NCBI RefSeq assembly: GCF_022818495.1
Contig: NZ_CP089291.1
Location: 2,249,501-2,313,500 of the forward strand
DNA length: 64,000 nt
Direction: 5' to 3'
Source of the DNA: Fodinisporobacter ferrooxydans
GTDB taxonomy: Bacteria > Bacillota > Bacilli > Tumebacillales > MYW30-H2
Every line of letters starts with the position of its first letter. The first letter of the stretch is position 1. Below, one piece after another: positions 1 to 64,000 of this stretch. The translations under genes and the position numbers were made by a program. The notes below the pieces were generated by a model. It saw only the letters and a list, made by a program, of their open reading frames with translations, did not search any database and had not been told where the DNA came from.

Positions 1-632
1 TCACGCCGTTTTTTGATAAGATATTGAAAATATTCAATCAATTCACCGGCAACTTCCGCACCCTTGTAAAGAGTCGTATCTGTTCGAATCAAATCAATGG
101 ATTGAATCAAGGTATTTGACCACTGTCGAAACCGTTCGCAGTCATCCATCGGCACTCCCAACACTCTGGCGATCACGATTGCAGGCAAAGGGAAAGCGTA
201 ATCGGAGATAACATCCATCGTTCCCGCGTCCTGCTTTGAATCGATCAGATAATCGGAAATTTCTTGCACATGCTCTTGCAGGTGCTGTGTATGTTGGTTG
301 AATACTTTGCTCACAAATGTACGGATTCGGGTATGATCCGGCGGATTTTGGAAGAGAAACATATGTTCCTGTAATTTTACGAATGGCCGAAATCTTCGAA
401 AGACGTTTGAAGCTGCAATCCGCTTTTGGAAACGGGGATTTTTAAGGATATCGAAAACATCTTGATACCGTGTAATCATCCACCCTTCCTGCCCGGGCAA
501 TGACAGCCAATGTATGGGATCATGGGAACGCAGCCAATGATATGTCGGATAAGGATTTGCAAGGAATTCCTTCGCAGTCGGATCGATTGTTTCTGTTTTG
601 TACGTATTTTCATGTGAGCAGTTCTTTACCAT
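1..632 (-). CDS. bioI: Cytochrome P450, BioI-like, 3' end outside window
   Basis: Translating the complement of 632 down to 1 gives an open frame of about 210 residues, still open at the window edge. It starts at an ATG 10 bases after a GGAGG, and its start overlaps the bioF stop by 7 nt. The reading frame has P450 N-terminal features: the WMITRYQDVFDILKNPRF segment near residue 50 and PPDHTRIRTFVSKVF (helix C region) near residue 90. The heme-binding cysteine loop lies outside the window. P450 BioI of Bacillus cleaves acyl-ACP to give pimeloyl-ACP for biotin synthesis. The call as BioI rests on position directly behind bioF in a biotin operon, since P450s are otherwise hard to assign. Confidence 0.82.
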   Translation of the reverse strand, partial: MVKNCSHENTYKTETIDPTAKEFLANPYPTYHWLRSHDPIHWLSLPGQEGWMITRYQDVFDILKNPRFQKRIAASNVFRRFRPFVKLQEHMFLFQNPPDHTRIRTFVSKVFNQHTQHLQEHVQEISDYLIDSKQDAGTMDVISDYAFPLPAIVIARVLGVPMDDCERFRQWSNTLIQSIDLIRTDTTLYKGAEVAGELIEYFQYLIKKRR

Positions 633-1822
633 GTGTGACCTCCAATCATCCCTATTTGTTTACCCACCAAGGATATTTTTTCGATTGCAAAATCCAAATC
701 TTCCCGTTTATGTGTCGCCATGAGTGAAAAGCGGATTCGTGCCTGGTTCATTGGAACGGTCGGAGGTCGTATGGGAATCCCTGCAATTCCTTCTTCCAGC
801 AATCTTTGGCTAAATTCCGTTGTTTGATCATTCGGGCCGATGAGAATTGGAATAATCTGTGTTTCGCTGCCGCAAATGTTAAATCCTAACTGTAATAACG
901 AATTGCGAAAATATTCGCTATGCTCGAATAATGTCCTTCGCCGTTGATGTTCGTTTGGAACAATTCGAATCGCCGCATAAATGGCCCCAAGGATTGCAGG
1001 CGGCAGAGCGGTCGTGTAAATAAAACTCCGCATTTTGTTTGTAAAGTACTCCATTAACCACCGATCTCCGACAGCATATGCTCCAAAGCAACCCAATGCT
1101 TTGCTAAACGTCCCCATCTGAATCTCTACTTTATCCTGGAGTTTCATATGATGAACAAGACCCTCGCCATGTTCGCCGAATATTCCGCTGCTATGCGCTT
1201 CATCGACCATCAGAATGGCATGATAGCGTTCTTTTAACGTAACCAGGTCCTGCAGTTTCGCAAGATCTCCATCCATGCTAAAGACTGTGTCTGTCACAAT
1301 GAGTTTGCGCTTATGAAAAGGCGCTTGTTTCAATAATGTCTCCAAATGATTGAAATCGTTATGACGATAGCGTTTATGCTCAGATCTGCTCAAAATCACT
1401 CCATCGACAATACTGGCGTGGTTTAGTTTATCGCTGAATACGATTCCGTCCCGCCCGATAATCGAGGAAATCATTCCGATATTCGCCGAATAGCCGCTGC
1501 TGAAAATAAGCCCGGCTTCTGCGCCTTTCCATTTTGCCAAAGCGGATTCCGTTTGCTCATAAAGAGGATAGTTGCCGACAATGAGTCTTGAAGCAGCAGC
1601 GCCTGTACCGATTTCGCGAACGGCATGGATCATCGCCTCTTTTAGCCGTATATCGCCAGCCAGCCCCAGATAGTTGTTGGAAGAAAGATTCAGCAAATTG
1701 CGATGATTGATTGTAAGCCAAGGCTGTTCCGCCGCTTCCACTTCGGTTAATTTTCGTTTTTGAGAAAGTTTTTGCAGTTGTTCCAATTCTTCTTTTAATT
1801 CCGCTTTCCAAATCGTATCCAT
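626..1822 (-). CDS. bioF: 8-amino-7-oxononanoate synthase
   Basis: This PLP enzyme condenses pimeloyl-ACP (or -CoA) with L-alanine to give 8-amino-7-oxononanoate, the first dedicated step of biotin ring assembly. The 398-residue protein shows the family landmarks: NLSSNNYLGL near the N-terminus, SRLIVGNYPLYEQTE, DEAHSSGIFGEHGEG with the cofactor-contacting Asp/His, and GTFSKALGCFGAY with the Schiff-base lysine. I chose the ATG at 1822 because an AAGGAAA lies 5 bases before it; a longer frame extends about 15 codons upstream with no site. It lies between bioD and bioI in an all-minus operon, and the stop codon overlaps the bioI start, suggesting translational coupling. Confidence 0.95.
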   Translation of the reverse strand: MDTIWKAELKEELEQLQKLSQKRKLTEVEAAEQPWLTINHRNLLNLSSNNYLGLAGDIRLKEAMIHAVREIGTGAAASRLIVGNYPLYEQTESALAKWKGAEAGLIFSSGYSANIGMISSIIGRDGIVFSDKLNHASIVDGVILSRSEHKRYRHNDFNHLETLLKQAPFHKRKLIVTDTVFSMDGDLAKLQDLVTLKERYHAILMVDEAHSSGIFGEHGEGLVHHMKLQDKVEIQMGTFSKALGCFGAYAVGDRWLMEYFTNKMRSFIYTTALPPAILGAIYAAIRIVPNEHQRRRTLFEHSEYFRNSLLQLGFNICGSETQIIPILIGPNDQTTEFSQRLLEEGIAGIPIRPPTVPMNQARIRFSLMATHKREDLDFAIEKISLVGKQIGMIGGHTW

Positions 1823-1942
1823 ATCATTTCCTTTTCCATTCTTTTTCTCCTGAACTCGTTTCAGCAAGCTGAAACATCGGGAAATCAGGTGGGAGTCTTA
1901 ACTCTGAAAGCATTATCATGATGCGTCTTTAGGATCTTTTCT

Positions 1943-4047
<2,105 letters not shown>

Positions 4048-4172
4048 TCTGAATCCCCTTGTAAAAATATTGAATAGCCTCATCATATTTTAACATAAAA
4101 GAGTGGATTTTTTTGGAGAGGTTGCATTTGAAGATGGAAATGTTCTGCTTCGATGCATGTAAAAATCATCAG

Positions 4173-4202
4173 AATCAGATGGAGCAAAGACTCCACCTGA
4201 TT
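4173..4202 (-). terminator. Rho-independent terminator of the DUF5684 gene
   Basis: A 12-bp near-perfect stem (AATCAG/CTGATT continuing to TGGAG/CTCCA, one G-T-type mismatch) with a 6-base loop lies just after the stop at 4213. On the minus strand it is followed shortly by ATTTTT. It separates the small membrane protein gene from bioA. Confidence 0.6.
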
Positions 4203-4212
4203 CAAGTTTCGC

Positions 4213-4671
4213 TTATACAGAAGCACTCGGCGGTTGCGGGGGCTTCCAATCAAAATCGGGATTGTAACGAACATTGCTGCTAAAGCCCATATAGCAATAC
4301 AGAACCAAAAATGCGAGAACGACGAAACTATTAATGGCAGGTATGACATAACCAATAAATAATAATGCCCATAAAGGATTCATGTTAAATGCTTTCAATA
4401 ATCGTATGGTCCAGATGATTGAAAAAACCAGATTTACAATCGGGATGATAAGCCAAAGAATATTCCAGGCGCTTTTTTTAATTGTCCACATGAAAGGCCA
4501 AAGGTTGGCAATCGGGATAAATGCAAGCCAGGGCGACCAAACGTTTGCTTTTGTATACATCTTATAAAACGCAAATCCTTGTAAAATCCATGCGGCAATC
4601 CCCAAGATCACCCATAATACTAAGAACGTGCCAATCATTCCACCCAAAATTCCCGCATCCGCATGATTCAC
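4213..4671 (-). CDS. DUF5684-like small integral membrane protein
   Basis: A 152-residue very hydrophobic protein with about four membrane segments (roughly residues 10-35, 45-65, 68-88 and 98-125) and a Pro-rich hydrophilic C-terminus (WKPPQPPSASV). The KANVWSPWLAFIPIANLWPFMWTIKKSAW segment resembles the DUF5684 family, in which a Pro-Ile-x-N motif sits between helices. The start is a GTG directly behind GGAGGAAAGAGGAA. It appears monocistronic, with its own terminator. Function is unknown, and nothing links it to biotin other than position. Confidence 0.75.
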   Translation of the reverse strand: MNHADAGILGGMIGTFLVLWVILGIAAWILQGFAFYKMYTKANVWSPWLAFIPIANLWPFMWTIKKSAWNILWLIIPIVNLVFSIIWTIRLLKAFNMNPLWALLFIGYVIPAINSFVVLAFLVLYCYMGFSSNVRYNPDFDWKPPQPPSASV

Positions 4672-4766
4672 TTCCTCTTTCCTCCTTTTGATGTAGATTC
4701 AGGATAGTATATAGAAATTGAGCTTGCACTATGACGATTCCGTTGGATATTTTTTGAATCAAAAAA

Positions 4767-4805
4767 CCGTCTCGCCACAATGACAAAGTCAATATGGCGA
4801 GACGG
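4767..4805 (-). terminator. Rho-independent terminator of metA
   Basis: A perfect 11-bp stem (CCGTCTCGCCA / TGGCGAGACGG) with a 17-base loop begins 22 bases after the metA stop. On the minus strand it is followed by a run of six T, a textbook intrinsic terminator. Confidence 0.92.
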
Positions 4806-4827
4806 CAGATCTATCGTTGCTATGCAA

Positions 4828-5769
4828 TTACACGCGGGAAGGTTCCTTTTGCAAATCGGAAATTTTGGACAAATCGTAGGGCGTTTCCTGGTATACACAG
4901 TAATTAAGCCAATTGGTATACAACAAATTGGCATGTGAACGCCAGCGATAAATCGGTGTACAACTTGGGTTATCGTTTGGAAAGTAGTGCTTCGGAATGG
5001 CGATCGCGTCACCTTTCGACACGTCCCGATCATACTCTTCTTTTAATGTATATCGGTCATATTCGGAATGTCCGGTGACAAAGACTTGGCGTCCGTCTTT
5101 TGTCGCAACCATATAGATGCCTGCTTCTTCTGATACGGATAAAATATCAAGATCTCCAACTTTTTCGATATCTTCCCGCCGGATTTCCGTATGTCTGGAA
5201 TGGGGAGCATAAAACTCCTCATCAAATCCCCGCACGAGTGGTGTGTCTTTTAACACTTGGTGTGAAAAGACTCCAAAAATCTTTTCCGGCAGCGGATATT
5301 TTTGAATCCCATAATGATAGTAGAGTCCGGCTTGGCTCGCCCAGCAGATATGTAGAGTAGAAAATACGTGTGTCATCTTCCACTCCATGATCGTGCGGAA
5401 TTCATTCCAATAGGACACTTCTTCGTACGATAAATGTTCAATGGGAGCGCCTGTAATAATCAATCCGTCAAAATTCTGATCTTTCACATCGTCAAACGTA
5501 TGATAAAACGTTTGTAAGTGTGTTTGTGACGTGTTTTTCGATTCATGTGTCTTCATTCGCAAAAATGTGATGTCAAGCTGCAAAGGCGTATTGCTCAGCA
5601 GTCGCAGCAGTTGCGTTTCGGTTGTTTCTTTGATCGGCATCAAATTTAAAATGGCAAGTTTTAACGGGCGTATATCCTGATGGAATGCCCGGTCTTCATC
5701 CATCACAAAAATATTTTCATTTTCTAAGATCTCTTTTGCTGGCAAATGATTTGGAACTTTAATCGGCAT
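4828..5769 (-). CDS. metA: Homoserine O-acetyltransferase, MetA type
   Basis: MetA activates homoserine for methionine synthesis. The 313-residue protein has the catalytic cysteine Cys142 in HICWASQAG, the catalytic His in FVTGHSEYD followed by the conserved Glu, and the N-terminal [15 protein letters not shown] typical of the family. Despite the historical name homoserine O-succinyltransferase, residue 111 in TGAPIE is Glu, which in Bacillus enzymes selects acetyl-CoA; enterobacterial succinyl-CoA enzymes have Gly there. I therefore call it an acetyltransferase. It is monocistronic with a strong terminator. No S-box riboswitch or T-box was recognised upstream. Confidence 0.95.
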
Positions 5770-6118
5770 AGCAATCCCTCCTTAACTTATTCTATTATAC
5801 ATTTTATTAAAGAATAATTAGAGTTCTCAATTTAATAAAGTGTAGAATAATCGATTGCTATTTATTGGGAATGGATATCGTCACATTTGGAAACGGTCGC
5901 AAAGCACTGCAATTTGGAGAACAGTAGCATCCAAACTATCAAATTTGATTGACAATCCGAAGAGAAAGGAGTAAGTTCAATAAGGATAAATCTGAAAGGA
6001 TAAATCTGATAGAAATATCTACTTTTCGGTAACTTTCTGTTCCTTTGCAAGCAACATACTGATGCGTATGATTCATTACAGGCAACTATGTTTGCAAGCA
6101 AATACCACTATTAGTGCG

Positions 6119-6263
6119 TGTTCAAAAAGTGGTTAAGTAAGACACAAGGAGTGCGAAGCCGAAGCACGAAAAGGCGACGGAGTGTACGTGTCTGGTACAT
6201 GAGTAAGCCTTTTGGGGATTCGGCAAAGCAATCCGCCGTGGAGTTTTGACTACTTTTTGAACA
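6119..6263. repeat. MITE-like palindromic repeat, 145 bp
   Basis: The element is bounded by a perfect 12-bp inverted repeat, TGTTCAAAAAGT at 6119-6130 and ACTTTTTGAACA at 6252-6263, and has partly self-complementary, GC-richer interior sequence. It carries no plausible gene. Elements with these ends and a similar interior are familiar to me from intergenic regions of Bacillales, where they behave like miniature inverted-repeat elements; that comparison is from memory. It lies in the metA-riboswitch intergenic gap; the stretch 5770-6118 before it shows nothing else I can interpret. Confidence 0.6.
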
Positions 6264-6284
6264 TCCTCTACTATAATTTATGAA

Positions 6285-6547
6285 GGAATAGAAACGTTTT
6301 AATAGGGAAATCGGTGCAAATCCGATGCGGTCCCGCCACTGTAAAGCGGACATTTGTTTAGTTTTGCCCACTGGTCATTTGCCGGGAAGGGAAAACAAAT
6401 GGATGAAGCGAAGCCAGGAGACCTGCCGGGAAGTGAAACACAGGAGACCTACGGGCGATAGGGAGGTGTTCATTTTTTGACAGGATCAAATCGATTCACG
6501 TAGAAAACCCTCTGTCCTTATGTAAACGGATAGAGGGTTTTGTTTTT
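6285..6547 (+). promoter_or_regulatory. Cobalamin (AdoCbl) riboswitch with intrinsic terminator
   Basis: The stretch contains the conserved cobalamin riboswitch core: GGTGCAAATCC and the GCGGTCCCGCCACTGTAA segment near 6313-6345, and the B12 box AGCCAGGAGACCTGCC at 6412-6427. It is followed by a terminator hairpin with a 14-bp stem at 6504-6517 and 6528-6541 ending in GTTTTT. Known riboswitches of this class switch off B12 uptake or synthesis genes when cobalamin is abundant; here termination before 6641 would do this. The downstream genes fit B12 acquisition. Confidence 0.95.
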
Positions 6548-6640
6548 AAGAGATTTGTTTGGTACCAACTTGGCGTTCTTTAAGGAACCCATCGAAGGAA
6601 CGGTAAATCGTTTTCTATTTAAAAAAGTGCGGGGGTTATT

Positions 6641-9600
6641 ATGGCGAAAAGAACAAGGTTTCGCGTTATTTCCAATTGCTTTCTTTTTATTTTTTCTATT
6701 GCGCAAATTTCCTTTGGATTTTCTGCGACAATATTTGCAGATACCACAACGTTGCAACAACAAGTGGAACAGCAGTTGCCCATTTCAGCAGCAGCTTACA
6801 CACAGGAGGCCGGGAGCAGTGACAATTGGACACCGGTCGAACGTTACTTGGCAAATCTTAAGCCGACCAGTGACTATAATTCAATTGTGGCAAATGCGGT
6901 CTATCAAACGACTGTTTCTGCGAATACATATGTTGATACATATCCAACGTCGCTGACTGCCCTGGAAACAACCATTCTGGGAGTGACTTCCGCGGGAGAA
7001 GACGCTACCGATGTGAACGGCGTGAATCTCGTGGAAAAGCTGTATCAGCAGTCTCCGGACGTGGAAGGTACGTTTAACACGAACGTAATGTATGATTTAA
7101 TCGCTCTTGATGCAAAACCTTATAACGTACCTGGCAACGCGGCAACCACTCGCCAGGATTTGACGCAAGACATTTTGTCAAGTCAATTGCCAAGCGGTGG
7201 ATGGGGATCACTCACATTTCACAATGGACAATGGGACGCCGTCCAATATGATGCATATTGGCAACCCACCTATATTACGCCGACAGATCCAACATTCGAT
7301 TCCTATTTTGATACGGATAGCACGGGGATGGCCTTGACTGCACTTGCGCCATATTACACCAGTGATGCAAACGTAAAAGCAGCTGTCGATAAAGCTGTTC
7401 AGCGCCTGGAAAAAGAAGGTGACACATCAAATTCTGACAGTTTGGCGCAGATGATCATCGGCTTGTCTTCTGTAGGTGTGGATCCAACCAATGTAAACAA
7501 CGTGAACCTCGTTCAAAAATTACTGGCATTTGCAACTTCAAACGGTTTGTTTATCTATGATAACAGTTACGGAGCCAATGCGTTCTCGACCAAAGATGCC
7601 ATTGGCGCAATGGCGGCCTATCTGAAATTTGTCAACAATAGCAACACATATGAATCGATTTACTATCACATGAACGGTCCGGGAACAGAATCCGATCCCG
7701 TTATTACAACAACCGGAGCAAACGGTTCGACGAGCGGCCAAACGAATGGAAAAGCAACCGTATCTGTTATTGGTTACCAGGGACAAACTCTGTTATCTTC
7801 CTCTACAGTCGCTTTGCAGGCAGACGACAATCCCTATACGGTTTTGATCCGGGCGATTGGTGCAAGCAATGTCATATCGACAGGTTCCGGCACAAGTTTG
7901 TATGTCAAATCGATTGATGGATTATCCGAATTTGACAAAGGGCCGTTGAGCGGTTGGATGTATACGGTAAATGGACAGTTTACCAATACAGGTGCAGGGA
8001 ACTATCCATTAAAAGATGGAGATTCCGTCCAATGGGTGTATACGTCAAATGGCGGAACAGATGTAGGCGCGCCCGCAAGCAGTGGGGGGGTTGCTGACAC
8101 GACATCATCCGCTGCACCAAGTTCTGCCGTAACGGCAGCGATTGAAAATCTGCAGTTGCCGATTGATAATACAAAACCGATTGATCAAGTCGGACAAGCG
8201 GTTCAAGTGGAAAATGCCGATCAGCCGATGACAGCAGCTGACATCCAAAATTTAAAGCAAACACTTGCGGCAAATCAGGTGAATTTGTCACAGGTTGTTT
8301 CGCCGAATCAGGATCAAACGTTAAGCGACTCGGCCAAGGAAGTGCAATTGTATATTCCGCAAAATGCTCTCGGCAGTCAAACAACCATTGGAATACAGAA
8401 AGAGACGGCAGTTTCGGATCAGAAAGGACTGCTTTCACCCATTTATGATTTTACGCCGAATGGAACACATTTTGATAAACCGATCGCCATCACGATCAAA
8501 GCTCCCTTGGATGTGAAGGATCTCTCCCAAGTGGCGTTGGTGTGGTTGGACGAATCGACACATCAGTGGGTTCCGATTCCGGCCGTTGTCGATGCCAAGA
8601 CAGGTGAAGTCACCGGCGAAGTGAATCATTTTACGAAATTTGCCGTCATCGATCGGAGCCGACTGAATCCTTCGGCGCCTGTTGATCATGGGATTCAAGG
8701 TGCAAGTCAAGCGTTATTGAATTCCGGAGAGATTTCCGATTGGGGCGCGTTTGCCCTGGCCCGTGCCGGAAAATCGTTGCCGGCGAGTTATTTGATACAT
8801 GTACAGCAGCTTCTTGCTCAGAATCATGGATCGTTCCACAACGTGACAGATTATGAGCGCATGGCACTTGGCATTCTTGCTGCAGGCGGTGATCCTCTTT
8901 CTATCGATGGATACAATTTGATCCAAGGCATTTACAATAGTACGCGTTTGACATCGCAAGGTGCGAATGGGGTCATCTTTGCATTGATTGCACTTGACAG
9001 CAATCACTACCAAATCCCGCAAAATGCTCGCTGGAACCGGGATCAATTGATTCAGTGGCTGTTGCAAAATCAGAATACAGATGGCGGTTGGTCCCTCATC
9101 AAAGGAGACGCCAGCGATCTCGATTTGACGTCGATGGCTTTGGTGGCACTCTCGCCGTATCAGACACAAACCGATGTAAAACATGCGACAAATGCGGCTT
9201 TGCAATGGATCACAAAATCGGGCAATACGGGAGGAATCAGTTCCAGTGAAAGCATTGCCCAGGAAATTCAAGGACTTGCCGCGTTGGGACTGAATCCTGC
9301 CGATGCCGCATACGATCGATCCGGCATGAATTTGCTGCAAGACTTGTTGCAATTCCAACAGGCAGATGGCGGATTTGCCCATCAGGCCGGACTTGGCTCG
9401 GACACGATTGCTACGGAGCAAGCACTGGCAGCACTTGATGCGTACAACAATTTCGTACAAGGAAAAGGTTCCATTTACCAGTTTGCTGCACAGAGCGGCA
9501 CCGGATATATCGATAGCGACCAGATTTCTCCTTGGGCCCTGGACAGTGTCGCAAAGGCAAGCCAGTACCATTTGATGCAAGGCATCGGCACAACTGCTCC

Positions 9601-10045
9601 GATGTTTGCGCCAAAACAATTGATTACACGGGCAGAATTTACAAAAGTCATCATGAGTTTGTTGGGCGTAAAACCGGAAGCAGGTCAACAGGCGATTTTT
9701 GCTGATGTCAAGCCAGGCTCCTGGTATTATGGGTATGTGAAAGCTGCCAAAGATCAAGGTCTGATCCAAGGGATATCGGCATCCCGGTTTGCGCCGGAGC
9801 AACCGATTACTCGCGAACAAATGGCAGTGATCATCGCAAACGCCTGGAAATTGCAGCCGATTCGTGCTACATTCGATGTGACAGATCGCAACCAAGTGGA
9901 TCGTTATGCATATGCTTCCATGCAAGCGTTGTATGATCATGGCATTATGGTGGGATCTGGCGGAGCGATTGATCCGCAAGGCAACGCCACTCGTGAAATG
10001 GCGGCAGTCCTTGCAGTCAAGCTCTATGAAGACAAGCAGAAATAA
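6641..10045 (+). CDS. SLH-anchored transcobalamin-like surface protein
   Basis: The 1134-residue protein has a signal peptide (hydrophobic core about residues 10-33, ending FADTTT). The visible layout is: an alpha/alpha-toroid repeat region of prenyltransferase/squalene-cyclase type (about 45-345, with GGWGSL), a DUF4430 domain (about 370-475, with SGWMYTVNGQF and DGDSVQWVYT), a linker and a beta-rich domain (about 545-665), a second toroid (about 690-945, with TDGGWSLI and ADGGFAHQ), and three C-terminal SLH repeats (about 955-1134). Alpha/alpha-toroid plus DUF4430 is the architecture of vertebrate intrinsic factor and transcobalamin. With a cobalamin riboswitch directly upstream and an ECF transporter downstream, I infer a surface B12-binding protein held to the cell wall. 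The start has a GGGGG-containing site upstream. Ligand binding is inferred, not shown. Confidence 0.87.
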   Translation: MAKRTRFRVISNCFLFIFSIAQISFGFSATIFADTTTLQQQVEQQLPISAAAYTQEAGSSDNWTPVERYLANLKPTSDYNSIVANAVYQTTVSANTYVDTYPTSLTALETTILGVTSAGEDATDVNGVNLVEKLYQQSPDVEGTFNTNVMYDLIALDAKPYNVPGNAATTRQDLTQDILSSQLPSGGWGSLTFHNGQWDAVQYDAYWQPTYITPTDPTFDSYFDTDSTGMALTALAPYYTSDANVKAAVDKAVQRLEKEGDTSNSDSLAQMIIGLSSVGVDPTNVNNVNLVQKLLAFATSNGLFIYDNSYGANAFSTKDAIGAMAAYLKFVNNSNTYESIYYHMNGPGTESDPVITTTGANGSTSGQTNGKATVSVIGYQGQTLLSSSTVALQADDNPYTVLIRAIGASNVISTGSGTSLYVKSIDGLSEFDKGPLSGWMYTVNGQFTNTGAGNYPLKDGDSVQWVYTSNGGTDVGAPASSGGVADTTSSAAPSSAVTAAIENLQLPIDNTKPIDQVGQAVQVENADQPMTAADIQNLKQTLAANQVNLSQVVSPNQDQTLSDSAKEVQLYIPQNALGSQTTIGIQKETAVSDQKGLLSPIYDFTPNGTHFDKPIAITIKAPLDVKDLSQVALVWLDESTHQWVPIPAVVDAKTGEVTGEVNHFTKFAVIDRSRLNPSAPVDHGIQGASQALLNSGEISDWGAFALARAGKSLPASYLIHVQQLLAQNHGSFHNVTDYERMALGILAAGGDPLSIDGYNLIQGIYNSTRLTSQGANGVIFALIALDSNHYQIPQNARWNRDQLIQWLLQNQNTDGGWSLIKGDASDLDLTSMALVALSPYQTQTDVKHATNAALQWITKSGNTGGISSSESIAQEIQGLAALGLNPADAAYDRSGMNLLQDLLQFQQADGGFAHQAGLGSDTIATEQALAALDAYNNFVQGKGSIYQFAAQSGTGYIDSDQISPWALDSVAKASQYHLMQGIGTTAPMFAPKQLITRAEFTKVIMSLLGVKPEAGQQAIFADVKPGSWYYGYVKAAKDQGLIQGISASRFAPEQPITREQMAVIIANAWKLQPIRATFDVTDRNQVDRYAYASMQALYDHGIMVGSGGAIDPQGNATREMAAVLAVKLYEDKQK

Positions 10046-10099
10046 ATGAAAAAAACTTTCAATTTGAACACGCATTGAACACGCACTTTTGCAGTTTCC

Positions 10100-10139
10100 A
10101 AGTGGGCTTTGGGGCGGATCGTGGATCCAAAGCCCACTT
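10100..10139 (+). terminator. Intercistronic hairpin, possible terminator or processing site
   Basis: A perfect 13-bp stem (AAGTGGGCTTTGG / CCAAAGCCCACTT) with a 14-base loop lies 54 bases after the SLH gene. There is no T run, so it could be a transcript-end or mRNA-stabilising structure that sets different levels of the SLH protein and the transporter genes. The remaining 140 bases before 10283 show no clear promoter. Confidence 0.5.
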
Positions 10140-10282
10140 GCGCGATATTTCCTCAGTCAAAGATTTTTTGACCAATATCATGTGGATATAGCTTGGGAGT
10201 GTAAACGACAAAAAAATACATGTTTTGTAAGGAGTCGCCTTTTTAGTCGGCTCTTTATCCTTATAAAAAAGGGGGATAACAA

Positions 10283-11116
10283 TTGAACAAACGACAAATA
10301 TTCCAGCTCTTTATGTGTATATTCACTGGTTTTGCATTAGTCGCATGTGGTCAAGGATCCGGACAAATAAAAGAAGCAGATCATACATTCACAGCTTCAC
10401 AAACCGCGGGAACAGCAAAGCAAGCAGGGACTTCCAGCGATCAGCATGCATCTGCAAATGGAACAAATGCCGACAATGGGAAAACAACTTCTGCAAGCGG
10501 CGGCAATTCGCAGACAGGTGCCGAAAATGGGGCGAATGGCTCCAAACCCGGTGCGGGTCGAGACTCTGCTGCCCAAAATTCCTCCATAAGCAGCACTGGG
10601 GATTCGAATGCCGGCGCAAAGTCGTCTGCGCCTGGAAATCAAGCAAGTTCCCCAAAAACTACTGCATCGATGACGATTCAGCCGGAGACAACAGCGGCAG
10701 GAACTATAGCTTCCGCACAAACGGCAGCATCGGCAAATGCAATGGCAGCTTCATCTGCTTCTGCCGCTGAAAAGAGCCAAACCGTATCGTTGATGATTGT
10801 GGGAGATCGGCAGCTTGGCGTGATATTGCCCAGACAATCGGCAGCGATCCAACAGGGGGATACTGTACTGGATGTACTTTCTCGAGTTTTGAAAGAGAAA
10901 CATATGCAAATGGAGTATAGCGGAATGGGATCTTCCGCCTATATAAAGGGAATTGATAATTTATATGAATTTGACGATGGGCCCAAAAGCGGCTGGATGT
11001 TTAAAGTCAATGGTGCATTTGGTCAGCAAAGTGCGGGAAGTTATCCCGTAAAGGCGGGGGATTCCATTGAATGGCTGTATACGATTGATTTAGGGAAAGA
11101 CATCGGAGCCAAATAA
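10283..11116 (+). CDS. DUF4430-domain lipoprotein, putative cobalamin handover protein
   Basis: This 277-residue protein starts at TTG after GGGGGAT. A lipoprotein signal peptide ends in the lipobox LVAC (Cys at about residue 22). A long low-complexity Ala/Ser/Gly/Asn/Thr linker (about 30-165) leads to a C-terminal DUF4430 domain (about 170-275) with YEFDDGPKSGWMFKVNGAF and AGDSIEWLYTIDLG, closely like the DUF4430 unit of the SLH protein upstream. It is followed 9 bases later by ecfT. I infer that it works as a membrane-tethered receptor passing corrinoid from the cell surface to the ECF transporter. It lacks the toroid domain, so it may bind ligand only together with the larger protein. Confidence 0.85.
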   Translation: MNKRQIFQLFMCIFTGFALVACGQGSGQIKEADHTFTASQTAGTAKQAGTSSDQHASANGTNADNGKTTSASGGNSQTGAENGANGSKPGAGRDSAAQNSSISSTGDSNAGAKSSAPGNQASSPKTTASMTIQPETTAAGTIASAQTAASANAMAASSASAAEKSQTVSLMIVGDRQLGVILPRQSAAIQQGDTVLDVLSRVLKEKHMQMEYSGMGSSAYIKGIDNLYEFDDGPKSGWMFKVNGAFGQQSAGSYPVKAGDSIEWLYTIDLGKDIGAK

Positions 11117-11125
11117 GGAGCCAAA

Positions 11126-12007
11126 ATGAAAAAAGTGTTTGAAGAATTGCACCCCTTTTCCAGCAGTTTGTATTTTTTTGGATTTATTCTTTTAAATATG
11201 ATATTCATGCATCCGATCTATCTGGCATCTGGTCTAATCGGGATTGTTCTGGTGAATGTTTGTGTCGATCGCGGGCAGCAGTTGCGAAGCTTCCTTCCCT
11301 ACTATATACTGACGGGAATTGCAGTTACCCTTGCAAATCCGCTGTTTTCCCATCGCGGCCGCTATATTCTCTTTTATTTCATGAATCAGCCGATTACTTT
11401 CGAGTCCGTATTATATGGTGTCACGATGATGTTGTCGCTGCTCAACATTCTGGTTTGCTTCGTAGCTTATAACCAGGTCGTTTCCTCAGGAAAATTTCTT
11501 TTTTTATTTTCCCGGGCGTTTCAAAAAGTAGGGCTTTTGATCATGTTGTCTGTTCGCTTTGTGCCCCTTGTCAAACGGCGCATGAGTCAAATTATGATGG
11601 TGCAAAAAACGCGCGGCGTGAATCCTTGGCAAGGCGCGATGCGGAAACGAATCGCTGATGCCACACGCATACTGGAGATTTTGATCACTTGGTCATTGGA
11701 AGAAGCATTGCAGACGGCTGCATCGATGAAAGCGCGAGGGTATGGGATTCGATTGATTCGCAGCAGTTATCATCCATATCGATTTCATTTGATAGATTTC
11801 TTTTGGATTGGCACGCTCGTATGTCTGATCAGCATCTGCATCGCCGAATGGTTTCGTGGATATGGGGTATTGCCGATCTATCCGGTTTTTCATTGGGCCA
11901 AATTTGATGACACACAATGGTTCTTATATGCTTGTTTTTGTCTGTACACGATTTTTCCAGTATTGCTGGAAGGGAAGGAGCGAATCCGATGGCAGTCTTG
12001 GAAATGA
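11126..12007 (+). CDS. ECF transporter T component (EcfT)
   Basis: EcfT is the membrane coupling subunit of energy-coupling factor vitamin transporters. The 293-residue protein has about five or six hydrophobic segments. Its coupling helices contain VKRRMSQIMMVQKTRG and ALQTAASMKARGYG, the Ala-x3-Ala-Arg-Gly type motifs that dock on the ATPases. It follows AAGGAGCC and overlaps the next ATPase gene by 19 nt. Being part of a dedicated cluster with its own S component, this is a group I-type (dedicated) ECF module. Confidence 0.88.
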   Translation: MKKVFEELHPFSSSLYFFGFILLNMIFMHPIYLASGLIGIVLVNVCVDRGQQLRSFLPYYILTGIAVTLANPLFSHRGRYILFYFMNQPITFESVLYGVTMMLSLLNILVCFVAYNQVVSSGKFLFLFSRAFQKVGLLIMLSVRFVPLVKRRMSQIMMVQKTRGVNPWQGAMRKRIADATRILEILITWSLEEALQTAASMKARGYGIRLIRSSYHPYRFHLIDFFWIGTLVCLISICIAEWFRGYGVLPIYPVFHWAKFDDTQWFLYACFCLYTIFPVLLEGKERIRWQSWK

Positions 12008-13731
12008 GAAATGTGTCCTTCTCCTATCCGGATGGCACGCAAGCTCTCATTGATATCAATTTGCGTCTGGATCCCGGCGACTGTGTAGTGATTTGCGGAG
12101 CGTCAGGATCGGGAAAATCTACATTGCTGCAAATGCTGAAAAGAGAAATTCAACCTGTAGGTCTCGCGACGGGAGAGATTCAATGGGATGGGTTGCCGTT
12201 CGCGGAGCAGGAGCTTGCTCGTACGGCACAAGAAATCGGCATGATTTTTCAGGATCCGGAAAATCAAATCGCAATGGATGAGGTATGGCAGGAACTGGCG
12301 TTTGGATTGGAAAATATGGGGCTTTCTACAGATGATATCCGCAAACGGGTTGCGGAAATCGTACATTTCTTCGGAATTGAGGATTTGCTGGACCGCAAAA
12401 CACATGAATTGTCCGGCGGTCAAAAGCAAATGGTCAATTTGGCGGCAGTCCTGTTGATGCAGCCCAAAATTTTGCTGCTTGACGAGCCGACGGCCCAGCT
12501 TGATCCGATCGCCGCCAGAGAGTTTTTACAGATGATGCAGCGTCTCAATGAGGAATTGGGCATGACGATTGTGCTGGCGGAACATCGTTTGGAAGACGTG
12601 TTTGCATTGGCGGATCGCGTCTTGGTGATGGAACATGGCCAGATCAAATACGAGGGAACGCCAAAGGAAGTGATCCGGCATATCTTTCATGTCGATGATA
12701 CCCGATTCTTGCCCTATCTGCCTTCGATTGCGAAGTTGTTTTTGGAAAGCCTCCCGGAAAATCGCATCAATCCATCTGTGCAAGCGATGCAGATTCCTGT
12801 TTCTGTAAAAGAGGGCAGGCAGTGGTTGTTGAAAATGGGGAATATTCGCTTGGGAACGGAACATAGTGAAGTACATTTAAAACTCCATCGAAACGTACAT
12901 AGAAAAGAGCATTTCAAAAAATATTCCGATCAGCAGACAGATTTGTCGTCAGTCCTCCTGGAACTCAAGCATGTATATTTTCAATATCAAAGAGATGCAA
13001 AGCTTGTATTGGCGGATCTCAATCTCTCGATGCAGCAGCAGGAATGGTTGGCAATCGTCGGCGGAAATGGGGCCGGCAAGACCACATTGCTGCAAGCAGC
13101 GGCAGGCTTGCTGACCCCGCAGAAAGGAACCGTAACATGGCAAGGGAAAAAGCTGAAGAAGCTGCCGGAACGGGAACGCTACCAAGTCATTGGCTATGTG
13201 GCGCAGAATCCGAAACTCTACTTTGTACATGATTCGGTCGAGCAAGAACTGAGGCACGTCATGCAGCGTTTTCCGGAACGGATCACAGAACAGGATGTGC
13301 AACATATGATCGCCCGCCTTAGGATTGCATCGATTTTACAAAAACATCCCTATGATTGCAGCGGCGGGGAGCAACAAAAAGTAGCGTTGGCCGGTGTCTT
13401 GCTGACAAAACCGCAAATTCTGCTGCTGGATGAGCCGACGAAAGGGCTGGACCCTTTGTCCAAGCTTGAATTTGCGCAGATTTTGGAGGGATTTCGGCAA
13501 GAGGGTGTTGCCATTCTCATGGTGACGCATGATATTGAATTTGCTGCTGCATATGCAACACGCTGCGCCATGCTGTTTCATGGGGAAATAACGGCTGAGG
13601 GCACACCAAGGGAATTTTTTCAAGGCAATTATTTTTATACGACTGTCATTCAGCGGCTATTTCAAAATATTTTGCCGACAGCTGTTACATATGAGGAGGT
13701 ACTTGCACATTGGCGCGGCGTCGTCTCTTGA
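11989..13731 (+). CDS. ECF transporter ATPase, two fused ABC domains (EcfA1-EcfA2)
   Basis: A 580-residue cytoplasmic protein with two complete ABC ATPase domains. Domain one (about 1-245) has Walker A GASGSGKST, signature LSGGQKQ and Walker B ILLLDEPTAQLD. Domain two (about 325-560) has Walker A GGNGAGKTT, signature CSGGEQQK and Walker B ILLLDEPTKGLD. Separate EcfA1 and EcfA2 are the usual arrangement, so this is a fusion. I chose ATG 11989, which has AAGGAG 8 bases upstream, over an upstream in-frame ATG that lies deep inside ecfT. It overlaps the S-component gene at its 3' end. Confidence 0.92.
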   Translation: MAVLEMRNVSFSYPDGTQALIDINLRLDPGDCVVICGASGSGKSTLLQMLKREIQPVGLATGEIQWDGLPFAEQELARTAQEIGMIFQDPENQIAMDEVWQELAFGLENMGLSTDDIRKRVAEIVHFFGIEDLLDRKTHELSGGQKQMVNLAAVLLMQPKILLLDEPTAQLDPIAAREFLQMMQRLNEELGMTIVLAEHRLEDVFALADRVLVMEHGQIKYEGTPKEVIRHIFHVDDTRFLPYLPSIAKLFLESLPENRINPSVQAMQIPVSVKEGRQWLLKMGNIRLGTEHSEVHLKLHRNVHRKEHFKKYSDQQTDLSSVLLELKHVYFQYQRDAKLVLADLNLSMQQQEWLAIVGGNGAGKTTLLQAAAGLLTPQKGTVTWQGKKLKKLPERERYQVIGYVAQNPKLYFVHDSVEQELRHVMQRFPERITEQDVQHMIARLRIASILQKHPYDCSGGEQQKVALAGVLLTKPQILLLDEPTKGLDPLSKLEFAQILEGFRQEGVAILMVTHDIEFAAAYATRCAMLFHGEITAEGTPREFFQGNYFYTTVIQRLFQNILPTAVTYEEVLAHWRGVVS

Positions 13732-14393
13732 TTTTGCTCATCCTTTTCCTTTGTCTCGCAAGTTTGGCTGTTGCCTCCTTTTGGCTGGACAATCATTATC
13801 TGTTGATCAGTTTTGTGCTTGTCCTATTGTCGATTCTGCCTTTTTTTCTGCGTTTTGAATATAAAAAAATCGATGCGAAGGAAATTGTCCTGATTGCGAT
13901 GCTGTCGGCAATCGCAGCAGTCAGCCGCATTCCCTTTGCGCCGCTTCCCAATATAAAGCCGGTCACATTCATTGTGATTGTCTCGGCATTGGTATTTGGT
14001 GCGGAGGCCGGATTTATTATCGGTTCTACCGCCGCATTGGTCTCGAACATATTTTTTGGGCAAGGTCCCTGGACTCCTTGGCAAATGTTCGCTTGGGGAA
14101 TGGCCGGGTTTGTGACGGGGCTTTTCAAGGATGCCAAATGGCTTTCCCGGCCTTTGGGAAGAGCGGTGTATGGCTTCATTTGGGGATTTTTATTCGATTG
14201 GTTCATGAATTTGTCGATTGTCGTGGGATATATCAACGATTTTAGCTGGAAAACGTTTCTTGCTACATATATTGCAAGTTTTTATTTTGATTTGCTGCAT
14301 GGGGGGTCCAATGCCATTTTTCTCTATGTTTTTGGCGCCAGTTGGATAAAAATGTTAGAGCGTTTTAAAAGAAAATATGGATTGCTGTGTTGA
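13710..14393 (+). CDS. ECF transporter S component, putative cobalamin specificity subunit
   Basis: The 227-residue protein has about six membrane helices. It contains the S-component core IVLIAMLSAIAAVSRIPF, NIKPVTFIVIVSALVFG and GPWTPWQMFAWGMAGF. The first helix carries the small-residue AxxxA face that contacts EcfT. The start is a TTG 10 bases after GAGGAGG. Riboswitch control and the DUF4430 partners point to cobalamin (CbrT-like) or a corrinoid precursor as the substrate; the sequence alone does not prove which. Confidence 0.82.
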   Translation: MARRRLLILLILFLCLASLAVASFWLDNHYLLISFVLVLLSILPFFLRFEYKKIDAKEIVLIAMLSAIAAVSRIPFAPLPNIKPVTFIVIVSALVFGAEAGFIIGSTAALVSNIFFGQGPWTPWQMFAWGMAGFVTGLFKDAKWLSRPLGRAVYGFIWGFLFDWFMNLSIVVGYINDFSWKTFLATYIASFYFDLLHGGSNAIFLYVFGASWIKMLERFKRKYGLLC

Positions 14394-14484
14394 AATTGTA
14401 AAAAATTCAATTGCAAACATATGGAATTTCCGGCGAATCACAGGCTGCAGTCGATCCGGGCAGCAGTTGAACAGGAGGACATAT

Positions 14485-15066
14485 ATGCTGTATTGGAAAT
14501 TGTTTGTTGCATTTTTCCGCATCGGCATTTTTGGTTATGGCGGCGGTCCGTCGATGATACCTTTGTTTCATGCGGAGTGTGTAAAAAAATATCAATGGTT
14601 GACAGCGGAAGAGTTTTCTGATGCATTGGCGTTGGGAAATGCTCTGCCGGGACCGATTGCTACGAAAATGGCCAGTTATATCGGATATCGGGTCAATGGC
14701 TGGAAAGGCGCTCTGGTTGCCAATCTGGCGCTCATTCTGCCGGCTGTGGTGATCATGATCGGGTTGATGGGAGTCATGTACGGGTTCAAAAACCATCCCT
14801 TTATCAAGCGCATGATTGCAGCGATTCAGCCCGTCATTGGCGTCATGCTGGCAGTTTTGGCATATGAATTCATATCCAAGGGCGTGAAAGAGGCAAATAA
14901 TAAGGGATTGTCCATCGGGATGCTGGCATTTTCTCTGATTTGCATTTCCATACTGAATGTTCCGCCGGGAATCCTCGTAGCGGTTGTATTGGCTGTTGCG
15001 TTTGCGTATTCCACCTGGCATGCGGGAAGACAGAAACGCCGGGAAAAAGGAGTAGAAACAAAATGA
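14485..15066 (+). CDS. chrA: Chromate transporter, N-terminal-type half (short-chain ChrA)
   Basis: A 193-residue membrane protein of the CHR family with the signature FGYGGGPSMIPLF near residue 16 and LALGNALPGPIATKMASYIGY. Short-chain CHR proteins are encoded as adjacent pairs and work as a heterodimer exporting chromate. The ATG at 14485 sits 5 bases after AGGAGGA; the longer frame from 14377 overlaps the preceding gene and has no site. The stop overlaps the start of the partner gene (ATGA). Confidence 0.9.
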   Translation: MLYWKLFVAFFRIGIFGYGGGPSMIPLFHAECVKKYQWLTAEEFSDALALGNALPGPIATKMASYIGYRVNGWKGALVANLALILPAVVIMIGLMGVMYGFKNHPFIKRMIAAIQPVIGVMLAVLAYEFISKGVKEANNKGLSIGMLAFSLICISILNVPPGILVAVVLAVAFAYSTWHAGRQKRREKGVETK

Positions 15067-15590
15067 TCTATTTGCAAATTTTCTGGGCATTTTTTATTCC
15101 TAATATTCTGGGTTATGGTGGCGGCCCATCGCTGATTCCGTTGATCCGGGAGCAAATCGTCGACCATTATCATTGGATGACGTTAAAACAGTTCGGCGAA
15201 ACACTAGCCATTGCGAATGCGCTTCCAAGCCCTTTTAATACGAAAATGGCCGGCTATATCGGGTATCAGCTGGCCGGCATAGCGGGGGCGCTCGCAGCGG
15301 AAGTTGCAACCATTTTGCCAAGCGCGATCGCGATGATTGTGCTGTTGCGGTTTATGTCTGTATTCCGGACGGCACCGCAAGTAAAAGCGATGACATTCTC
15401 CATCCGTCACATCGTTGCCGTATTGTTAGGCGTGCTTGCCTATCAGTTTTTTGCAGATTCTGTTAAGGGCATAGGCTGGATGCATTCGATCATTTTGGGT
15501 GTTGCCGCATATTTGCTGTTGGAGCGGTTCAAGATTCATCCGGCCATTGTGATCGCAGGAACCATGATCTATGGCGCGGTTATTATTTAA
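15063..15590 (+). CDS. Chromate transporter, C-terminal-type half (short-chain ChrA)
   Basis: A 175-residue partner of the gene before it, with LGYGGGPSLIPLIREQ near residue 16 and LAIANALPSPFNTKMAGYIGYQLAG. It starts inside the stop codon of its partner, so the two are translationally coupled. The matching motifs show the pair arose by duplication. Chromate export is the characterised role of the family; sulfate or another oxyanion is possible. About 200 bases follow before the flavodoxin gene, with no clear terminator. Confidence 0.9.
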   Translation: MIYLQIFWAFFIPNILGYGGGPSLIPLIREQIVDHYHWMTLKQFGETLAIANALPSPFNTKMAGYIGYQLAGIAGALAAEVATILPSAIAMIVLLRFMSVFRTAPQVKAMTFSIRHIVAVLLGVLAYQFFADSVKGIGWMHSIILGVAAYLLLERFKIHPAIVIAGTMIYGAVII

Positions 15591-15791
15591 AGATGGGAAA
15601 GACCGGAGCGAGCAGCTTGGCACCACATACGCACAACAATGCATAAGAAAGACCATGCAAGAAACCATTGGCAGTTTGTCTTTGGTTTTTTTGTCATGAA
15701 TAGGCATGTAAAACGAGGGGAACCTATCAAAAGTTGGTATGGATTTGAAACTCAGATTGTACAGATGGATTAGGCACATGGAGGAACGCGG

Positions 15792-16331
15792 ATGAAAATT
15801 TTCATCGTATTCGATAGTGAAAACGGACATACAGAAGCTGTGGCAGAAGCAATAGCAGAAGGAGCAAGAGATGTCACAGGAGCGGAAGTATTTCTTCAAC
15901 ATGTGAATCAGGCGGATGTGAACGATCTGGTAGAGATGGATGCCATCATTTGGGGGTGCCCCGGGCATTTTGGAACAATCAGTGCAGGGCTCAAAGCATG
16001 GATTGATCAACTCGGAGGTTTGTGGGCGCAAGGAAAGCTGATCGGGAAAATCGGTGCTACGTTTTGCACCACTGCAACGGTTCATGGCGGAATTGAATCC
16101 ACATTGTTAAATTTGATTACCCCGATGCTTCATAATGGAATGATTGTTGTGGGATTGCCTGGCAATATACCAGAAAATGCAATGTATGGTTCCTATTATG
16201 GCGTCGGAATTACGTGCCCCGTTGAAACATCCCACGATGCGCCTCCAAACATGCCCTCAGAGACTGACTTGATTTTGGCAAGGGCACTTGGCCATCGAGT
16301 TGCTGTCGTAACAGGCAAGTTTGTTAGTTAA
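15792..16331 (+). CDS. Flavodoxin-like NAD(P)H quinone oxidoreductase (WrbA-like)
   Basis: The 179-residue protein begins with [24 protein letters not shown], a flavodoxin phosphate-binding loop of the WrbA/NQO class. It has [20 protein letters not shown] and [19 protein letters not shown], the conserved WrbA-like blocks that bind FMN. Two-electron quinone reduction is the family role. The start has GGAGG at good distance. Its position behind a chromate exporter could reflect oxidant defence, but that is only a neighbourhood hint. Confidence 0.85.
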
Positions 16332-16352
16332 TTACGAGAGGATGGACGGATC

Positions 16353-16781
16353 GTGGCAACAGTTATAGTCGGAGGCGTAGTACTTGTTATTCTATTGATT
16401 GTTCTAATTACGATTAATATTCGTGCGGCGCAAAAAAATTACGTTCCGCAGCATGCAAAAACGAAGAAGGACGAAACGCAGCCTGTTTTACAGGATGCAT
16501 CTGTGCTGGCTGCGGAAAATCCCATGCAGCAGCAAGGGGAACCTGCGCCGCATAGAAATGTTCCATCTGTGTCAGGCAATCTATCGGAACCGAATGTGCC
16601 GGAGAAAAATTCTCGGAGAGGCTCCTTGCCGGAAACATCCGATCTGCAATATCGGGCGGCATTGCGAAATTTTGCCGACAAAGGCGAACAGTCCAAGAAC
16701 GAAGAGGCGCCAAAGCGGGGCCAGTCCGACTTGGCATATCGCAACGCGTTACGCAACATGCAGCGGAAAAATTCGGAATAA
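16353..16781 (+). CDS. Small single-pass membrane protein with a repeated YRxALRN motif
   Basis: The 142-residue protein starts at GTG after GAGAGGATGG. One N-terminal membrane helix (about residues 3-24) is followed by a charged, disordered-looking tail. The tail contains two copies of a short motif: DLQYRAALRNF (about 96-106) and DLAYRNALRNM (about 126-136). I do not recognise the family. The paired motif may be a binding element for a partner at the membrane. It ends just before a bidirectional terminator. Confidence 0.7.
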   Translation: MATVIVGGVVLVILLIVLITINIRAAQKNYVPQHAKTKKDETQPVLQDASVLAAENPMQQQGEPAPHRNVPSVSGNLSEPNVPEKNSRRGSLPETSDLQYRAALRNFADKGEQSKNEEAPKRGQSDLAYRNALRNMQRKNSE

Positions 16782-16837
16782 GAGCATTCCGAACAAGAAC
16801 TTTGCTGTCAATAAGTGCTTTGATTTTATCCAAAAAG

Positions 16838-16870
16838 AAAGCGTGTTGTCAGTTTTCACAACACGCTTTT
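16838..16870. terminator. Bidirectional intrinsic terminator
   Basis: A 12-bp perfect stem (AAAGCGTGTTGT / ACAACACGCTTT) with T-rich sequence on both sides lies between a plus-strand gene ending at 16781 and a minus-strand gene ending at 16894. It can serve both. Confidence 0.9.
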
Positions 16871-16893
16871 CAAATACTCTTTGAAAGGTTATA

Positions 16894-17094
16894 TCATTTC
16901 TTGCGAATCAAAACGGTTTCGTTTGCAAATTCTTTCATAACGGCTCCATAAAATGTCTGCCATTCTCGAGATACATTGTTTAAATGGGGTTGGAGTGTTT
17001 GAGATTCCGGGAAAACAGCCGGAGCTTGTTTTGGCTTTTTGGCAGGCTTCCGTTCTTGTTTCGTTTTTGCTTCATTCGATCTTGCTCTAGCCAT
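16894..17094 (-). CDS. Small basic hypothetical protein
   Basis: A 66-residue protein, MARARSNEAKTKQERKPAKK at the N-terminus, rich in Lys, Arg, Ala and Pro in its first half, with a folded-looking C-terminal half (REWQTFYGAVMKEFANETVLIRKK). The ATG at 17094 has AGAAGGA 5 bases upstream; an upstream in-frame ATG has no site. It lies downstream of the SNF2 helicase on the same strand with about 65 bases between them. Function unknown. Confidence 0.6.
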   Translation of the reverse strand: MARARSNEAKTKQERKPAKKPKQAPAVFPESQTLQPHLNNVSREWQTFYGAVMKEFANETVLIRKK

Positions 17095-17159
17095 TGCAAT
17101 CCTTCTTTCCATTCGGCCGATTTCCTTTTTGATTGGCCTTCTTCGATACTCGTACTCAG

Positions 17160-20100
17160 TTACCCTTCATCTGATTGAATCCAGTCTTTTCGGAGGACGA
17201 AGAGGTTTCGCAGGTCGTCTGTAGAGAGCTCGGTAATCCAGTTTTCCCCGCCGCCGACAATTTGGTCATTCATTCCTTGTTTTTTATCAATCAACTCGTC
17301 GATTCGTTCTTCCAGCGTTCCGAGCGTAACAAACTTGTGTACTTGTACATGCTGTGTTTGTCCGATGCGGAACGCCCGGTCTGTTGCCTGATTTTCCACG
17401 GCCGGATTCCACCAGCGGTCGAAGTGAAACACATGACTTGCTGCAGTCAGATTCAACCCGACACCGCCGGCTTTGAGGGAGAGGAGAAAGATATGTCGTC
17501 TCTCTTCTAAAGGAAGCATCTGATCCTGGAATTGCGCAATCATCCGATCCCGCTTTGTTTTCGATACGCCGCCGTGAAGAAATAGGATTTGTTCTTGCAA
17601 TTCCTGTTCCAAAAATTGCACCAGAAGATGCCCCATTTCGACAAACTGGGTAAAAATCAGGCAGCTGTCGCCTTCTTGCCGCAACTCCTGCACCATGTCC
17701 AACAATCGTTCCATTTTATTGGAGCGGTTTTTCCGTGTGATTTGGCCACTCTCTTTTAATACCAATGCCGGATGGTTGCATAGTTGTTTTATTTTCGTCA
17801 AGGTGGATAAAATCAATCCCCGGCGCTCCATTGCAGATACGACATCCAAGCGCTCAAACATATCCTGGATGATCGATTCATACATGGCCGCTTGTTCGAC
17901 GGTAAGGGAAACGTACAATTTGGATTCCTGCTTTTCCGGCAGATCCAATTCAATGTCCGGCGAAGTTTTGACACGCCGCAGCAGGAATGGTTGAATCAAG
18001 CGTTTCACCTGTTCAATCCGCGTGGGATCATTCGACTTTTCAATCGGTTGAACAAACTGTTTTTGGAAGGAGGAAAGGCTCCCCAAATATCCAGGATTGA
18101 CAAAATCCATAATTGACCACAATTCTGTCAGACGGTTTTCCATCGGCGTACCTGTCATGGCGACACGATGGTCTGCTTCCAGCCGGCGGATCGCTGCCGA
18201 CTGTTTTGTGTACACATTTTTGATGTTCTGTGCTTCGTCCAGGCAAATGGCGTTCCAATGAACAGTACGAAATTCTTCCTCATCCAAATGTGTCAACGTA
18301 TAGGATGTCAGGACGACATCGACCGTTTGTGCAGTTTGCAGGAAATCCTCCCCTTTCTTGCGATTGGTGCCATGATGCAAGTAAATCGTAAGGGATGGGG
18401 CGAATCGGTCAATCTCTTTTTGCCAGTTGCCAAGTACGGAAGTCGGGCAGACAAGCAGTGTGGGAGTCGATTGTTTTTGTTTGTCTTTCACATGCAAGAG
18501 ATAATTGATCCATTGAATGGTTTTTCCCAATCCCATATCATCAGCCAGACATGCGCCCAATCCTAACGAACGCAGGAACAACAGCCAGGATACGCCTTCT
18601 GTCTGATATTTGCGCAATGTTCCCTGAAAGGAAAGAGCTGCAGGCAATTGCGGGATGCCCCGGATGTGCTTCAGTTGTTCAAAGAGCGCAAGAATGTGTT
18701 GATTTAACTCAAGTTCCACTGACAGTTCCGGAAATAGCCCGGCTGCCTCCGGATTATGATCATCGATTGGCGGTTCCTGGCTGTCGTCAATGGGCGAAGC
18801 GTCCGTCAGATCGGCAGTACCCTGAATCAAGTGCATTTCCAAAACATCGCGAAATGTGAGTCCATTTTTTTTGGAAAGTTGTTTCATAAAATTCCGGACT
18901 TGTTTTTGCAATTGGGCATCAAGAGGAATCCATTGTCCTTGAAATTTAATCAATCGATGTTTCTCGTCCAGCCATTTGCCGAACTCTTTCTCACTGAGTT
19001 CGATGTTTCCAAGCGCCAATTTCCAATCAAAATCCATGATTTGCTGCAATCCGAATATCGATTGCCCCTTTGCTCCGGCAGAGGAACGGATATTCATTTT
19101 TACTTTTGGTTTTTGTTTTTTTAATTCTTTCCACCAGCCAGGCAGTAAAATGGTATATCCATGTCCAATCAAGCGTTCGCTGGCATTTGTTAAAAAGTTG
19201 TACGCTTGCTCTGTTGTCATGGCTGCAAGGAGTCGGCCGTCTTCATTGGGATCTTTCAGCCAGGGCACGAGCTGCATCCAGATTTCCATGTCCTTGCGAA
19301 TACGGCCTTCAAATGGCAAAAAGGAATCGGGAAGCGGCTGGTCTGAGAGCGGACGCTTTTGTGAATATGGAATCAGCGTATCCGGGTTTTCATTGTCTTG
19401 CAGCATGATATGCAATAGCCATGTTTCTTCGTCGTCAACCGGCTCATCCAATTGTAAAACAGTATGAAAGGGTGTCGTATTTTGTTGCCAACCGATTGCA
19501 ATCAGCCAATCTTCTTCATCCAACCAAAGATGCTTGTCTGTATGTGCGGCAAGTGCCGGGTATGTTTCGAGCACTTGCTGCCATGCATCGTGTACGGGAT
19601 TGTTCTGTTCGAGCAGTTCCCGGAAGATCGCTTGCAGCCAATCGTTTACATAAAACAAGGCAATATTTAAATGACTCCATACGCTTTGGTCATTGTCTCC
19701 CGGTTGGAGTTCCCGAGTTTCCATGAAAGATGGATTCTGATGAACTTCTTTGTCCGGGAAAAGCAGTTTCCATTGAAGGGTATCCGCTGTTTTCCAAATT
19801 TCGAAATCCGGTGCGAAATTCCCTTGTTGCAGGGCATGTTTGATAATTTTTGCAGCCGAACGCAATGCGCGCAAGTTTTCATGTTCCATGACTGACACGT
19901 GATGATTGCGAGCCGTCGGATTTGAAAAATACTCCAACGCATGCCGCGGCGACAAGATGATACACGGAATTCCATTGTGTGCTGCGGACTCATGCATGGT
20001 TCCGTAATAGGAATAAGGATCCCAAGTAAACAAGAGTGGCGCCAATTGATCCGCAGGTATGTAGTTGGAATGGCGGTTTTTGGCATAGAGAAAAAAGCGG

Positions 20101-20162
20101 CCGGAGGGCTGCCAGACGGCATTCACTTCCAACTGTACGGTTTGCATCTGTAATTGGCTCAT
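17160..20162 (-). CDS. SNF2-family DEAD/DEAH-box helicase
   Basis: A 1000-residue SWI2/SNF2 ATPase. The C-terminal half has the RecA-like motor: motif I ADDMGLGKT, motif II LDEAQNIKN, motif III MTGTPMENRL, and a helicase C domain with QFVEMGHLL, KAGGVGLNLTAA and ATDRAFRIGQT. The N-terminal roughly 450 residues match the bacterial SNF2-associated region. Such proteins translocate on duplex DNA and may remodel nucleoprotein, but the bacterial role is poorly known. Its start overlaps the stop of the SWIM gene upstream (ATGA), and this helicase/SWIM pairing recurs in Bacillales, suggesting a functional unit. Confidence 0.93.
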   Translation of the reverse strand: MSQLQMQTVQLEVNAVWQPSGRFFLYAKNRHSNYIPADQLAPLLFTWDPYSYYGTMHESAAHNGIPCIILSPRHALEYFSNPTARNHHVSVMEHENLRALRSAAKIIKHALQQGNFAPDFEIWKTADTLQWKLLFPDKEVHQNPSFMETRELQPGDNDQSVWSHLNIALFYVNDWLQAIFRELLEQNNPVHDAWQQVLETYPALAAHTDKHLWLDEEDWLIAIGWQQNTTPFHTVLQLDEPVDDEETWLLHIMLQDNENPDTLIPYSQKRPLSDQPLPDSFLPFEGRIRKDMEIWMQLVPWLKDPNEDGRLLAAMTTEQAYNFLTNASERLIGHGYTILLPGWWKELKKQKPKVKMNIRSSAGAKGQSIFGLQQIMDFDWKLALGNIELSEKEFGKWLDEKHRLIKFQGQWIPLDAQLQKQVRNFMKQLSKKNGLTFRDVLEMHLIQGTADLTDASPIDDSQEPPIDDHNPEAAGLFPELSVELELNQHILALFEQLKHIRGIPQLPAALSFQGTLRKYQTEGVSWLLFLRSLGLGACLADDMGLGKTIQWINYLLHVKDKQKQSTPTLLVCPTSVLGNWQKEIDRFAPSLTIYLHHGTNRKKGEDFLQTAQTVDVVLTSYTLTHLDEEEFRTVHWNAICLDEAQNIKNVYTKQSAAIRRLEADHRVAMTGTPMENRLTELWSIMDFVNPGYLGSLSSFQKQFVQPIEKSNDPTRIEQVKRLIQPFLLRRVKTSPDIELDLPEKQESKLYVSLTVEQAAMYESIIQDMFERLDVVSAMERRGLILSTLTKIKQLCNHPALVLKESGQITRKNRSNKMERLLDMVQELRQEGDSCLIFTQFVEMGHLLVQFLEQELQEQILFLHGGVSKTKRDRMIAQFQDQMLPLEERRHIFLLSLKAGGVGLNLTAASHVFHFDRWWNPAVENQATDRAFRIGQTQHVQVHKFVTLGTLEERIDELIDKKQGMNDQIVGGGENWITELSTDDLRNLFVLRKDWIQSDEG

Positions 20163-21862
20163 TCGTTCAGCTTCCCCTTTGTCAATTCTTCCTGTAACGC
20201 TCGCAGTCGGCTGTATTTGCTTTTAAACGATTGATAAAACATTTGCCAGCGATCCATTTGCTTTAATTTTTTATAGTAGCGATGTAAAGTTTTTAAATAA
20301 CGGACAGCCATTTTATAGGAAGCCCTGTTTTTCTCTTGCACCAGCCGCTCAACATTTTGATGGTAGAATGGGAGCAAGAGGCGGACATCTTCGCTTTCAA
20401 TGATTTTAACGGAGTCTTTGGAAATGTTAAGAGGTGATGTTTCATAAAACAAGTGAACGTCCACCCATTCTTTCAATCGTCCGGTTTCTATTAGATAGTT
20501 TTCAAGGAACTGCATGGAAATCGGCAAACCGGCATGCAAAATATGAACCCATGGTTCATCTGTATACCCATGTTTCACGGCTTTTTTCCAGATATACGAC
20601 AATACAACGTACATCTGACCATCATAAAGATCCGATATATCTATCGTAAAGAGCAGCCATTGGTACAATTTGTCCCACTGCTCCAATTGCTCATGGTAGA
20701 CAAGAAAAAATAAACAAGGTTCCAGCAGGGTTATCTCGGCAAGTTCAGAAAGCCGTTCAATCGCTTGCGAATCATTGCCATCCAATATATCAAATAATGC
20801 CAAGGCATATGAAAACAACTCGTTTTGCAGATCTTCGTTGTCAGGTTTTTGCAATTGCAGCTGCAAATAGGCAGTTTCGAATTGGGTTAATGCCGGATCT
20901 TTATGCAGCCAATGGAGCCAGCAGGAATGATAGATCAACACCCAGTCAGAATACTCGTTTACTTCGCTGGAATTCTCCAGAAGCTCATGGAAGTATTCGG
21001 CAGTTTCCCGAATGTGTGCAACGTTGCTGCCTGCAGGCAGTATTTTGCTTGCCTGGTTTTCAAACATTTGAATCAATTGATTGGTGTGCCGGATGATCTG
21101 ATCGTCCCATTCTTCCTGAAGATACCATCCATAATAACTGCTTTTGACATTTTCCCAAAGATTCCGAAGGAGTTCAATGAAAAATATATGAAGATGCAGT
21201 TCATAGATGAAGCGATTTTTGCGATCCCATCTCTTTGCAACTTCAACTAATTTTTTTTCAAATTGTTTTAATGCATGCGTGATAGAAGCAAGTGTTTTTT
21301 GCTGTTCAAAAGCTATGTGAAACGACCGTTGAAAATAGTTGCGCCACTCCTTGACGGTATCTGTCTCCAGCGGTTCTGGAACGCTTTTTTTCGCGGCAGA
21401 CTTAGAAGATCTTGCCAGATTTGTTTCAAGGGCGAGTCTTTGGTTTTGCTGCTTTGCTTGTTCTTTTTGTATTTGTACGGTTTTTCTATGCTGCTCGATT
21501 TCATATTGTTCACTGTAGTTGTGCATCCACTCATCTGGGGAATGATAGGTTTTATAAACTGCAAAAAACGTGGCTGCCATATGTTTGCAAAAGCCGTCGT
21601 AAGGACATGTACATGTACTCATGGCAAAAAAATCGGTATCCAGTGTCACATCATAATGTTCTGTTCCAAAAACCTTTGCATGAATGAGAAAGTTGGAAGT
21701 TACCCGGACATTACGGACATGGCCATCCCGATAGTACTCCAGTCCGCGCAATAAAATTACAGGTTCAAAATATTCTTCTGCTGCATAGCTCAAATGTTCA
21801 ACGATTTCTGCTGGTATTCGATTCGTATCTAGCACCGTGTATCCTCCGTATGACTTGTTCAC
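20159..21862 (-). CDS. SWIM zinc-finger protein
   Basis: A 567-residue protein. Near residues 60-80 the sequence STCTCPYDGFCKHMAATFFAVY contains the CxCx(n)CxH SWIM zinc-finger pattern, a small zinc domain found with SNF2 ATPases and in plant MULE transposases. The remainder is helical and Trp/Tyr-rich with no recognised catalytic motif. It is translationally coupled to the SNF2 helicase. I infer that it recruits or regulates the helicase, perhaps through DNA or protein contacts. Confidence 0.85.
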   Translation of the reverse strand: MNKSYGGYTVLDTNRIPAEIVEHLSYAAEEYFEPVILLRGLEYYRDGHVRNVRVTSNFLIHAKVFGTEHYDVTLDTDFFAMSTCTCPYDGFCKHMAATFFAVYKTYHSPDEWMHNYSEQYEIEQHRKTVQIQKEQAKQQNQRLALETNLARSSKSAAKKSVPEPLETDTVKEWRNYFQRSFHIAFEQQKTLASITHALKQFEKKLVEVAKRWDRKNRFIYELHLHIFFIELLRNLWENVKSSYYGWYLQEEWDDQIIRHTNQLIQMFENQASKILPAGSNVAHIRETAEYFHELLENSSEVNEYSDWVLIYHSCWLHWLHKDPALTQFETAYLQLQLQKPDNEDLQNELFSYALALFDILDGNDSQAIERLSELAEITLLEPCLFFLVYHEQLEQWDKLYQWLLFTIDISDLYDGQMYVVLSYIWKKAVKHGYTDEPWVHILHAGLPISMQFLENYLIETGRLKEWVDVHLFYETSPLNISKDSVKIIESEDVRLLLPFYHQNVERLVQEKNRASYKMAVRYLKTLHRYYKKLKQMDRWQMFYQSFKSKYSRLRALQEELTKGKLNE

Positions 21863-22001
21863 CGATTCTATTACCCTTTAGAATAGCATGTTTTGCTATA
21901 TGAATGTACTCTATATATGTGTGCAAGTTTTTAACATTGAATGATTGTGAGTGAATATAAATATTTTTCGACATATTTTGAATGAATTTGAATGTTTGTG
22001 A

Positions 22002-22030
22002 TTGAAAATTGTCGAATTTGGTGATATAGT
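22002..22030 (+). promoter_or_regulatory. SigA-type promoter of the fructose operon
   Basis: TTGAAA at 22002-22007 and TATAGT at 22025-22030 are separated by exactly 17 bases, with transcription expected to start near 22037. A GGGGGAG ribosome site follows at about 22048-22054. The TTG of this -35 box is also the first in-frame start codon of the regulator gene, so it cannot be the translation start of a transcript made from this promoter. Confidence 0.6.
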
Positions 22031-22061
22031 AACTTCTAATAAAGAAAGGGGGAGAGCAATT

Positions 22062-22817
22062 ATTCTAAGTATTGACAGACAACAGAAAATATATGACGAA
22101 ATTCGCATAAAAGGTTCGATCCGAATTTCTCATTTGATCCAAGACCTAAATACTTCGGAATCGACGATTCGCCGTGATCTGGAGGAATTGGAAAAACAAG
22201 GATTAATCAAGCGGGTACATGGTGGAGCCATTTTACCACAGCATGTATCGATCGAACCATCCATTCTTGATAAATCTGTCATGTTTTCGGAAGAGAAAGA
22301 CAAGATCGGGAAATTTGCCGCAACATTAGTAGAAGAACATACTTCTATTATTGTAGATTCTGGTACGACAACTGCATGTTTCGCGCGCCATCTGCAAATA
22401 CCTAATCTGACGATCCTGACAAATGGGATTAACATTGCGGATATTTTGAGCAGCAAGCAGTATAACATTTTGTTGACAGGTGGCCTATTGAAAACGAATA
22501 CCCAAGCAATGGTCGGGGAATTGGCAATTGAAACACTGAGCCGTTTTCATGTGGACATTTGCTTTTTAGCCATCAACGCCATTTCCGAGGATATAGGGCT
22601 GTCAACGCCTGATTATCAAGAAGCATGGGTGAAAAAAGCGATGATTGAAGCAGCAGAAAAAGTCATCTTGCTTATCGATAGTTCAAAATTTGGAAAAGTG
22701 AATTTAACCCGTGTTGCTGATCTGGGGAATATCGACATGGTGGTTACGGATGAGGGGATATCCAAAGAGTATATACAGTGGTTAGAATCCCATGATGTAA
22801 AAGTTTACGTTGTTTAG
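22062..22817 (+). CDS. fruR: DeoR-family fructose operon repressor
   Basis: About 251 residues. The N-terminal winged helix has TSESTIRRDLEELEKQGLIKRVHGGAI, the DeoR HTH signature, and the C-terminal DeoR sensor domain includes IIVDSGTTTACFARHL and LLIDSSKFGK. It is expected to repress fruRKA and respond to a fructose phosphate. Start choice is unusual: no ATG, GTG or TTG lies downstream of the promoter near the N-terminus, while the ATT at 22062 is 7 bases from GGGGGAG and aligns with the Met1 position of Bacillus FruR (ILSIDRQQ against MLTPERHQ, from memory). A longer frame from TTG 22002 exists but coincides with the -35 box. The 200 bases before it hold only this promoter. Confidence 0.85.
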   Translation: MLSIDRQQKIYDEIRIKGSIRISHLIQDLNTSESTIRRDLEELEKQGLIKRVHGGAILPQHVSIEPSILDKSVMFSEEKDKIGKFAATLVEEHTSIIVDSGTTTACFARHLQIPNLTILTNGINIADILSSKQYNILLTGGLLKTNTQAMVGELAIETLSRFHVDICFLAINAISEDIGLSTPDYQEAWVKKAMIEAAEKVILLIDSSKFGKVNLTRVADLGNIDMVVTDEGISKEYIQWLESHDVKVYVV

Positions 22818-22823
22818 AAAGAA

Positions 22824-23759
22824 GTGAAGAATTTGAAAATTGTGACTGTTACTGTGAATCCGGCAATTGATTTAACAGTTTATACAGATTCCTTGCAAAT
22901 CGGGGAAATAAACGCTGTTGAATCGATGAGAAAAGACAGCGGGGGAAAAGGGATTAACGTTTCCAAAGTGTTAAAAAATCTCGACGTATTGACAGTAGCT
23001 ACAGGTTTTTTGGCCGGGGAAGCGGGTTGCTGGATCCGGGACGAACTGAAAAATAAGTCGATATCCCATGACTTTTTGGAAACCAGCGGGGAGACGCGAA
23101 CAAATGTAAAAATTATCGCATCGGATGTGGAGACACAATTAAACGGATCTGGTCCCGAATTGACAGAAACGGATATCAATCGCCTGATCGAAAAACTGAA
23201 TGATCTTTTACAAGACGGCGACGGATTGATTTTGGCCGGAAGTCTGCCAAAACAAACGGATCCCGGTATGTATCGGCAGATTATACAATCGTTGAAAAAT
23301 CAAGTGTTTGTTGCCGTTGATACATCTGGAGCGGCACTTGCGGAAACGATTGAGGCAAGACCGCATTTTTTGAAACCGAATGAGGAAGAGTTGAACCAAT
23401 TATTCGATACTGCGCTGGAGACAGAGACAGAGATCATCGATGCCGCATACAAGCTAAGGGAAAAAGGTGTGGAAATTGTATTGATATCCCGCGGTGAAAA
23501 AGGCTCCATTATGGTTTCCGCAGCTGGTACATGCAAAGCGATTCCGCCGGTTATCACACCTGTCAGCACGATTGGAGCAGGGGATTCGACGGTTGCCGGA
23601 TTTGTCTCGAAGTATTTGCAAACAAAGGATCTGATTCGTTCTCTCCGCTTCGCAAATGCATGTGGTGTAGCGACAACATTAAAACCAGGCTCCCAAGTTT
23701 GTAGTCGTATCGAAGTTGAAAATATGCTGGATCAAATTCAATTGGACTGTGAAAGGTGA
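22824..23759 (+). CDS. fruK: 1-phosphofructokinase
   Basis: A PfkB-family kinase converting fructose 1-phosphate to fructose 1,6-bisphosphate. The 311-residue protein starts with the sugar-kinase segment VTVNPAIDLTVY, has GGKGINVSKVLKNL (substrate loop) and near the C-terminus TIGAGDSTVAGFVSKY with the catalytic Asp of the GAGD motif. It follows the repressor by 6 bases; a TTG at 22833 is an alternative start. It sits immediately before the fructose EIIABC gene in the usual fruRKA order. Confidence 0.94.
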   Translation: MKNLKIVTVTVNPAIDLTVYTDSLQIGEINAVESMRKDSGGKGINVSKVLKNLDVLTVATGFLAGEAGCWIRDELKNKSISHDFLETSGETRTNVKIIASDVETQLNGSGPELTETDINRLIEKLNDLLQDGDGLILAGSLPKQTDPGMYRQIIQSLKNQVFVAVDTSGAALAETIEARPHFLKPNEEELNQLFDTALETETEIIDAAYKLREKGVEIVLISRGEKGSIMVSAAGTCKAIPPVITPVSTIGAGDSTVAGFVSKYLQTKDLIRSLRFANACGVATTLKPGSQVCSRIEVENMLDQIQLDCER

Positions 23760-23765
23760 ATGTGT

Positions 23766-25685
23766 ATGAAAATAACGGAATTGCTTCAGAAAAGCAGGAT
23801 CGTATTGAACGTTGCTGCAAAAGACAAACAAGGCGTATTGGAAGAATTGTCCCAATTGTTGATAAAAGACGGAATTGTTACAAATCAAAATGAATTTATG
23901 CAAGCGCTGTTAAAACGGGAAGAAGAAGGTACTACGGGAATCGGTGAAGGCATTGCGATTCCACACGGAAGATCCCGTGCGGTGGCTCGCCCGGCACTGG
24001 CATTAGGATTGACACACAGCGGTTTAGACTATGAATCTCTCGATGGACAACCGGTTCATATTGTATTCATGATAGCGGTTCCAGAAAATGCCGATCAGGA
24101 GCATCTTCATGTATTGGCGGCACTTTCTCGCCTTTTAATGGATGAGGAAGTGAGAAAGGGATTGCTTGCCGCACAATCGGCTGATGAAATTTTAGCGCTC
24201 ATCGACAGCCATTCGGAACCGGAAGAAGAGCAAGGGGTCGCGGCAAACGGGCAAACGAAGGAGCAGGCGCAGGCAGAATCCGCGCGGACGAAAAAAATTG
24301 TCGCCATTACGGCATGTCCGACAGGCATCGCCCATACGTATATGGCGGCAGAATCTTTGGAAAAAGCTGCAAAACAATTGGGATATCAAGTAAAAGTGGA
24401 GACGCAAGGTTCTGTCGGAGCGGAGAACGTGTTGAGCGGAACAGAGATCCAGGAAGCCGATGCAGTGATTATCGCTGCCGATAAAAAGGTTGAATTGGAT
24501 CGTTTTCACGGCAAACGTGTGATCGAAGTATCTGTGTCTTCTGCCATCAAAGATCCCGGCGATTTAATCGCGAAATCCTTGCAAGCGCCTGTATTTGCAG
24601 GAGGCGGCGATTATGCGGATCAGGTGGCGCGGGCGAAAGAAGAGAAAAAAGCGGCGATGCCGGCCTTTTATAAACATTTGATGAATGGGGTTTCCCACAT
24701 GATTCCCCTTGTCACGGCGGGCGGATTGTTAATTGCGATTTGTTTTGCCTTCGGGATTACGGCATTCAAAGATCCGCATTCTCCCTATTACACAATTGCC
24801 AAGGCATTTATGGATATCGGGGGCGGTTCCGCATTTGCATTGATGATTCCGATTCTTTCCGGATTTATTGCCATGTCGATTGCGGACAGACCCGGCTTGA
24901 CACCAGGACTTGTCGGCGGCATGTTGGCTTCTTCGATTGGCGCCGGCTTCTTGGGCGGGATCATTTCAGGATTTTTGGCAGGTTATGTTGCAAAATGGAT
25001 TCGGGACGGCATACGATTGCCGAAAAATTTCCAGGGTTTGATGCCGGTATTGATCATTCCATTTTTCTCAACGGCGATTGTCGGACTCATCATGGTTTTT
25101 GTATTGGGAACACCGATTAAAGATCTCATGCAACTGTTGACAACAGGTCTTAAAAACATGGGTGCATCCGGTTCTATCGGTCTTGGTTTATTGCTTGGAG
25201 CGATGATGGCATTCGATATGGGCGGACCGATCAATAAAGTGGCGTATACGTTTGCGACAGGCATGTTGGCAAGCCAGACAGATGTTGGGTACAGTATTAT
25301 GGCAGCTGTTATGGCAGCCGGGATGGTACCGCCGCTTGGCATGGCGCTTTCTACGTTTATCGCCCGGAATCGTTACAGTGCAGAAGAACGAGAGGCCGGA
25401 AAAGCGGCAGCCGTTCTTGGGATTGCATTCATTACAGAAGGCGCGATTCCATTTGCCGCTCGCGACCCGTTCCGTGTCATTCCCTCGATTGTCATTGGTT
25501 CTGCCGTTACAGGCGCGTTATCGATGCTGTTCCATTGCACACTGCGTGCTCCTCACGGCGGCATCTTCGTACTCGCAGTCCCGCAAGCGGTTGGAAATGT
25601 GGGATTGTATGCATTGTCAATTCTCATTGGCGCGATTGTATCGGGAGTTCTTGTTTCGATTCTGAAAAAACCGATTTCTGCTTAA
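23766..25685 (+). CDS. fruA: Fructose-specific PTS enzyme IIABC
   Basis: A 639-residue three-domain PTS permease that takes up fructose with phosphorylation at C1. EIIA (about 1-145) has its phosphorylated His in GIAIPHGRS. EIIB (about 175-275) has the phosphocysteine in VAITACPTGIAHTYMAAE. EIIC (about 300-639) has about eight or nine membrane segments with AFDMGGPINKVAYTF, a fructose-EIIC hallmark. The ATG at 23766 is preferred to one two codons earlier that abuts the fruK stop. Confidence 0.95.
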   Translation: MKITELLQKSRIVLNVAAKDKQGVLEELSQLLIKDGIVTNQNEFMQALLKREEEGTTGIGEGIAIPHGRSRAVARPALALGLTHSGLDYESLDGQPVHIVFMIAVPENADQEHLHVLAALSRLLMDEEVRKGLLAAQSADEILALIDSHSEPEEEQGVAANGQTKEQAQAESARTKKIVAITACPTGIAHTYMAAESLEKAAKQLGYQVKVETQGSVGAENVLSGTEIQEADAVIIAADKKVELDRFHGKRVIEVSVSSAIKDPGDLIAKSLQAPVFAGGGDYADQVARAKEEKKAAMPAFYKHLMNGVSHMIPLVTAGGLLIAICFAFGITAFKDPHSPYYTIAKAFMDIGGGSAFALMIPILSGFIAMSIADRPGLTPGLVGGMLASSIGAGFLGGIISGFLAGYVAKWIRDGIRLPKNFQGLMPVLIIPFFSTAIVGLIMVFVLGTPIKDLMQLLTTGLKNMGASGSIGLGLLLGAMMAFDMGGPINKVAYTFATGMLASQTDVGYSIMAAVMAAGMVPPLGMALSTFIARNRYSAEEREAGKAAAVLGIAFITEGAIPFAARDPFRVIPSIVIGSAVTGALSMLFHCTLRAPHGGIFVLAVPQAVGNVGLYALSILIGAIVSGVLVSILKKPISA

Positions 25686-25788
25686 CTCATAGAAGTTTTA
25701 ATGTTACAATATCGTTACAAGCCTGTAAGTAGAAAATGCAGATAAAGAACATTTGCAAGAATCAATATGTGAATAGGAGTGGCTTTTC

Positions 25789-26049
25789 ATGCTTGAAAAA
25801 TCATTGACAATTCAATTGGCGCAAGGACTTCATGCGCGTCCGGCGAGTGAATTTGTAAAGGCTGCAACGTCCTTTCAAAGTGAAGTTCATTTAAGCAAAC
25901 AAGGAAAAAAGGTAAATGCCAAAAGCATTATGGGATTAATGTCGCTGGCGGTAAAAAAGGGAGATCAGATTACGTTGACCGTTGATGGAGCGGATGAGTC
26001 GAAAGCAATGGCTGCACTGGAAACATTGCTTGTCGAAGGGAATGAGTAA
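25789..26049 (+). CDS. ptsH: Phosphocarrier protein HPr
   Basis: An 86-residue cytoplasmic carrier with the catalytic His15 in [11 protein letters not shown] and the regulatory Ser46 in [12 protein letters not shown], the latter the target of HPr kinase in Bacillota and the basis of CcpA-mediated catabolite repression. It lies about 100 bases after fruA and next to ptsI, so the general PTS genes are attached to a fructose operon instead of a glucose locus. Confidence 0.96.
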
Positions 26050-26050
26050 G

Positions 26051-27769
26051 ATGTCGATGCTACAAGGGATTGCCGCATCACAAGGGATTGCCATTGGCAA
26101 GGCTCATAAAATCGAGGATCGGAAACTCACTGTCACCAGGCGGTCAATCGAAGATCCTGCAGGGGAGATTGGACGGTTTCACAACGCGATCCAAGATTCC
26201 TTAAAGGAATTGCAGCAAATTTTCAGGAAGGCCAAACAGGAGCTTGGAGATGAAGAAGCGCAGATTTTTGAAGCGCACATGTTGGTTCTGCAAGATCCGG
26301 AATTGGCACAAGGTGTGGAAGAAAAGATAAAACTTGAGTTGATCAATGCGGAAGCAGCACTGGACGAGATCAGCAATCAATATATTGCCATGTTTGAAGC
26401 CATGGATAATGAATATATGAAGGAACGGGCGGCAGACATTCGCGATGTCAGCCAAAGGGTATTGGCGCATTTGCTAGGAGTCGGCTATCAGTCGGCATCC
26501 TTTCATGAACCTGTCGTGATTGTCGCCAATGATTTGACACCTTCCGATACGGCGCAATTGGACAAGCAATACGTATTGGGATTTGTAACAGACATCGGCG
26601 GTCGTACTTCCCATTCCGCCATTATGGCCCGGACGATGGAGATTCCTGCTGTCGTCGGCTTAAAGCACGTATCCGTGGAGATTCAGGATGGGGACCTGGT
26701 TGTACTTGACGGCAGCGAAGGGAAAGTGATTATCAATCCATCATCCGCTGATTTGCAGGCGTATGTGAAGCGAAGGGAAGAATTTTTGCTGCAAAAACAA
26801 GAACTGCTGCAATTGGTAAACGAACCTTCGATCACACAAGATGGACGCCGTGTGGAGCTCGCCGCCAATATTGGCACACCACAGGACTTGCCTGGCGTAA
26901 TACAGAACGGCGCAGAAGGAATCGGACTTTTCCGGACGGAATTTCTCTATATGAATCGTTCCGCATTGCCCGATGAAGAAGAGCAATTTCAGGCCTACAA
27001 AGAAGCAGCTTCCGGCATGAATGGCAAACCCGTGATCATCCGTACGTTGGATATCGGCGGTGATAAAGAACTTCCGTATTTGAATCTGGAAAAAGAGATG
27101 AATCCTTTTCTCGGGTACCGGGCCATCCGGCTGTGCCTGGATCAACAGGATTTGTTCAAGATTCAGCTTCGGGCCATTTTGCGGGCGAGCAAATATGGGA
27201 AAATCAAGATTATGTACCCGATGATCTCCACCGTTCAGGAAGTCCGCCAAGCGAATTCGATTCTGGATGAAGTCAAACAGGAATTGGCAGCAAAACAAAT
27301 TCCTTTTGATCCATCGATCGAAGTAGGGATCATGGTGGAAATTCCGGCCAGTGCCATGATCGCTGACATTTTGGCGAAAGAAGTTGATTTCTTTTCTATT
27401 GGCACAAATGATTTGATTCAATATACAATGGCTTGCGACCGAATGAATGAAAAAATTTCTTACTTATATCAACCCTATCATCCGGCGATTCTGCGCTTGA
27501 TCAAGCAAGTGATCGATGCTGCACATCGCGAGAATAAATGGGCGGGTATGTGCGGAGAAATGGCTGGTGATCCAATTGCTGCACCGATCCTGCTGGGACT
27601 TGGTCTTGATGAGTTTAGCATGAGTCCTTCTTCCATCTTGCAAATTCGCAAATTTGTCAAGGGCGTCAAGTATGAAGATATGAAACAATTGGCGCTCGAA
27701 GCGCTTGGTCTCGGCACGCAAGAGGAGATAAAAGCGCTCGTTCAACAGAGAATGCGTTTGGAAGCGTAA
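26051..27769 (+). CDS. ptsI: Phosphoenolpyruvate-protein phosphotransferase (enzyme I)
   Basis: Enzyme I autophosphorylates from PEP and passes the phosphate to HPr. With the ATG at 26051 it has 572 residues, the usual length. The phosphorylated His lies in [21 protein letters not shown], the PEP-binding barrel has [12 protein letters not shown] and [18 protein letters not shown], and the active-site Cys is in [12 protein letters not shown] closer ATG (26042) overlaps the ptsH stop but is too near the GAAGGG site. It is followed by a terminator. Confidence 0.95.
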
Positions 27770-27803
27770 TTTATTGCATAAAATGCATACAATCGATTGC
27801 TAT

Positions 27804-27836
27804 GCTGCTGGCAAAGGAGTTCAGCAGCTTTTTTTC
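27804..27836 (+). terminator. Intrinsic terminator after ptsI
   Basis: GCTGCTG / CAGCAGC stem with an 11-base loop and a run of seven T, 34 bases after the ptsI stop. Confidence 0.88.
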
Positions 27837-27976
27837 TTTGTCTGCTTATTTCTGCTGAAATTCTTTCTTTTTTATTTGAATTCGACAGATTATACTAGAT
27901 TTGAAACTCTATGGAATTTATTTTTAGTAGATTTTTAAGGAGAATGAGAGATTGTTAAGGAGATTTTGATAGAAAA

Positions 27977-29146
27977 ATGAAAAAATTATTGCTTGCGCTT
28001 GTACTTCTCTTGCCATTCCTCGCAGCCCCGCTGTCTGCATTTGCTGCGACCGCATATCCCAAATCGGGGACGGATGGCATCACCAATCTGTTTTTAACGT
28101 ATACCGGTTATAGTCCGAATGGAGACGGCACTTCTGAAGAGCAGCATTGGAAAACGAATGATTTTTTACCTATACTTACACATATTGATCGGACGTACAA
28201 TCATGCGGACGGACTGATGTTTACCGATTATTTGTTTACTGCCGTTGCGGTGAAAGATGGCTTTGGCCAATTGAAAAACATTGCGCAAATGAACGATGGC
28301 AAACCAGCCACCCCTTCTGACTGGAAGATTTATATGAATCAACTTTTTCAAGGCAATGATCCGGCATATTATCCGGAAAACATTGGAGCATTGTATGATG
28401 CTTCCTTGCATAACGGTTTAACCCGCGCCATTCCTGTCAATGTGTGGATTGCGCTGCCATATCCGGATCCGAAAGTGTTCTCGACAGACAGCCAACGGAT
28501 CTCTGCTCTGGAAAACTGGATGGATCTGTTTATTTATACATGGAATACCAAAGGATATGCCAGCAACTTTCAGTTGAAAGGTTTTTACTGGATCGGAGAG
28601 ACAGTTGCCGATACGGCTGATTTTAAGGATACACGAGTCATTCAAGCAATTAATGATTATATACATAATAAAGCAGTCAATAAAGAAGACTATAGCGCCT
28701 TGTGGATCCCCTATGAAGGAGCGACAGGCTGGAACCAATGGGCCAACCTGCATTTTGATCTGTCATTTTTGCAGCCCAATTACTATTTCTATTCCAACAA
28801 GGATTTAACCAAAGGAGTTTTCCATGCGTATTCCACGAATCAGGGCGTGGAGATGGAATTCGACCTTGGAGTGACTTGGGATTACAAGAAGGATGGTTAC
28901 CGCTCGAAATTTCTTTCGTACATGAACCAGGGTGTAACAGGTGTGGACAGATATGTTCCACAATATTTTGCGCCGTATCAACCGCCGAATGCCGCTTTGG
29001 CATGGTATACGGGCGGTTGGTGGTGGAGTCATGAGAAACGGGATCAGTCCATCTTAAAACTGTTCCGAACCGGCGACAAATTGTATGATTCCCTGTATTC
29101 CTTTCTGAACGGAACGTATAAAGTTCCGGTTAATCATGGAAAATAA
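27977..29146 (+). CDS. Secreted DUF4855-domain protein
   Basis: A 389-residue protein with a classical signal peptide (MKKLLLALVLLLPFLAAPLSAFAAT, cleavage near residue 25). The mature part matches DUF4855: LTYTGYSPNGDGTSEEQHW, DGLMFTDYLFTAVAV, GFYWIGETVADT and LWIPYEGATGWNQW. The fold of such domains resembles glycoside hydrolase-like barrels, with many exposed aromatic and acidic residues, so a carbohydrate-related role is possible but unproven. Monocistronic, between the PTS genes and the regulator at 29250. Confidence 0.82.
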   Translation: MKKLLLALVLLLPFLAAPLSAFAATAYPKSGTDGITNLFLTYTGYSPNGDGTSEEQHWKTNDFLPILTHIDRTYNHADGLMFTDYLFTAVAVKDGFGQLKNIAQMNDGKPATPSDWKIYMNQLFQGNDPAYYPENIGALYDASLHNGLTRAIPVNVWIALPYPDPKVFSTDSQRISALENWMDLFIYTWNTKGYASNFQLKGFYWIGETVADTADFKDTRVIQAINDYIHNKAVNKEDYSALWIPYEGATGWNQWANLHFDLSFLQPNYYFYSNKDLTKGVFHAYSTNQGVEMEFDLGVTWDYKKDGYRSKFLSYMNQGVTGVDRYVPQYFAPYQPPNAALAWYTGGWWWSHEKRDQSILKLFRTGDKLYDSLYSFLNGTYKVPVNHGK

Positions 29147-29249
29147 AATAATATCCGCATGGCATGGATAGTATAGGAAATTTACGAAAATGTGATAACA
29201 GGATATAATTGCAGTAAGTTTCAAATTGCAGCATTGGGAGAAGGATAGA

Positions 29250-31097
29250 ATGGGGATTCGAGTATTAGGGATTGCTCCGTACAGTGGTCTTCGTGATTTA
29301 TTTTATGAGTTGGCAAAGGAAGAAGATCGTTTTGAATTGGATGTAGAGATTGCTGACCTGGGAGAGGCGATTGATACAATTGGCCAATCCAAGGTTCTTG
29401 AATACGATGTCATAGTGAGCCGTGGCGGCACAGCTACATTGTTGCGGGAATATGTAGAGATACCAGTTATCGATGTGCCTGTTTCCGGATATGACATTTT
29501 ACGCGTCCTCACATTAATCAAAGACTCCAACAGCAGGGTGGCAGTGATCGGATTTCCCAACATCTGTCATGGAGCCGCAACGGTTTCCAATTTGCTGAAT
29601 TTAAAAATTCCAATCTATCCGATTGAACATGAATCGGAAGTCCGCAGTACATTGGTGAAAGCGTTTAATGACGGCGTTCAGGTGATATTGGGGGATGTTG
29701 TAACGGTTCGTACTGCTGATGAAATGGGTTATCATGGCGTGTTGATTACTTCCGGCCGCGAATCGGTTCAGGAAGCGTTTGCGGAGGTAATTCGGATCTA
29801 CGACATTTACAAACGGGAACAAGAAAAAGCAAATTTTTATGAAGAAATCCTGCAACGAGATCACCGGGGAATTCTTGTTATCGATGCTTCCAACGTTTTG
29901 CGATTTGCAAATAGCCAAGCGTCATCTTACATGAATCGGGACATAAGGGAATGGCATCGAAAGCCGCTTCAAACCATTTTTCCTGAAATCGGTTCGAAAA
30001 TTCAGGAAATGCATATTTTCAAACGTACACACTGGCAAGGAACGATAACGCTTAGCGAGTGTTTGTATGATGTTGAAATCGATGGAATCGGACAAAATCA
30101 ACAATGGCCGTATACAATTGTTTATTTGGATCGATCCAGAGTATCGCAAAATTCAGACCAATCCTATATTTATAGTCCGACACGACTTTCTTCGTTTGCG
30201 CAGATCATCGGTTCAAGTCCAGAGATTTTGCAGGTCATTGAACAAGCCAAACAGATGGCAAAAACAGCAAACGCCATTTGGATTTCCGGAGAACCTGGAA
30301 CAGGAAAGACGATATTGGCCCAGTCGATTCATAATGCCAATGAATCGGGTCAAAATTTTTATAAGGCAGCTTGCCGTTCCAGCGATTCCAAACGCCTGGA
30401 GGAAGAATTATTCGGTTCCATCCATGGCGGAGGATTTTTTCAACAGATCTTTCATGGCACGTTATATCTTGAAGATATTGAGTATCTGCCCGTTCATTTG
30501 CAAGAGAAGCTGCTGATTCAGTTGCGAAATGGCGTTGGATTGCGAGTCATTGTATCGTCCTCGATACCATGGGGGCAGCTCCTGCAACGAACAGAATTCA
30601 ATCAAGAGCTGGCATATCGTTTGGGTGAACACTACTTGTATTTGCCTCCATTGCGTGAACGTTTGGAAGATTTGGAGGAAATATGCCGGATTCTGATTGC
30701 CAGACATAATTCCAAATTCGGAAAGCAAATGGTTGGCGTTCGGGATGATGTGATCCATCTGCTGAAAAGCCATGATTGGCCGGGCAATATAAAAGAGTTG
30801 AAAAACGCGTTTGAGGACATGCTGCTGCTCACAAATGGGCATTATGTGGAGCGGAAAGAAGCGGAAATCGTATGGAAGCGATACAAGCAGATGAGCGGCA
30901 AGCCAATACGTGAAATCGATGCAAATAAAGCCGCGCTTGATATGTCAGGTACTCTTGACGAGATCGAGACACAGGTAATCCTCCATGTGCTGCAGCAAGA
31001 AGGAATGAATCAATCGAAAGCGGCTGCCAGACTCGGAATCAATCGATCCACGTTGTGGCGCAAACTGAAATATAGCGACGCAAAGGCAAATGACTGA
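29250..31097 (+). CDS. PrpR-like AAA+ transcriptional regulator lacking GAFTGA
   Basis: A 615-residue regulator. The N-terminal PrpR-type sensor domain (about 1-190, SRGGTATLLRE and PVSGYDILRVL) is followed by a PAS-like segment (about 195-300) and an AAA+ domain (about 310-540) with Walker A GEPGTGKT at 347-354 and Walker B LYLEDIE. The loop between them reads LFGSIHGGGFFQQIFHGTLYLED, so the GAFTGA loop that contacts sigma-54 is missing. A Fis-type HTH (MNQSKAAARLGINRSTLWRKL) closes the protein. ATG 29250 follows GGGAGAAGGA. It probably controls the C4-acid/Lar operon downstream, but perhaps through sigma-A or as a repressor, like TyrR. Confidence 0.86.
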   Translation: MGIRVLGIAPYSGLRDLFYELAKEEDRFELDVEIADLGEAIDTIGQSKVLEYDVIVSRGGTATLLREYVEIPVIDVPVSGYDILRVLTLIKDSNSRVAVIGFPNICHGAATVSNLLNLKIPIYPIEHESEVRSTLVKAFNDGVQVILGDVVTVRTADEMGYHGVLITSGRESVQEAFAEVIRIYDIYKREQEKANFYEEILQRDHRGILVIDASNVLRFANSQASSYMNRDIREWHRKPLQTIFPEIGSKIQEMHIFKRTHWQGTITLSECLYDVEIDGIGQNQQWPYTIVYLDRSRVSQNSDQSYIYSPTRLSSFAQIIGSSPEILQVIEQAKQMAKTANAIWISGEPGTGKTILAQSIHNANESGQNFYKAACRSSDSKRLEEELFGSIHGGGFFQQIFHGTLYLEDIEYLPVHLQEKLLIQLRNGVGLRVIVSSSIPWGQLLQRTEFNQELAYRLGEHYLYLPPLRERLEDLEEICRILIARHNSKFGKQMVGVRDDVIHLLKSHDWPGNIKELKNAFEDMLLLTNGHYVERKEAEIVWKRYKQMSGKPIREIDANKAALDMSGTLDEIETQVILHVLQQEGMNQSKAAARLGINRSTLWRKLKYSDAKAND

Positions 31098-31110
31098 TGT
31101 TTTTTTGATG

Positions 31111-31172
31111 ATAAGCAGAGTAACTTCTTTCCTTGGAAGATAGGAATTCCATTCCGAGGGTGCTCTGCTTAT
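31111..31172 (+). terminator. Terminator-like inverted repeat between regulator and kinase
   Basis: ATAAGCAGAG at 31111-31120 pairs perfectly with CTCTGCTTAT at 31163-31172, with a second small stem between and TTTATTTTG after. It separates the regulator from the metabolic operon. The rest of the gap to 31326 is AT-rich; no clear -35/-10 pair or sigma-54 box was found. Confidence 0.6.
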
Positions 31173-31325
31173 TTATTTTGTTCGTTTTTAGTTGCAAAAT
31201 ACAACCTTACTTTATATAATTTTAAGAAAGCGATATCAGTATTTCTTTGTGTTTTAAAATGAAACATTTATGAATGGATGTTAGATTAACGGTAATTTGC
31301 TTATTAGCAAGTATGGGGGAATACG

Positions 31326-32636
31326 ATGAAACGTATCGCGATTATTGCGGATGATCTGACAGGTGCTTCTGATTCCGGTGTACAGCTTGCGCGGAAAGGA
31401 CTTAAAACGATTGTTGCCATTCAGTCATTGCGGGCGTTGATGGAGAATGAGCCGGAAGTTATCGTCCTTGATACGGATAGTCGGGCTGTCTCGTCCGAAC
31501 TGGCGTATTCGAAAGTAAAGCAATTGATAGACGAACTGAAACATGCGGGCATGACCGGAGTGTATAAAAAAATAGATTCAACGCTCAGAGGAAATATCGG
31601 TGCGGAAATTGATGCGATTTTGGATGTGATGGATTTTGATATTGCGATTGTCGCTCCGGCATTTCCAAAGATTCAGCGCGTGACAAAGCATGGCGTCCAT
31701 TTTTTGAATGGCACGGAAATCCATCAAACGGAAATCGGAAAAGATCCCAAATGTCCGGTGACAGAATCCAATATTTCCAGGTTGCTTTCCAATCAGTCGA
31801 AGCGAAAGATTGGCTGCATGTACCTGCAGACGATTCGCGCAGGACAAATGGAAATTCAGGAATCAATGGAATACATGTTGCAGCAAGGCATTGAAATCAT
31901 TGTGGCAGATGCGGAACAAGAACAAGATCTGATCCATCTTGTAGACGGTTTGAAAAACAGCAGCAGAAAAATTTTGTGGGTTGGGTCGGCAGGATTGGCA
32001 CAATATCTTTTGGAATTATACGATTTGCCGGAACGGTTGACGCACGGACTTGAGGTTCCAAAGACAGACAAACCCGTCATGTTGGTTGCCGGCAGCATTT
32101 CGAACATTACATTGCAGCAATTGCAAGCGGTAGGACAACTTCCGAATGTGGAAAGGATTCAATTCGACCCGATTTTGGTATTGCAGGGGGGAGAAGCTTG
32201 TGAAAAAGAAATGAAGCGTTGTCTGTACAAAGTACGAGAAGCAATCCGTGCAGGCAGAGATATAGCGCTTTATGCAACATCTACGAAAGCACAAGTGGAT
32301 GAAACGACAGCTTGCGGAAGTCAGTTTGGAATCAATCGGGCAGAAATCGCAGACCGCATTGCAAGTGCACTTGGATGCATCGCTGCGGGAATTTTGTCAA
32401 CGGAATCGCTGCAAGGCATCATACTGACAGGCGGGGATACGGCAATTGCTGTCTGTACACAAGCGGGCGTTGCAGGACTTTTGTTGTTGGACGAAATGGA
32501 ACCGGGGATTCCCGTCAGCCGGTTAATCGGAGGTCCCCAATCCGTTTTGACAATTACCAAAGCAGGAGCGTTTGGTACGGAAGAATCTCTTGTAGGGGCG
32601 TTTCACATATTGAAAGGAGAATGTTTGCATGTATAA
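31326..32636 (+). CDS. Four-carbon acid sugar kinase family protein (DUF1537)
   Basis: A 436-residue kinase with the family N-terminus IAIIADDLTGASDSGVQLARKG and KKIDSTLRGNIGAEIDAIL, and the C-terminal nucleotide-binding GGDTAIAVC and GGPQSVLTITKAGAFG. Characterised members phosphorylate D-threonate, D-erythronate or 3-oxo-tetronates. Its partner downstream is PdxA2-like, the pairing known from D-threonate catabolism (DtnK-PdxA2). The stop overlaps the next start by 8 nt, so the two are co-translated. The exact C4 acid, or another hydroxyacid, is unknown. Confidence 0.9.
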   Translation: MKRIAIIADDLTGASDSGVQLARKGLKTIVAIQSLRALMENEPEVIVLDTDSRAVSSELAYSKVKQLIDELKHAGMTGVYKKIDSTLRGNIGAEIDAILDVMDFDIAIVAPAFPKIQRVTKHGVHFLNGTEIHQTEIGKDPKCPVTESNISRLLSNQSKRKIGCMYLQTIRAGQMEIQESMEYMLQQGIEIIVADAEQEQDLIHLVDGLKNSSRKILWVGSAGLAQYLLELYDLPERLTHGLEVPKTDKPVMLVAGSISNITLQQLQAVGQLPNVERIQFDPILVLQGGEACEKEMKRCLYKVREAIRAGRDIALYATSTKAQVDETTACGSQFGINRAEIADRIASALGCIAAGILSTESLQGIILTGGDTAIAVCTQAGVAGLLLLDEMEPGIPVSRLIGGPQSVLTITKAGAFGTEESLVGAFHILKGECLHV

Positions 32637-33627
32637 ACCATATATTGGAATTACAATGGGAGATGCGGCCGGTGTTGGTCCGGAAATTATCTTAAAAGCA
32701 TTAAAAGATCCGGAAATCTATAAACAATGCAGACCATTTGTCATTGGAGATGCTAAAATACTAGAGAGGGCGAAATCAGTTGTAAACAGTTTTGCAACAA
32801 TCCGCAAGATTTTGCATGTGGATCAAGCCGATTTTACGTACGGAACTGTGGATTGTCTCGATCTGGATTTGTTGCCGGCAGATTTGCCCTTCGGACAAAT
32901 ATCCGCACATGCGGGGAATGCTGCATTCCGCTTTCTTGAAAAAGCAATCGAATTGGCCAAAGAAGGTTCCATTGATGCGATTTGCACGGCTCCTTTAAAC
33001 AAAGAAGCGTTACATAAAGGAGGACATATATATCCGGGACATACGGAGATTTTGGCCGAACTGACAGGTACAAAAGATTTCTCGATGATGTTGTCCGCAC
33101 CCAAGCTTAAAGTCATCCATGTGACGACACATGTAGGGATTCTTGATGCTGTCAAACAGATCAATCCGGAACGTGTATACAAAGTCATTCGGCTTGCACA
33201 TGAAACGTTGCAAAAAGCCGGCATTCCAGAACCGAAGATCGCAGTTTGCGGAATCAATCCACATGCCGGTGAAAATGGCTTGTTTGGTTATGGGGAAGAA
33301 GAAGAAAAAGTGATTCCCGGTGTTGAGAAAGCACAGCAGGAAGGAATCGCCGTGCAAGGTCCATTGCCCGCAGATACGCTGTTTTTCCGTGCAACACGCG
33401 GGGATTTTGATATTGTAGTTGCCATGTACCACGATCAGGGGCACGGGCCTGTAAAAGTGTTGGGCTTGGAAGCGGGTGTCAATATTACAGTCGGCCTTCC
33501 CATCATTCGGACAAGTGTCGACCACGGCACCGCATTTGATATTGCAGGAAAAGGGGTTGTCGATGAGTTAAGCATGAAAGAAGCCATTCGGCAGGCGATT
33601 GAATTGGCGCCGAAACGAAACGAGTAA
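32629..33627 (+). CDS. pdxA2: PdxA2-like 4-phospho-hydroxyacid dehydrogenase
   Basis: A 332-residue member of the 4-hydroxythreonine-4-phosphate dehydrogenase family. Landmarks are GITMGDAAGVGPEI at the N-terminus, the metal-binding His in YPGHTEILAELTG, and YHDQGHGPVKVLGL plus VDHGTAFDIAGKG at the C-terminus. Next to a DUF1537 kinase, members oxidise 4-phospho-D-threonate or -erythronate and release CO2 to give dihydroxyacetone phosphate. The start follows GAAAGGAGA. Context argues against a role in vitamin B6 synthesis. Confidence 0.9.
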   Translation: MYKPYIGITMGDAAGVGPEIILKALKDPEIYKQCRPFVIGDAKILERAKSVVNSFATIRKILHVDQADFTYGTVDCLDLDLLPADLPFGQISAHAGNAAFRFLEKAIELAKEGSIDAICTAPLNKEALHKGGHIYPGHTEILAELTGTKDFSMMLSAPKLKVIHVTTHVGILDAVKQINPERVYKVIRLAHETLQKAGIPEPKIAVCGINPHAGENGLFGYGEEEEKVIPGVEKAQQEGIAVQGPLPADTLFFRATRGDFDIVVAMYHDQGHGPVKVLGLEAGVNITVGLPIIRTSVDHGTAFDIAGKGVVDELSMKEAIRQAIELAPKRNE

Positions 33628-33660
33628 TCGAGCAAAATGCACGGGAAGGTGTGACTTTGG

Positions 33661-34788
33661 ATGAAGATCGTTTTAGCTCCGGACTCCTATAAAGGAAGCC
33701 TGACGGCAAAACAAGCGTGTGATGCGATGGAAGCAGGGATACGAAAGGTTTTTCCCGATGCAGATGTAATAAAAGTCCCGATGGCAGACGGCGGTGAAGG
33801 CACCGTTCAAAGTTTGGTCGACGCGTTAAACGGCCAATTGCACACAGAAACGGTTGCAAATCCACTCGGTGAACCGGTGCAAGCGACATACGGCATCCTC
33901 GGCGATGGGAAAACAGCTGTCATTGAAATGGCGGAAGCGTCCGGTCTTTATCTGATCTCCAAAGAACAGAGGGATCCCCGGATTACGACAACATACGGCA
34001 CCGGTGAGTTGATAAAAGCAGCCTTGGATCAAGGCTGCCGCAACTTTATTCTGGGAATCGGCGGCAGTGCCACAAACGATGGCGGTGTCGGCATGGCACA
34101 GGCGTTGGGGATTCAGTTTCTGGATCGGGATGGCAATCCGGTGCCCTTTGGCGGCGGATTTTTACACTGCATTGAAAGAATGGATTTGACACGGTTGGAT
34201 CCGCGAATTAAGGACTGCCGCTTTACCGTTGCTTGCGATGTTGACAATCCGCTATGCGGGGAGCATGGAGCGAGCCACGTATTTGGACCGCAAAAAGGCG
34301 CAAATCCGGAAATGGTGCTTGAACTGGACAGTAATCTTCTACATTATGCTACAATATTGGGAGAACAGCTGGGGATGAACATCAAAGATCTGCCTGGTTC
34401 GGGCGCGGCCGGTGGACTGGGAGCAGGGATGGTCGCATTCCTCGGTGCAGAATTGCGGCCCGGCATTGAAATCGTTTTACAGATAACAAAACTGGAAGAA
34501 ACATTGGCAGGCGCCGACTTGGCAATCTCGGGAGAAGGTCAATGCGATTTTCAAACATTGCGGGGGAAAACGCCTTTTGGCGTTGCCAAAGTTGCTCGGC
34601 AATTGAACATTCCTGTCATTTTAATGGCCGGATCCATCGGTGCGGGAATCGATGCTCTTTTTGAGCATGGGATTGTCAGCGTGTTTTCGATCGTCGATCG
34701 GCCGATGTCTCTGGAAGATGCAATGGAACAAGCGGCTCCCTTAATGTCTGCTGCCGTGGAAAGGGTTATCCGGGCAAGATTTTTATAG
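33661..34788 (+). CDS. Glycerate kinase, GlxK/GarK type
   Basis: A 375-residue glycerate kinase of the GarK family, starting MKIVLAPDSYKGSLTAKQA, with MADGGEGTVQSLVDAL, NFILGIGGSATNDGGVGMAQALG (nucleotide/substrate loop) and ISGEGQCDFQTLRGKTPFGVAK. It makes 2- or 3-phosphoglycerate from D-glycerate. It sits between PdxA2 and LarE with short gaps. In this operon the LarA enzyme might interconvert glycerate enantiomers or longer 2-hydroxyacids ahead of the kinases; this is an inference from position. Confidence 0.92.
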   Translation: MKIVLAPDSYKGSLTAKQACDAMEAGIRKVFPDADVIKVPMADGGEGTVQSLVDALNGQLHTETVANPLGEPVQATYGILGDGKTAVIEMAEASGLYLISKEQRDPRITTTYGTGELIKAALDQGCRNFILGIGGSATNDGGVGMAQALGIQFLDRDGNPVPFGGGFLHCIERMDLTRLDPRIKDCRFTVACDVDNPLCGEHGASHVFGPQKGANPEMVLELDSNLLHYATILGEQLGMNIKDLPGSGAAGGLGAGMVAFLGAELRPGIEIVLQITKLEETLAGADLAISGEGQCDFQTLRGKTPFGVAKVARQLNIPVILMAGSIGAGIDALFEHGIVSVFSIVDRPMSLEDAMEQAAPLMSAAVERVIRARFL

Positions 34789-34853
34789 TGAAAAGTGCTG
34801 GATGGAAAGCAATGTGCATATAAAAGAAAACTAGAGATGGAGGAATGATTCCT

Positions 34854-35678
34854 GTGAGTATTGCAGAAGAAACAGTAAGCATTCAAGAAAAGAATCAAAA
34901 ACTCGGGGAGTATCTCAGGGAATTGGATCAAGCAATTGTCGCGTTTTCAGCCGGCATCGACTCCACATTTGTCTTGGCGCGGGCAAAAGAGGAATTAGGA
35001 GATAGAGTATTGGCAGTGACAGCGGCATCCGAAACGTTTCCCGAGCGGGAATTGGAAGAAGCGATCGGGTTGGCCAAAAAACTCGGTGTCAGGCATGAGG
35101 TCATACAAATAAAAGAAATGGAGAATCCCCATTTTGTCGCAAATAATCCGGATCGCTGCTACCACTGTAAAGCCGGGTTGTATTCCAATTTGACGGCACT
35201 CGCCAAGGAAAAGGGAATTCCATGGATATTGGACGGAGCCAATATGGACGATCTGGGGGATTATCGCCCCGGCAGGAAAGCGGCGAAGGAATTTGAGATT
35301 CGCAGTCTGTTGCAGGAAGCGGGTTTGTATAAGCAGGAATTACGCGAGCTTGCCAGAGACATGGGTCTCCCCAATTGGGATAAACCTTCCTTTGCGTGTT
35401 TATCTTCCCGGATTCCCTATGGATCTATTATTACGCTAGACAAAGTGGAACAGTTGGATCGGGGAGAAGCAGCGCTGCGGCAGATGGGATTTCGGCAATT
35501 GCGAATTCGCCATCATGATAAGATCGCAAGAGTGGAAGTACCGCCTGCAGATTTCCCGCGGGTGCTGGAAGCTGCCGAGCAAATTGTGGAAATTTTGAAG
35601 GCAGAGGGATTTTCCTATGTGACGCTTGACTTGCAAGGGTACCGGACAGGTTCCATGAATGAAGCCATTGGCAAGTAA
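34854..35678 (+). CDS. larE: ATP-dependent sacrificial sulfur transferase LarE, copy 1
   Basis: LarE adenylates and thiolates the pyridinium biscarboxylate mononucleotide during synthesis of the nickel-pincer nucleotide. The 274-residue protein has the PP-loop VAFSAGIDSTFVLARA, DRCYHCKAGLYSNL, DGANMDDLGDYRPG and SFACLSSRIPYG. The three cysteines (CYHC and FAC) match the version reported to bind a [4Fe-4S] cluster, unlike the single sacrificial Cys of Lactiplantibacillus LarE. GTG 34854 lies 10 bases after GGAGG; an ATG at 34845 is too close to it. It precedes larA by 17 bases. Confidence 0.93.
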   Translation: MSIAEETVSIQEKNQKLGEYLRELDQAIVAFSAGIDSTFVLARAKEELGDRVLAVTAASETFPERELEEAIGLAKKLGVRHEVIQIKEMENPHFVANNPDRCYHCKAGLYSNLTALAKEKGIPWILDGANMDDLGDYRPGRKAAKEFEIRSLLQEAGLYKQELRELARDMGLPNWDKPSFACLSSRIPYGSIITLDKVEQLDRGEAALRQMGFRQLRIRHHDKIARVEVPPADFPRVLEAAEQIVEILKAEGFSYVTLDLQGYRTGSMNEAIGK

Positions 35679-35695
35679 TGGAGTGAAGAAGATCG

Positions 35696-36958
35696 ATGAA
35701 AACAACATTGTTATACGGAACATCCGGTTTAACCATCGAAGTGCCTGACCATTCTTTAGTGATCGAGCCCCTTGACTTGCCGGCGTTATTCGATGACAAA
35801 CAGGCGGTCATAGATGCCTTGCGCAATCCGATTGGCGCGAGACCCTTAAAAGGGTCGGTAAAGGCAACGGACAAAGTTGCAATTGTGATTAGCGATATCA
35901 CAAGACCGACGCCCAACCATAAGTTGGTGCCGTGGTTGATCGAAGAACTGGATCATGTACCATTGGAGAATTTCGTGATTCTGAATGGAACAGGCACACA
36001 CCGGGATCAGACAGAGGAAGAATTTGTGCAAATGCTTGGCCGGTGGGTTGTCGATCACATCCGAATCGTCAACAATCATTGTCATGATGCTTCGTCGTTG
36101 ACAAAAGTCGGTGCCAGCCGTTTTGGTTGTGATGTGTATTTGAACAAAGAGTACGTGGAAGCGGATTTTCGAATCGTTACCGGATTTATTGAGCCGCATT
36201 TTTTTGCCGGTTTTTCCGGCGGTCCGAAGGGAATTATGCCGGGTATTGCGGGAATTGAGACGATCCTTGCGTTCCACAACGCACGCATGATCGGAGATCC
36301 TTTGGCGACATGGGGCAATATGACAAATAATCCGCTGCAGGATATGACCCGAGAAATCAACCGGATGTGCAAACCCCACTTTATGTTGAATGTGACGTTA
36401 AACAAGCAGAAAGAAATTACGCAAGTGTTTGCCGGAGAATTGTTTGAAGCGCATGATGTCGGCTGTGAGTACGTAAAAGAACATGCAATGGTCAAATGCG
36501 AAGAACGCTTTGACGTTGTCATTACATCCAATTCCGGATATCCCCTTGACCAAAATTTGTACCAAGCGGTCAAAGGTATGAGCGCTGCTCACAAGATCGT
36601 CAAGCAGGGCGGTACAATTATTTGTGCGGCGGAATGTTCGGACGGCCTGCCCAATCACGGGAATTACGCGCGTATCTTGCAAATGCGCAAAACACCGCAA
36701 GAACTGCTCGACATGATCAATGACCCATCGTTTCAAACATTCGATCAATGGCAAGTACAAAAACAGGCTGTGATTCAGGTGTGGGCAGACGTTTATGTGT
36801 ATTCCTCACTTTCCGGTGATGATGTAAGGAAGGCGATGTTTTCGCCGACACATGACATTGAGCAGTTATTGGACGAGTTAAAATTGAAGTATGGACCTGA
36901 CATGACCGTTGCAGTACTCCCAATGGGACCGTTGACAATTCCTTATGTGGAAGAGTAG
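35696..36958 (+). CDS. larA: LarA-family nickel-pincer 2-hydroxyacid racemase/epimerase
   Basis: A 420-residue member of the LarA family, whose founder racemises lactate with the NPN cofactor. All key elements are present: SDITRPTPNHK (Asp67 and Arg70), TGTHRDQTEEEF (His102, acid/base), EPHFFAGFSGGPK (His168 and the cofactor-binding Lys178), ETILAFHN (nickel ligand His194) and DQNLYQAVKGM. The LarA superfamily also includes malate, phenyllactate, gluconate and short-chain hydroxyacid enzymes, so lactate is not assured. With C4-acid and glycerate kinases in the same operon, a glycerate or tetronate substrate is as likely. Confidence 0.93.
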   Translation: MKTTLLYGTSGLTIEVPDHSLVIEPLDLPALFDDKQAVIDALRNPIGARPLKGSVKATDKVAIVISDITRPTPNHKLVPWLIEELDHVPLENFVILNGTGTHRDQTEEEFVQMLGRWVVDHIRIVNNHCHDASSLTKVGASRFGCDVYLNKEYVEADFRIVTGFIEPHFFAGFSGGPKGIMPGIAGIETILAFHNARMIGDPLATWGNMTNNPLQDMTREINRMCKPHFMLNVTLNKQKEITQVFAGELFEAHDVGCEYVKEHAMVKCEERFDVVITSNSGYPLDQNLYQAVKGMSAAHKIVKQGGTIICAAECSDGLPNHGNYARILQMRKTPQELLDMINDPSFQTFDQWQVQKQAVIQVWADVYVYSSLSGDDVRKAMFSPTHDIEQLLDELKLKYGPDMTVAVLPMGPLTIPYVEE

Positions 36959-37039
36959 ATGAGCGTATAGCAGTCGAGAACGGCTGTTAAACACGCATGG
37001 CTGCTAAAGTTCTCGAAGAAAGGAAACTTTACGAATACG

Positions 37040-38044
37040 ATGGCAGAACGCAAACAAAGTTGGTTGGGGTATGGCGTTGTAGTCTTGTTGTTGCATGTCG
37101 TTGGCATTCTTCTTTTGGTTACATCCCGTAATCACTCCGCCCTCATCAATCTTGCATTTTTAGCGTATACGCTAGGCCTTAGGCATGCATTTGACGCGGA
37201 CCACATTGCGGCAATTGACAATACGGTGCGAAAGTTGATCCAGCAAAATAAAAATCCGAACGGAGTTGGATTTTATTTTTCTTTAGGACATTCAACAGTT
37301 GTAACGATTATGACATTTGCTACTATATTTGCCGTGCAATGGGCAGAGAAAGAAATCCCTTATTTTCAGCACATCGGAGGTATCATCGGCACTTCCGTGT
37401 CCGGGCTTTTCTTGTTGCTGATCGGTATCATGAACCTTTTCATTCTCATCAATATTGCCAAAAGTTTTTTCAATATGCGGCGTGGAATGTATAATGCCGA
37501 TAAAGTGGAAGAACTGCTTCTTTCCAGAGGCTCTATTTTTCGTTTGATTCATCCGCTTTTACGATATATTTCGAAAAGTTGGCATGTGTATCCCATTGGA
37601 TTTTTATTTGGCTTGGGATTTGATACGGCAAGTGAAGTCGCTTTGCTTGCCATTTCCACAGGCGCGGCGAAAAGTGCAATTCCGATCAGCGGAGTTCTTG
37701 CGCTTCCGATATTATTTGCTGCCGGAATGAGTCTGCTTGATACCGTTGATGGCATTTTCATGACAAATGCATATCGTTGGGCATTTTCTACGCCGTTGCG
37801 TAAAATTTACTACAATTTGACTGTAACTGCGTTGGCTGTAATGGCCGCATTATGTATTGGACTATTTGAATTGCTCCAGGTGGCAATTCCTCAATTGGGA
37901 TTGCGGGAAGGCATTTGGGGATGGATTGCAAATTTGGATTTAGGATCTGTAGGCTATATTTTATTCGGATTGTTTGTTTTCTGTTGGGGGCTTTCCTATT
38001 GCATTTGGAAAGTTTTCCGCATCGAACAACGTTGGGAAATGTAA
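37040..38044 (+). CDS. Nickel/cobalt permease, HoxN/NixA type
   Basis: A 334-residue integral membrane protein of the NiCoT family. Signature stretches are RHAFDADHIAAIDNT in helix 2, FSLGHSTVV, LFGLGFDTASEVALLA and FAAGMSLLDTVDG, all of which line the metal path. About eight membrane helices. It lies 82 bases after larA on the same strand; supply of nickel for the NPN cofactor is the obvious role. A terminator-like hairpin follows. Confidence 0.94.
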   Translation: MAERKQSWLGYGVVVLLLHVVGILLLVTSRNHSALINLAFLAYTLGLRHAFDADHIAAIDNTVRKLIQQNKNPNGVGFYFSLGHSTVVTIMTFATIFAVQWAEKEIPYFQHIGGIIGTSVSGLFLLLIGIMNLFILINIAKSFFNMRRGMYNADKVEELLLSRGSIFRLIHPLLRYISKSWHVYPIGFLFGLGFDTASEVALLAISTGAAKSAIPISGVLALPILFAAGMSLLDTVDGIFMTNAYRWAFSTPLRKIYYNLTVTALAVMAALCIGLFELLQVAIPQLGLREGIWGWIANLDLGSVGYILFGLFVFCWGLSYCIWKVFRIEQRWEM

Positions 38045-38117
38045 CATGCATAGAAGATAAGGAGCTGCGCCAAGCGCACAGGGGCTGGCGGCTGCCACAA
38101 TGAATGAAAATAGACTT

Positions 38118-38165
38118 GGCCTGTGAGACTGCCGATTTCATAATAGAGACGCAGACTCACAGGCC
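38118..38165 (+). terminator. Terminator-like hairpin between nickel permease and larC
   Basis: A perfect 10-bp stem (GGCCTGTGAG / CTCACAGGCC) with a 28-base loop and ATATTTTTG after it. It sits between the converging permease and larC genes. Confidence 0.65.
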
Positions 38166-38239
38166 GATATTTTTGAGGATTTGCGCACGTCTGCAAGCAC
38201 TTTCGGGGCGATGCCGAAAAAATGTATGGTTATTTATGG

Positions 38240-39436
38240 CTATTGTTTCAAAGCGCCTTGGTACTTTTGTATGGCAATCGAAAGTGCCGTTTGATAGACA
38301 ACTTTCACCGGCACATGGAATGTATCTGCCAATTTGCGGCATTCCTCATATTCGGGCGCCACATTTACAATTTCATCCCCTAAATATGCGATTTTTACCG
38401 GGATTTTTCCATAGGGTGTTTCCACCGTTACAAATCTTCGCGGAACTGACCACTTCCCAACCTCGTAAATTCGCATTCCGATTGTCGTGGTTTGCCGCGC
38501 AATTTCCTCTTGTATATTCTGTTGCTTCTCATAGGAACAGGCAACGCGCAACTGCAATCCCGGTCGGCCTTTTTTCATAATGACGGGAGTCCAGTATGCA
38601 TCCATTGCACCCAGGGCGACAAGGCGTTCTACAAGATGTCCGGCCCATTCCGGATTCATATCGTCAATATTTGTTTCAATGACAACTGTCTGTTTGGGCG
38701 AATGCACGGTTGGGAGTTGAAGAATTTCCTTTTCCATACTCCACTTGCCGAGCTGAATGCGAACGATATCAGCAACGGGCAAATTTTGATTTCCTGCACC
38801 GTGTCCTACTTTTTCGGCTATAAATGGGGTTTGCGGGAGTGAGCGCATAAATGTTCGAATGAAAGCGGCGGCAGTAGAGTCAATCGTTTCCCCCCAAAGA
38901 CCGGCAGAGTATGTCGGAAACTCTAACAGCAACTGAATCGTAGAAGAAGTTGGGACGATAACCGTTCCATTTGGGCGTTCTACAACTCCTCCACCCATTT
39001 GAATGGTTGATACAAAACATGCAGGCTCCCCAAGCAAATGCCAGGCAAGTGCATTACCGACGACGTAGATGATGGCCTCGTTTGTTATGGTTTCTGCTTC
39101 TTCTGTTATTGCAACATCGGACGTTGCTTTCACAGCCAATAAATGATGAAAAACTTCCATGGTTTTTTCTTTAACTACGGGGGGGAGCAGACAGTTTTCA
39201 ATGATCCGTTGCAGTTCGGAGAATGAAAGGAAATAGGGTTCGGCATTTGTGTCAATGATTGCTTTTTTTGCTGAAACCCCTTTCAAAGAAACGTCAATTA
39301 TACGTATCGCAACGCCTTCAAGGAAAAAATTCATATAGCAACGCCAGTTGTCTTCTTCAAGGCCAAGATCGAACCAAGCGCCTAAAAACTTGTCTAAACT
39401 TGCACCGGCAAGACATTCAATATAAGCAATCTTCAT
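38240..39436 (-). CDS. larC: Divergent LarC-family nickel insertion protein
   Basis: LarC inserts nickel into the pincer nucleotide using CTP. This 398-residue homologue keeps the C-terminal LarC domain well (VIETNIDDMNPEWAGHLVERL, MKKGRPGLQLRVAC, TTTIGMRIYEV and APEYEECRKLAD). The N-terminal half is degenerate: the start reads MKIAYIECLAGASLDKFLGAW in place of the usual DxxSGxSGDM pattern, the HFHEVGAxDS motif is absent, and there is no His-rich stretch. It is one uninterrupted frame, with no programmed frameshift as in Lactiplantibacillus. It is convergent with the nickel permease and divergent from the permease at 39659. It may have lost metal storage or taken a specialised role. Confidence 0.85.
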   Translation of the reverse strand: MKIAYIECLAGASLDKFLGAWFDLGLEEDNWRCYMNFFLEGVAIRIIDVSLKGVSAKKAIIDTNAEPYFLSFSELQRIIENCLLPPVVKEKTMEVFHHLLAVKATSDVAITEEAETITNEAIIYVVGNALAWHLLGEPACFVSTIQMGGGVVERPNGTVIVPTSSTIQLLLEFPTYSAGLWGETIDSTAAAFIRTFMRSLPQTPFIAEKVGHGAGNQNLPVADIVRIQLGKWSMEKEILQLPTVHSPKQTVVIETNIDDMNPEWAGHLVERLVALGAMDAYWTPVIMKKGRPGLQLRVACSYEKQQNIQEEIARQTTTIGMRIYEVGKWSVPRRFVTVETPYGKIPVKIAYLGDEIVNVAPEYEECRKLADTFHVPVKVVYQTALSIAIQKYQGALKQ

Positions 39437-39572
39437 TTCAATCCCGCCTTCATTTCAAATCGGTTGTACCTTCTATCATTTCAACTATACACGTTCAAAA
39501 GATTCCGTACAATAGTACTAGATATGGAAGTAGATATGGGAATTGAATTGGGGGCGGCAAATCGAAATACGT

Positions 39573-39588
39573 TGGCACGTTATTTGCT
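39573..39588 (+). promoter_or_regulatory. Sigma-54 (-24/-12) promoter of the lactate-permease-family gene
   Basis: TGGCAC-GTTAT-TTGCT matches the consensus TGGCAC-N5-TTGCW perfectly and lies 71 bases before the chosen start codon. The 220-base divergent gap with larC also contains the small palindrome GTACAATAGTAC near 39508. A bacterial enhancer-binding protein with GAFTGA is needed to open it; in this window only the regulator at 60592 has one. Confidence 0.88.
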
Positions 39589-39658
39589 TTATGATTTATA
39601 AACGCAGAATGAAACAAGTGAAAAACCTGCAATGTATCGAAAAGACTGGGGTGGTTTC

Positions 39659-41224
39659 ATGTTTATTCAAACGTATTCTCCTATTTCGCCAATCGGCTGG
39701 TCATTTGGATTGGCGATCTTGCCATTGATCGTGCTGTGCGTCCTTCTTATCATTGGCCGGACAAAACCAACTGCGACGTATTTGATCATTCTTTTCATCA
39801 CCATTTTTCTGGCGAGTGTCGTCTGGAAAATGCCGCTACATATGGTTGCCGGCACTGTTTTTTACGGTATACTATTTGGTGTTTTTCCATTGTTTTACAT
39901 TATATGGAGTTCGGTATTTCTCTTTCGAGTGGCCGAACGCTGCGGTTATATCGAGGTCATTAAAAATAGCCTGATGACAGTCGGCGATCGGATGGAATGG
40001 AAAATTCTCCTGGTTGGCTTTGGGCTGACAGCCTTTATTGACAGTACTGCCGGTTTTTTGACTCCGATCGCCATTTCGGCAGCTTTGTTATCACAATTGG
40101 GTGTAGGCCGGGAAAGAAGCGCAATCGCCGCTTTAACCGCATGTGCGGTGCCGGCTGTGTTTGGAGCTGTCGGCATACCTGTACTCTTATTGGCACAGGT
40201 AACAGGACAATCCATTGAGGAAATTTTACGTCAATGTGTAGTATCTGATTTTATTCCGGCATTTTTGGCACCCCTGCTTACTTGCTGGGCTGCATGTGGA
40301 TGGAGATCTGCACGAGCGTTCCTTTTGCCATGTTTGCTGGGAGGATTCAGCTATTCATTGGCCACACTCGCAAGCGTTGCATATCTTTCTCCTTACTTAG
40401 GAGCGGCAATTGGTGCCGTTGTATTTATCGTTGTGATTTTAATAATGGTGAGGATGCAGGATCGTTCAAACGGAACATGGACATGGTCAGGCATGTCAAA
40501 AGGCTGGCGGCCGTTTGTTCTCTTGACTGTTTTTGTTGTGGTCTGGAATCTGCCGGTTGTAAAACAATTGTTGTTACATTTGGGAGGGCAATGGGGCATT
40601 CCGGGTTTGGATCGTCGGGTATTTTCCAGTCATCCGTTTGGAGAGCATGCGGTGCGGGCCATATGGAATGGCCAAGTGGTTGCTTCTGCCGGTACAGCCA
40701 TTATCGTCGCATCATTGGTTACCGCATTAAGCTCCGGCATGACTTTGAGGGAATGGGGGAAATCACTGGTTGATACACTTTTCTCGATGCGCGTGGCGGC
40801 GATTAATTTGTCGGTGGTCTGTTCTGTTGGTTTTCTTTTAGTCTATAGCGGAATGGCTGGTACAATTGCTTATCCATTTCAGTATTTCGCAGAATCCTAT
40901 TTGATTATTGCACCATTTATGGGCTGGCTGGGGACATTCCTGACGGGCAGCAACTCAGCTTCGATTGGACTGTTTGGGGGATTGCAAACATTTGCCGCAC
41001 AGATGACACATGTATCGCCCGCAGCGATTGCGGCAAGTTTTTCCGTAGCGGCGGCCGGCGGGAAAATGGTGGCTCCGCAAGCGTTGGAAGTTGCGCTGCA
41101 ATCAACCAATCTGGAGGCGGGAAAAGAATCTGTATTATTGAGAAAAGTATTGGGATTTAGTTTATTCATTCCAATCGCAGCGATAGGAGTCGCATTTTTC
41201 AGTCAACTATTTGGAATCATATAG
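39659..41224 (+). CDS. L-lactate permease (LctP/LldP) family transporter
   Basis: A 521-residue protein with about 13 hydrophobic helices. LctP-family features include WSSVFLFRVAERCGYIEVI, FGAVGIPVLLLAQVTG, GWLGTFLTGSNSASIGLFGGLQ and AAAGGKMVAPQALEVAL. Members carry lactate, glycolate and related 2-hydroxyacids with protons. ATG 39659 is preceded by GGGGTGG; a longer frame starts 9 codons earlier. Sigma-54 control and the neighbouring Lar genes suggest uptake of the hydroxyacid that LarA acts on. Confidence 0.9.
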   Translation: MFIQTYSPISPIGWSFGLAILPLIVLCVLLIIGRTKPTATYLIILFITIFLASVVWKMPLHMVAGTVFYGILFGVFPLFYIIWSSVFLFRVAERCGYIEVIKNSLMTVGDRMEWKILLVGFGLTAFIDSTAGFLTPIAISAALLSQLGVGRERSAIAALTACAVPAVFGAVGIPVLLLAQVTGQSIEEILRQCVVSDFIPAFLAPLLTCWAACGWRSARAFLLPCLLGGFSYSLATLASVAYLSPYLGAAIGAVVFIVVILIMVRMQDRSNGTWTWSGMSKGWRPFVLLTVFVVVWNLPVVKQLLLHLGGQWGIPGLDRRVFSSHPFGEHAVRAIWNGQVVASAGTAIIVASLVTALSSGMTLREWGKSLVDTLFSMRVAAINLSVVCSVGFLLVYSGMAGTIAYPFQYFAESYLIIAPFMGWLGTFLTGSNSASIGLFGGLQTFAAQMTHVSPAAIAASFSVAAAGGKMVAPQALEVALQSTNLEAGKESVLLRKVLGFSLFIPIAAIGVAFFSQLFGII

Positions 41225-41251
41225 TTTCCATGCGAGCGGAAACTTTTTTAT
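41223..41251 (+). terminator. Intrinsic terminator of the permease gene
   Basis: AGTTTCC / GGAAACT stem with an 8-base loop directly overlapping the stop codon region, followed by TTTTTTA. Confidence 0.85.
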
Positions 41252-41290
41252 TGAAATGGAAATTCGTTGGTTCCAAATAGAAAAAAAAAC

Positions 41291-41314
41291 ACAGCCCTTT
41301 TCACAAAGGGCTGT
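41291..41314 (-). terminator. Intrinsic terminator of the decayed OsmC-like gene
   Basis: A perfect 10-bp stem (ACAGCCCTTT / AAAGGGCTGT) with a TCAC loop. On the minus strand it is followed by a run of nine or more T, so it served the minus-strand OsmC-like reading frame ending at 41345. Confidence 0.8.
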
Positions 41315-41344
41315 TTGCCTGTACGGTTACAAAGTTCCTTATCT

Positions 41345-41479
41345 CTATTCCATTTCCTCGATATCCCAAGTATGCTCAAACTGAATACATCCTTTCAATG
41401 TTTGAGCAACCGGGCAACCACATTCAAACACGGATAAAGCGCGCTCAGCTGCGAATGATTCCAGAAACTTCGCGCCATA
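41345..41479 (-). pseudogene. C-terminal remnant of an OsmC/YhfA-like gene
   Basis: The minus strand holds a 44-codon open frame preceded by an in-frame stop (TAG at 41480-41482). It ends ...FECGCPVAQTLKGCIQF then HTWDIEEME. The CPV(S/A) cysteine followed by a Leu-Lys-Gly turn is the C-terminal half of OsmC-type peroxide-detoxifying proteins. About two thirds of the gene is missing, and its terminator is still intact. I infer a deletion, with the small membrane protein gene now occupying the upstream side. Confidence 0.5.
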
Positions 41480-41502
41480 CTACAACAAAGGTGATTGTAT
41501 CC

Positions 41503-41718
41503 ATGGTAACCATTTGCTATTTTGGGTTGTGCGTCCTGATGTGGGCGATGATTGTCGCCATCGATGCACAGTTATTTAACTTTTCTTTCGGAAAATCGGC
41601 AGACCATTTCTTTTTTATTGTACTAGGGGATGAGAAATGGTTTGATTTTTCAATGTTTCTTATAGGACTTTTGTTCGGTATTCGGGAAGATGTGCTTCGT
41701 CGGAAAGGAAAGCGATAA
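41503..41718 (+). CDS. Small two-helix membrane protein ahead of the gerA operon
   Basis: A 71-residue protein beginning MVTICYFGLCVLMWAMIVAI with two hydrophobic segments (about 1-20 and 47-60) and a basic C-terminus (REDVLRRKGKR). ATG 41503 has AAAGGTGAT at 9-10 bases; the longer frame from 41398 runs through the OsmC remnant. Its stop touches the gerAA start (TAAATG), so it is in the same operon and may be an accessory germination protein. Confidence 0.65.
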   Translation: MVTICYFGLCVLMWAMIVAIDAQLFNFSFGKSADHFFFIVLGDEKWFDFSMFLIGLLFGIREDVLRRKGKR

Positions 41719-43293
41719 ATGAAAATCAATCGAATCTTTTCACCCAAACAACCGAAGCAAGTAGTTTCGACAACGACGGATGGCTCATTTACACATGAAG
41801 AAACGATTCCTTTATCATTCTCTACGTCGGATGTCAAACAACGAATGAAAGATTTATTTGGAAATTCGATGGACTTTGCCTGCGAAAATATTCAAATCGG
41901 ACCGAATCGTGGAATTTTTTTATATTTGGATTCCATGACGAATTCGAAAGTGCTGCAGGAAATTACAAAACGGTTGAATTGGTCAGAAACAATACAAACA
42001 GAAGCAGATTTGCATCATTTTCAACAGCAATATTTATCAGGAATTACGTTTCGCTATGATTCCTTTGAGCATGAGCTGGTTTGGAGTCTTTTGTCTGGTT
42101 TTGCGGCTTTAATCGTGGAAGGCGTTCCCGTTTCTCTTTCTTTGCAAATCGACGATATTGAATCGCGTTCCATCCAGGAACCAAGTACCCAAACCATCAT
42201 TCGCGGACCGAAGGATGGATTCACAGAAACTGCACAAACCAATATGAGTTTGATTCGCCGCCGTTTGAAAAATCCCAAGTTGCGGTTTTTGCCCTATTAT
42301 GTAGGAAAAGACACACATACATTGGTTGTCCTGGGATATATGGAAGATATCTGCAATGCATCCATCCTGGAAGAAGTGAAGAAACGGATCAAGAACATCG
42401 TGATCAGTTCTGTTTTTGATTCGGGATACATTGAAGAATTGATTTCGGACAAAACTTGGACTCCGTTTCCCTTAAGTATGAATTCGGAACGTCCGGATGC
42501 GATTTCGGCGGGAATTATGGAAGGGAAAATCGCCATCATTGTCGATGGTACACCGTTTGTTTTGTTGGTTCCGGTCACTCTCAATGATTTTTTTCAGGTT
42601 CCGGAAGATTATTATCAGCCGTTTTTAATGTCTTCTTTTGTCCGTTTTATCCGTTATCTGGCGTTTTTAATTTCCTTGGTGTTGCCGGCTTTTTTTGTCG
42701 CAGTATTAACGTTTGATTATGAGATGATCCCAACTCCGCTTTTAATCAATTTGATTTCACAGCGAGAAAATGTGCCCTTTCCAACCATTGTGGAACTGAT
42801 TATGATGGAAATTTCCTTTGAAATCCTGCGGGAAGCAGGGACGCGGATGCCGCGGGCGGTTGGGCAAACGGTATCCATTGTCGGGGCATTGGTGATTGGG
42901 CAAGCAGCAGTCGAGGCGGGTGTTGTCTCGAATACTTTGGTGATTGTAGTTGCACTGACAGCGATCGCAAGTTTCGTATCTCCCATATACAGTTTTGCTT
43001 CATCCGCGCGTTTGTTGCGCTTTAGCTTATCGTTGCTTGCCGCGTGGTTAGGGTTGTTCGGGATCATACTTGGTTTAATTGCCATCGTTGGACATTTGTC
43101 GAGTCTGCGTTCGTATGGAGTTCCGTATCTTGCTCCCATTGCCCCTTTTGGACTTCAAGGACAGAAAGATGTATTTATACGAGCTCCTTTATGGGCCATG
43201 TGGAAGCGGCCGGGCTTTCTAAAACCGCAAACGCCCAATAAAATTGCAGATGTCGAGCCGCCGAGCCCACCGAATGAGGAAGAATCATCATGA
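41719..43293 (+). CDS. gerAA: Spore germination receptor subunit A (GerA family)
   Basis: A 524-residue inner-spore-membrane protein. It has an N-terminal soluble domain (about 1-295) with VEGVPVSLSLQID and LVVLGYMEDICN, then about five membrane helices (300-480) including ILREAGTRMPRAVGQTVSIVGALVIGQAAV, the hallmark GerA stretch. GerA-family receptors sense nutrient germinants. The gene order A-C-B in this operon resembles gerK of Bacillus. This operon is the clearest evidence that the host forms spores. Confidence 0.93.
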   Translation: MKINRIFSPKQPKQVVSTTTDGSFTHEETIPLSFSTSDVKQRMKDLFGNSMDFACENIQIGPNRGIFLYLDSMTNSKVLQEITKRLNWSETIQTEADLHHFQQQYLSGITFRYDSFEHELVWSLLSGFAALIVEGVPVSLSLQIDDIESRSIQEPSTQTIIRGPKDGFTETAQTNMSLIRRRLKNPKLRFLPYYVGKDTHTLVVLGYMEDICNASILEEVKKRIKNIVISSVFDSGYIEELISDKTWTPFPLSMNSERPDAISAGIMEGKIAIIVDGTPFVLLVPVTLNDFFQVPEDYYQPFLMSSFVRFIRYLAFLISLVLPAFFVAVLTFDYEMIPTPLLINLISQRENVPFPTIVELIMMEISFEILREAGTRMPRAVGQTVSIVGALVIGQAAVEAGVVSNTLVIVVALTAIASFVSPIYSFASSARLLRFSLSLLAAWLGLFGIILGLIAIVGHLSSLRSYGVPYLAPIAPFGLQGQKDVFIRAPLWAMWKRPGFLKPQTPNKIADVEPPSPPNEEESS

Positions 43294-44483
43294 AATATTT
43301 GGCTTGTATTGTGGTTTTGCTTTTCGTCATGCTCCCGATCAGTGGTTGCTGGGACCAACGAGAATTAAACGAGATATCTCTGGTAACGGGTCTTGCTGTT
43401 GATCAAGGACGACAGAAAAAATACAATGTCAGTTTTGAAGCGGTGAATGCAGCAGAGTTAACCAAAAAAGGAGGCGGCGGAAATGCGGCATCCTTAGTGT
43501 TTAGCCAAGAAGGGCAGTCGGTTTCTTCATTGCTCGAAAAAATGAATATTGGAATCTCTCGCCATCTGGTTTATTCTCATGTGCGTACTGTTGTGATTAG
43601 TGAAATGGTTGCAAAAGAAGGACTTGCAGATATTTTGGAATTTATGGAACGCAATCGGGAAATCCGCGATGATTTCAATTTGGTCATTGCCAGAAACGTA
43701 AAAGCGGCAGATATCCTTCGCATGAGCTACCCCCTGCAAAAAGTATCAACGCTGAAATTGCACCAGCAATTGAGCCAGGCATTTCACGATTGGGGAAGCG
43801 ATCCGGATGTCCGGATGCGGGATATGATTGCCGCATTCACGTCCAAAGGGCGGGAACCGGTAGCAGCCACTGTTACGATTGCGGGAAATGTTAAAAAAGG
43901 GAATTCACTGGATAATACAAAAAAAATTACGCCCGATGCTTTGGTGGAACTCTGCAATTTAAGTGTTTTTCGAAAAGATAAGCTCATCGGATATTTGCCT
44001 TTAATCGATACGCGGAATTATCTATGGCTGCAAAATAAGCCCTTTAATACAAGCATTGTTTTGCATTGCGAAAAAAAACAAACGGTTACCATTCGAATCA
44101 GAGAATTTACCACAGATATTCATACAAATTTCAATCATCAAACACCAACCATCCATGTTCAAATGGATACGTACGGTGTAGTCGACAGCATGCAATGCAA
44201 GAAACTTGATCTCACCAAATTGAACACGTATGAAACATTAGAAACCATGATGTCGGAACATATTCGTCGCGAATTGTTGCACACCATACATAAGGTTCAA
44301 AATAAATATAAAGTCGATATCTTCGGATTTGGAGACATTGCACACCGTCAACATCCCAAAGAGTTTAATTCTATCGCCAAATGGGATGAAGCATTTTCGA
44401 AAGCAAACATTCAAGTTTCTGTTCGTGCCAACATCAAACGCAGCGGGATCTACACGAAGGGTTTCTTAAATGAGATGAAATAG
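43290..44483 (+). CDS. gerAC: Spore germination receptor subunit C (Ger(x)C lipoprotein)
   Basis: A 397-residue lipoprotein with signal peptide and lipobox ending PISGC (Cys at about residue 20), followed by the family motif CWDQRELNEISLVTGLAVDQ. The soluble GerC domain follows (VNAAELTKKGG, SVSSLLEKMNIGISRHLVYSH). It overlaps the gerAA stop by 4 nt (ATGA) and precedes the B subunit, consistent with co-assembly of the receptor. Confidence 0.93.
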   Translation: MKYLACIVVLLFVMLPISGCWDQRELNEISLVTGLAVDQGRQKKYNVSFEAVNAAELTKKGGGGNAASLVFSQEGQSVSSLLEKMNIGISRHLVYSHVRTVVISEMVAKEGLADILEFMERNREIRDDFNLVIARNVKAADILRMSYPLQKVSTLKLHQQLSQAFHDWGSDPDVRMRDMIAAFTSKGREPVAATVTIAGNVKKGNSLDNTKKITPDALVELCNLSVFRKDKLIGYLPLIDTRNYLWLQNKPFNTSIVLHCEKKQTVTIRIREFTTDIHTNFNHQTPTIHVQMDTYGVVDSMQCKKLDLTKLNTYETLETMMSEHIRRELLHTIHKVQNKYKVDIFGFGDIAHRQHPKEFNSIAKWDEAFSKANIQVSVRANIKRSGIYTKGFLNEMK

Positions 44484-44495
44484 GCGGTGAATCGG

Positions 44496-45584
44496 TTGAA
44501 CCAGGAACGTTTGTCATTGTGGCAGTTGTTTGTATTGCTTGTCATGTTTGAAGCCGGAAGTGCAGTGGTTGTCGGAATTGCAAATGAAGCCAAACAAGAT
44601 GCGTGGATTGCCGTATTGATGGCAGGAATCGGCGGATTGTTTTTGGCTTGGATGTATCACGCCATTCTTGCTCCAAACCCAGGACTTGGACTGTACCAAT
44701 TGTTTGAAAGATGTTTCGGTAAAATACCTGGAATTGGATTATCTGTAATTTATATACTATATTTTCTATATATTTCCTCGCGTGTGTTGCGGGATTTTGA
44801 CGAACTTATATCCAGTGCGGTTCTGCCGAATACGCCGACCGAGGTTGTTTCATTTTTGGTGATGCTCGTAATCGGGTATCTTTTGTATTTGGGGATTGAA
44901 GTTTTAGGGCGTTCAAGCGAGATTTTTTTTCCATATGCCGCTTTTTTCTTTTGGATGATGGTCGTTTTCTTATTTATCAGCGGACGAGTGAAATTTTCCA
45001 ACTTGCAACCGGTTTTAGAAAATGGGTGGGGTCCCATTTTTCAATCTATCTTCCCCTCATTGATTACGTTTCCCTTTGGCGAATTCGTGGTATTGCTCGT
45101 TTTGTTTTCATCCATTTCCAATTTCAAAACTGCAAAATGGGTTGCGTTTACAGGCATAGGGTTTGGCGGGTTCATCATCTTTGTTTCCCTTATTTTGCAA
45201 ATCTGTATATTGGGTGTAAATTCTAAAATTCGTGCAAGTTTTCCTTTGCTAAATGTTGCACGAGAAATTTCAATTGCAAATTTTTTGGAGAGAGTGGATG
45301 CATTCATCGTTTTCATAATCATGGTCGGGATTATTGTAAAGGTGTCGATTTTCTTTTATGTGGGATTGAAAGGGTTGGAACATATTTTTCACATTTCGTA
45401 CCGATCCTTCGTATTTCCTTGCGCCATGCTTGTATCGGTTATGTCCATTTACATCGCGGAAAATTATGCGGAACATATTGAAGAAGGGCTGCGATTCGTT
45501 CCCATCTATTTGCATATTCCGTTTCAGATTATCATCCCATGTTTGCTTTTGGTGACATCGCGAATAAAAACGAAGAAAGTTTAG
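44496..45584 (+). CDS. gerAB: Spore germination receptor subunit B (GerAB/YndE family permease)
   Basis: A 362-residue amino acid-permease-like protein with about ten membrane helices (starting LSLWQLFVLLVMFEAGSAVVVG), the germinant-binding subunit of GerA receptors. The TTG at 44496 lies 8 bases after AGGCGG; a GTG at 44487 overlaps that site. It ends the operon. No clear terminator was identified before the inverted repeat at 45641. Confidence 0.92.
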   Translation: MNQERLSLWQLFVLLVMFEAGSAVVVGIANEAKQDAWIAVLMAGIGGLFLAWMYHAILAPNPGLGLYQLFERCFGKIPGIGLSVIYILYFLYISSRVLRDFDELISSAVLPNTPTEVVSFLVMLVIGYLLYLGIEVLGRSSEIFFPYAAFFFWMMVVFLFISGRVKFSNLQPVLENGWGPIFQSIFPSLITFPFGEFVVLLVLFSSISNFKTAKWVAFTGIGFGGFIIFVSLILQICILGVNSKIRASFPLLNVAREISIANFLERVDAFIVFIIMVGIIVKVSIFFYVGLKGLEHIFHISYRSFVFPCAMLVSVMSIYIAENYAEHIEEGLRFVPIYLHIPFQIIIPCLLLVTSRIKTKKV

Positions 45585-45640
45585 TTTATTACCCTAAAAT
45601 TATCATCGATATATGTTGAAGCTTCACTATTGGGAGAGAG

Positions 45641-45672
45641 CCAGCGAAGCTGACACCACCTGCAAAGCAGAT
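45641..45672. repeat. Left arm of a 32-bp inverted repeat around an AbrB/PIN module
   Basis: This stretch (starting CCAGCGAAGCTGACACC) matches the reverse complement of 46235-46266 at 30 of 32 positions; the mismatches are two transitions. Similarity seems to continue weakly for another 20 bases outward on both sides. The arms enclose only the antitoxin gene and toxin fragment. Confidence 0.8.
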
Positions 45673-45706
45673 GGATATATATGTAATTTTTTATTTGTCG
45701 GCTCTT

Positions 45707-45868
45707 TCAATGAGACTTACCATCATGACCGAAGGCTCGCAAAAAATCACTTGGTGTCAACACGACGAGCTGTTCCTTGATTTCAGGAGTGTGAAAATCT
45801 TGATCGTCCGTAACAAATAAATCAGGTTGAGCCAAAAAGACACGCATCCCACTATTTGTTTCGCTCAT
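45707..45868 (-). pseudogene. Truncated PIN-domain toxin, C-terminal fragment
   Basis: A 53-codon frame begins at an ATG overlapping the antitoxin stop and reads PDLFVTDDQDFHTPEIK then LVVLTPSDFLRAFG. The TDDxDF acidic pair and the final beta strand plus L(T/S)PxDFL are the C-terminal third of VapC-type PIN nucleases. A complete PIN toxin is about 130-145 residues, so the N-terminal part with the first catalytic Asp is gone. It is probably inactive. Confidence 0.6.
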
Positions 45869-46124
45869 TCCACATTTCCTCCCGAACTTGTTCCAAATCG
45901 TTCAGCAGTTCTTCTTCGGTAACTCCCTTGGCACTAGCTTCCTTTGCCATTGAATCTAAAAACTCACGTAAGGCGACCACACTCGATTTCGTTATAATGA
46001 TCTTACCCGTTTCATCCTCAATAAAAGCAACCTTGTCGCCCTCCACTAAATTCAGCCGTTCGCGAATCGCTTTTGGAATGGTGATTTGACCTTTTGAAGT
46101 CACTCTTGAAACTTCCATATTCAT
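45852..46124 (-). CDS. SpoVT-AbrB domain antitoxin
   Basis: A 90-residue protein with the N-terminal swapped-hairpin domain: EVSRVTSKGQITIPKAIRERLNLVEGDKVAFI, typical of VapB/AbrB-type antitoxins, then an acidic helical tail (EEELLNDLEQVREEMWNE) that would bind a toxin. ATG 46124 lies 9 bases after GGAGG. Its stop overlaps the toxin fragment start. With a truncated toxin, it may survive as an orphan DNA-binding protein. Confidence 0.88.
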   Translation of the reverse strand: MNMEVSRVTSKGQITIPKAIRERLNLVEGDKVAFIEDETGKIIITKSSVVALREFLDSMAKEASAKGVTEEELLNDLEQVREEMWNERNK

Positions 46125-46234
46125 GAAGAACATCCTCCTTTCAATTCTTACATTCCTTACTTTCATTATATATTACGGAATTATCATATTTAACACAAAT
46201 AACGAGGTCATCAATAAATTTCCCATTTGATTAT

Positions 46235-46266
46235 ATCTGCTTTGCGGGTGATGTCAGCTTCGCTGG
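46235..46266. repeat. Right arm of the 32-bp inverted repeat
   Basis: This is the reverse complement of 45641-45672 with two mismatches. The arms are 562 bases apart. No flanking target-site duplication could be recognised by eye. Confidence 0.8.
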
Positions 46267-46366
46267 TACTACCCCAAGATGAACGCAATATGCGCATCGT
46301 TGAAGCATTTTCACACGATCAAGGCATTATTGAGGGAGTGCAAACATGGAATCACATGGATTCCAT

Positions 46367-46387
46367 CGAAAACGGAAACCGTTTTCG
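46367..46387. promoter_or_regulatory. Probable upstream activator site (perfect dyad)
   Basis: CGAAAACGG-AAA-CCGTTTTCG is a perfect 9-bp inverted repeat with a 3-base spacer, centred about 64 bases upstream of the -24 element. A second dyad (ATGGAAT at 46346 with ATTCCAT at 46360) lies just before it. The position and symmetry suit binding of a Fis-type enhancer-binding protein such as the one encoded at 60592. The rest of 46125-46525 holds only the repeat arm and promoter. Confidence 0.65.
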
Positions 46388-46440
46388 TGAATGGAAACAC
46401 AATATTTCCGAAAAAGTCGAATGAAATCGAATTTTAGTAT

Positions 46441-46456
46441 TGGCACGAATGTTGCA
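46441..46456 (+). promoter_or_regulatory. Sigma-54 (-24/-12) promoter of the divergent-LarA cluster
   Basis: TGGCAC-GAATG-TTGCA matches the sigma-54 consensus exactly and lies 69 bases before the ferredoxin start. It is the only strong promoter seen upstream of the co-directional genes from 46525 on. A RBS (GAGGGGAG, about 46505-46512) follows. Confidence 0.92.
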
Positions 46457-46524
46457 TTAAATAAAGAAGCGTTAAGGGAAATGATGTGAATGTTCGATTG
46501 TAAAGAGGGGAGTGAATCACTTCG

Positions 46525-47184
46525 ATGCGTTTAATCAACATGAAAGCGGTTATTCTTGAGGACAAATGCACCGGTTGTAAAATTTGCGCGCAAGTGTGTC
46601 CGACATTGGCGATTACAATGGAACCCGTACCAGGAACAAAGGCGAAAAAATTAGCTGTTGTTCATGAGGATGATTGTACCGGATGCACAGCGTGTGAGCA
46701 GCGGTGTCCATTCGACGCAATTGAAATGGAATACTTACAAGAAAACCGTACGATCGGTGTAGATGTTGAACAATTTGATCGGGAAAAAATCAATCAAATC
46801 TGCTACGATGCACACTTTCATCCGGAACAGGTGGTATGCTACTGCACGGGAACGCGGGCGGAGGAAGTTGCAGCTTCGATTCTGCAGGGGGCGGATTCGC
46901 CGGATAAAATTTCCCGGGCAACCGGGTTGCGTACAGGATGTACGGTGGAATGCTTGCAGCCGGCCATTCGTCTGCTGAAAAGCGCCGGTATTGAATTGCA
47001 ATCACCGGAAGGCCGCTACCAGTGGTATGGAGCTACACCGACGATCTGGGATATTCCGGATGACGTGAAAGAGAAATATGCCAAACGCGGCTTTTACTTT
47101 GATGCAGATATTGAATTCATGGAAAGTATTCGCAATGCGCCAACTTCTTCTAAAGTATGTGCGGGAAAAGAGGGGGAGAAATAA
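46525..47184 (+). CDS. Two-cluster ferredoxin fused to a BFD-like [2Fe-2S] domain
   Basis: A 219-residue iron-sulfur protein. The N-terminal part has two [4Fe-4S] motifs, CTGCKICAQVCP (about residue 17) and CTGCTACEQRCP (about 52). The middle has a BFD-like segment, CYCTGTRAEEVAASI ... GLRTGCTVECLQPAIRLL (about 109-155), with the CxC and Cx4C pattern for a [2Fe-2S] cluster. A tail of about 60 residues is unassigned. It is an electron carrier, first gene behind the sigma-54 promoter; an internal ATG at 46540 is an alternative start. Its stop overlaps the next start (TAATG), pointing to a tight functional link with the divergent LarA homologue. Confidence 0.88.
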   Translation: MRLINMKAVILEDKCTGCKICAQVCPTLAITMEPVPGTKAKKLAVVHEDDCTGCTACEQRCPFDAIEMEYLQENRTIGVDVEQFDREKINQICYDAHFHPEQVVCYCTGTRAEEVAASILQGADSPDKISRATGLRTGCTVECLQPAIRLLKSAGIELQSPEGRYQWYGATPTIWDIPDDVKEKYAKRGFYFDADIEFMESIRNAPTSSKVCAGKEGEK

Positions 47185-48623
47185 TGCGTGCACCGATTCA
47201 ACCGATTGCGCCGCGTCCGTCGCGGTATGGAGTAGAACCAAGCCACGTAAAAAAGCGTTTTGTCGATTTGCCCGGGTTGACATCTGTCATGTTGGACGAA
47301 TTGTTTCCGGATACGCCGAATGTGATTTATCCAAGCACGCAAGGACTGCAAGCGATCCGTGAAGCTACGGAAGCGGCACTTAAGCATGTGGATTTTTCGA
47401 AAATTCAACCGCACCATACTGTGAACGTACTGGCGTCGCACCATGGATTTACGCTGCTCGGTGGCGAGCCATATGCAGAGGTCCTGCGAACGGTGTATGA
47501 CGTGGTAAAACGTCGCACAGGCGCCAAAGAAGTTCGACTGCGCGCCGGAGTGGGACTGCGGTTTCGGGAAACAGAAGAATATATCAAAAGGTTCAACCTG
47601 AAACAGCATTTTGATCGCGCTCTCGGAATGGCGCCCATTGATGAGGGGATACCGATCGCAACGGAAATTGGCACATTGTATGGTCTGAAGCGCACATACG
47701 ATGCGGATTGGATCATCCATGTGCACAATAGCGATGTCCGTGAAGTGCATTTTCATCGCCAGGTGGACCGGGCTGTCAAACCTTTCGGGATGTCCTATGC
47801 ACGGATTGAAACACGTTCCACCTATCATCAAAACCTCGGGCCGCGGGGTGCCAATTTTACGGCGAGGGCCATTTTTGAATCGCCGTTTGTACAGGGCAAA
47901 TTCATTGGCGCGGTATTTATGAACATGTCTCCAAGCGGTGTCATTAGCATTGAAGCGGATAATGACTTGTACAAGATTAACGACACGATCACACGGGATG
48001 GTTTGCGATATTACGGTAAAATGTTTCAACTATTAGGCAAAATCGATGATTGTATCGTAGGTTTGGATTTTCCGTGCCCGGTGCCTTATGTTTTTTCAGC
48101 GGGCGTCATTTATTGCAACTTTGTCGGTGCGAATACCGATTTATTCGACTTGGATGTGAAATTGCCCCCTTATACCTGGTACACGGAGGCGCTCTATGGA
48201 AAAGACGGCAAACCACTCGTGCCGGAGGTGCAGCCGGTCAATCCTGCCATTCGCATGGTGATACACAATTATGCATGGATCGGCTATCCGAGTGCGTTTT
48301 TTGCGCAACAATTGCCGACGGTAGTGGTTGGCAAAGAACAAGCGGATTTGTTCGAGCATGATCCGCAGAATTTGGAATATATGAAATACGCCATGATCTC
48401 TGACAATCTCGAAGATGCCATGAATTTCGCTTATAAAACAACAGGAACAGACAAAGTGATCGTCTTCGATGGCGCAGTAGGCGGAATCAATGTAAGCGAA
48501 TCGCTGGCAAAACATCTGTTAACGGTTGCTCCTGCTGTGAGCCGACAAGTAGAAGAAGAGTTGCTGCCAAAATGGATGAAGCAGCGTGGAATATCACCAA
48601 ATGGAATCTTGGTAAACGCATAA
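47184..48623 (+). CDS. Divergent LarA-superfamily protein, putative new NPN-dependent enzyme
   Basis: A 479-residue cytoplasmic protein without an obvious database-type name. I align it with LarA as follows. His189, Lys199 and His215 have exactly the spacing of LarA His174, Lys184 and His200 (x9 and x15), and the local text ARIETRSTYHQ matches AGIETILAFHN of the canonical LarA at 35696. GVGLRFRETEEY matches GTGTHRDQTEEEF but the acid/base His is lost. The C-terminal NLEDAMNFAYKTTGTDK matches the LarA C-terminal domain (TLDEAMEKAYAREG in the founder, from memory). The DxTRP substrate arginine is replaced by SHHGF. It is longer than LarA by about 55 residues. ATG 47184 overlaps the ferredoxin stop and follows AGGGGGAG. 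I infer an NPN enzyme with altered chemistry. Confidence 0.7.
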   Translation: MRAPIQPIAPRPSRYGVEPSHVKKRFVDLPGLTSVMLDELFPDTPNVIYPSTQGLQAIREATEAALKHVDFSKIQPHHTVNVLASHHGFTLLGGEPYAEVLRTVYDVVKRRTGAKEVRLRAGVGLRFRETEEYIKRFNLKQHFDRALGMAPIDEGIPIATEIGTLYGLKRTYDADWIIHVHNSDVREVHFHRQVDRAVKPFGMSYARIETRSTYHQNLGPRGANFTARAIFESPFVQGKFIGAVFMNMSPSGVISIEADNDLYKINDTITRDGLRYYGKMFQLLGKIDDCIVGLDFPCPVPYVFSAGVIYCNFVGANTDLFDLDVKLPPYTWYTEALYGKDGKPLVPEVQPVNPAIRMVIHNYAWIGYPSAFFAQQLPTVVVGKEQADLFEHDPQNLEYMKYAMISDNLEDAMNFAYKTTGTDKVIVFDGAVGGINVSESLAKHLLTVAPAVSRQVEEELLPKWMKQRGISPNGILVNA

Positions 48624-48638
48624 GAGGGAGTGGTGCAC

Positions 48639-49529
48639 ATGCCGGCTTTCAAAGTAGAGGATCGACAAAACGGTCAAATCATCATGGACATTCGGGATAC
48701 GTTGTTCTCTTCGCTTCATGATCGGATGTTCACTGCACAAGTGGCAGCAACTGATTATGGAGTATTGGCCGGTATGCGGCATGCGCTGATGTATCTGGAA
48801 GAACTGGACTGTGAGCTTGTCAGCCATCTCGATGACGGCACTTTGCTGCAACCGGGCGAGGTTGTTCTTACGTTTCGCGGTTCAGCGAAACATGTGGCGA
48901 TTGCGGAAGACCGGATATTGGGAGTGATGATGGCGCCATCCGGTTTTGCGACGCGCGCCCGCCAGTTGCAACTGCTTGCCGGGCAGGATTTGCGCGTGGT
49001 ATGCGGCGGTTGGAAGAAGCTTCCGCAGACGATGAAACCGACTCTCCATGCAGCTCTTGCTGCAGCAGGTGTTGGCATGCGAATGGTGGATGGCCCATTT
49101 GTTTATATCGATAAAAACTATGTTCGCATGTTCGGCGGGGTAGGAAAGGCGTTAGACGCAGCCAAGCGTTTTTTTCCGGATCATAAAGCGGTGATTCAGC
49201 TCCGCGGGGATCTTCAGCCGCTTGCAATCGAAGCCCGAGCTGCAGTTTACGGAAAAGCGGATGTCCTGATGGTGGATACCGGGCAGTTGGACGATCTTGA
49301 TGTCGTCCTTGACATCGTAGCCGAATGCAAAGCTCGCGACCGCTTGAAAATCGCTTTTGCCGGCGGTGTGAAAGAGGAGATGATGCTTTTGCTTCGAACT
49401 CGCGCCGTAGATTTGGTGGATGTGGGGGGCGCTGTGTTAAATGCTCCCCTGCTCGATATGCGGGTGGATGTCATGGTTGATCAGGGAACGCATACCAACA
49501 CAAGAAAGGCGGAGAACCATGGAGTATAG
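48639..49529 (+). CDS. NadC-like (quinolinate phosphoribosyltransferase-fold) protein
   Basis: A 296-residue protein with the overall plan of type II phosphoribosyltransferases of the NadC/ModD class: GVLAGMRHAL (about 41-50), DDGTLLQPGEVVLTFRG, then the barrel ending AFAGGVKEEMMLLLRTRAVDLVDVGGAVLNAPLLDMRVDV. The catalytic blocks are rewritten. TRKTxPG is replaced by CGGWKKLPQTMKPT (122-135), and the HRxGLxDxxLxKxNH block by MRMVDGPFVYIDKNY (147-161). It therefore is unlikely to be ordinary NadC. ATG 48639 is 8 bases after GGGAG; two GTG codons just upstream are alternatives. Being between a LarA homologue and a MoCF protein, it may handle a pyridine nucleotide or a related ring acid. Confidence 0.72.
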   Translation: MPAFKVEDRQNGQIIMDIRDTLFSSLHDRMFTAQVAATDYGVLAGMRHALMYLEELDCELVSHLDDGTLLQPGEVVLTFRGSAKHVAIAEDRILGVMMAPSGFATRARQLQLLAGQDLRVVCGGWKKLPQTMKPTLHAALAAAGVGMRMVDGPFVYIDKNYVRMFGGVGKALDAAKRFFPDHKAVIQLRGDLQPLAIEARAAVYGKADVLMVDTGQLDDLDVVLDIVAECKARDRLKIAFAGGVKEEMMLLLRTRAVDLVDVGGAVLNAPLLDMRVDVMVDQGTHTNTRKAENHGV

Positions 49530-50529
49530 TCTTTTAAATAAAACCGAATTGCGTTTGACCGATGTGTATCTGCTTGACTGTGATTTGTCAAAAATCGCCG
49601 CAACTGTAGCGAATGTGCTGAGACTGCCAAGAGAACGGGTATTTGTAATCGATGTGCGGGAAGATCATATCGCTTTGGATCTATTGGTTCAGTCGATGAC
49701 GGATGACCAATTTGTCGGGAAAAAACAGGAATTGATCGCAGCGGTCGGTTCGCTTCCGGGTGTAAAACTAGGACCGGATGTCGATATTCATTCGGCGGGA
49801 GTGCTCGGAATGATCGCCTTGTCGCCGATCGAGGGAAAACAGGTTGTTACAGTAAGCGAACGGATGGGCGATGAGATTCAAAGAAACATTCGGCGGCGTG
49901 TAAAAGTATTTCCGACAGGCTTTGAAGTTGCCAAAGGAATGATTGAGGATACGAACACTCCATATCTGGCAAAACGGCTGAAGGAGATTGGGTTTGCTGT
50001 GCAAACACATGCTCCGCTCGCGGATGATGTAGACGAAATCGCCGGTGCATTGCGGAATGCTCTCGACTCGGGTTTTGGCTTGATCCTTACTACGGGCGGA
50101 GTCGGCGCGGAAGATAAGGATTGCACAGTAGAAGCATTGGAAAAGGTGTGTCCGGATGCAGCGACTCCTTACATTGTTACGTTTGCAAAAGGTCATGGCA
50201 GACATGTAAAAGATGGGATTCGGATCGGAGTGGCGAAAGAGGGATTGAGCTATTTGGTCACACTGCCAGGTCCCCATGATGAAGTTCGGCTTTGCACAGA
50301 TATTTTACTGGATTTTATCAACCAAGACATAGTGCCGCCGCCCCATGTTTTAGCGGAGCAGCTGGCGGATTGTCTGCGGCAGCGATGGATGCAAACGGCG
50401 GGGGTTGGGGGTCATGACCATTCTCATATGCACCATCATCACCACAAACATGACAGTCATTCAAGCATGCACAGGCATGATGGAATGCAGGAAAAACAGG
50501 AATGGGTGTCTGAAAGGAGTTTGCTATGA
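49519..50529 (+). CDS. MoCF-domain (Mog/CinA-like) protein with His-rich metal-binding tail
   Basis: A 336-residue protein. The N-terminal 110 residues are unassigned. Residues about 125-275 form a MoCF/MogA-like nucleotide- or pterin-binding domain with TTGGVGAEDKDCTVEAL (191-207) and TLPGPHDEV (248-256). The C-terminus carries 12 histidines in 22 residues (299-320), a nickel-type metal sink. Mog/MoeA proteins activate molybdopterin for metal insertion. By analogy I suggest a role in delivering nickel or in handling the pincer nucleotide, but this is inference. ATG 49519 follows AGGCGGAGAA and overlaps the NadC-like gene by 11 nt. Confidence 0.75.
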   Translation: MEYSLLNKTELRLTDVYLLDCDLSKIAATVANVLRLPRERVFVIDVREDHIALDLLVQSMTDDQFVGKKQELIAAVGSLPGVKLGPDVDIHSAGVLGMIALSPIEGKQVVTVSERMGDEIQRNIRRRVKVFPTGFEVAKGMIEDTNTPYLAKRLKEIGFAVQTHAPLADDVDEIAGALRNALDSGFGLILTTGGVGAEDKDCTVEALEKVCPDAATPYIVTFAKGHGRHVKDGIRIGVAKEGLSYLVTLPGPHDEVRLCTDILLDFINQDIVPPPHVLAEQLADCLRQRWMQTAGVGGHDHSHMHHHHHKHDSHSSMHRHDGMQEKQEWVSERSLL

Positions 50530-51308
50530 AGCCTTTTATTGAACAAGCAGCGAAAGAGCTATGGGATGCGGAACGCAACAGACAACCGGTACATCCGATT
50601 TCCGAGACATATGCCGATATCACGATCGAAGATGCATATGCAATTCAACAACAAGTGAAGGAATGGAAACTGAATTCGGGAGCTCGCTTAATCGGCAGAA
50701 AAATTGGCTTGACTTCGTTGGCGATGCAACATGCGCTCAATGTCCATGAACCGGACTTTGGCTCCTTGTATGACAATATGCTGCTGCCTGAAGGAAGCAG
50801 CGTGCCATATGAACGCTTTTTGCAGCCGAAGATCGAAGCGGAATTAGCGTTTGTCATGAAAAAAGATTTGCAAGGCCCCGTACATTTTCTGGATGTTTTG
50901 CAAGCAACTGCGTATGTCGTCCCGGCGTTTGAAATCATCGACAGCCGGGTTCGCGATTGGAAAATCAATATAAAGGATACGGTTGCGGATAATGCTTCAA
51001 GCGGTGCACTGGTTCTGGGAAGCCGCAGTGTCCCGGTTGACGACTTGAATCTGCGCCTGATTGGACTTGTACTGGAATGCAACGGCCAGATTGTCGATAC
51101 GGCTGCCGGTGCTGCCGTACTCGGCCATCCGGCGGAAGCGGTGGCATGGCTTTGCAATAAACTGGCCGCTTTTGGAGAAGGGTTGAAGGCCGGCGATATC
51201 GTGTTGTCCGGGTCCTTTACGAAAGCGTATATCGCACAGCCGGGATATGTATTTCATGCACACTTTGACAGGATCGGTACCGTTCAGGTCGGTTTTGGGC
51301 ATAAATGA
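50526..51308 (+). CDS. 2-oxopent-4-enoate hydratase / 4-oxalocrotonate decarboxylase family enzyme
   Basis: A 260-residue member of the MhpD/DmpE/DmpH family, fumarylacetoacetase-like fold. It has [25 protein letters not shown] with metal-binding acids, [13 protein letters not shown] and [15 protein letters not shown], typical of the group. The hydratase makes 4-hydroxy-2-oxovalerate; the decarboxylase sister makes the dienol. Sequence alone does not separate them, but two lower-pathway genes follow directly, favouring the hydratase. It starts in the stop of the MoCF gene (ATGA). Confidence 0.9.
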
Positions 51309-51331
51309 AGAGATCACAGGAGGGAAACCAA

Positions 51332-52213
51332 TTGAAACGACTAAAAACAGCAATTATCGGTCCCGGTAATATCGGTACGGATTTACTATTGAAAGTTTTG
51401 CAATGTGAAGAACTGGAACTTTGCATGATGGTTGGGATCATTGCCGAATCCGATGGCCTGCGGATGGCAAGGGAACGTGGAGTGGAAACGTCTTCCGAAG
51501 GCATTGATGCGATTCTGAAACGCGGCGATATCGAGCTTGTCTTTGATTGTACGGGCGCGAAGCCACATGTAAAACATGCGCCTTTGTTAAAAGCAGCCGG
51601 CATCCAGGCAATTGATTTGACACCTGCGGCAGTAGGTCCGTATGTAGTGCCTTCTGTCAACATGAATGTCAACTTGGACAGCCCCAATATCAACCTGGTT
51701 ACTTGCGGCGGCCAAGCTACGATACCAATCGTTGCAAGAATTAATGAAGTAGCGAATGTAGAATATGCGGAAATTGTCGCTACCATCTCGAGCAAGTCGG
51801 CCGGACCTGGCACACGTCAAAATATTGATGAATTTACAGAAACCACTTCCCGTGCCATTGCACAAGTTGGCGGAGCAGATCGTGCAAAAGCGATTATTAT
51901 TTTAAATCCTGCCGAACCGCCGATCATGATGCGCAACACCGTGTATACGAAGGTCAAAAACCCGGATCAAGCAACGATTGAAACAGCGGTGGAAGATATT
52001 GTGAAAGAAGTCCAAACATATGTACCCGGATATCGCCTGAAAGTTCCGCCGATTGTCGATGGGGATAAGGTAACTGCCATTATTGAAGTCGAAGGTGCAG
52101 GCGCATATTTGCCAAAATACTCCGGAAACCTTGACATTATTACTGCAGCGGCTGTCGGTGTCGCCAGAAGAATCGCAGTACATCAAAATACAAAGGAGGT
52201 TACAGGAGTATGA
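51332..52213 (+). CDS. mhpF: Acetaldehyde dehydrogenase (acylating), DmpF/MhpF family
   Basis: A 293-residue NAD-dependent enzyme converting acetaldehyde and CoA to acetyl-CoA. It has the Rossmann start [14 protein letters not shown], the catalytic Cys in [15 protein letters not shown], and STKS-type downstream text [22 protein letters not shown] 51332 is 9 bases after GGAGGG and gives the normal length; an ATG at 51305 overlaps the hydratase stop. In known operons it forms a channelled complex with the aldolase encoded next, whose start overlaps its stop by 4 nt. Confidence 0.95.
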
Positions 52214-53235
52214 CACAGCAAAGAATAACAATCACAGATTCTACGCTTCGTGATGGAATGCATACTGTAAGTCACCAGTTTACGCCGAATGACATGGCGG
52301 AGATTGCAAGCGCCCTTGATCAAGCGGGTGTTGATATCATCGAAATCGGGCATGGAGACGGATTGGCTGGAGCATCGTACCAATATGGATTCAGCCAAGC
52401 GGCTGACGAAGACTATGTAAGAGCCGTTTGCAATGTGGTAAAACAGGCAAAAGTAGCCGTTTTATTATTACCCGGCATCGGTACGAAACGTGATTTGCAA
52501 ATCGCTGCCGATTTGGGCGCACGAGCTGCACGGATCGCAACACATGTGACAGAAGCGGATATTTCCGAACAACATATTAAAGTATCGAAAGACTTGGGGC
52601 TTTTTACGGTAGGGTTCTTAATGATGGCACATATGGAAGAGCCGAATAAACTCGTAGAGCAAGCTAAAAAGATGGAGAGTTACGGGGCTGATGTGGTGTA
52701 TGTGACGGATTCGGCCGGAGCGTTATTGCCGGATGGCGTTCGTGCGCGCGTTTCCGCATTGCGTGAAGCAGTATCGATTCCAGTAGGATTCCATGCACAC
52801 AATAACCTCGGTGTAGCTGTCGGAAATACGCTTGCAGCCCTGTCAGAAGGGGCCGGTTATGTGGATGGAAGTTTGCGAGGCATGGGTGCAGGTGCAGGAA
52901 ATGCGCAAACGGAAGTCATGGTCGCGGCGCTGCATAAAGCGGGTTTTCAAACAGGTACAGACTTGGCCAAATTGATTCATGCTGCGGAAGATGTTGTGGC
53001 ACCGAAAATGACTCGTCCGCAAATTATCGATAGCGTAGCATTGATTCTCGGTTATGCGGGCGTTTACAGCAGCTTCTTTCTACATGCGAAACGCGCGGCG
53101 GAACGCTTTGGCGTAGATCCCCTTGCAATTCTTGTCGAGCTTGGAAAACAGCGGATCGTAGGTGGACAAGAAGACCAGATTATCGATGTGGCGTATGAGT
53201 TAAGCAAAAAAGAACGAGTAGGCGCATTACTCTAA
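52210..53235 (+). CDS. mhpE: 4-hydroxy-2-oxovalerate aldolase, DmpG/MhpE family
   Basis: A 341-residue metal-dependent aldolase that cleaves 4-hydroxy-2-oxovalerate to pyruvate and acetaldehyde. It has [17 protein letters not shown] (Arg and Asp for metal and substrate), [26 protein letters not shown] and [18 protein letters not shown] (metal-binding His pair), followed by the dimerisation domain with [20 protein letters not shown]. It partners with the acylating dehydrogenase before it. The end products, pyruvate and acetyl-CoA, show that this cluster is catabolic. Confidence 0.96.
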
Positions 53236-53304
53236 AATCGATTGGGATGTCAGCAAGAAAAGTTAGTACGGTTCCAGTAAAAGGTTAAGCAGGGGGTGTC
53301 AGGA

Positions 53305-54117
53305 ATGTCAGATACACAGGGGAAATATGCCAAACTCAAGCAAATCTTAAAAGAGCTAGGCAGTGTCGTTGTCGGATTTTCCGGTGGTGTCGACAGTTCA
53401 TTTTTGTTGAAGGCAGCGATTGATACACTGGGGCGTGATGCAGTGCTTGCAGTAACTTCCAACGCGGAAACATATCCGGAACGGGAGCGGCTGGAAGCGA
53501 TCGAAATTGCAAAAGAAATTGGAAGTCAACACTTTTTAATAGAAACAAGTGAGCTTAACATACCGGGATATGCAGAAAATCCTACGAATCGCTGCTATTT
53601 TTGCAAGCAAGAATTATTTAGCCATTTAATTCCGCTTGCGAAAGAACGCGGATATAGCTCCGTAGTGTTTGGAGCGATTGCGGATGACCTGGGGGATCAT
53701 CGTCCAGGGCTGCAAGCTGCGATCGATCATGGTGTTCGAGCGCCACTTTTGGAAGCAGGATTGACAAAGCTGGAAATTCGCAAGTTGTCCCGCGAGCTGA
53801 GCTTGACAACCTGGGACAAACCGTCCTTCGCTTGTCTTTCTTCCCGTATTCCATACGGTGAGAAGATCACATTGGAAAAGTTGTCGATGGTGGATCAGGC
53901 CGAATCTTTTATCATGAATCTGGGGTTTCGACAAGTACGGGTGAGACAGCATGATAAAATGGCTCGAATTGAAGTTTCCGCAACGGATATTCCGAAACTC
54001 GCAGGCGTATCAGAAATAGTTGTCGAGAAGCTAAAAGATATCGGATATACCTATGTAACTATCGATTTGCAAGGGTACCGTTCCGGCAGCTTAAATGAAA
54101 CGTTATTCACTCAATAA
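53305..54117 (+). CDS. larE: Sacrificial sulfur transferase LarE, copy 2
   Basis: A 270-residue LarE with the PP-loop VVGFSGGVDSSFLLKAA, TSNAETYPERERLEAIEIAKEIG, RCYFCKQELFSHL, DDLGDHRPGLQAA and SFACLSSRIPYGEKITLEKL. As in copy 1 all three cysteines of the proposed [4Fe-4S] version are present. ATG 53305 lies 8 bases after AGGGGG. The two copies clearly share descent but are diverged. It is set between a lower-pathway aldolase and an MFS carrier, so NPN synthesis is built into this catabolic cluster. Confidence 0.93.
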   Translation: MSDTQGKYAKLKQILKELGSVVVGFSGGVDSSFLLKAAIDTLGRDAVLAVTSNAETYPERERLEAIEIAKEIGSQHFLIETSELNIPGYAENPTNRCYFCKQELFSHLIPLAKERGYSSVVFGAIADDLGDHRPGLQAAIDHGVRAPLLEAGLTKLEIRKLSRELSLTTWDKPSFACLSSRIPYGEKITLEKLSMVDQAESFIMNLGFRQVRVRQHDKMARIEVSATDIPKLAGVSEIVVEKLKDIGYTYVTIDLQGYRSGSLNETLFTQ

Positions 54118-54213
54118 TTTTTAGAATGTTTAGAAAATAATGGCCGCATAAGAGATGAAAACGATTACCTCTATAAGTTTTTAAAAAATATGAATTTGGC
54201 AGGAGGAGAATGC

Positions 54214-55557
54214 ATGTCAGTTGTTACTACAGCAACAAATCACCCACATGGTGAAAGTGTGAAAGGCCGTCAGATGGTTTCTGCTACTATTGCATCCGTT
54301 TTGGGGTGGTCGTTAGATTTATATGATCTATTTGTCCTTCTTTATGTCGCCCCCGTTTTAGGGCAAGTATTTTTCCCGAATAATGTTCCGACTCTATCAT
54401 TGGCTGCCGTTTATGCTTCCTTTGCCGTTACATTGCTCATGCGGCCGGTCGGTTCTGCTATATTTGGATCCTATGCAGACAAGCACGGCAGAAAGGGCGC
54501 GATGGTATTTGCGGTGGTTGGCGTAGGACTTTCCACAGCGTTGTTCGGCCTTTTGCCGACTGTCCAACAAATCGGAGTTGCAGCACCTGCTATTTTCTTG
54601 CTTTTGCGTTTGGTTCAAGGAATATTTGTCGGTGGTGTCGTCGCATCCACACATACCATTGGAACGGAATCCGTACCACCGAAATGGCGCGGATTGGTTT
54701 CCGGGCTGATCGGTGGAGGCGGAGCGGGATTCGGTTCATTGTTTGCTTCCATTATTTATTTTATCGTCTCATCGGCCTTCCCTGGCCATGCGTTTGCCGT
54801 ATGGGGTTGGAGATTCATGTTTTTTTCCGGCATTCTCAGTTCCATCCTTGGGTTGTTTGTTTTTAACTCGATCGAAGAATCTCCCTATTGGAAAGAACTC
54901 AAACACGCGCAGGAGAAAGCCGGCGCCAGTCAAGAGAAGACAGAAAAATCGCCTTTAAAAACGGTTTTATCCAGTAAATATTTTCCGGTAATTCTTGTCA
55001 ATCTCATGCTCGTCATTGGCGGTGGAACCGGCTACTACATTACATCCGGCTATCTTCCGACATTCCTGAAAGTAATCAATAAAACGCCGAGCAGCGCATC
55101 TTCCATGATCTTGATACTTGCAAGTTTTGCAGCAATTATTTCTGCTGTTGCAATCGGCTATTTCAGTGATCTGATCGGAAGGAAAAAAACGTTTATCATC
55201 ATTGGCATTGTGAACTGTATTTTGCTTCCCTTCTGCTACTTGGGGCTGGCGAAATCTGTTGCACTATCTTCCATTACGTTGTACGCAGTAGTTCTGGCAT
55301 TTCTTGGGAATGCAGGATATGCGCCGATATTGGTATTTTTAAATGAACGTTTTCCAACGACGATCCGTTCTGTGGGTACCGGATTATCCTGGAATATCGG
55401 ATTTGCCATCGGCGGCATGATGCCGACATTTGTATCGTTGGCGAGTCGCGGCGTCCAAAGCATCCCGTCAGTCCTCTCGTATTTTGCAGTCGCTGTATTC
55501 GTTTTGTATCTGATCGGCAGTTTTGTCATACCTGAAACAAAAGGGCAGTTTAAATAA
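54214..55557 (+). CDS. MFS carboxylate:proton symporter (MHS/SHS/AAHS-like)
   Basis: A 447-residue major facilitator with 12 predicted helices. It has LGWSLDLYDLFVLLYVAP in helix 1, the loop 2-3 motif GSYADKHGRKGAM, RLVQGIFVGGVVAST in helix 4 and YFSDLIGRKKT in loop 8-9. Families of this type import aromatic acids, sialate/lactate or dicarboxylates. ATG 54214 follows AGGAGGAG by 5 bases. It likely brings in the substrate of the cluster, whose chemical class (organic acid) is therefore hinted at. Confidence 0.87.
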   Translation: MSVVTTATNHPHGESVKGRQMVSATIASVLGWSLDLYDLFVLLYVAPVLGQVFFPNNVPTLSLAAVYASFAVTLLMRPVGSAIFGSYADKHGRKGAMVFAVVGVGLSTALFGLLPTVQQIGVAAPAIFLLLRLVQGIFVGGVVASTHTIGTESVPPKWRGLVSGLIGGGGAGFGSLFASIIYFIVSSAFPGHAFAVWGWRFMFFSGILSSILGLFVFNSIEESPYWKELKHAQEKAGASQEKTEKSPLKTVLSSKYFPVILVNLMLVIGGGTGYYITSGYLPTFLKVINKTPSSASSMILILASFAAIISAVAIGYFSDLIGRKKTFIIIGIVNCILLPFCYLGLAKSVALSSITLYAVVLAFLGNAGYAPILVFLNERFPTTIRSVGTGLSWNIGFAIGGMMPTFVSLASRGVQSIPSVLSYFAVAVFVLYLIGSFVIPETKGQFK

Positions 55558-55608
55558 GGATCGAAAATAAACTACAAAAAATAAAAAATAGGATGGGAGA
55601 GAAGAGAA

Positions 55609-57075
55609 ATGACAATTGTAACAAAGCTGCAAGTGCCTGTATATCGAAACTATATTGGCGGCCAGTGGGTGGATTCCAGCTCGAAGGAACAACTGGAATC
55701 CCGCAATCCGGCAACAGGTGAATTCATCAGTTATGCGCAAAAATCAACCGTTCAGGATGTGGAAGCGGCCATCGATTCTGTTTATGATGCGTTTCAGCAG
55801 AGTGACTGGGGGTATAATCCGAAACGCCGCTATGAAGCATTGCTCGGTTTGGCTCATAAAATGGAAGAAAATCTTGAGCATCTCGCCCGTGTCCTGACGA
55901 TGGAGCAAGGAAAAACGATTCGCGAATCCCGCATGGAAATCGCCGGCAGTATCGATACTTTAAAATACTTTGCCGGTGCAGCGCGTACGGTGTTTGGGCG
56001 TTCCATGCAATTAGAACCCAATAATTTTGGAATTATCGTAAAAGAGCCCATTGGCGTAGTAGGGATTATTTCACCTTGGAATTGGCCTGCACTTTTGATG
56101 GTTCGGGAATTGGCGCCTGCTTTAGCTGCCGGCAATGGCGTCATTGTAAAACCTGCCAGTCTGACGCCGGCCATTTCTGTTGAGATTTTTAAATTGATTG
56201 CCGCAGTCCCCGAGTTTGCGAAAGGAATTGTCAGTATTGTGACAGGTCCGGGACGTTCGATCGGAGCGGCGATGGGAAAAAGCAAAAAAATCGATATGAT
56301 CAGTTTTACGGGAGACACGTCAACAGGAAAATCGATCATTGAGCTATCGACAAGCAACATCAAAAAACTGGCATTGGAACTTGGCGGCAAATCGCCGAAC
56401 GTTGTATTTGCAGATGCCAATCTCGACAAGGCAGTACCCTTGATCGGCCGTTCCATTTTTATCTCGGCGGGACAAATTTGCATGGCTGGTTCACGGGTGC
56501 TTGTGCATGAATCGATTAAGGATGAAGTGGTTTCACGGTTAAAAGCGTATGCAGAACATCTGAATGTCGGCAATGGGATCCATGAAACGTCCGATATGGG
56601 TCCTGTCATCTCACAAAGTCAGCTCGACTTGATTTCTGAATACTGCGAGATTGGAAGAAAAGAAGGGACGATTATTACCGGCGGATACCGTTTGACCGGT
56701 GAGGAGTTCGATAAAGGTTTCTTTTTCGCACCGACGATTATCGATCATCTTGCGGCAAACTGTCGGGTTGTACAAGAAGAGATTTTCGGCCCTGTACTTG
56801 CTGTTCAAACATTTGCAAATGATGAAGAAGCAATTGCGTTGGCGAATGGAACAGACTTTGGCCTATCTGCCGGAGTATGGACGGCAGACTTGAATCGCGC
56901 CATGCGGATGTCGAAGGAAATAAAGGCAGGGACCGTTTGGATTAATACGTATAATAAAAACTTCCCGGAAGCGGAATTCGGCGGCTATAAACAAAGTGGT
57001 CTAGGGCGGACACGCGGTGTCGATGGATTGATGGAATACTGCGAAACCAAACATATCCATCTGGAACTCGAGTAA
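55609..57075 (+). CDS. NAD(P)-dependent aldehyde dehydrogenase
   Basis: A 488-residue ALDH superfamily enzyme. It has IISPWNWPALLMVRELAPALAAG (oxyanion Asn), SFTGDTSTGKSI, LELGGKSPNVVFADANLDKA (general base Glu), SAGQICMAGSRVLVHE (catalytic Cys) and EEIFGPVLAVQTF. Close relatives include betaine aldehyde, 2-hydroxymuconic semialdehyde and vanillin dehydrogenases, so substrate is open. A 2-hydroxymuconate-semialdehyde-like role would suit the downstream pathway genes. Its stop overlaps the earliest possible start of the next gene (TAATG). Confidence 0.93.
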   Translation: MTIVTKLQVPVYRNYIGGQWVDSSSKEQLESRNPATGEFISYAQKSTVQDVEAAIDSVYDAFQQSDWGYNPKRRYEALLGLAHKMEENLEHLARVLTMEQGKTIRESRMEIAGSIDTLKYFAGAARTVFGRSMQLEPNNFGIIVKEPIGVVGIISPWNWPALLMVRELAPALAAGNGVIVKPASLTPAISVEIFKLIAAVPEFAKGIVSIVTGPGRSIGAAMGKSKKIDMISFTGDTSTGKSIIELSTSNIKKLALELGGKSPNVVFADANLDKAVPLIGRSIFISAGQICMAGSRVLVHESIKDEVVSRLKAYAEHLNVGNGIHETSDMGPVISQSQLDLISEYCEIGRKEGTIITGGYRLTGEEFDKGFFFAPTIIDHLAANCRVVQEEIFGPVLAVQTFANDEEAIALANGTDFGLSAGVWTADLNRAMRMSKEIKAGTVWINTYNKNFPEAEFGGYKQSGLGRTRGVDGLMEYCETKHIHLELE

Positions 57076-57101
57076 TGAGGAAAACAATGGAGGACAAACA
57101 A

Positions 57102-58280
57102 ATGAAAAACAAACCTGGACTAATAGAAGAAACTGTGGAATTCTCCTTTCAGCTTCCTACATCTATCGAGTTTGGCTTTGGCAAAGCAAGCCGCTTGGGG
57201 GAGCGGATCCGTCAATTCGGAGCTGCCAACGTATTTTTTGTAACGGATCAGGGAGTGGAAGCTGTCGGATTGCTGAATGGAATCAAGGAATCCCTGCAAA
57301 CAGCAGGAATCGCGTTCGATACGTATACAGATGTGGAACCGGATCCAAGTATTGAGACAATCAATCGGGCAGCCCAGGCGCTTCAATCAAAATCGTATGA
57401 TTGTATCGTTGCGGTTGGCGGAGGAAGCCCGATTGATGTTGCAAAAGGGATTCGCGTCGTATCGGCAAATGGAGGGAGTATCGGACAATACGCCGGTGTC
57501 AATCGGGTACAAAAGGCTTCATCGGTACCTCTAATCGCCATTCCCACCACATCAGGAACGGGAAGTGAAGTAACCATATTCGGCGTTTACTCCGATTGGG
57601 AAAATAACGTCAAGATTACTGTTACAAGCCCTTATATGGCTGCAACGATCGCAATCGTCGATCCGCAATTGACGATGAGTTTGCCGGCAAAAATGACGGC
57701 GGCATCAGGGATCGATGCACTGGCACATGGCATTGAAACATTTTTTTCAACAATCGCTACGCCTGCCTCCGATGCGTTGGCTTTGCAAGCGATTGCCATT
57801 GTCAATGGGAATTTGCGTAATGTTGTTGAAAACGGTTCAGATGTACAAGCGCGAATTGGGATGTCCCAGGGGAGTTTGCTGGCGGGAATGGCGTTTAATA
57901 ATGGCTTTCTTGGTTTGACACATGCGATTGGAAGTGCTTTATCCGGACATTGTCATGTTCCACATGGTGTGGCAATTGGATTGCTTTTGCCGCATGTGAT
58001 CGAATTCAATCGCACGGTTCGCCCTGAAAAAGCTGCCAAGATTGCGCGTATTATGGGAATCAAGGGGAATGACGATGAATCATTGGCGCTGCAAGCCGCA
58101 GACGCGGCAGCACAACTTGTACAAGAGATCGGCCTGCCGACAAAGCTCAGGGATGTGGGAGTAACGGAAGATAAGCTTTCCGATGTTGCCAAAGATTCAT
58201 TCAAGAGCGGGATGATGCAGTTTAACCCGCGCCAACCGTCAGAAATGGAAGTCTTGGAGCTTTTGCAGCGGATCTATTAA
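57102..58280 (+). CDS. Iron-containing alcohol dehydrogenase
   Basis: A 392-residue group III (Fe-ADH) enzyme. It has the NAD-binding VAVGGGSPIDVAKGI, PTTSGTGSEVT and the metal site Asp/His residues in SGIDALAHGIETF and HAIGSALSGHCHVPHG. The ATG at 57102 has GGAGGA 7 bases before it; ATGs at 57075 and 57087 lie upstream, one overlapping the ALDH stop. With the ALDH it can oxidise an alcohol to an acid, or remove an aldehyde. Substrate unknown. Confidence 0.92.
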   Translation: MKNKPGLIEETVEFSFQLPTSIEFGFGKASRLGERIRQFGAANVFFVTDQGVEAVGLLNGIKESLQTAGIAFDTYTDVEPDPSIETINRAAQALQSKSYDCIVAVGGGSPIDVAKGIRVVSANGGSIGQYAGVNRVQKASSVPLIAIPTTSGTGSEVTIFGVYSDWENNVKITVTSPYMAATIAIVDPQLTMSLPAKMTAASGIDALAHGIETFFSTIATPASDALALQAIAIVNGNLRNVVENGSDVQARIGMSQGSLLAGMAFNNGFLGLTHAIGSALSGHCHVPHGVAIGLLLPHVIEFNRTVRPEKAAKIARIMGIKGNDDESLALQAADAAAQLVQEIGLPTKLRDVGVTEDKLSDVAKDSFKSGMMQFNPRQPSEMEVLELLQRIY

Positions 58281-58394
58281 CCGATTCGGAAACTTGAATA
58301 TAGCCCCTGACGCGAATGTACCCTTGGTCATGCGGAAATAAGCAGTACGAAAGAGGAATAAAGAAGGGCAGCTTAGATTGGAAGGGGAAGTTTG

Positions 58395-58952
58395 ATGAAG
58401 CTTGTAGTAGGAATATCTGGAGCAAGCGGAGCGATTTATGGTGTGCGTACCGTAGAGGTGCTTAGCAGACTAGGGGTAGAGGTACATCTTGTAGTAAGTG
58501 AAAATGCCCGAAAAACGATTTCCTATGAGACAGATTATGTGTTTGAAGACGTTTGTAAAATGGCAACGAAGGTCTATGACAACAAAGACTTGGGAGCGGC
58601 AATTTCGAGCGGATCCTTTCAAGTCAATGGAATGATTGTCGCACCTTGTTCCATAAAAACGTTAGCAGGGATTGCGAATAGTTTTAACAGTGAATTACTG
58701 ACACGGGCTGCAGATGTTCAGTTGAAAGAACGCAGAAAGTTGGTTTTGCTTGTACGTGAAACTCCATTGCACCAAGGGCATATCCAACACATGTTGACAG
58801 TAACGCAAATGGGAGGGATCATTTTGCCGCCGGTTCCTTCTTTTTATCATTTGCCGAAAACACTTGATGACATTGTCAATCAAAGCGTACAAAAAGCGTT
58901 AGACCAGTTTGCGATTGAAGCCAATTTATTTGAGCGTTGGAATGGCATGTGA
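58395..58952 (+). CDS. ubiX: Flavin prenyltransferase, UbiX/Pad1 family
   Basis: A 185-residue protein that prenylates FMN to give the prFMN cofactor of UbiD-type decarboxylases. It has VVGISGASGAIYGVRTVEVL (flavin phosphate loop), GSFQVNGMIVAPCSIKTLAGIANSF and LVLLVRETPLH, all canonical. The ATG follows a GGGGAAG. It directly precedes the UbiD gene, as in many aromatic acid (de)carboxylase operons. Confidence 0.94.
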   Translation: MKLVVGISGASGAIYGVRTVEVLSRLGVEVHLVVSENARKTISYETDYVFEDVCKMATKVYDNKDLGAAISSGSFQVNGMIVAPCSIKTLAGIANSFNSELLTRAADVQLKERRKLVLLVRETPLHQGHIQHMLTVTQMGGIILPPVPSFYHLPKTLDDIVNQSVQKALDQFAIEANLFERWNGM

Positions 58953-59028
58953 GCAAAAAGTAAAAGTATCAGAATGCATAATTGGATTGCCAGCATCAAT
59001 ACGTAAATGATTGTGGGAGGGATTTTCG

Positions 59029-60417
59029 ATGAAAGCCAGAACCTTTCGGACTTGGCTTGAACATTTGCAAGCAACAGGACGTTTGGCAGTCATAGACAAA
59101 AAAGTCGGTTTACAATATGAAATAGCCGCAATCGCAAAAAAATTGGATGGGCAAAAGGCAGCATATTTTACAAAAGTGGAAGATTACGAGATACCGGTTG
59201 TATCCGGAATCTGTTCGACTCGCAGCGATTTTGCGGAAGCTTTGGGAACAGATCCGTATGGAATGATTTCTAAATTCACAGAAGCAGTTACGTCCCCCAT
59301 GCCTTGCCAACTTGTAGAAAGACAGTCAGCTCCGGTAAAGGAAAATGTCGTTCTTGAAAATATTGATTTGTTACAAATGCTTCCAATCCCTTTCCACCAT
59401 GAAAAGGATTCGGGAAATTATATTACTGCCGGACTATTTATTGTCCGTGATCCGGTTACTCGCAAACAGAATGTTTCGATACATCGACTGCAGGTATCCG
59501 GGAAAGACAAATTGGGTGTTTTACTCCTGCCTCGTCATACATTCCACTTATACAAAAAGGCGGAAGAATTGGGGCAGTCTCTGGATTGTGCGATTGTGAT
59601 CGGGACTGACCCTGTGACTTTGCTGGCATCACAAGCCAGTACTCCATTCGGTGTGGATGAATTAGAAATCGCCAGTGCTTTGCGCGGCGAGCCGCTGGAA
59701 GTTGTCCGTTGTGAAACTGTCGATATTGACGTCCCGGCATTCGCGGAAATCGTGCTCGAAGGAAAAATTTTGCCACATGTCCGTGAGCCGGAGGGACCCT
59801 TTGGAGAGTTCCCAAAATATTATGGGCCGCGCAGTGAGAAAGAAGTCGTACAAATTACCGCAGTTACACATCGCACCAATCCAATTTTCTATACGATTGT
59901 TCCGGCTGGATATGAACATCTTTTGCTTGGCGGAATACCAAGGGAAGCGAGTCTTTTCGAAACTGTCCGACAAACTGTGCCAACGGTAAAAGCAGTCCAT
60001 ATGAGTCTTGGCGGCACGGCTCGTTATCATGCGATCGTGTCTATCAAGAAACGCAATGAAGGTGAAGGGAAAAACGTCATTTTGGCCGCATTGGCAAATA
60101 GTTTTGATATCAAACATGTAGTCGTTGTTGACGAAGACGTCGATATTTTCGATATGGAAGAAGTGGAATGGGCGATTGCCACTCGTTTTCAGGCAGAAAA
60201 AGATTTGATTGTCATACATGGTACACAAGGCTCAAAACTGGATCCTTCCACAAATAACGGAGTTGGATCGAAGATGGGATTGGATTGCACCGTGCCGATG
60301 GGCAGTGAACCCATGCGCTATCTGCGTATAAAAATACCGGGATTTGATCAATTGGATATCGAAACATATATTTCGAAAAAGTCAGAACTGCGAGAGACAC
60401 ACGTAGAGAACAGATAG
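59029..60417 (+). CDS. UbiD-family prenyl-FMN-dependent (de)carboxylase
   Basis: A 462-residue enzyme of the UbiD family, which reversibly decarboxylates aromatic, heteroaromatic or alpha,beta-unsaturated acids with prFMN. It has NVSIHRLQVSGKDKLGV (Arg of the catalytic E-R-E network), REPEGPFGEFPKYYG with the two conserved glutamates, and GSKLDPSTNNGVGSKMGLDCT near the C-terminus. ATG 59029 is 8 bases after GGGAGG. Members act on 4-hydroxybenzoate, vanillate, phenolic acids, furan-2,5-dicarboxylate and others. This one is probably the entry or an intermediate step of the cluster. Confidence 0.93.
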   Translation: MKARTFRTWLEHLQATGRLAVIDKKVGLQYEIAAIAKKLDGQKAAYFTKVEDYEIPVVSGICSTRSDFAEALGTDPYGMISKFTEAVTSPMPCQLVERQSAPVKENVVLENIDLLQMLPIPFHHEKDSGNYITAGLFIVRDPVTRKQNVSIHRLQVSGKDKLGVLLLPRHTFHLYKKAEELGQSLDCAIVIGTDPVTLLASQASTPFGVDELEIASALRGEPLEVVRCETVDIDVPAFAEIVLEGKILPHVREPEGPFGEFPKYYGPRSEKEVVQITAVTHRTNPIFYTIVPAGYEHLLLGGIPREASLFETVRQTVPTVKAVHMSLGGTARYHAIVSIKKRNEGEGKNVILAALANSFDIKHVVVVDEDVDIFDMEEVEWAIATRFQAEKDLIVIHGTQGSKLDPSTNNGVGSKMGLDCTVPMGSEPMRYLRIKIPGFDQLDIETYISKKSELRETHVENR

Positions 60418-60591
60418 GTTGGGGAGGGGGCGGAATTGAACGTATTCCGAAATCCATATGTGTTGCTGCAATCATGTATTTTTGCAAAAATTTTCGGAAT
60501 GTCGAAATAGAATCAAATATGCTACTATATAAAAAAATATACGAACACACTCAATATAATTTTCGTCTTAGGGATCAAGGGGGGGAATCAA

Positions 60592-62391
60592 ATGCGATTA
60601 TCTGAACTCGTGTGTACTCCCGTGTATCAAATCGACATCAATCAGGTGCAAGACGAGCCGGAAAAAATTATATCGGATATGCAAACGCTGTCGCTTTTCG
60701 AGATTCCAGTCTTGTCCCAAGGGCGATGGGCGGGAATTTTCCGTTTTTTGTCAAAAGATTCTGATACGAATGGTGAAAAACATGGGGCGTATGTCATGAA
60801 TGCTCCTTCTTTTTATGAGGATATGGAACTTAAAGATATTCCAATACCAAGGAACTGTACGATATTGGGCGTTGTCAATCGGCAAGAAGAGTTCACGGGT
60901 ATTGTCCATATTGCAGATATACAAACAATCTTCATAAAAGAGTACGAAACTACGCGAGAGCGCATTCGATTCCTTGATGCGATTATTGATAACACATACG
61001 ATGGGATTTTGATTGTGGATTCGTTGGGATATGTAACCCGCGTAAATCAGGGATTTTGCAGATTGACAGGGGTAAAAGAAGAGGATTTTGTTGGCGTTCA
61101 TGTAACGGACTTGGTTCAGAAAGGCACGTTTAAATTTCCTTCCGTTACCTGGAGTGCATTGCAGAAGCGGCGGGATATAACTGGCATACAAAAATACCCC
61201 ACTGGACATGAGCATCTTGTAAGCGCTGTACCGATTATCGACAATCAGGGAAAACTGCATGGCGCAGTGGCAAGTGTTCGAGACATGACGGAGTTGTCAA
61301 GATTGCGACAGGAGCTGGAAGCGGTACAGGATTTAAGCCAACATTACAAGTCTGAGTTGACAGATCTGAGAAAGCGTGTCTTGTTTGATCAAATCATTGC
61401 CGTCTCCGGGCAGATGCAAAAGGTTATGGATTTAGCCGGCCGCGTGGCAAATTTTGATTCAACAGTGTTAATATTAGGAGAGTCGGGAGTAGGGAAAGAA
61501 GTAATCGCGAATTTTATCCATAAATCAAGTTCCCGGGTACAAGGACCGTTTGTGAAAATTAACTGTGGAGCACTTCCGGAAGAATTGCTTGAGTCGGAAT
61601 TGTTTGGATATGAGGCGGGGGCGTTTACGGGTGCAAAAAAAGGTGGAAAGATCGGGTTGTTTCAAGCTGCCGAGGGTGGCGTGATCTTTCTCGATGAAAT
61701 CGGAGAAATGTCGCCTGCGTTGCAAGTGAAAGTTTTACGAGTGCTGCAAGAGCAAGAATTTACCCGTGTTGGCGGCATCTCTCCGATTCAGGTAAACTGT
61801 CGCGTCATTGCTGCCACTCATCGAGATTTAAAGGAACAAATAAAAAAAGGACAATTTCGTGAAGATTTGTTTTATCGTTTGTATGTTGTGCCGATTCATA
61901 TCCCGCCATTACGGGAAAGGCAAGAAGATATTCCGGCGTTGCTGCAATATTTTTTAAATAAATATAACCAGAAATACGGAACGCAGAAAACGTTGCAGCC
62001 TGAAGTCATACAAATTCTTAAAAATTATTCCTGGCACGGAAACGTTCGTCAGTTATCCAATCTTGTTGAACGGATGATCGTAACAATACCTGATTCCTAC
62101 ATTCAGCAAATGCATTTGCCTGAAGATTATATACAGGACATTTCAGCGGCAGATCATTCGGTACATTCTGAACGCCAGGCAACAAATACGGCGGCTTCCA
62201 ATCCCGAGCCAACAATAAGCGAAAGGGAACCGAAGGAAAACATGAACGCATTCGGCGCAATGGAACGCGATTTGTTGATTCGGACGCTTACGCAACATGG
62301 TTCCGTTCGTAAAGCAGGACAAGCATTGGGAGTTTCACATACCACGATCATAAAGAAAATGAGAAAATATGGAATTGAACGGAATCGTTAA
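60592..62391 (+). CDS. Sigma-54-dependent PAS-AAA+-Fis activator
   Basis: A 599-residue enhancer-binding protein. Residues 1-115 look like a pair of CBS-type units (ITxxxIP and GIVHIADIQ elements), 122-232 a PAS domain (DNTYDGILIVDSLGYVTRVN), 262-500 the AAA+ domain with Walker A GESGVGKE (296-303), intact GAFTGA at 343-348, Walker B VIFLDEIGEM and REDLFYRLYVV. A Fis-type HTH ends the protein (SVRKAGQALGVSHTTIIKKM). It is the best candidate to activate the sigma-54 promoters at 46441 and 39573. It starts after GGGGGGAATC; the 174 bases upstream hold no strong promoter that I could see. Confidence 0.94.
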   Translation: MRLSELVCTPVYQIDINQVQDEPEKIISDMQTLSLFEIPVLSQGRWAGIFRFLSKDSDTNGEKHGAYVMNAPSFYEDMELKDIPIPRNCTILGVVNRQEEFTGIVHIADIQTIFIKEYETTRERIRFLDAIIDNTYDGILIVDSLGYVTRVNQGFCRLTGVKEEDFVGVHVTDLVQKGTFKFPSVTWSALQKRRDITGIQKYPTGHEHLVSAVPIIDNQGKLHGAVASVRDMTELSRLRQELEAVQDLSQHYKSELTDLRKRVLFDQIIAVSGQMQKVMDLAGRVANFDSTVLILGESGVGKEVIANFIHKSSSRVQGPFVKINCGALPEELLESELFGYEAGAFTGAKKGGKIGLFQAAEGGVIFLDEIGEMSPALQVKVLRVLQEQEFTRVGGISPIQVNCRVIAATHRDLKEQIKKGQFREDLFYRLYVVPIHIPPLRERQEDIPALLQYFLNKYNQKYGTQKTLQPEVIQILKNYSWHGNVRQLSNLVERMIVTIPDSYIQQMHLPEDYIQDISAADHSVHSERQATNTAASNPEPTISEREPKENMNAFGAMERDLLIRTLTQHGSVRKAGQALGVSHTTIIKKMRKYGIERNR

Positions 62392-62453
62392 CCCCGAATA
62401 TTCGATTTCATTCGATACGTCAGCGAGATATTCCATCACAGGGGGAATCAATC

Positions 62454-63203
62454 ATGGATATAAAAGACATTTTGAACCGTTTCCAAAACGGGCAACTTTC
62501 CATTGAACAAGCAGAGACGGAAATTCACGGTTTCGAAGATATTGGATTTAGTAAAATCGATTATGCAAGAGAATCGCGCACGGGGCATCCGGAAGTCATA
62601 TTTGGGCTCAATAAGACACCGGAACAAGTGCAAATCATTTTTGAACGCTTATATAAAAAACATGGGAAAGTTATGGTTACAAGAGCAACAGAACAGATGG
62701 CGGACCTGGTAAAAAAAATAGCGCCGGAAGCAACATATGACCACATGTCCCGCCTGCTTACGGCAGGCAGCAGTGTAGTTCGTTTTCCCGGTACTGTTGC
62801 CGTTGTGTCTGCCGGAACTGCTGATATGCCTGTTGCAGAAGAGGCGGCACAAGTGGCCGAATGGATGGGCAGCGAAGTTGATCGAATCTATGATGTCGGT
62901 GTTGCGGGCATTGATCGGCTTTTGGCGAACCGCGAGCGAATTCAGAACGCTACAATAATCATTGTCGTAGCAGGCATGGAAGGTGCTCTTGCCAGTGTCG
63001 TGGGTGGGCTTGTTCGTCATCCTGTAATTGCAGTGCCGACAAGTGTTGGATATGGCGCCCACTTTTTTGGCATGACACCGTTACTCTCCATGTTGTCCTC
63101 ATGTGCATCCGGCATAACGGTAGTGAACATCGATAACGGTTTTGGCGCGGCAGTTGCGGCATCGATGATTCAACAAACGATTTTGGAGGTGTTGAACCGA
63201 TGA
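62454..63203 (+). CDS. larB: NPN cofactor biosynthesis carboxylase LarB
   Basis: LarB carboxylates nicotinic acid adenine dinucleotide at C5 and cleaves its phosphoanhydride, giving the pyridinium-3,5-biscarboxylate mononucleotide that LarE thiolates. The 249-residue protein has DYARESRTGHPEVIFGLNKT, the PurE-like C-terminal domain with VVSAGTADMPVAEEAA and VVAGMEGALASVVGGLV, and the conserved cysteine in SSCASGITVVNIDNGFGAA. It is the only larB in the window, so it presumably serves both LarA homologues. It starts after GGGGGAATC and overlaps larC by 4 nt. Confidence 0.95.
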   Translation: MDIKDILNRFQNGQLSIEQAETEIHGFEDIGFSKIDYARESRTGHPEVIFGLNKTPEQVQIIFERLYKKHGKVMVTRATEQMADLVKKIAPEATYDHMSRLLTAGSSVVRFPGTVAVVSAGTADMPVAEEAAQVAEWMGSEVDRIYDVGVAGIDRLLANRERIQNATIIIVVAGMEGALASVVGGLVRHPVIAVPTSVGYGAHFFGMTPLLSMLSSCASGITVVNIDNGFGAAVAASMIQQTILEVLNR

Positions 63204-64000
63204 GAACATTATATTTGGATTGCATATCCGGGGTTAGCGGTGATATGCTGCTCGCTGCACTGATTGATTTGGGTGCAGATCTTGCTTATATCGATAACTA
63301 TTTAAAATCGCTCCCTATCGATCCTTTCGCGTTATCGATTGAAACAGTAAATAAACGGGGCATTTCGGCAAATCAATTAATCATTGAATTAGAGGAAAAT
63401 GACCACCATCATGACCACCATCATGATCATCACCATGATCACAACCATGATCATCACCATGACCATCACCATGACCATCACCATGACCATCACCATGACC
63501 ATCACCATGATCACAACCATGATCATCACCATGATCATCACCATGATCACCACCGGCGGGCGGCGGATATCCTGTCCATGATCGAGACAAGCGACTTGCC
63601 GCAGCGTGTAAAAGAGCGGAGTCTGAATATTTTCCGGGCAATAGCAGAAGCTGAGGGTAAAATTCACGGAATGGATCCGAAAGACGTTCATTTTCATGAG
63701 GTTGGGGCAATGGATTCCATTATTGACGTTATCGGCATTTGCCTGGCGCTGGAACATTTGGAGATCGATACAATCTACGCATCTCCTGTACCGACTGGCA
63801 AAGGAAAGGTTCGCATGGCACATGGATTGTATCCGATTCCGGCACCGGCAACGGCAGAATTATTGATTGGCATCCCCTTGGCTGATTTGGATGTAATGGG
63901 AGAATTGACGACTCCAACAGGCGCCGGCGTTTTGAAAGCACTCGTGACAGACTTTGTGCCAATCGGTTCCATGGTCATTCAAAAAATCGGATATGGAGCG
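63200..64000 (+). CDS. larC: Nickel insertion protein LarC, N-terminal part, cut by window end
   Basis: An open frame of 267 residues begins at the ATG overlapping the larB stop (ATGA), with GGAGGT 9 bases upstream, and runs off the window. It has the canonical LarC start MRTLYLDCISGVSGDMLLAAL, then an Asp/His tract at 68-118, then KDVHFHEVGAMDSIIDVIG and SPVPTGKGKVRMAHG, all expected of the LarC N-terminal domain. LarC transfers nickel to the thiolated nucleotide in a CTP-dependent way. This copy is the orthodox one, unlike the degenerate copy at 38240-39436. The C-terminal CTP-binding part lies beyond the edge. Confidence 0.95.
   Translation, partial: MRTLYLDCISGVSGDMLLAALIDLGADLAYIDNYLKSLPIDPFALSIETVNKRGISANQLIIELEENDHHHDHHHDHHHDHNHDHHHDHHHDHHHDHHHDHHHDHNHDHHHDHHHDHHRRAADILSMIETSDLPQRVKERSLNIFRAIAEAEGKIHGMDPKDVHFHEVGAMDSIIDVIGICLALEHLEIDTIYASPVPTGKGKVRMAHGLYPIPAPATAELLIGIPLADLDVMGELTTPTGAGVLKALVTDFVPIGSMVIQKIGYGA
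63401..63553 (+). repeat. In-frame tandem repeat coding an Asp/His-rich tract in larC
   Basis: 153 bases made of about thirteen 12-base units (GAC/GAT followed by three codons of CAT/CAC, twice with an AAC in the middle) encode 36 His, 13 Asp and 2 Asn. The units mostly alternate in GAC/GAT and CAC/CAT use, and the central five are near-identical, which suggests recent growth by slippage. A tract of this kind would store or buffer nickel. Confidence 0.95.

Follow-up and report, generated by a model that had tools for sequence, protein, structure and literature searches.

A MoCF-domain protein with a histidine-rich tail accompanies a divergent LarA-like protein in a putative furan catabolism operon of Bacillota

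We analysed a window of 64,000 nucleotides from Fodinisporobacter ferrooxydans (positions below are those of this whole stretch) and found that it encodes a MoCF-domain protein with a histidine-rich tail, hereafter MoCF-His, whose orthologues occur in every sampled Bacillota genome that encodes a divergent LarA-like protein, LarAd. We tentatively propose that MoCF-His is a maturation or loading factor for LarAd, and that LarAd is a ferredoxin-linked enzyme of a furan pathway that uses the nickel-pincer cofactor (NPN). More broadly, we lean towards accepting that MoCF-His handles a cofactor in one way or another.

MoCF-His and its operon

The MoCF-His gene opens with an ATG at 49519 and its stop codon ends at 50529 on the forward strand, giving a protein of 336 amino acids. 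It overlaps the upstream NadC-like gene by 11 nt at its 5' end, and its stop overlaps the start of the next gene as ATGA; it is therefore tightly coupled within the operon, and it is a genuine gene. The operon and the parts of the protein are as follows.

46441..46456, + strand: sigma-54 -24/-12 exact consensus, TGGCACGAATGTTGCA, upstream of the operon
46525..47184, + strand: ferredoxin with a 4Fe-4S dicluster and a BFD-type [2Fe-2S] domain; adjoins LarAd in the loci examined
47184..48623, + strand: LarAd, a probable LarA-fold protein of divergent sequence; 479 aa when translated from the ATG at 47184, whereas the called ORF begins at 47157
48630..49529, + strand: NadC-like protein, type II phosphoribosyltransferase fold; constant partner of MoCF-His
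49519..50529, + strand: MoCF-His, 336 aa, from PF00994, predicted structure and orthologues
49543..49794, + strand: N-terminal domain of MoCF-His (aa 9-92), beta-alpha-beta-beta-alpha-beta in the model
49894..50343, + strand: MoCF domain (aa 126-275), from PF00994 and structural matches
50404..50526, + strand: disordered C-terminal tail (aa 296-336), from the AlphaFold model and orthologues
50526..51308, + strand: 2-oxopent-4-enoate hydratase family protein (MhpD/HpaH-like; NCBIfam)
51305..52213, + strand: acetaldehyde dehydrogenase (acylating), over NCBIfam cut-off
52210..53235, + strand: 4-hydroxy-2-oxovalerate aldolase, over NCBIfam cut-off
53296..54117, + strand: LarE, second copy in the window, over NCBIfam cut-off
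54190..55557, + strand: MFS transporter (Pfam)
55609..57075, + strand: aldehyde dehydrogenase
57075..58280, + strand: iron-type alcohol dehydrogenase
58392..58952, + strand: UbiX-family flavin prenyltransferase (NCBIfam)
59011..60417, + strand: UbiD-family decarboxylase, closest to PtHmfF (PDB 6h6v)
60592..62391, + strand: sigma-54-dependent activator (PAS, AAA+, HTH)
62454..63203, + strand: LarB, over NCBIfam cut-off
63200..64000, + strand: LarC1, carrying a long HHD repeat; its frame runs on past the end of the window, and LarC2 follows in another frame

PF00994 matches residues 130-267 of MoCF-His (E 9.7e-23, 80.9 bits against a curated cut-off of 26.6), and a search for further Pfam domains in the protein returned none. 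We modelled the protein with AlphaFold from 15 orthologues (mean pLDDT 82); comparison of residues 126-275 with the structures of Mog, Cnx1G and MoaB gave Z scores of 13-15, up to 15.3. By score and fold, MoCF-His is a member of the MoCF superfamily, as had been claimed in an earlier note on this DNA, which read a Mog/CinA-like protein from the same frame. The positions G193-G194, G196, D201, E205 and P250-G251-P252 are kept in every orthologue aligned there, as is D169 in all aligned orthologues, and D169 and D201 align with conserved aspartates of the gephyrin G domain. The N-terminal part of about 125 residues is a new domain; its segment 9-92 has no Pfam match and, judged by eye from the model, may have a ferredoxin/ACT-like arrangement.

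MogA, Cnx1G and the gephyrin G domain, which are molybdopterin adenylyltransferases, share the fold of MoCF-His over about 135 residues (Z 13-15), and MoCF-His keeps the Mog-type TGG-G-D-T-E motif with the acidic pair that precedes it. Identity to these proteins is nevertheless only 22-26%, and every NCBIfam cut-off for molybdenum cofactor (Moco) proteins lies above its scores (MoaB 26.7 against 222; MogA 24.2 against 158), which excludes it from the MogA, MoaB and MoeA equivalogs. Unlike Mog, MoCF-His has the extra N-terminal domain, the histidine tail and an invariant RH-K-G-R segment (aa 228-235) for which we noted no Mog counterpart, and its gene is linked to LarAd and not to Moco genes. 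A match of the MoCF profile to the gephyrin E domain reflects the common MoCF domain only. The best Foldseek match is the CinA-like protein Ta0487 (3kbq), and the CinA/COG1058 family shares a 'G-I-D-T-N' domain start with MoCF-His and is thematically close in its pyridine-nucleotide chemistry; MoCF-His scores only 33-52 bits against the cut-offs of 243-379 for this family, however, and CinA itself is ruled out by a score of 32.8 against the full-length cut-off of 243 and by the lack of an amidohydrolase domain.

The tail, GGHDHSHMHHHHHKHDSHSSMHRHD, falls in a region predicted by the model to be disordered (residues 296-336) and holds exactly 12 histidines, at 50413-50478, the number given in the earlier note. 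Histidine makes up 12 of 43 tail residues, against 1.9% in the protein core. Orthologue tails contain at least one histidine in 37 of 38 cases, the lone exception (L091) being a truncated frame. The window's protein and its closest relatives (L009-L012) carry 5-12 tail histidines, and the other orthologues mostly 1-4 in tails of 3-20 residues; with the close group set aside, 79 of 398 tail residues are histidine (20%, against 1.9% in the core). Although tails are 20-38% histidine across orthologues, as against 1.9% in the core, their length and histidine count vary widely, many ending in only 'HxH' or 'KH', so that 12 is an extreme. A His-enriched C-terminus is a conserved property of these orthologues and tail length is not; the feature that the earlier note had singled out is thus kept in the family, though mostly in short form, and the refutation that the note had foreseen for a tail not conserved among orthologues does not apply. 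A chance or strain-specific tail is rejected by the 37 of 38 orthologues, and the variation fits a metal-binding end of varying capacity.

Several further observations concern the operon and its surroundings. The NadC-like protein scores 85 bits against the NCBIfam cut-off of 198 for NadC (quinolinate phosphoribosyltransferase) and was rejected as such; it keeps several phosphate-side positions, has WKK in place of NadC's RK, and is without the canonical lysine of 'IKxNH'. LarC1, with its very long (HHD)n repeat, and LarC2 lie in different frames (63200-64000, on to about 64072; G000:C1:2312709-2314072), the arrangement seen in LarC genes that are expressed by frameshifting. The exact sigma-54 consensus occurs only twice in the 64 kb, just upstream of a lactate permease gene (39573-39588) and of the LarAd operon (46441-46456). 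The permease gene belongs to a canonical lar cluster at 33661-41224 (glycerate kinase, LarE, LarA, NicO nickel transporter, LarC, lactate permease), in which LarA exceeds the NCBIfam lactate racemase cut-off and LarC is on the opposite strand. A three-gene operon at 41719-45584, by eye a GerA/GerC/GerB-like spore germination receptor, lies just upstream of the furan operon. Four further, distant PF09861 LarA homologues (L005-L008) are encoded elsewhere in the same genome, of which L005 follows a uronate-isomerase-like ORF, judged by that ORF's sequence start.

LarAd and its constant partners

LarAd escapes the usual family searches. Searched at E 10, none of eleven members matched any Pfam family, PF09861 and the Lar_N / LarA_C models among them, nor was there any NCBIfam match, the LarA equivalog models included; phmmer found nothing in the PDB, a HMMER profile found chance matches only, and Foldseek used alone on the LarAd model returned nothing significant. 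A profile alignment (hhalign) to LarA is collinear over about 150 columns with a marginal E of 0.035, a level that 1-2 of 100 shuffles of the columns also reached. In this alignment H174, K184 and H200 of LarA pair with H189, K199 and H215 of LarAd, which are invariant in 34 aligned LarAd proteins. The LarA residues K184 and H200 are NPN contacts, and H174 is a catalytic residue (PMC7583248). The spacing H-x9-K-x15-H is present in 35 of 35 LarAd and 8 of 8 LarA proteins, and in only 4 of some 520 other ORFs longer than 250 aa (about 1%). The AlphaFold model of LarAd is poor (pLDDT 59), yet among 1000 chains re-aligned to it with VIA-align, LarA (8ezf) came first and was the only match spanning both domains, the others covering one Rossmann-like part; its Z of 6.4 over 261 residues, with a model of pLDDT 59, is below the level that stands alone.

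Fold match and spacing together point to LarAd as a relative of LarA, and we consider it probable that LarAd is a LarA-fold NPN protein with different chemistry. LarA residues D72, R75 and H108 are not kept, their places in the marginal alignment being taken by H86, F89 and a G-V-G-L-R-F segment. Thus LarAd resembles the LarA family in the H174/K184/H200 spacing, in its best structural match and in having Lar biosynthesis genes alongside, and differs from it in the missing PF09861 match, in the changed positions and in its constant ferredoxin, NadC-like and MoCF partners. The LarA literature allows for other hydride-mediated reactions and for single-histidine members (PMC7583248; PMC12611868), and a 2020 survey of 354 LarA homologues makes no mention of ferredoxin, UbiD or molybdopterin (PMC7583248).

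To assess how general the arrangement is, we drew a sample of 398 genomes from the phylum Bacillota, 27 of which encode LarAd (one additional weak match, in G067, is a metallopeptidase-type ORF unrelated to LarA, and a search of plasmids for LarAd gave no match). An orthologue of MoCF-His is present in 29 genomes, comprising 27 of 27 with LarAd and 2 of 371 without (Fisher p about 7e-40, phylogeny not accounted for). Of the two exceptions, G379 is only 84% complete, and in G049 a stop interrupts the MoCF frame; the G049 locus (L085, G049:C55), in which a NadC-like gene stands beside the broken frame, looks like a decaying cluster in a genome where LarB, LarC and LarE were not found. The NadC-like protein occurs in 30 genomes, including all 27 with LarAd (Fisher p about 7e-39, again with phylogeny not accounted for).

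The genes are clustered as well as co-occurring. MoCF and LarAd genes share a strand at 30 of 31 loci and are no more than 3.5 kb apart at 29 of 31, MoCF adjoins the NadC-like gene in 31 of 36, and at about 30 loci MoCF stands beside the NadC-like gene and near ferredoxin and LarAd. Distance matrices of the four proteins are correlated (rho 0.70-0.72, permutation p 0.001). The earlier note had paired MoCF-His with a divergent LarA homologue from a single operon; the homologue is supported by fold and spacing despite the lack of a family match, and the pairing recurs across genomes.

Of the 27 LarAd genomes, 26 encode LarC (15 of 30 controls), 26 encode LarB (13 of 30 controls) and all have LarE over cut-off, with at least one lar biosynthesis gene inside the fetched stretch at 16 of 33 LarAd loci. 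MoaC is found in 27 of 27 LarAd genomes against 32 of 50 controls (p about 1e-4). The module accompanies NPN synthesis, and also Moco synthesis. At one further locus (L087, in G091), a distant NadC-like gene (26% identity) sits beside LarB and LarE without LarAd or MoCF, an arrangement that suggests a wider link of the NadC-like family with NPN synthesis.

A candidate reductive furan pathway

The closest characterised relative of the operon's UbiD is PtHmfF (6h6v, 553 bits; the next distinct UbiD enzyme scores 220), and the operon's protein is by this comparison HmfF-like. PtHmfF is a furandicarboxylate decarboxylase (PMC8988006). UbiD of HmfF grade is present in 9 of the 27 LarAd genomes, in seven of them on the same contig near the cluster; a furan substrate is less certain in the remainder, about two thirds. 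MhpD, aldolase and acetaldehyde dehydrogenase genes, at least MhpD, are found at 29 of 33 LarAd loci, and the Alicyclobacillus loci L012 and L013 have no MhpD-aldolase genes in the stretches examined and keep MoCF, LarAd and NadC-like genes. Other recurrent neighbours are an IclR regulator (27 loci), a BenE-type transporter (18), an M24 (Xaa-Pro/creatinase-type) peptidase-family gene (17, including L015 at 15215-16390) and an aldehyde:ferredoxin oxidoreductase (AFOR; 7).

From the HmfF-like UbiD together with genes for processing 2-hydroxypentadienoate, we read the operon as a candidate furan-degrading unit in which the ring would be opened reductively with the help of NPN and ferredoxin. Alcohol and aldehyde dehydrogenases would oxidise HMF or furfural-type compounds to acids, and HmfF/UbiX would decarboxylate furandicarboxylate to 2-furoate. 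Adding 2[H] to 2-furoate (C5H4O3) gives C5H6O3, which is the formula of the MhpD substrate 2-hydroxypenta-2,4-dienoate; from this stoichiometry and the enzyme families we infer that a reductive C5-O cleavage would join the upper and lower halves of the pathway. LarAd, presumably with NPN as its cofactor and reduced by the adjacent ferredoxin, would open the C5-O bond of 2-furoate, possibly through 2,5-dihydrofuroate as the reduced intermediate and a subsequent vinylogous elimination, and MhpD, aldolase and acetaldehyde dehydrogenase would then yield pyruvate and acetyl-CoA.

This scheme departs from the known route. Aerobic bacteria open the furan ring via furoyl-CoA hydroxylation, and the HmfABCDE 'Trudgill' pathway has in common with the operon HmfF/UbiX and convergence on 2-furoate (PMC12064950, PMC6604932). 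No gene for a furoyl-CoA synthetase or dehydrogenase was recognised in the operon, however, and its lower genes would lead to pyruvate and acetyl-CoA and not to 2-oxoglutarate. As to operon context, the earlier note was right about the link to LarA and overlooked the constant NadC-like and ferredoxin partners and the furan genes. Taken as a whole, ferredoxin, LarAd, NadC-like protein and MoCF-His with LarB, LarC and LarE could form a system for NPN-dependent reductive furan opening that needs a MoCF-type factor to handle or modify NPN, a composite proposal that we hold somewhat more loosely than our main one.

Possible roles of MoCF-His

The earlier note had suggested a metal-insertion or cofactor-activation factor specific to the LarA homologue. 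The tie to LarAd is supported (27 of 27 against 2 of 371 genomes), whereas a simple nickel-insertion step is not. LarC is the known CTP-dependent nickel inserter of NPN; since 26 of 27 LarAd genomes have it and the operon itself encodes it, MoCF-His is no simple replacement for it, and a plain LarC substitute was rejected. The presence of LarC counts against an evident need for another nickel factor. The two proteins share an operon and a His-rich, nickel-type segment, but no sequence relation between them was seen, and, both being present, their roles are not interchangeable. MoCF also follows LarAd and the NadC-like protein and not the lower pathway, as L012 and L013 keep it without the MhpD-aldolase genes.

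Among the roles considered, we favour for MoCF-His that of a factor dedicated to maturation or loading, one that would bind nickel along with NPN or its precursor and act with the NadC-like protein. NPN itself would come from LarB, LarE and LarC. The ligand of the MoCF domain would be NPN or a pyridine-nucleotide precursor, which it might adenylylate or de-adenylylate; the tail would hold nickel; and MoCF-His and the NadC-like protein together would alter or protect the cofactor or deliver it to LarAd.

An unlikely alternative is that LarAd does not use plain NPN and depends on a variant of the cofactor made by the NadC-like protein and MoCF-His, such as another pyridine mononucleotide or a dinucleotide formed by adenylylation of NPN. 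Pyridine acids are the substrates of type II phosphoribosyltransferase folds, the NadC-like protein combines retained phosphate-side positions with the altered WKK and missing lysine described above, MoCF domains include enzymes of nucleotide adenylyl transfer and hydrolysis (Mog, CinA, FAD synthase), and the two genes are inseparable. The standard LarB/LarC/LarE set is present, however, so plain NPN is made, and we know of no modified NPN.

We judge it improbable that MoCF-His instead belongs to Mo/W cofactor metabolism and supplies an MPT-type cofactor to a Mo/W enzyme of the pathway such as a furfural-oxidising AFOR. The Mog/MoeA-type domain with its conserved acidic residues and the enrichment of MoaC would agree with this, and because MoaC is present in all LarAd genomes we dropped the argument that missing Moco genes exclude such a role. 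Nonetheless, AFOR is found at only 7 loci and MoCF at every locus with a complete stretch, the genes that recur beside the clusters include none recognised as a Moco gene, and MoaC of F. ferrooxydans itself lies about 1.65 Mb away. Moco is moreover common without this protein (32 of 50 controls have MoaC and 0 have MoCF-His), and the N-terminal domain and histidine tail are absent from known Mog and MoeA. Least probable of all is a catabolic enzyme or structural subunit of a furoate-converting complex with the tail as a metal-storage appendage: the gene lies among, and is co-transcribed with, pathway genes, but we know of no catabolic enzyme with a MoCF domain, and the retention of MoCF at L012 and L013 ties it to LarAd.

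We thus retain the maturation or loading role as our working proposal. Our literature search found no paper joining NPN with furan and none joining NPN with MoCF, in agreement with the earlier note, which knew of no previous link between MoCF and nickel-pincer biology; the domains are already known, and the module, its core enzyme family and the inferred chemistry are not described in the literature searched. To our knowledge, only LarB, LarC and LarE serve the NPN cofactor, and NPN enzymes are so far known only as isomerases of 2-hydroxy acids. If our reading is true, NPN biology as now known would lack a part, namely MoCF-His and the NadC-like protein with their link to an undescribed protein of LarA type. 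Furfural and HMF are inhibitors that arise from biomass hydrolysis. A 2018 review stated that no anaerobic pathway for their degradation was then known and that one was wanted (PMC6604932). About 7% of the Bacillota genomes sampled have the module, several culturable strains among them; a furan pathway linked to ferredoxin would explain the breakdown of furfural and HMF by anaerobes. It would also give the nickel-pincer cofactor its first reaction with a net redox change, and furoate a route that does without oxygen.
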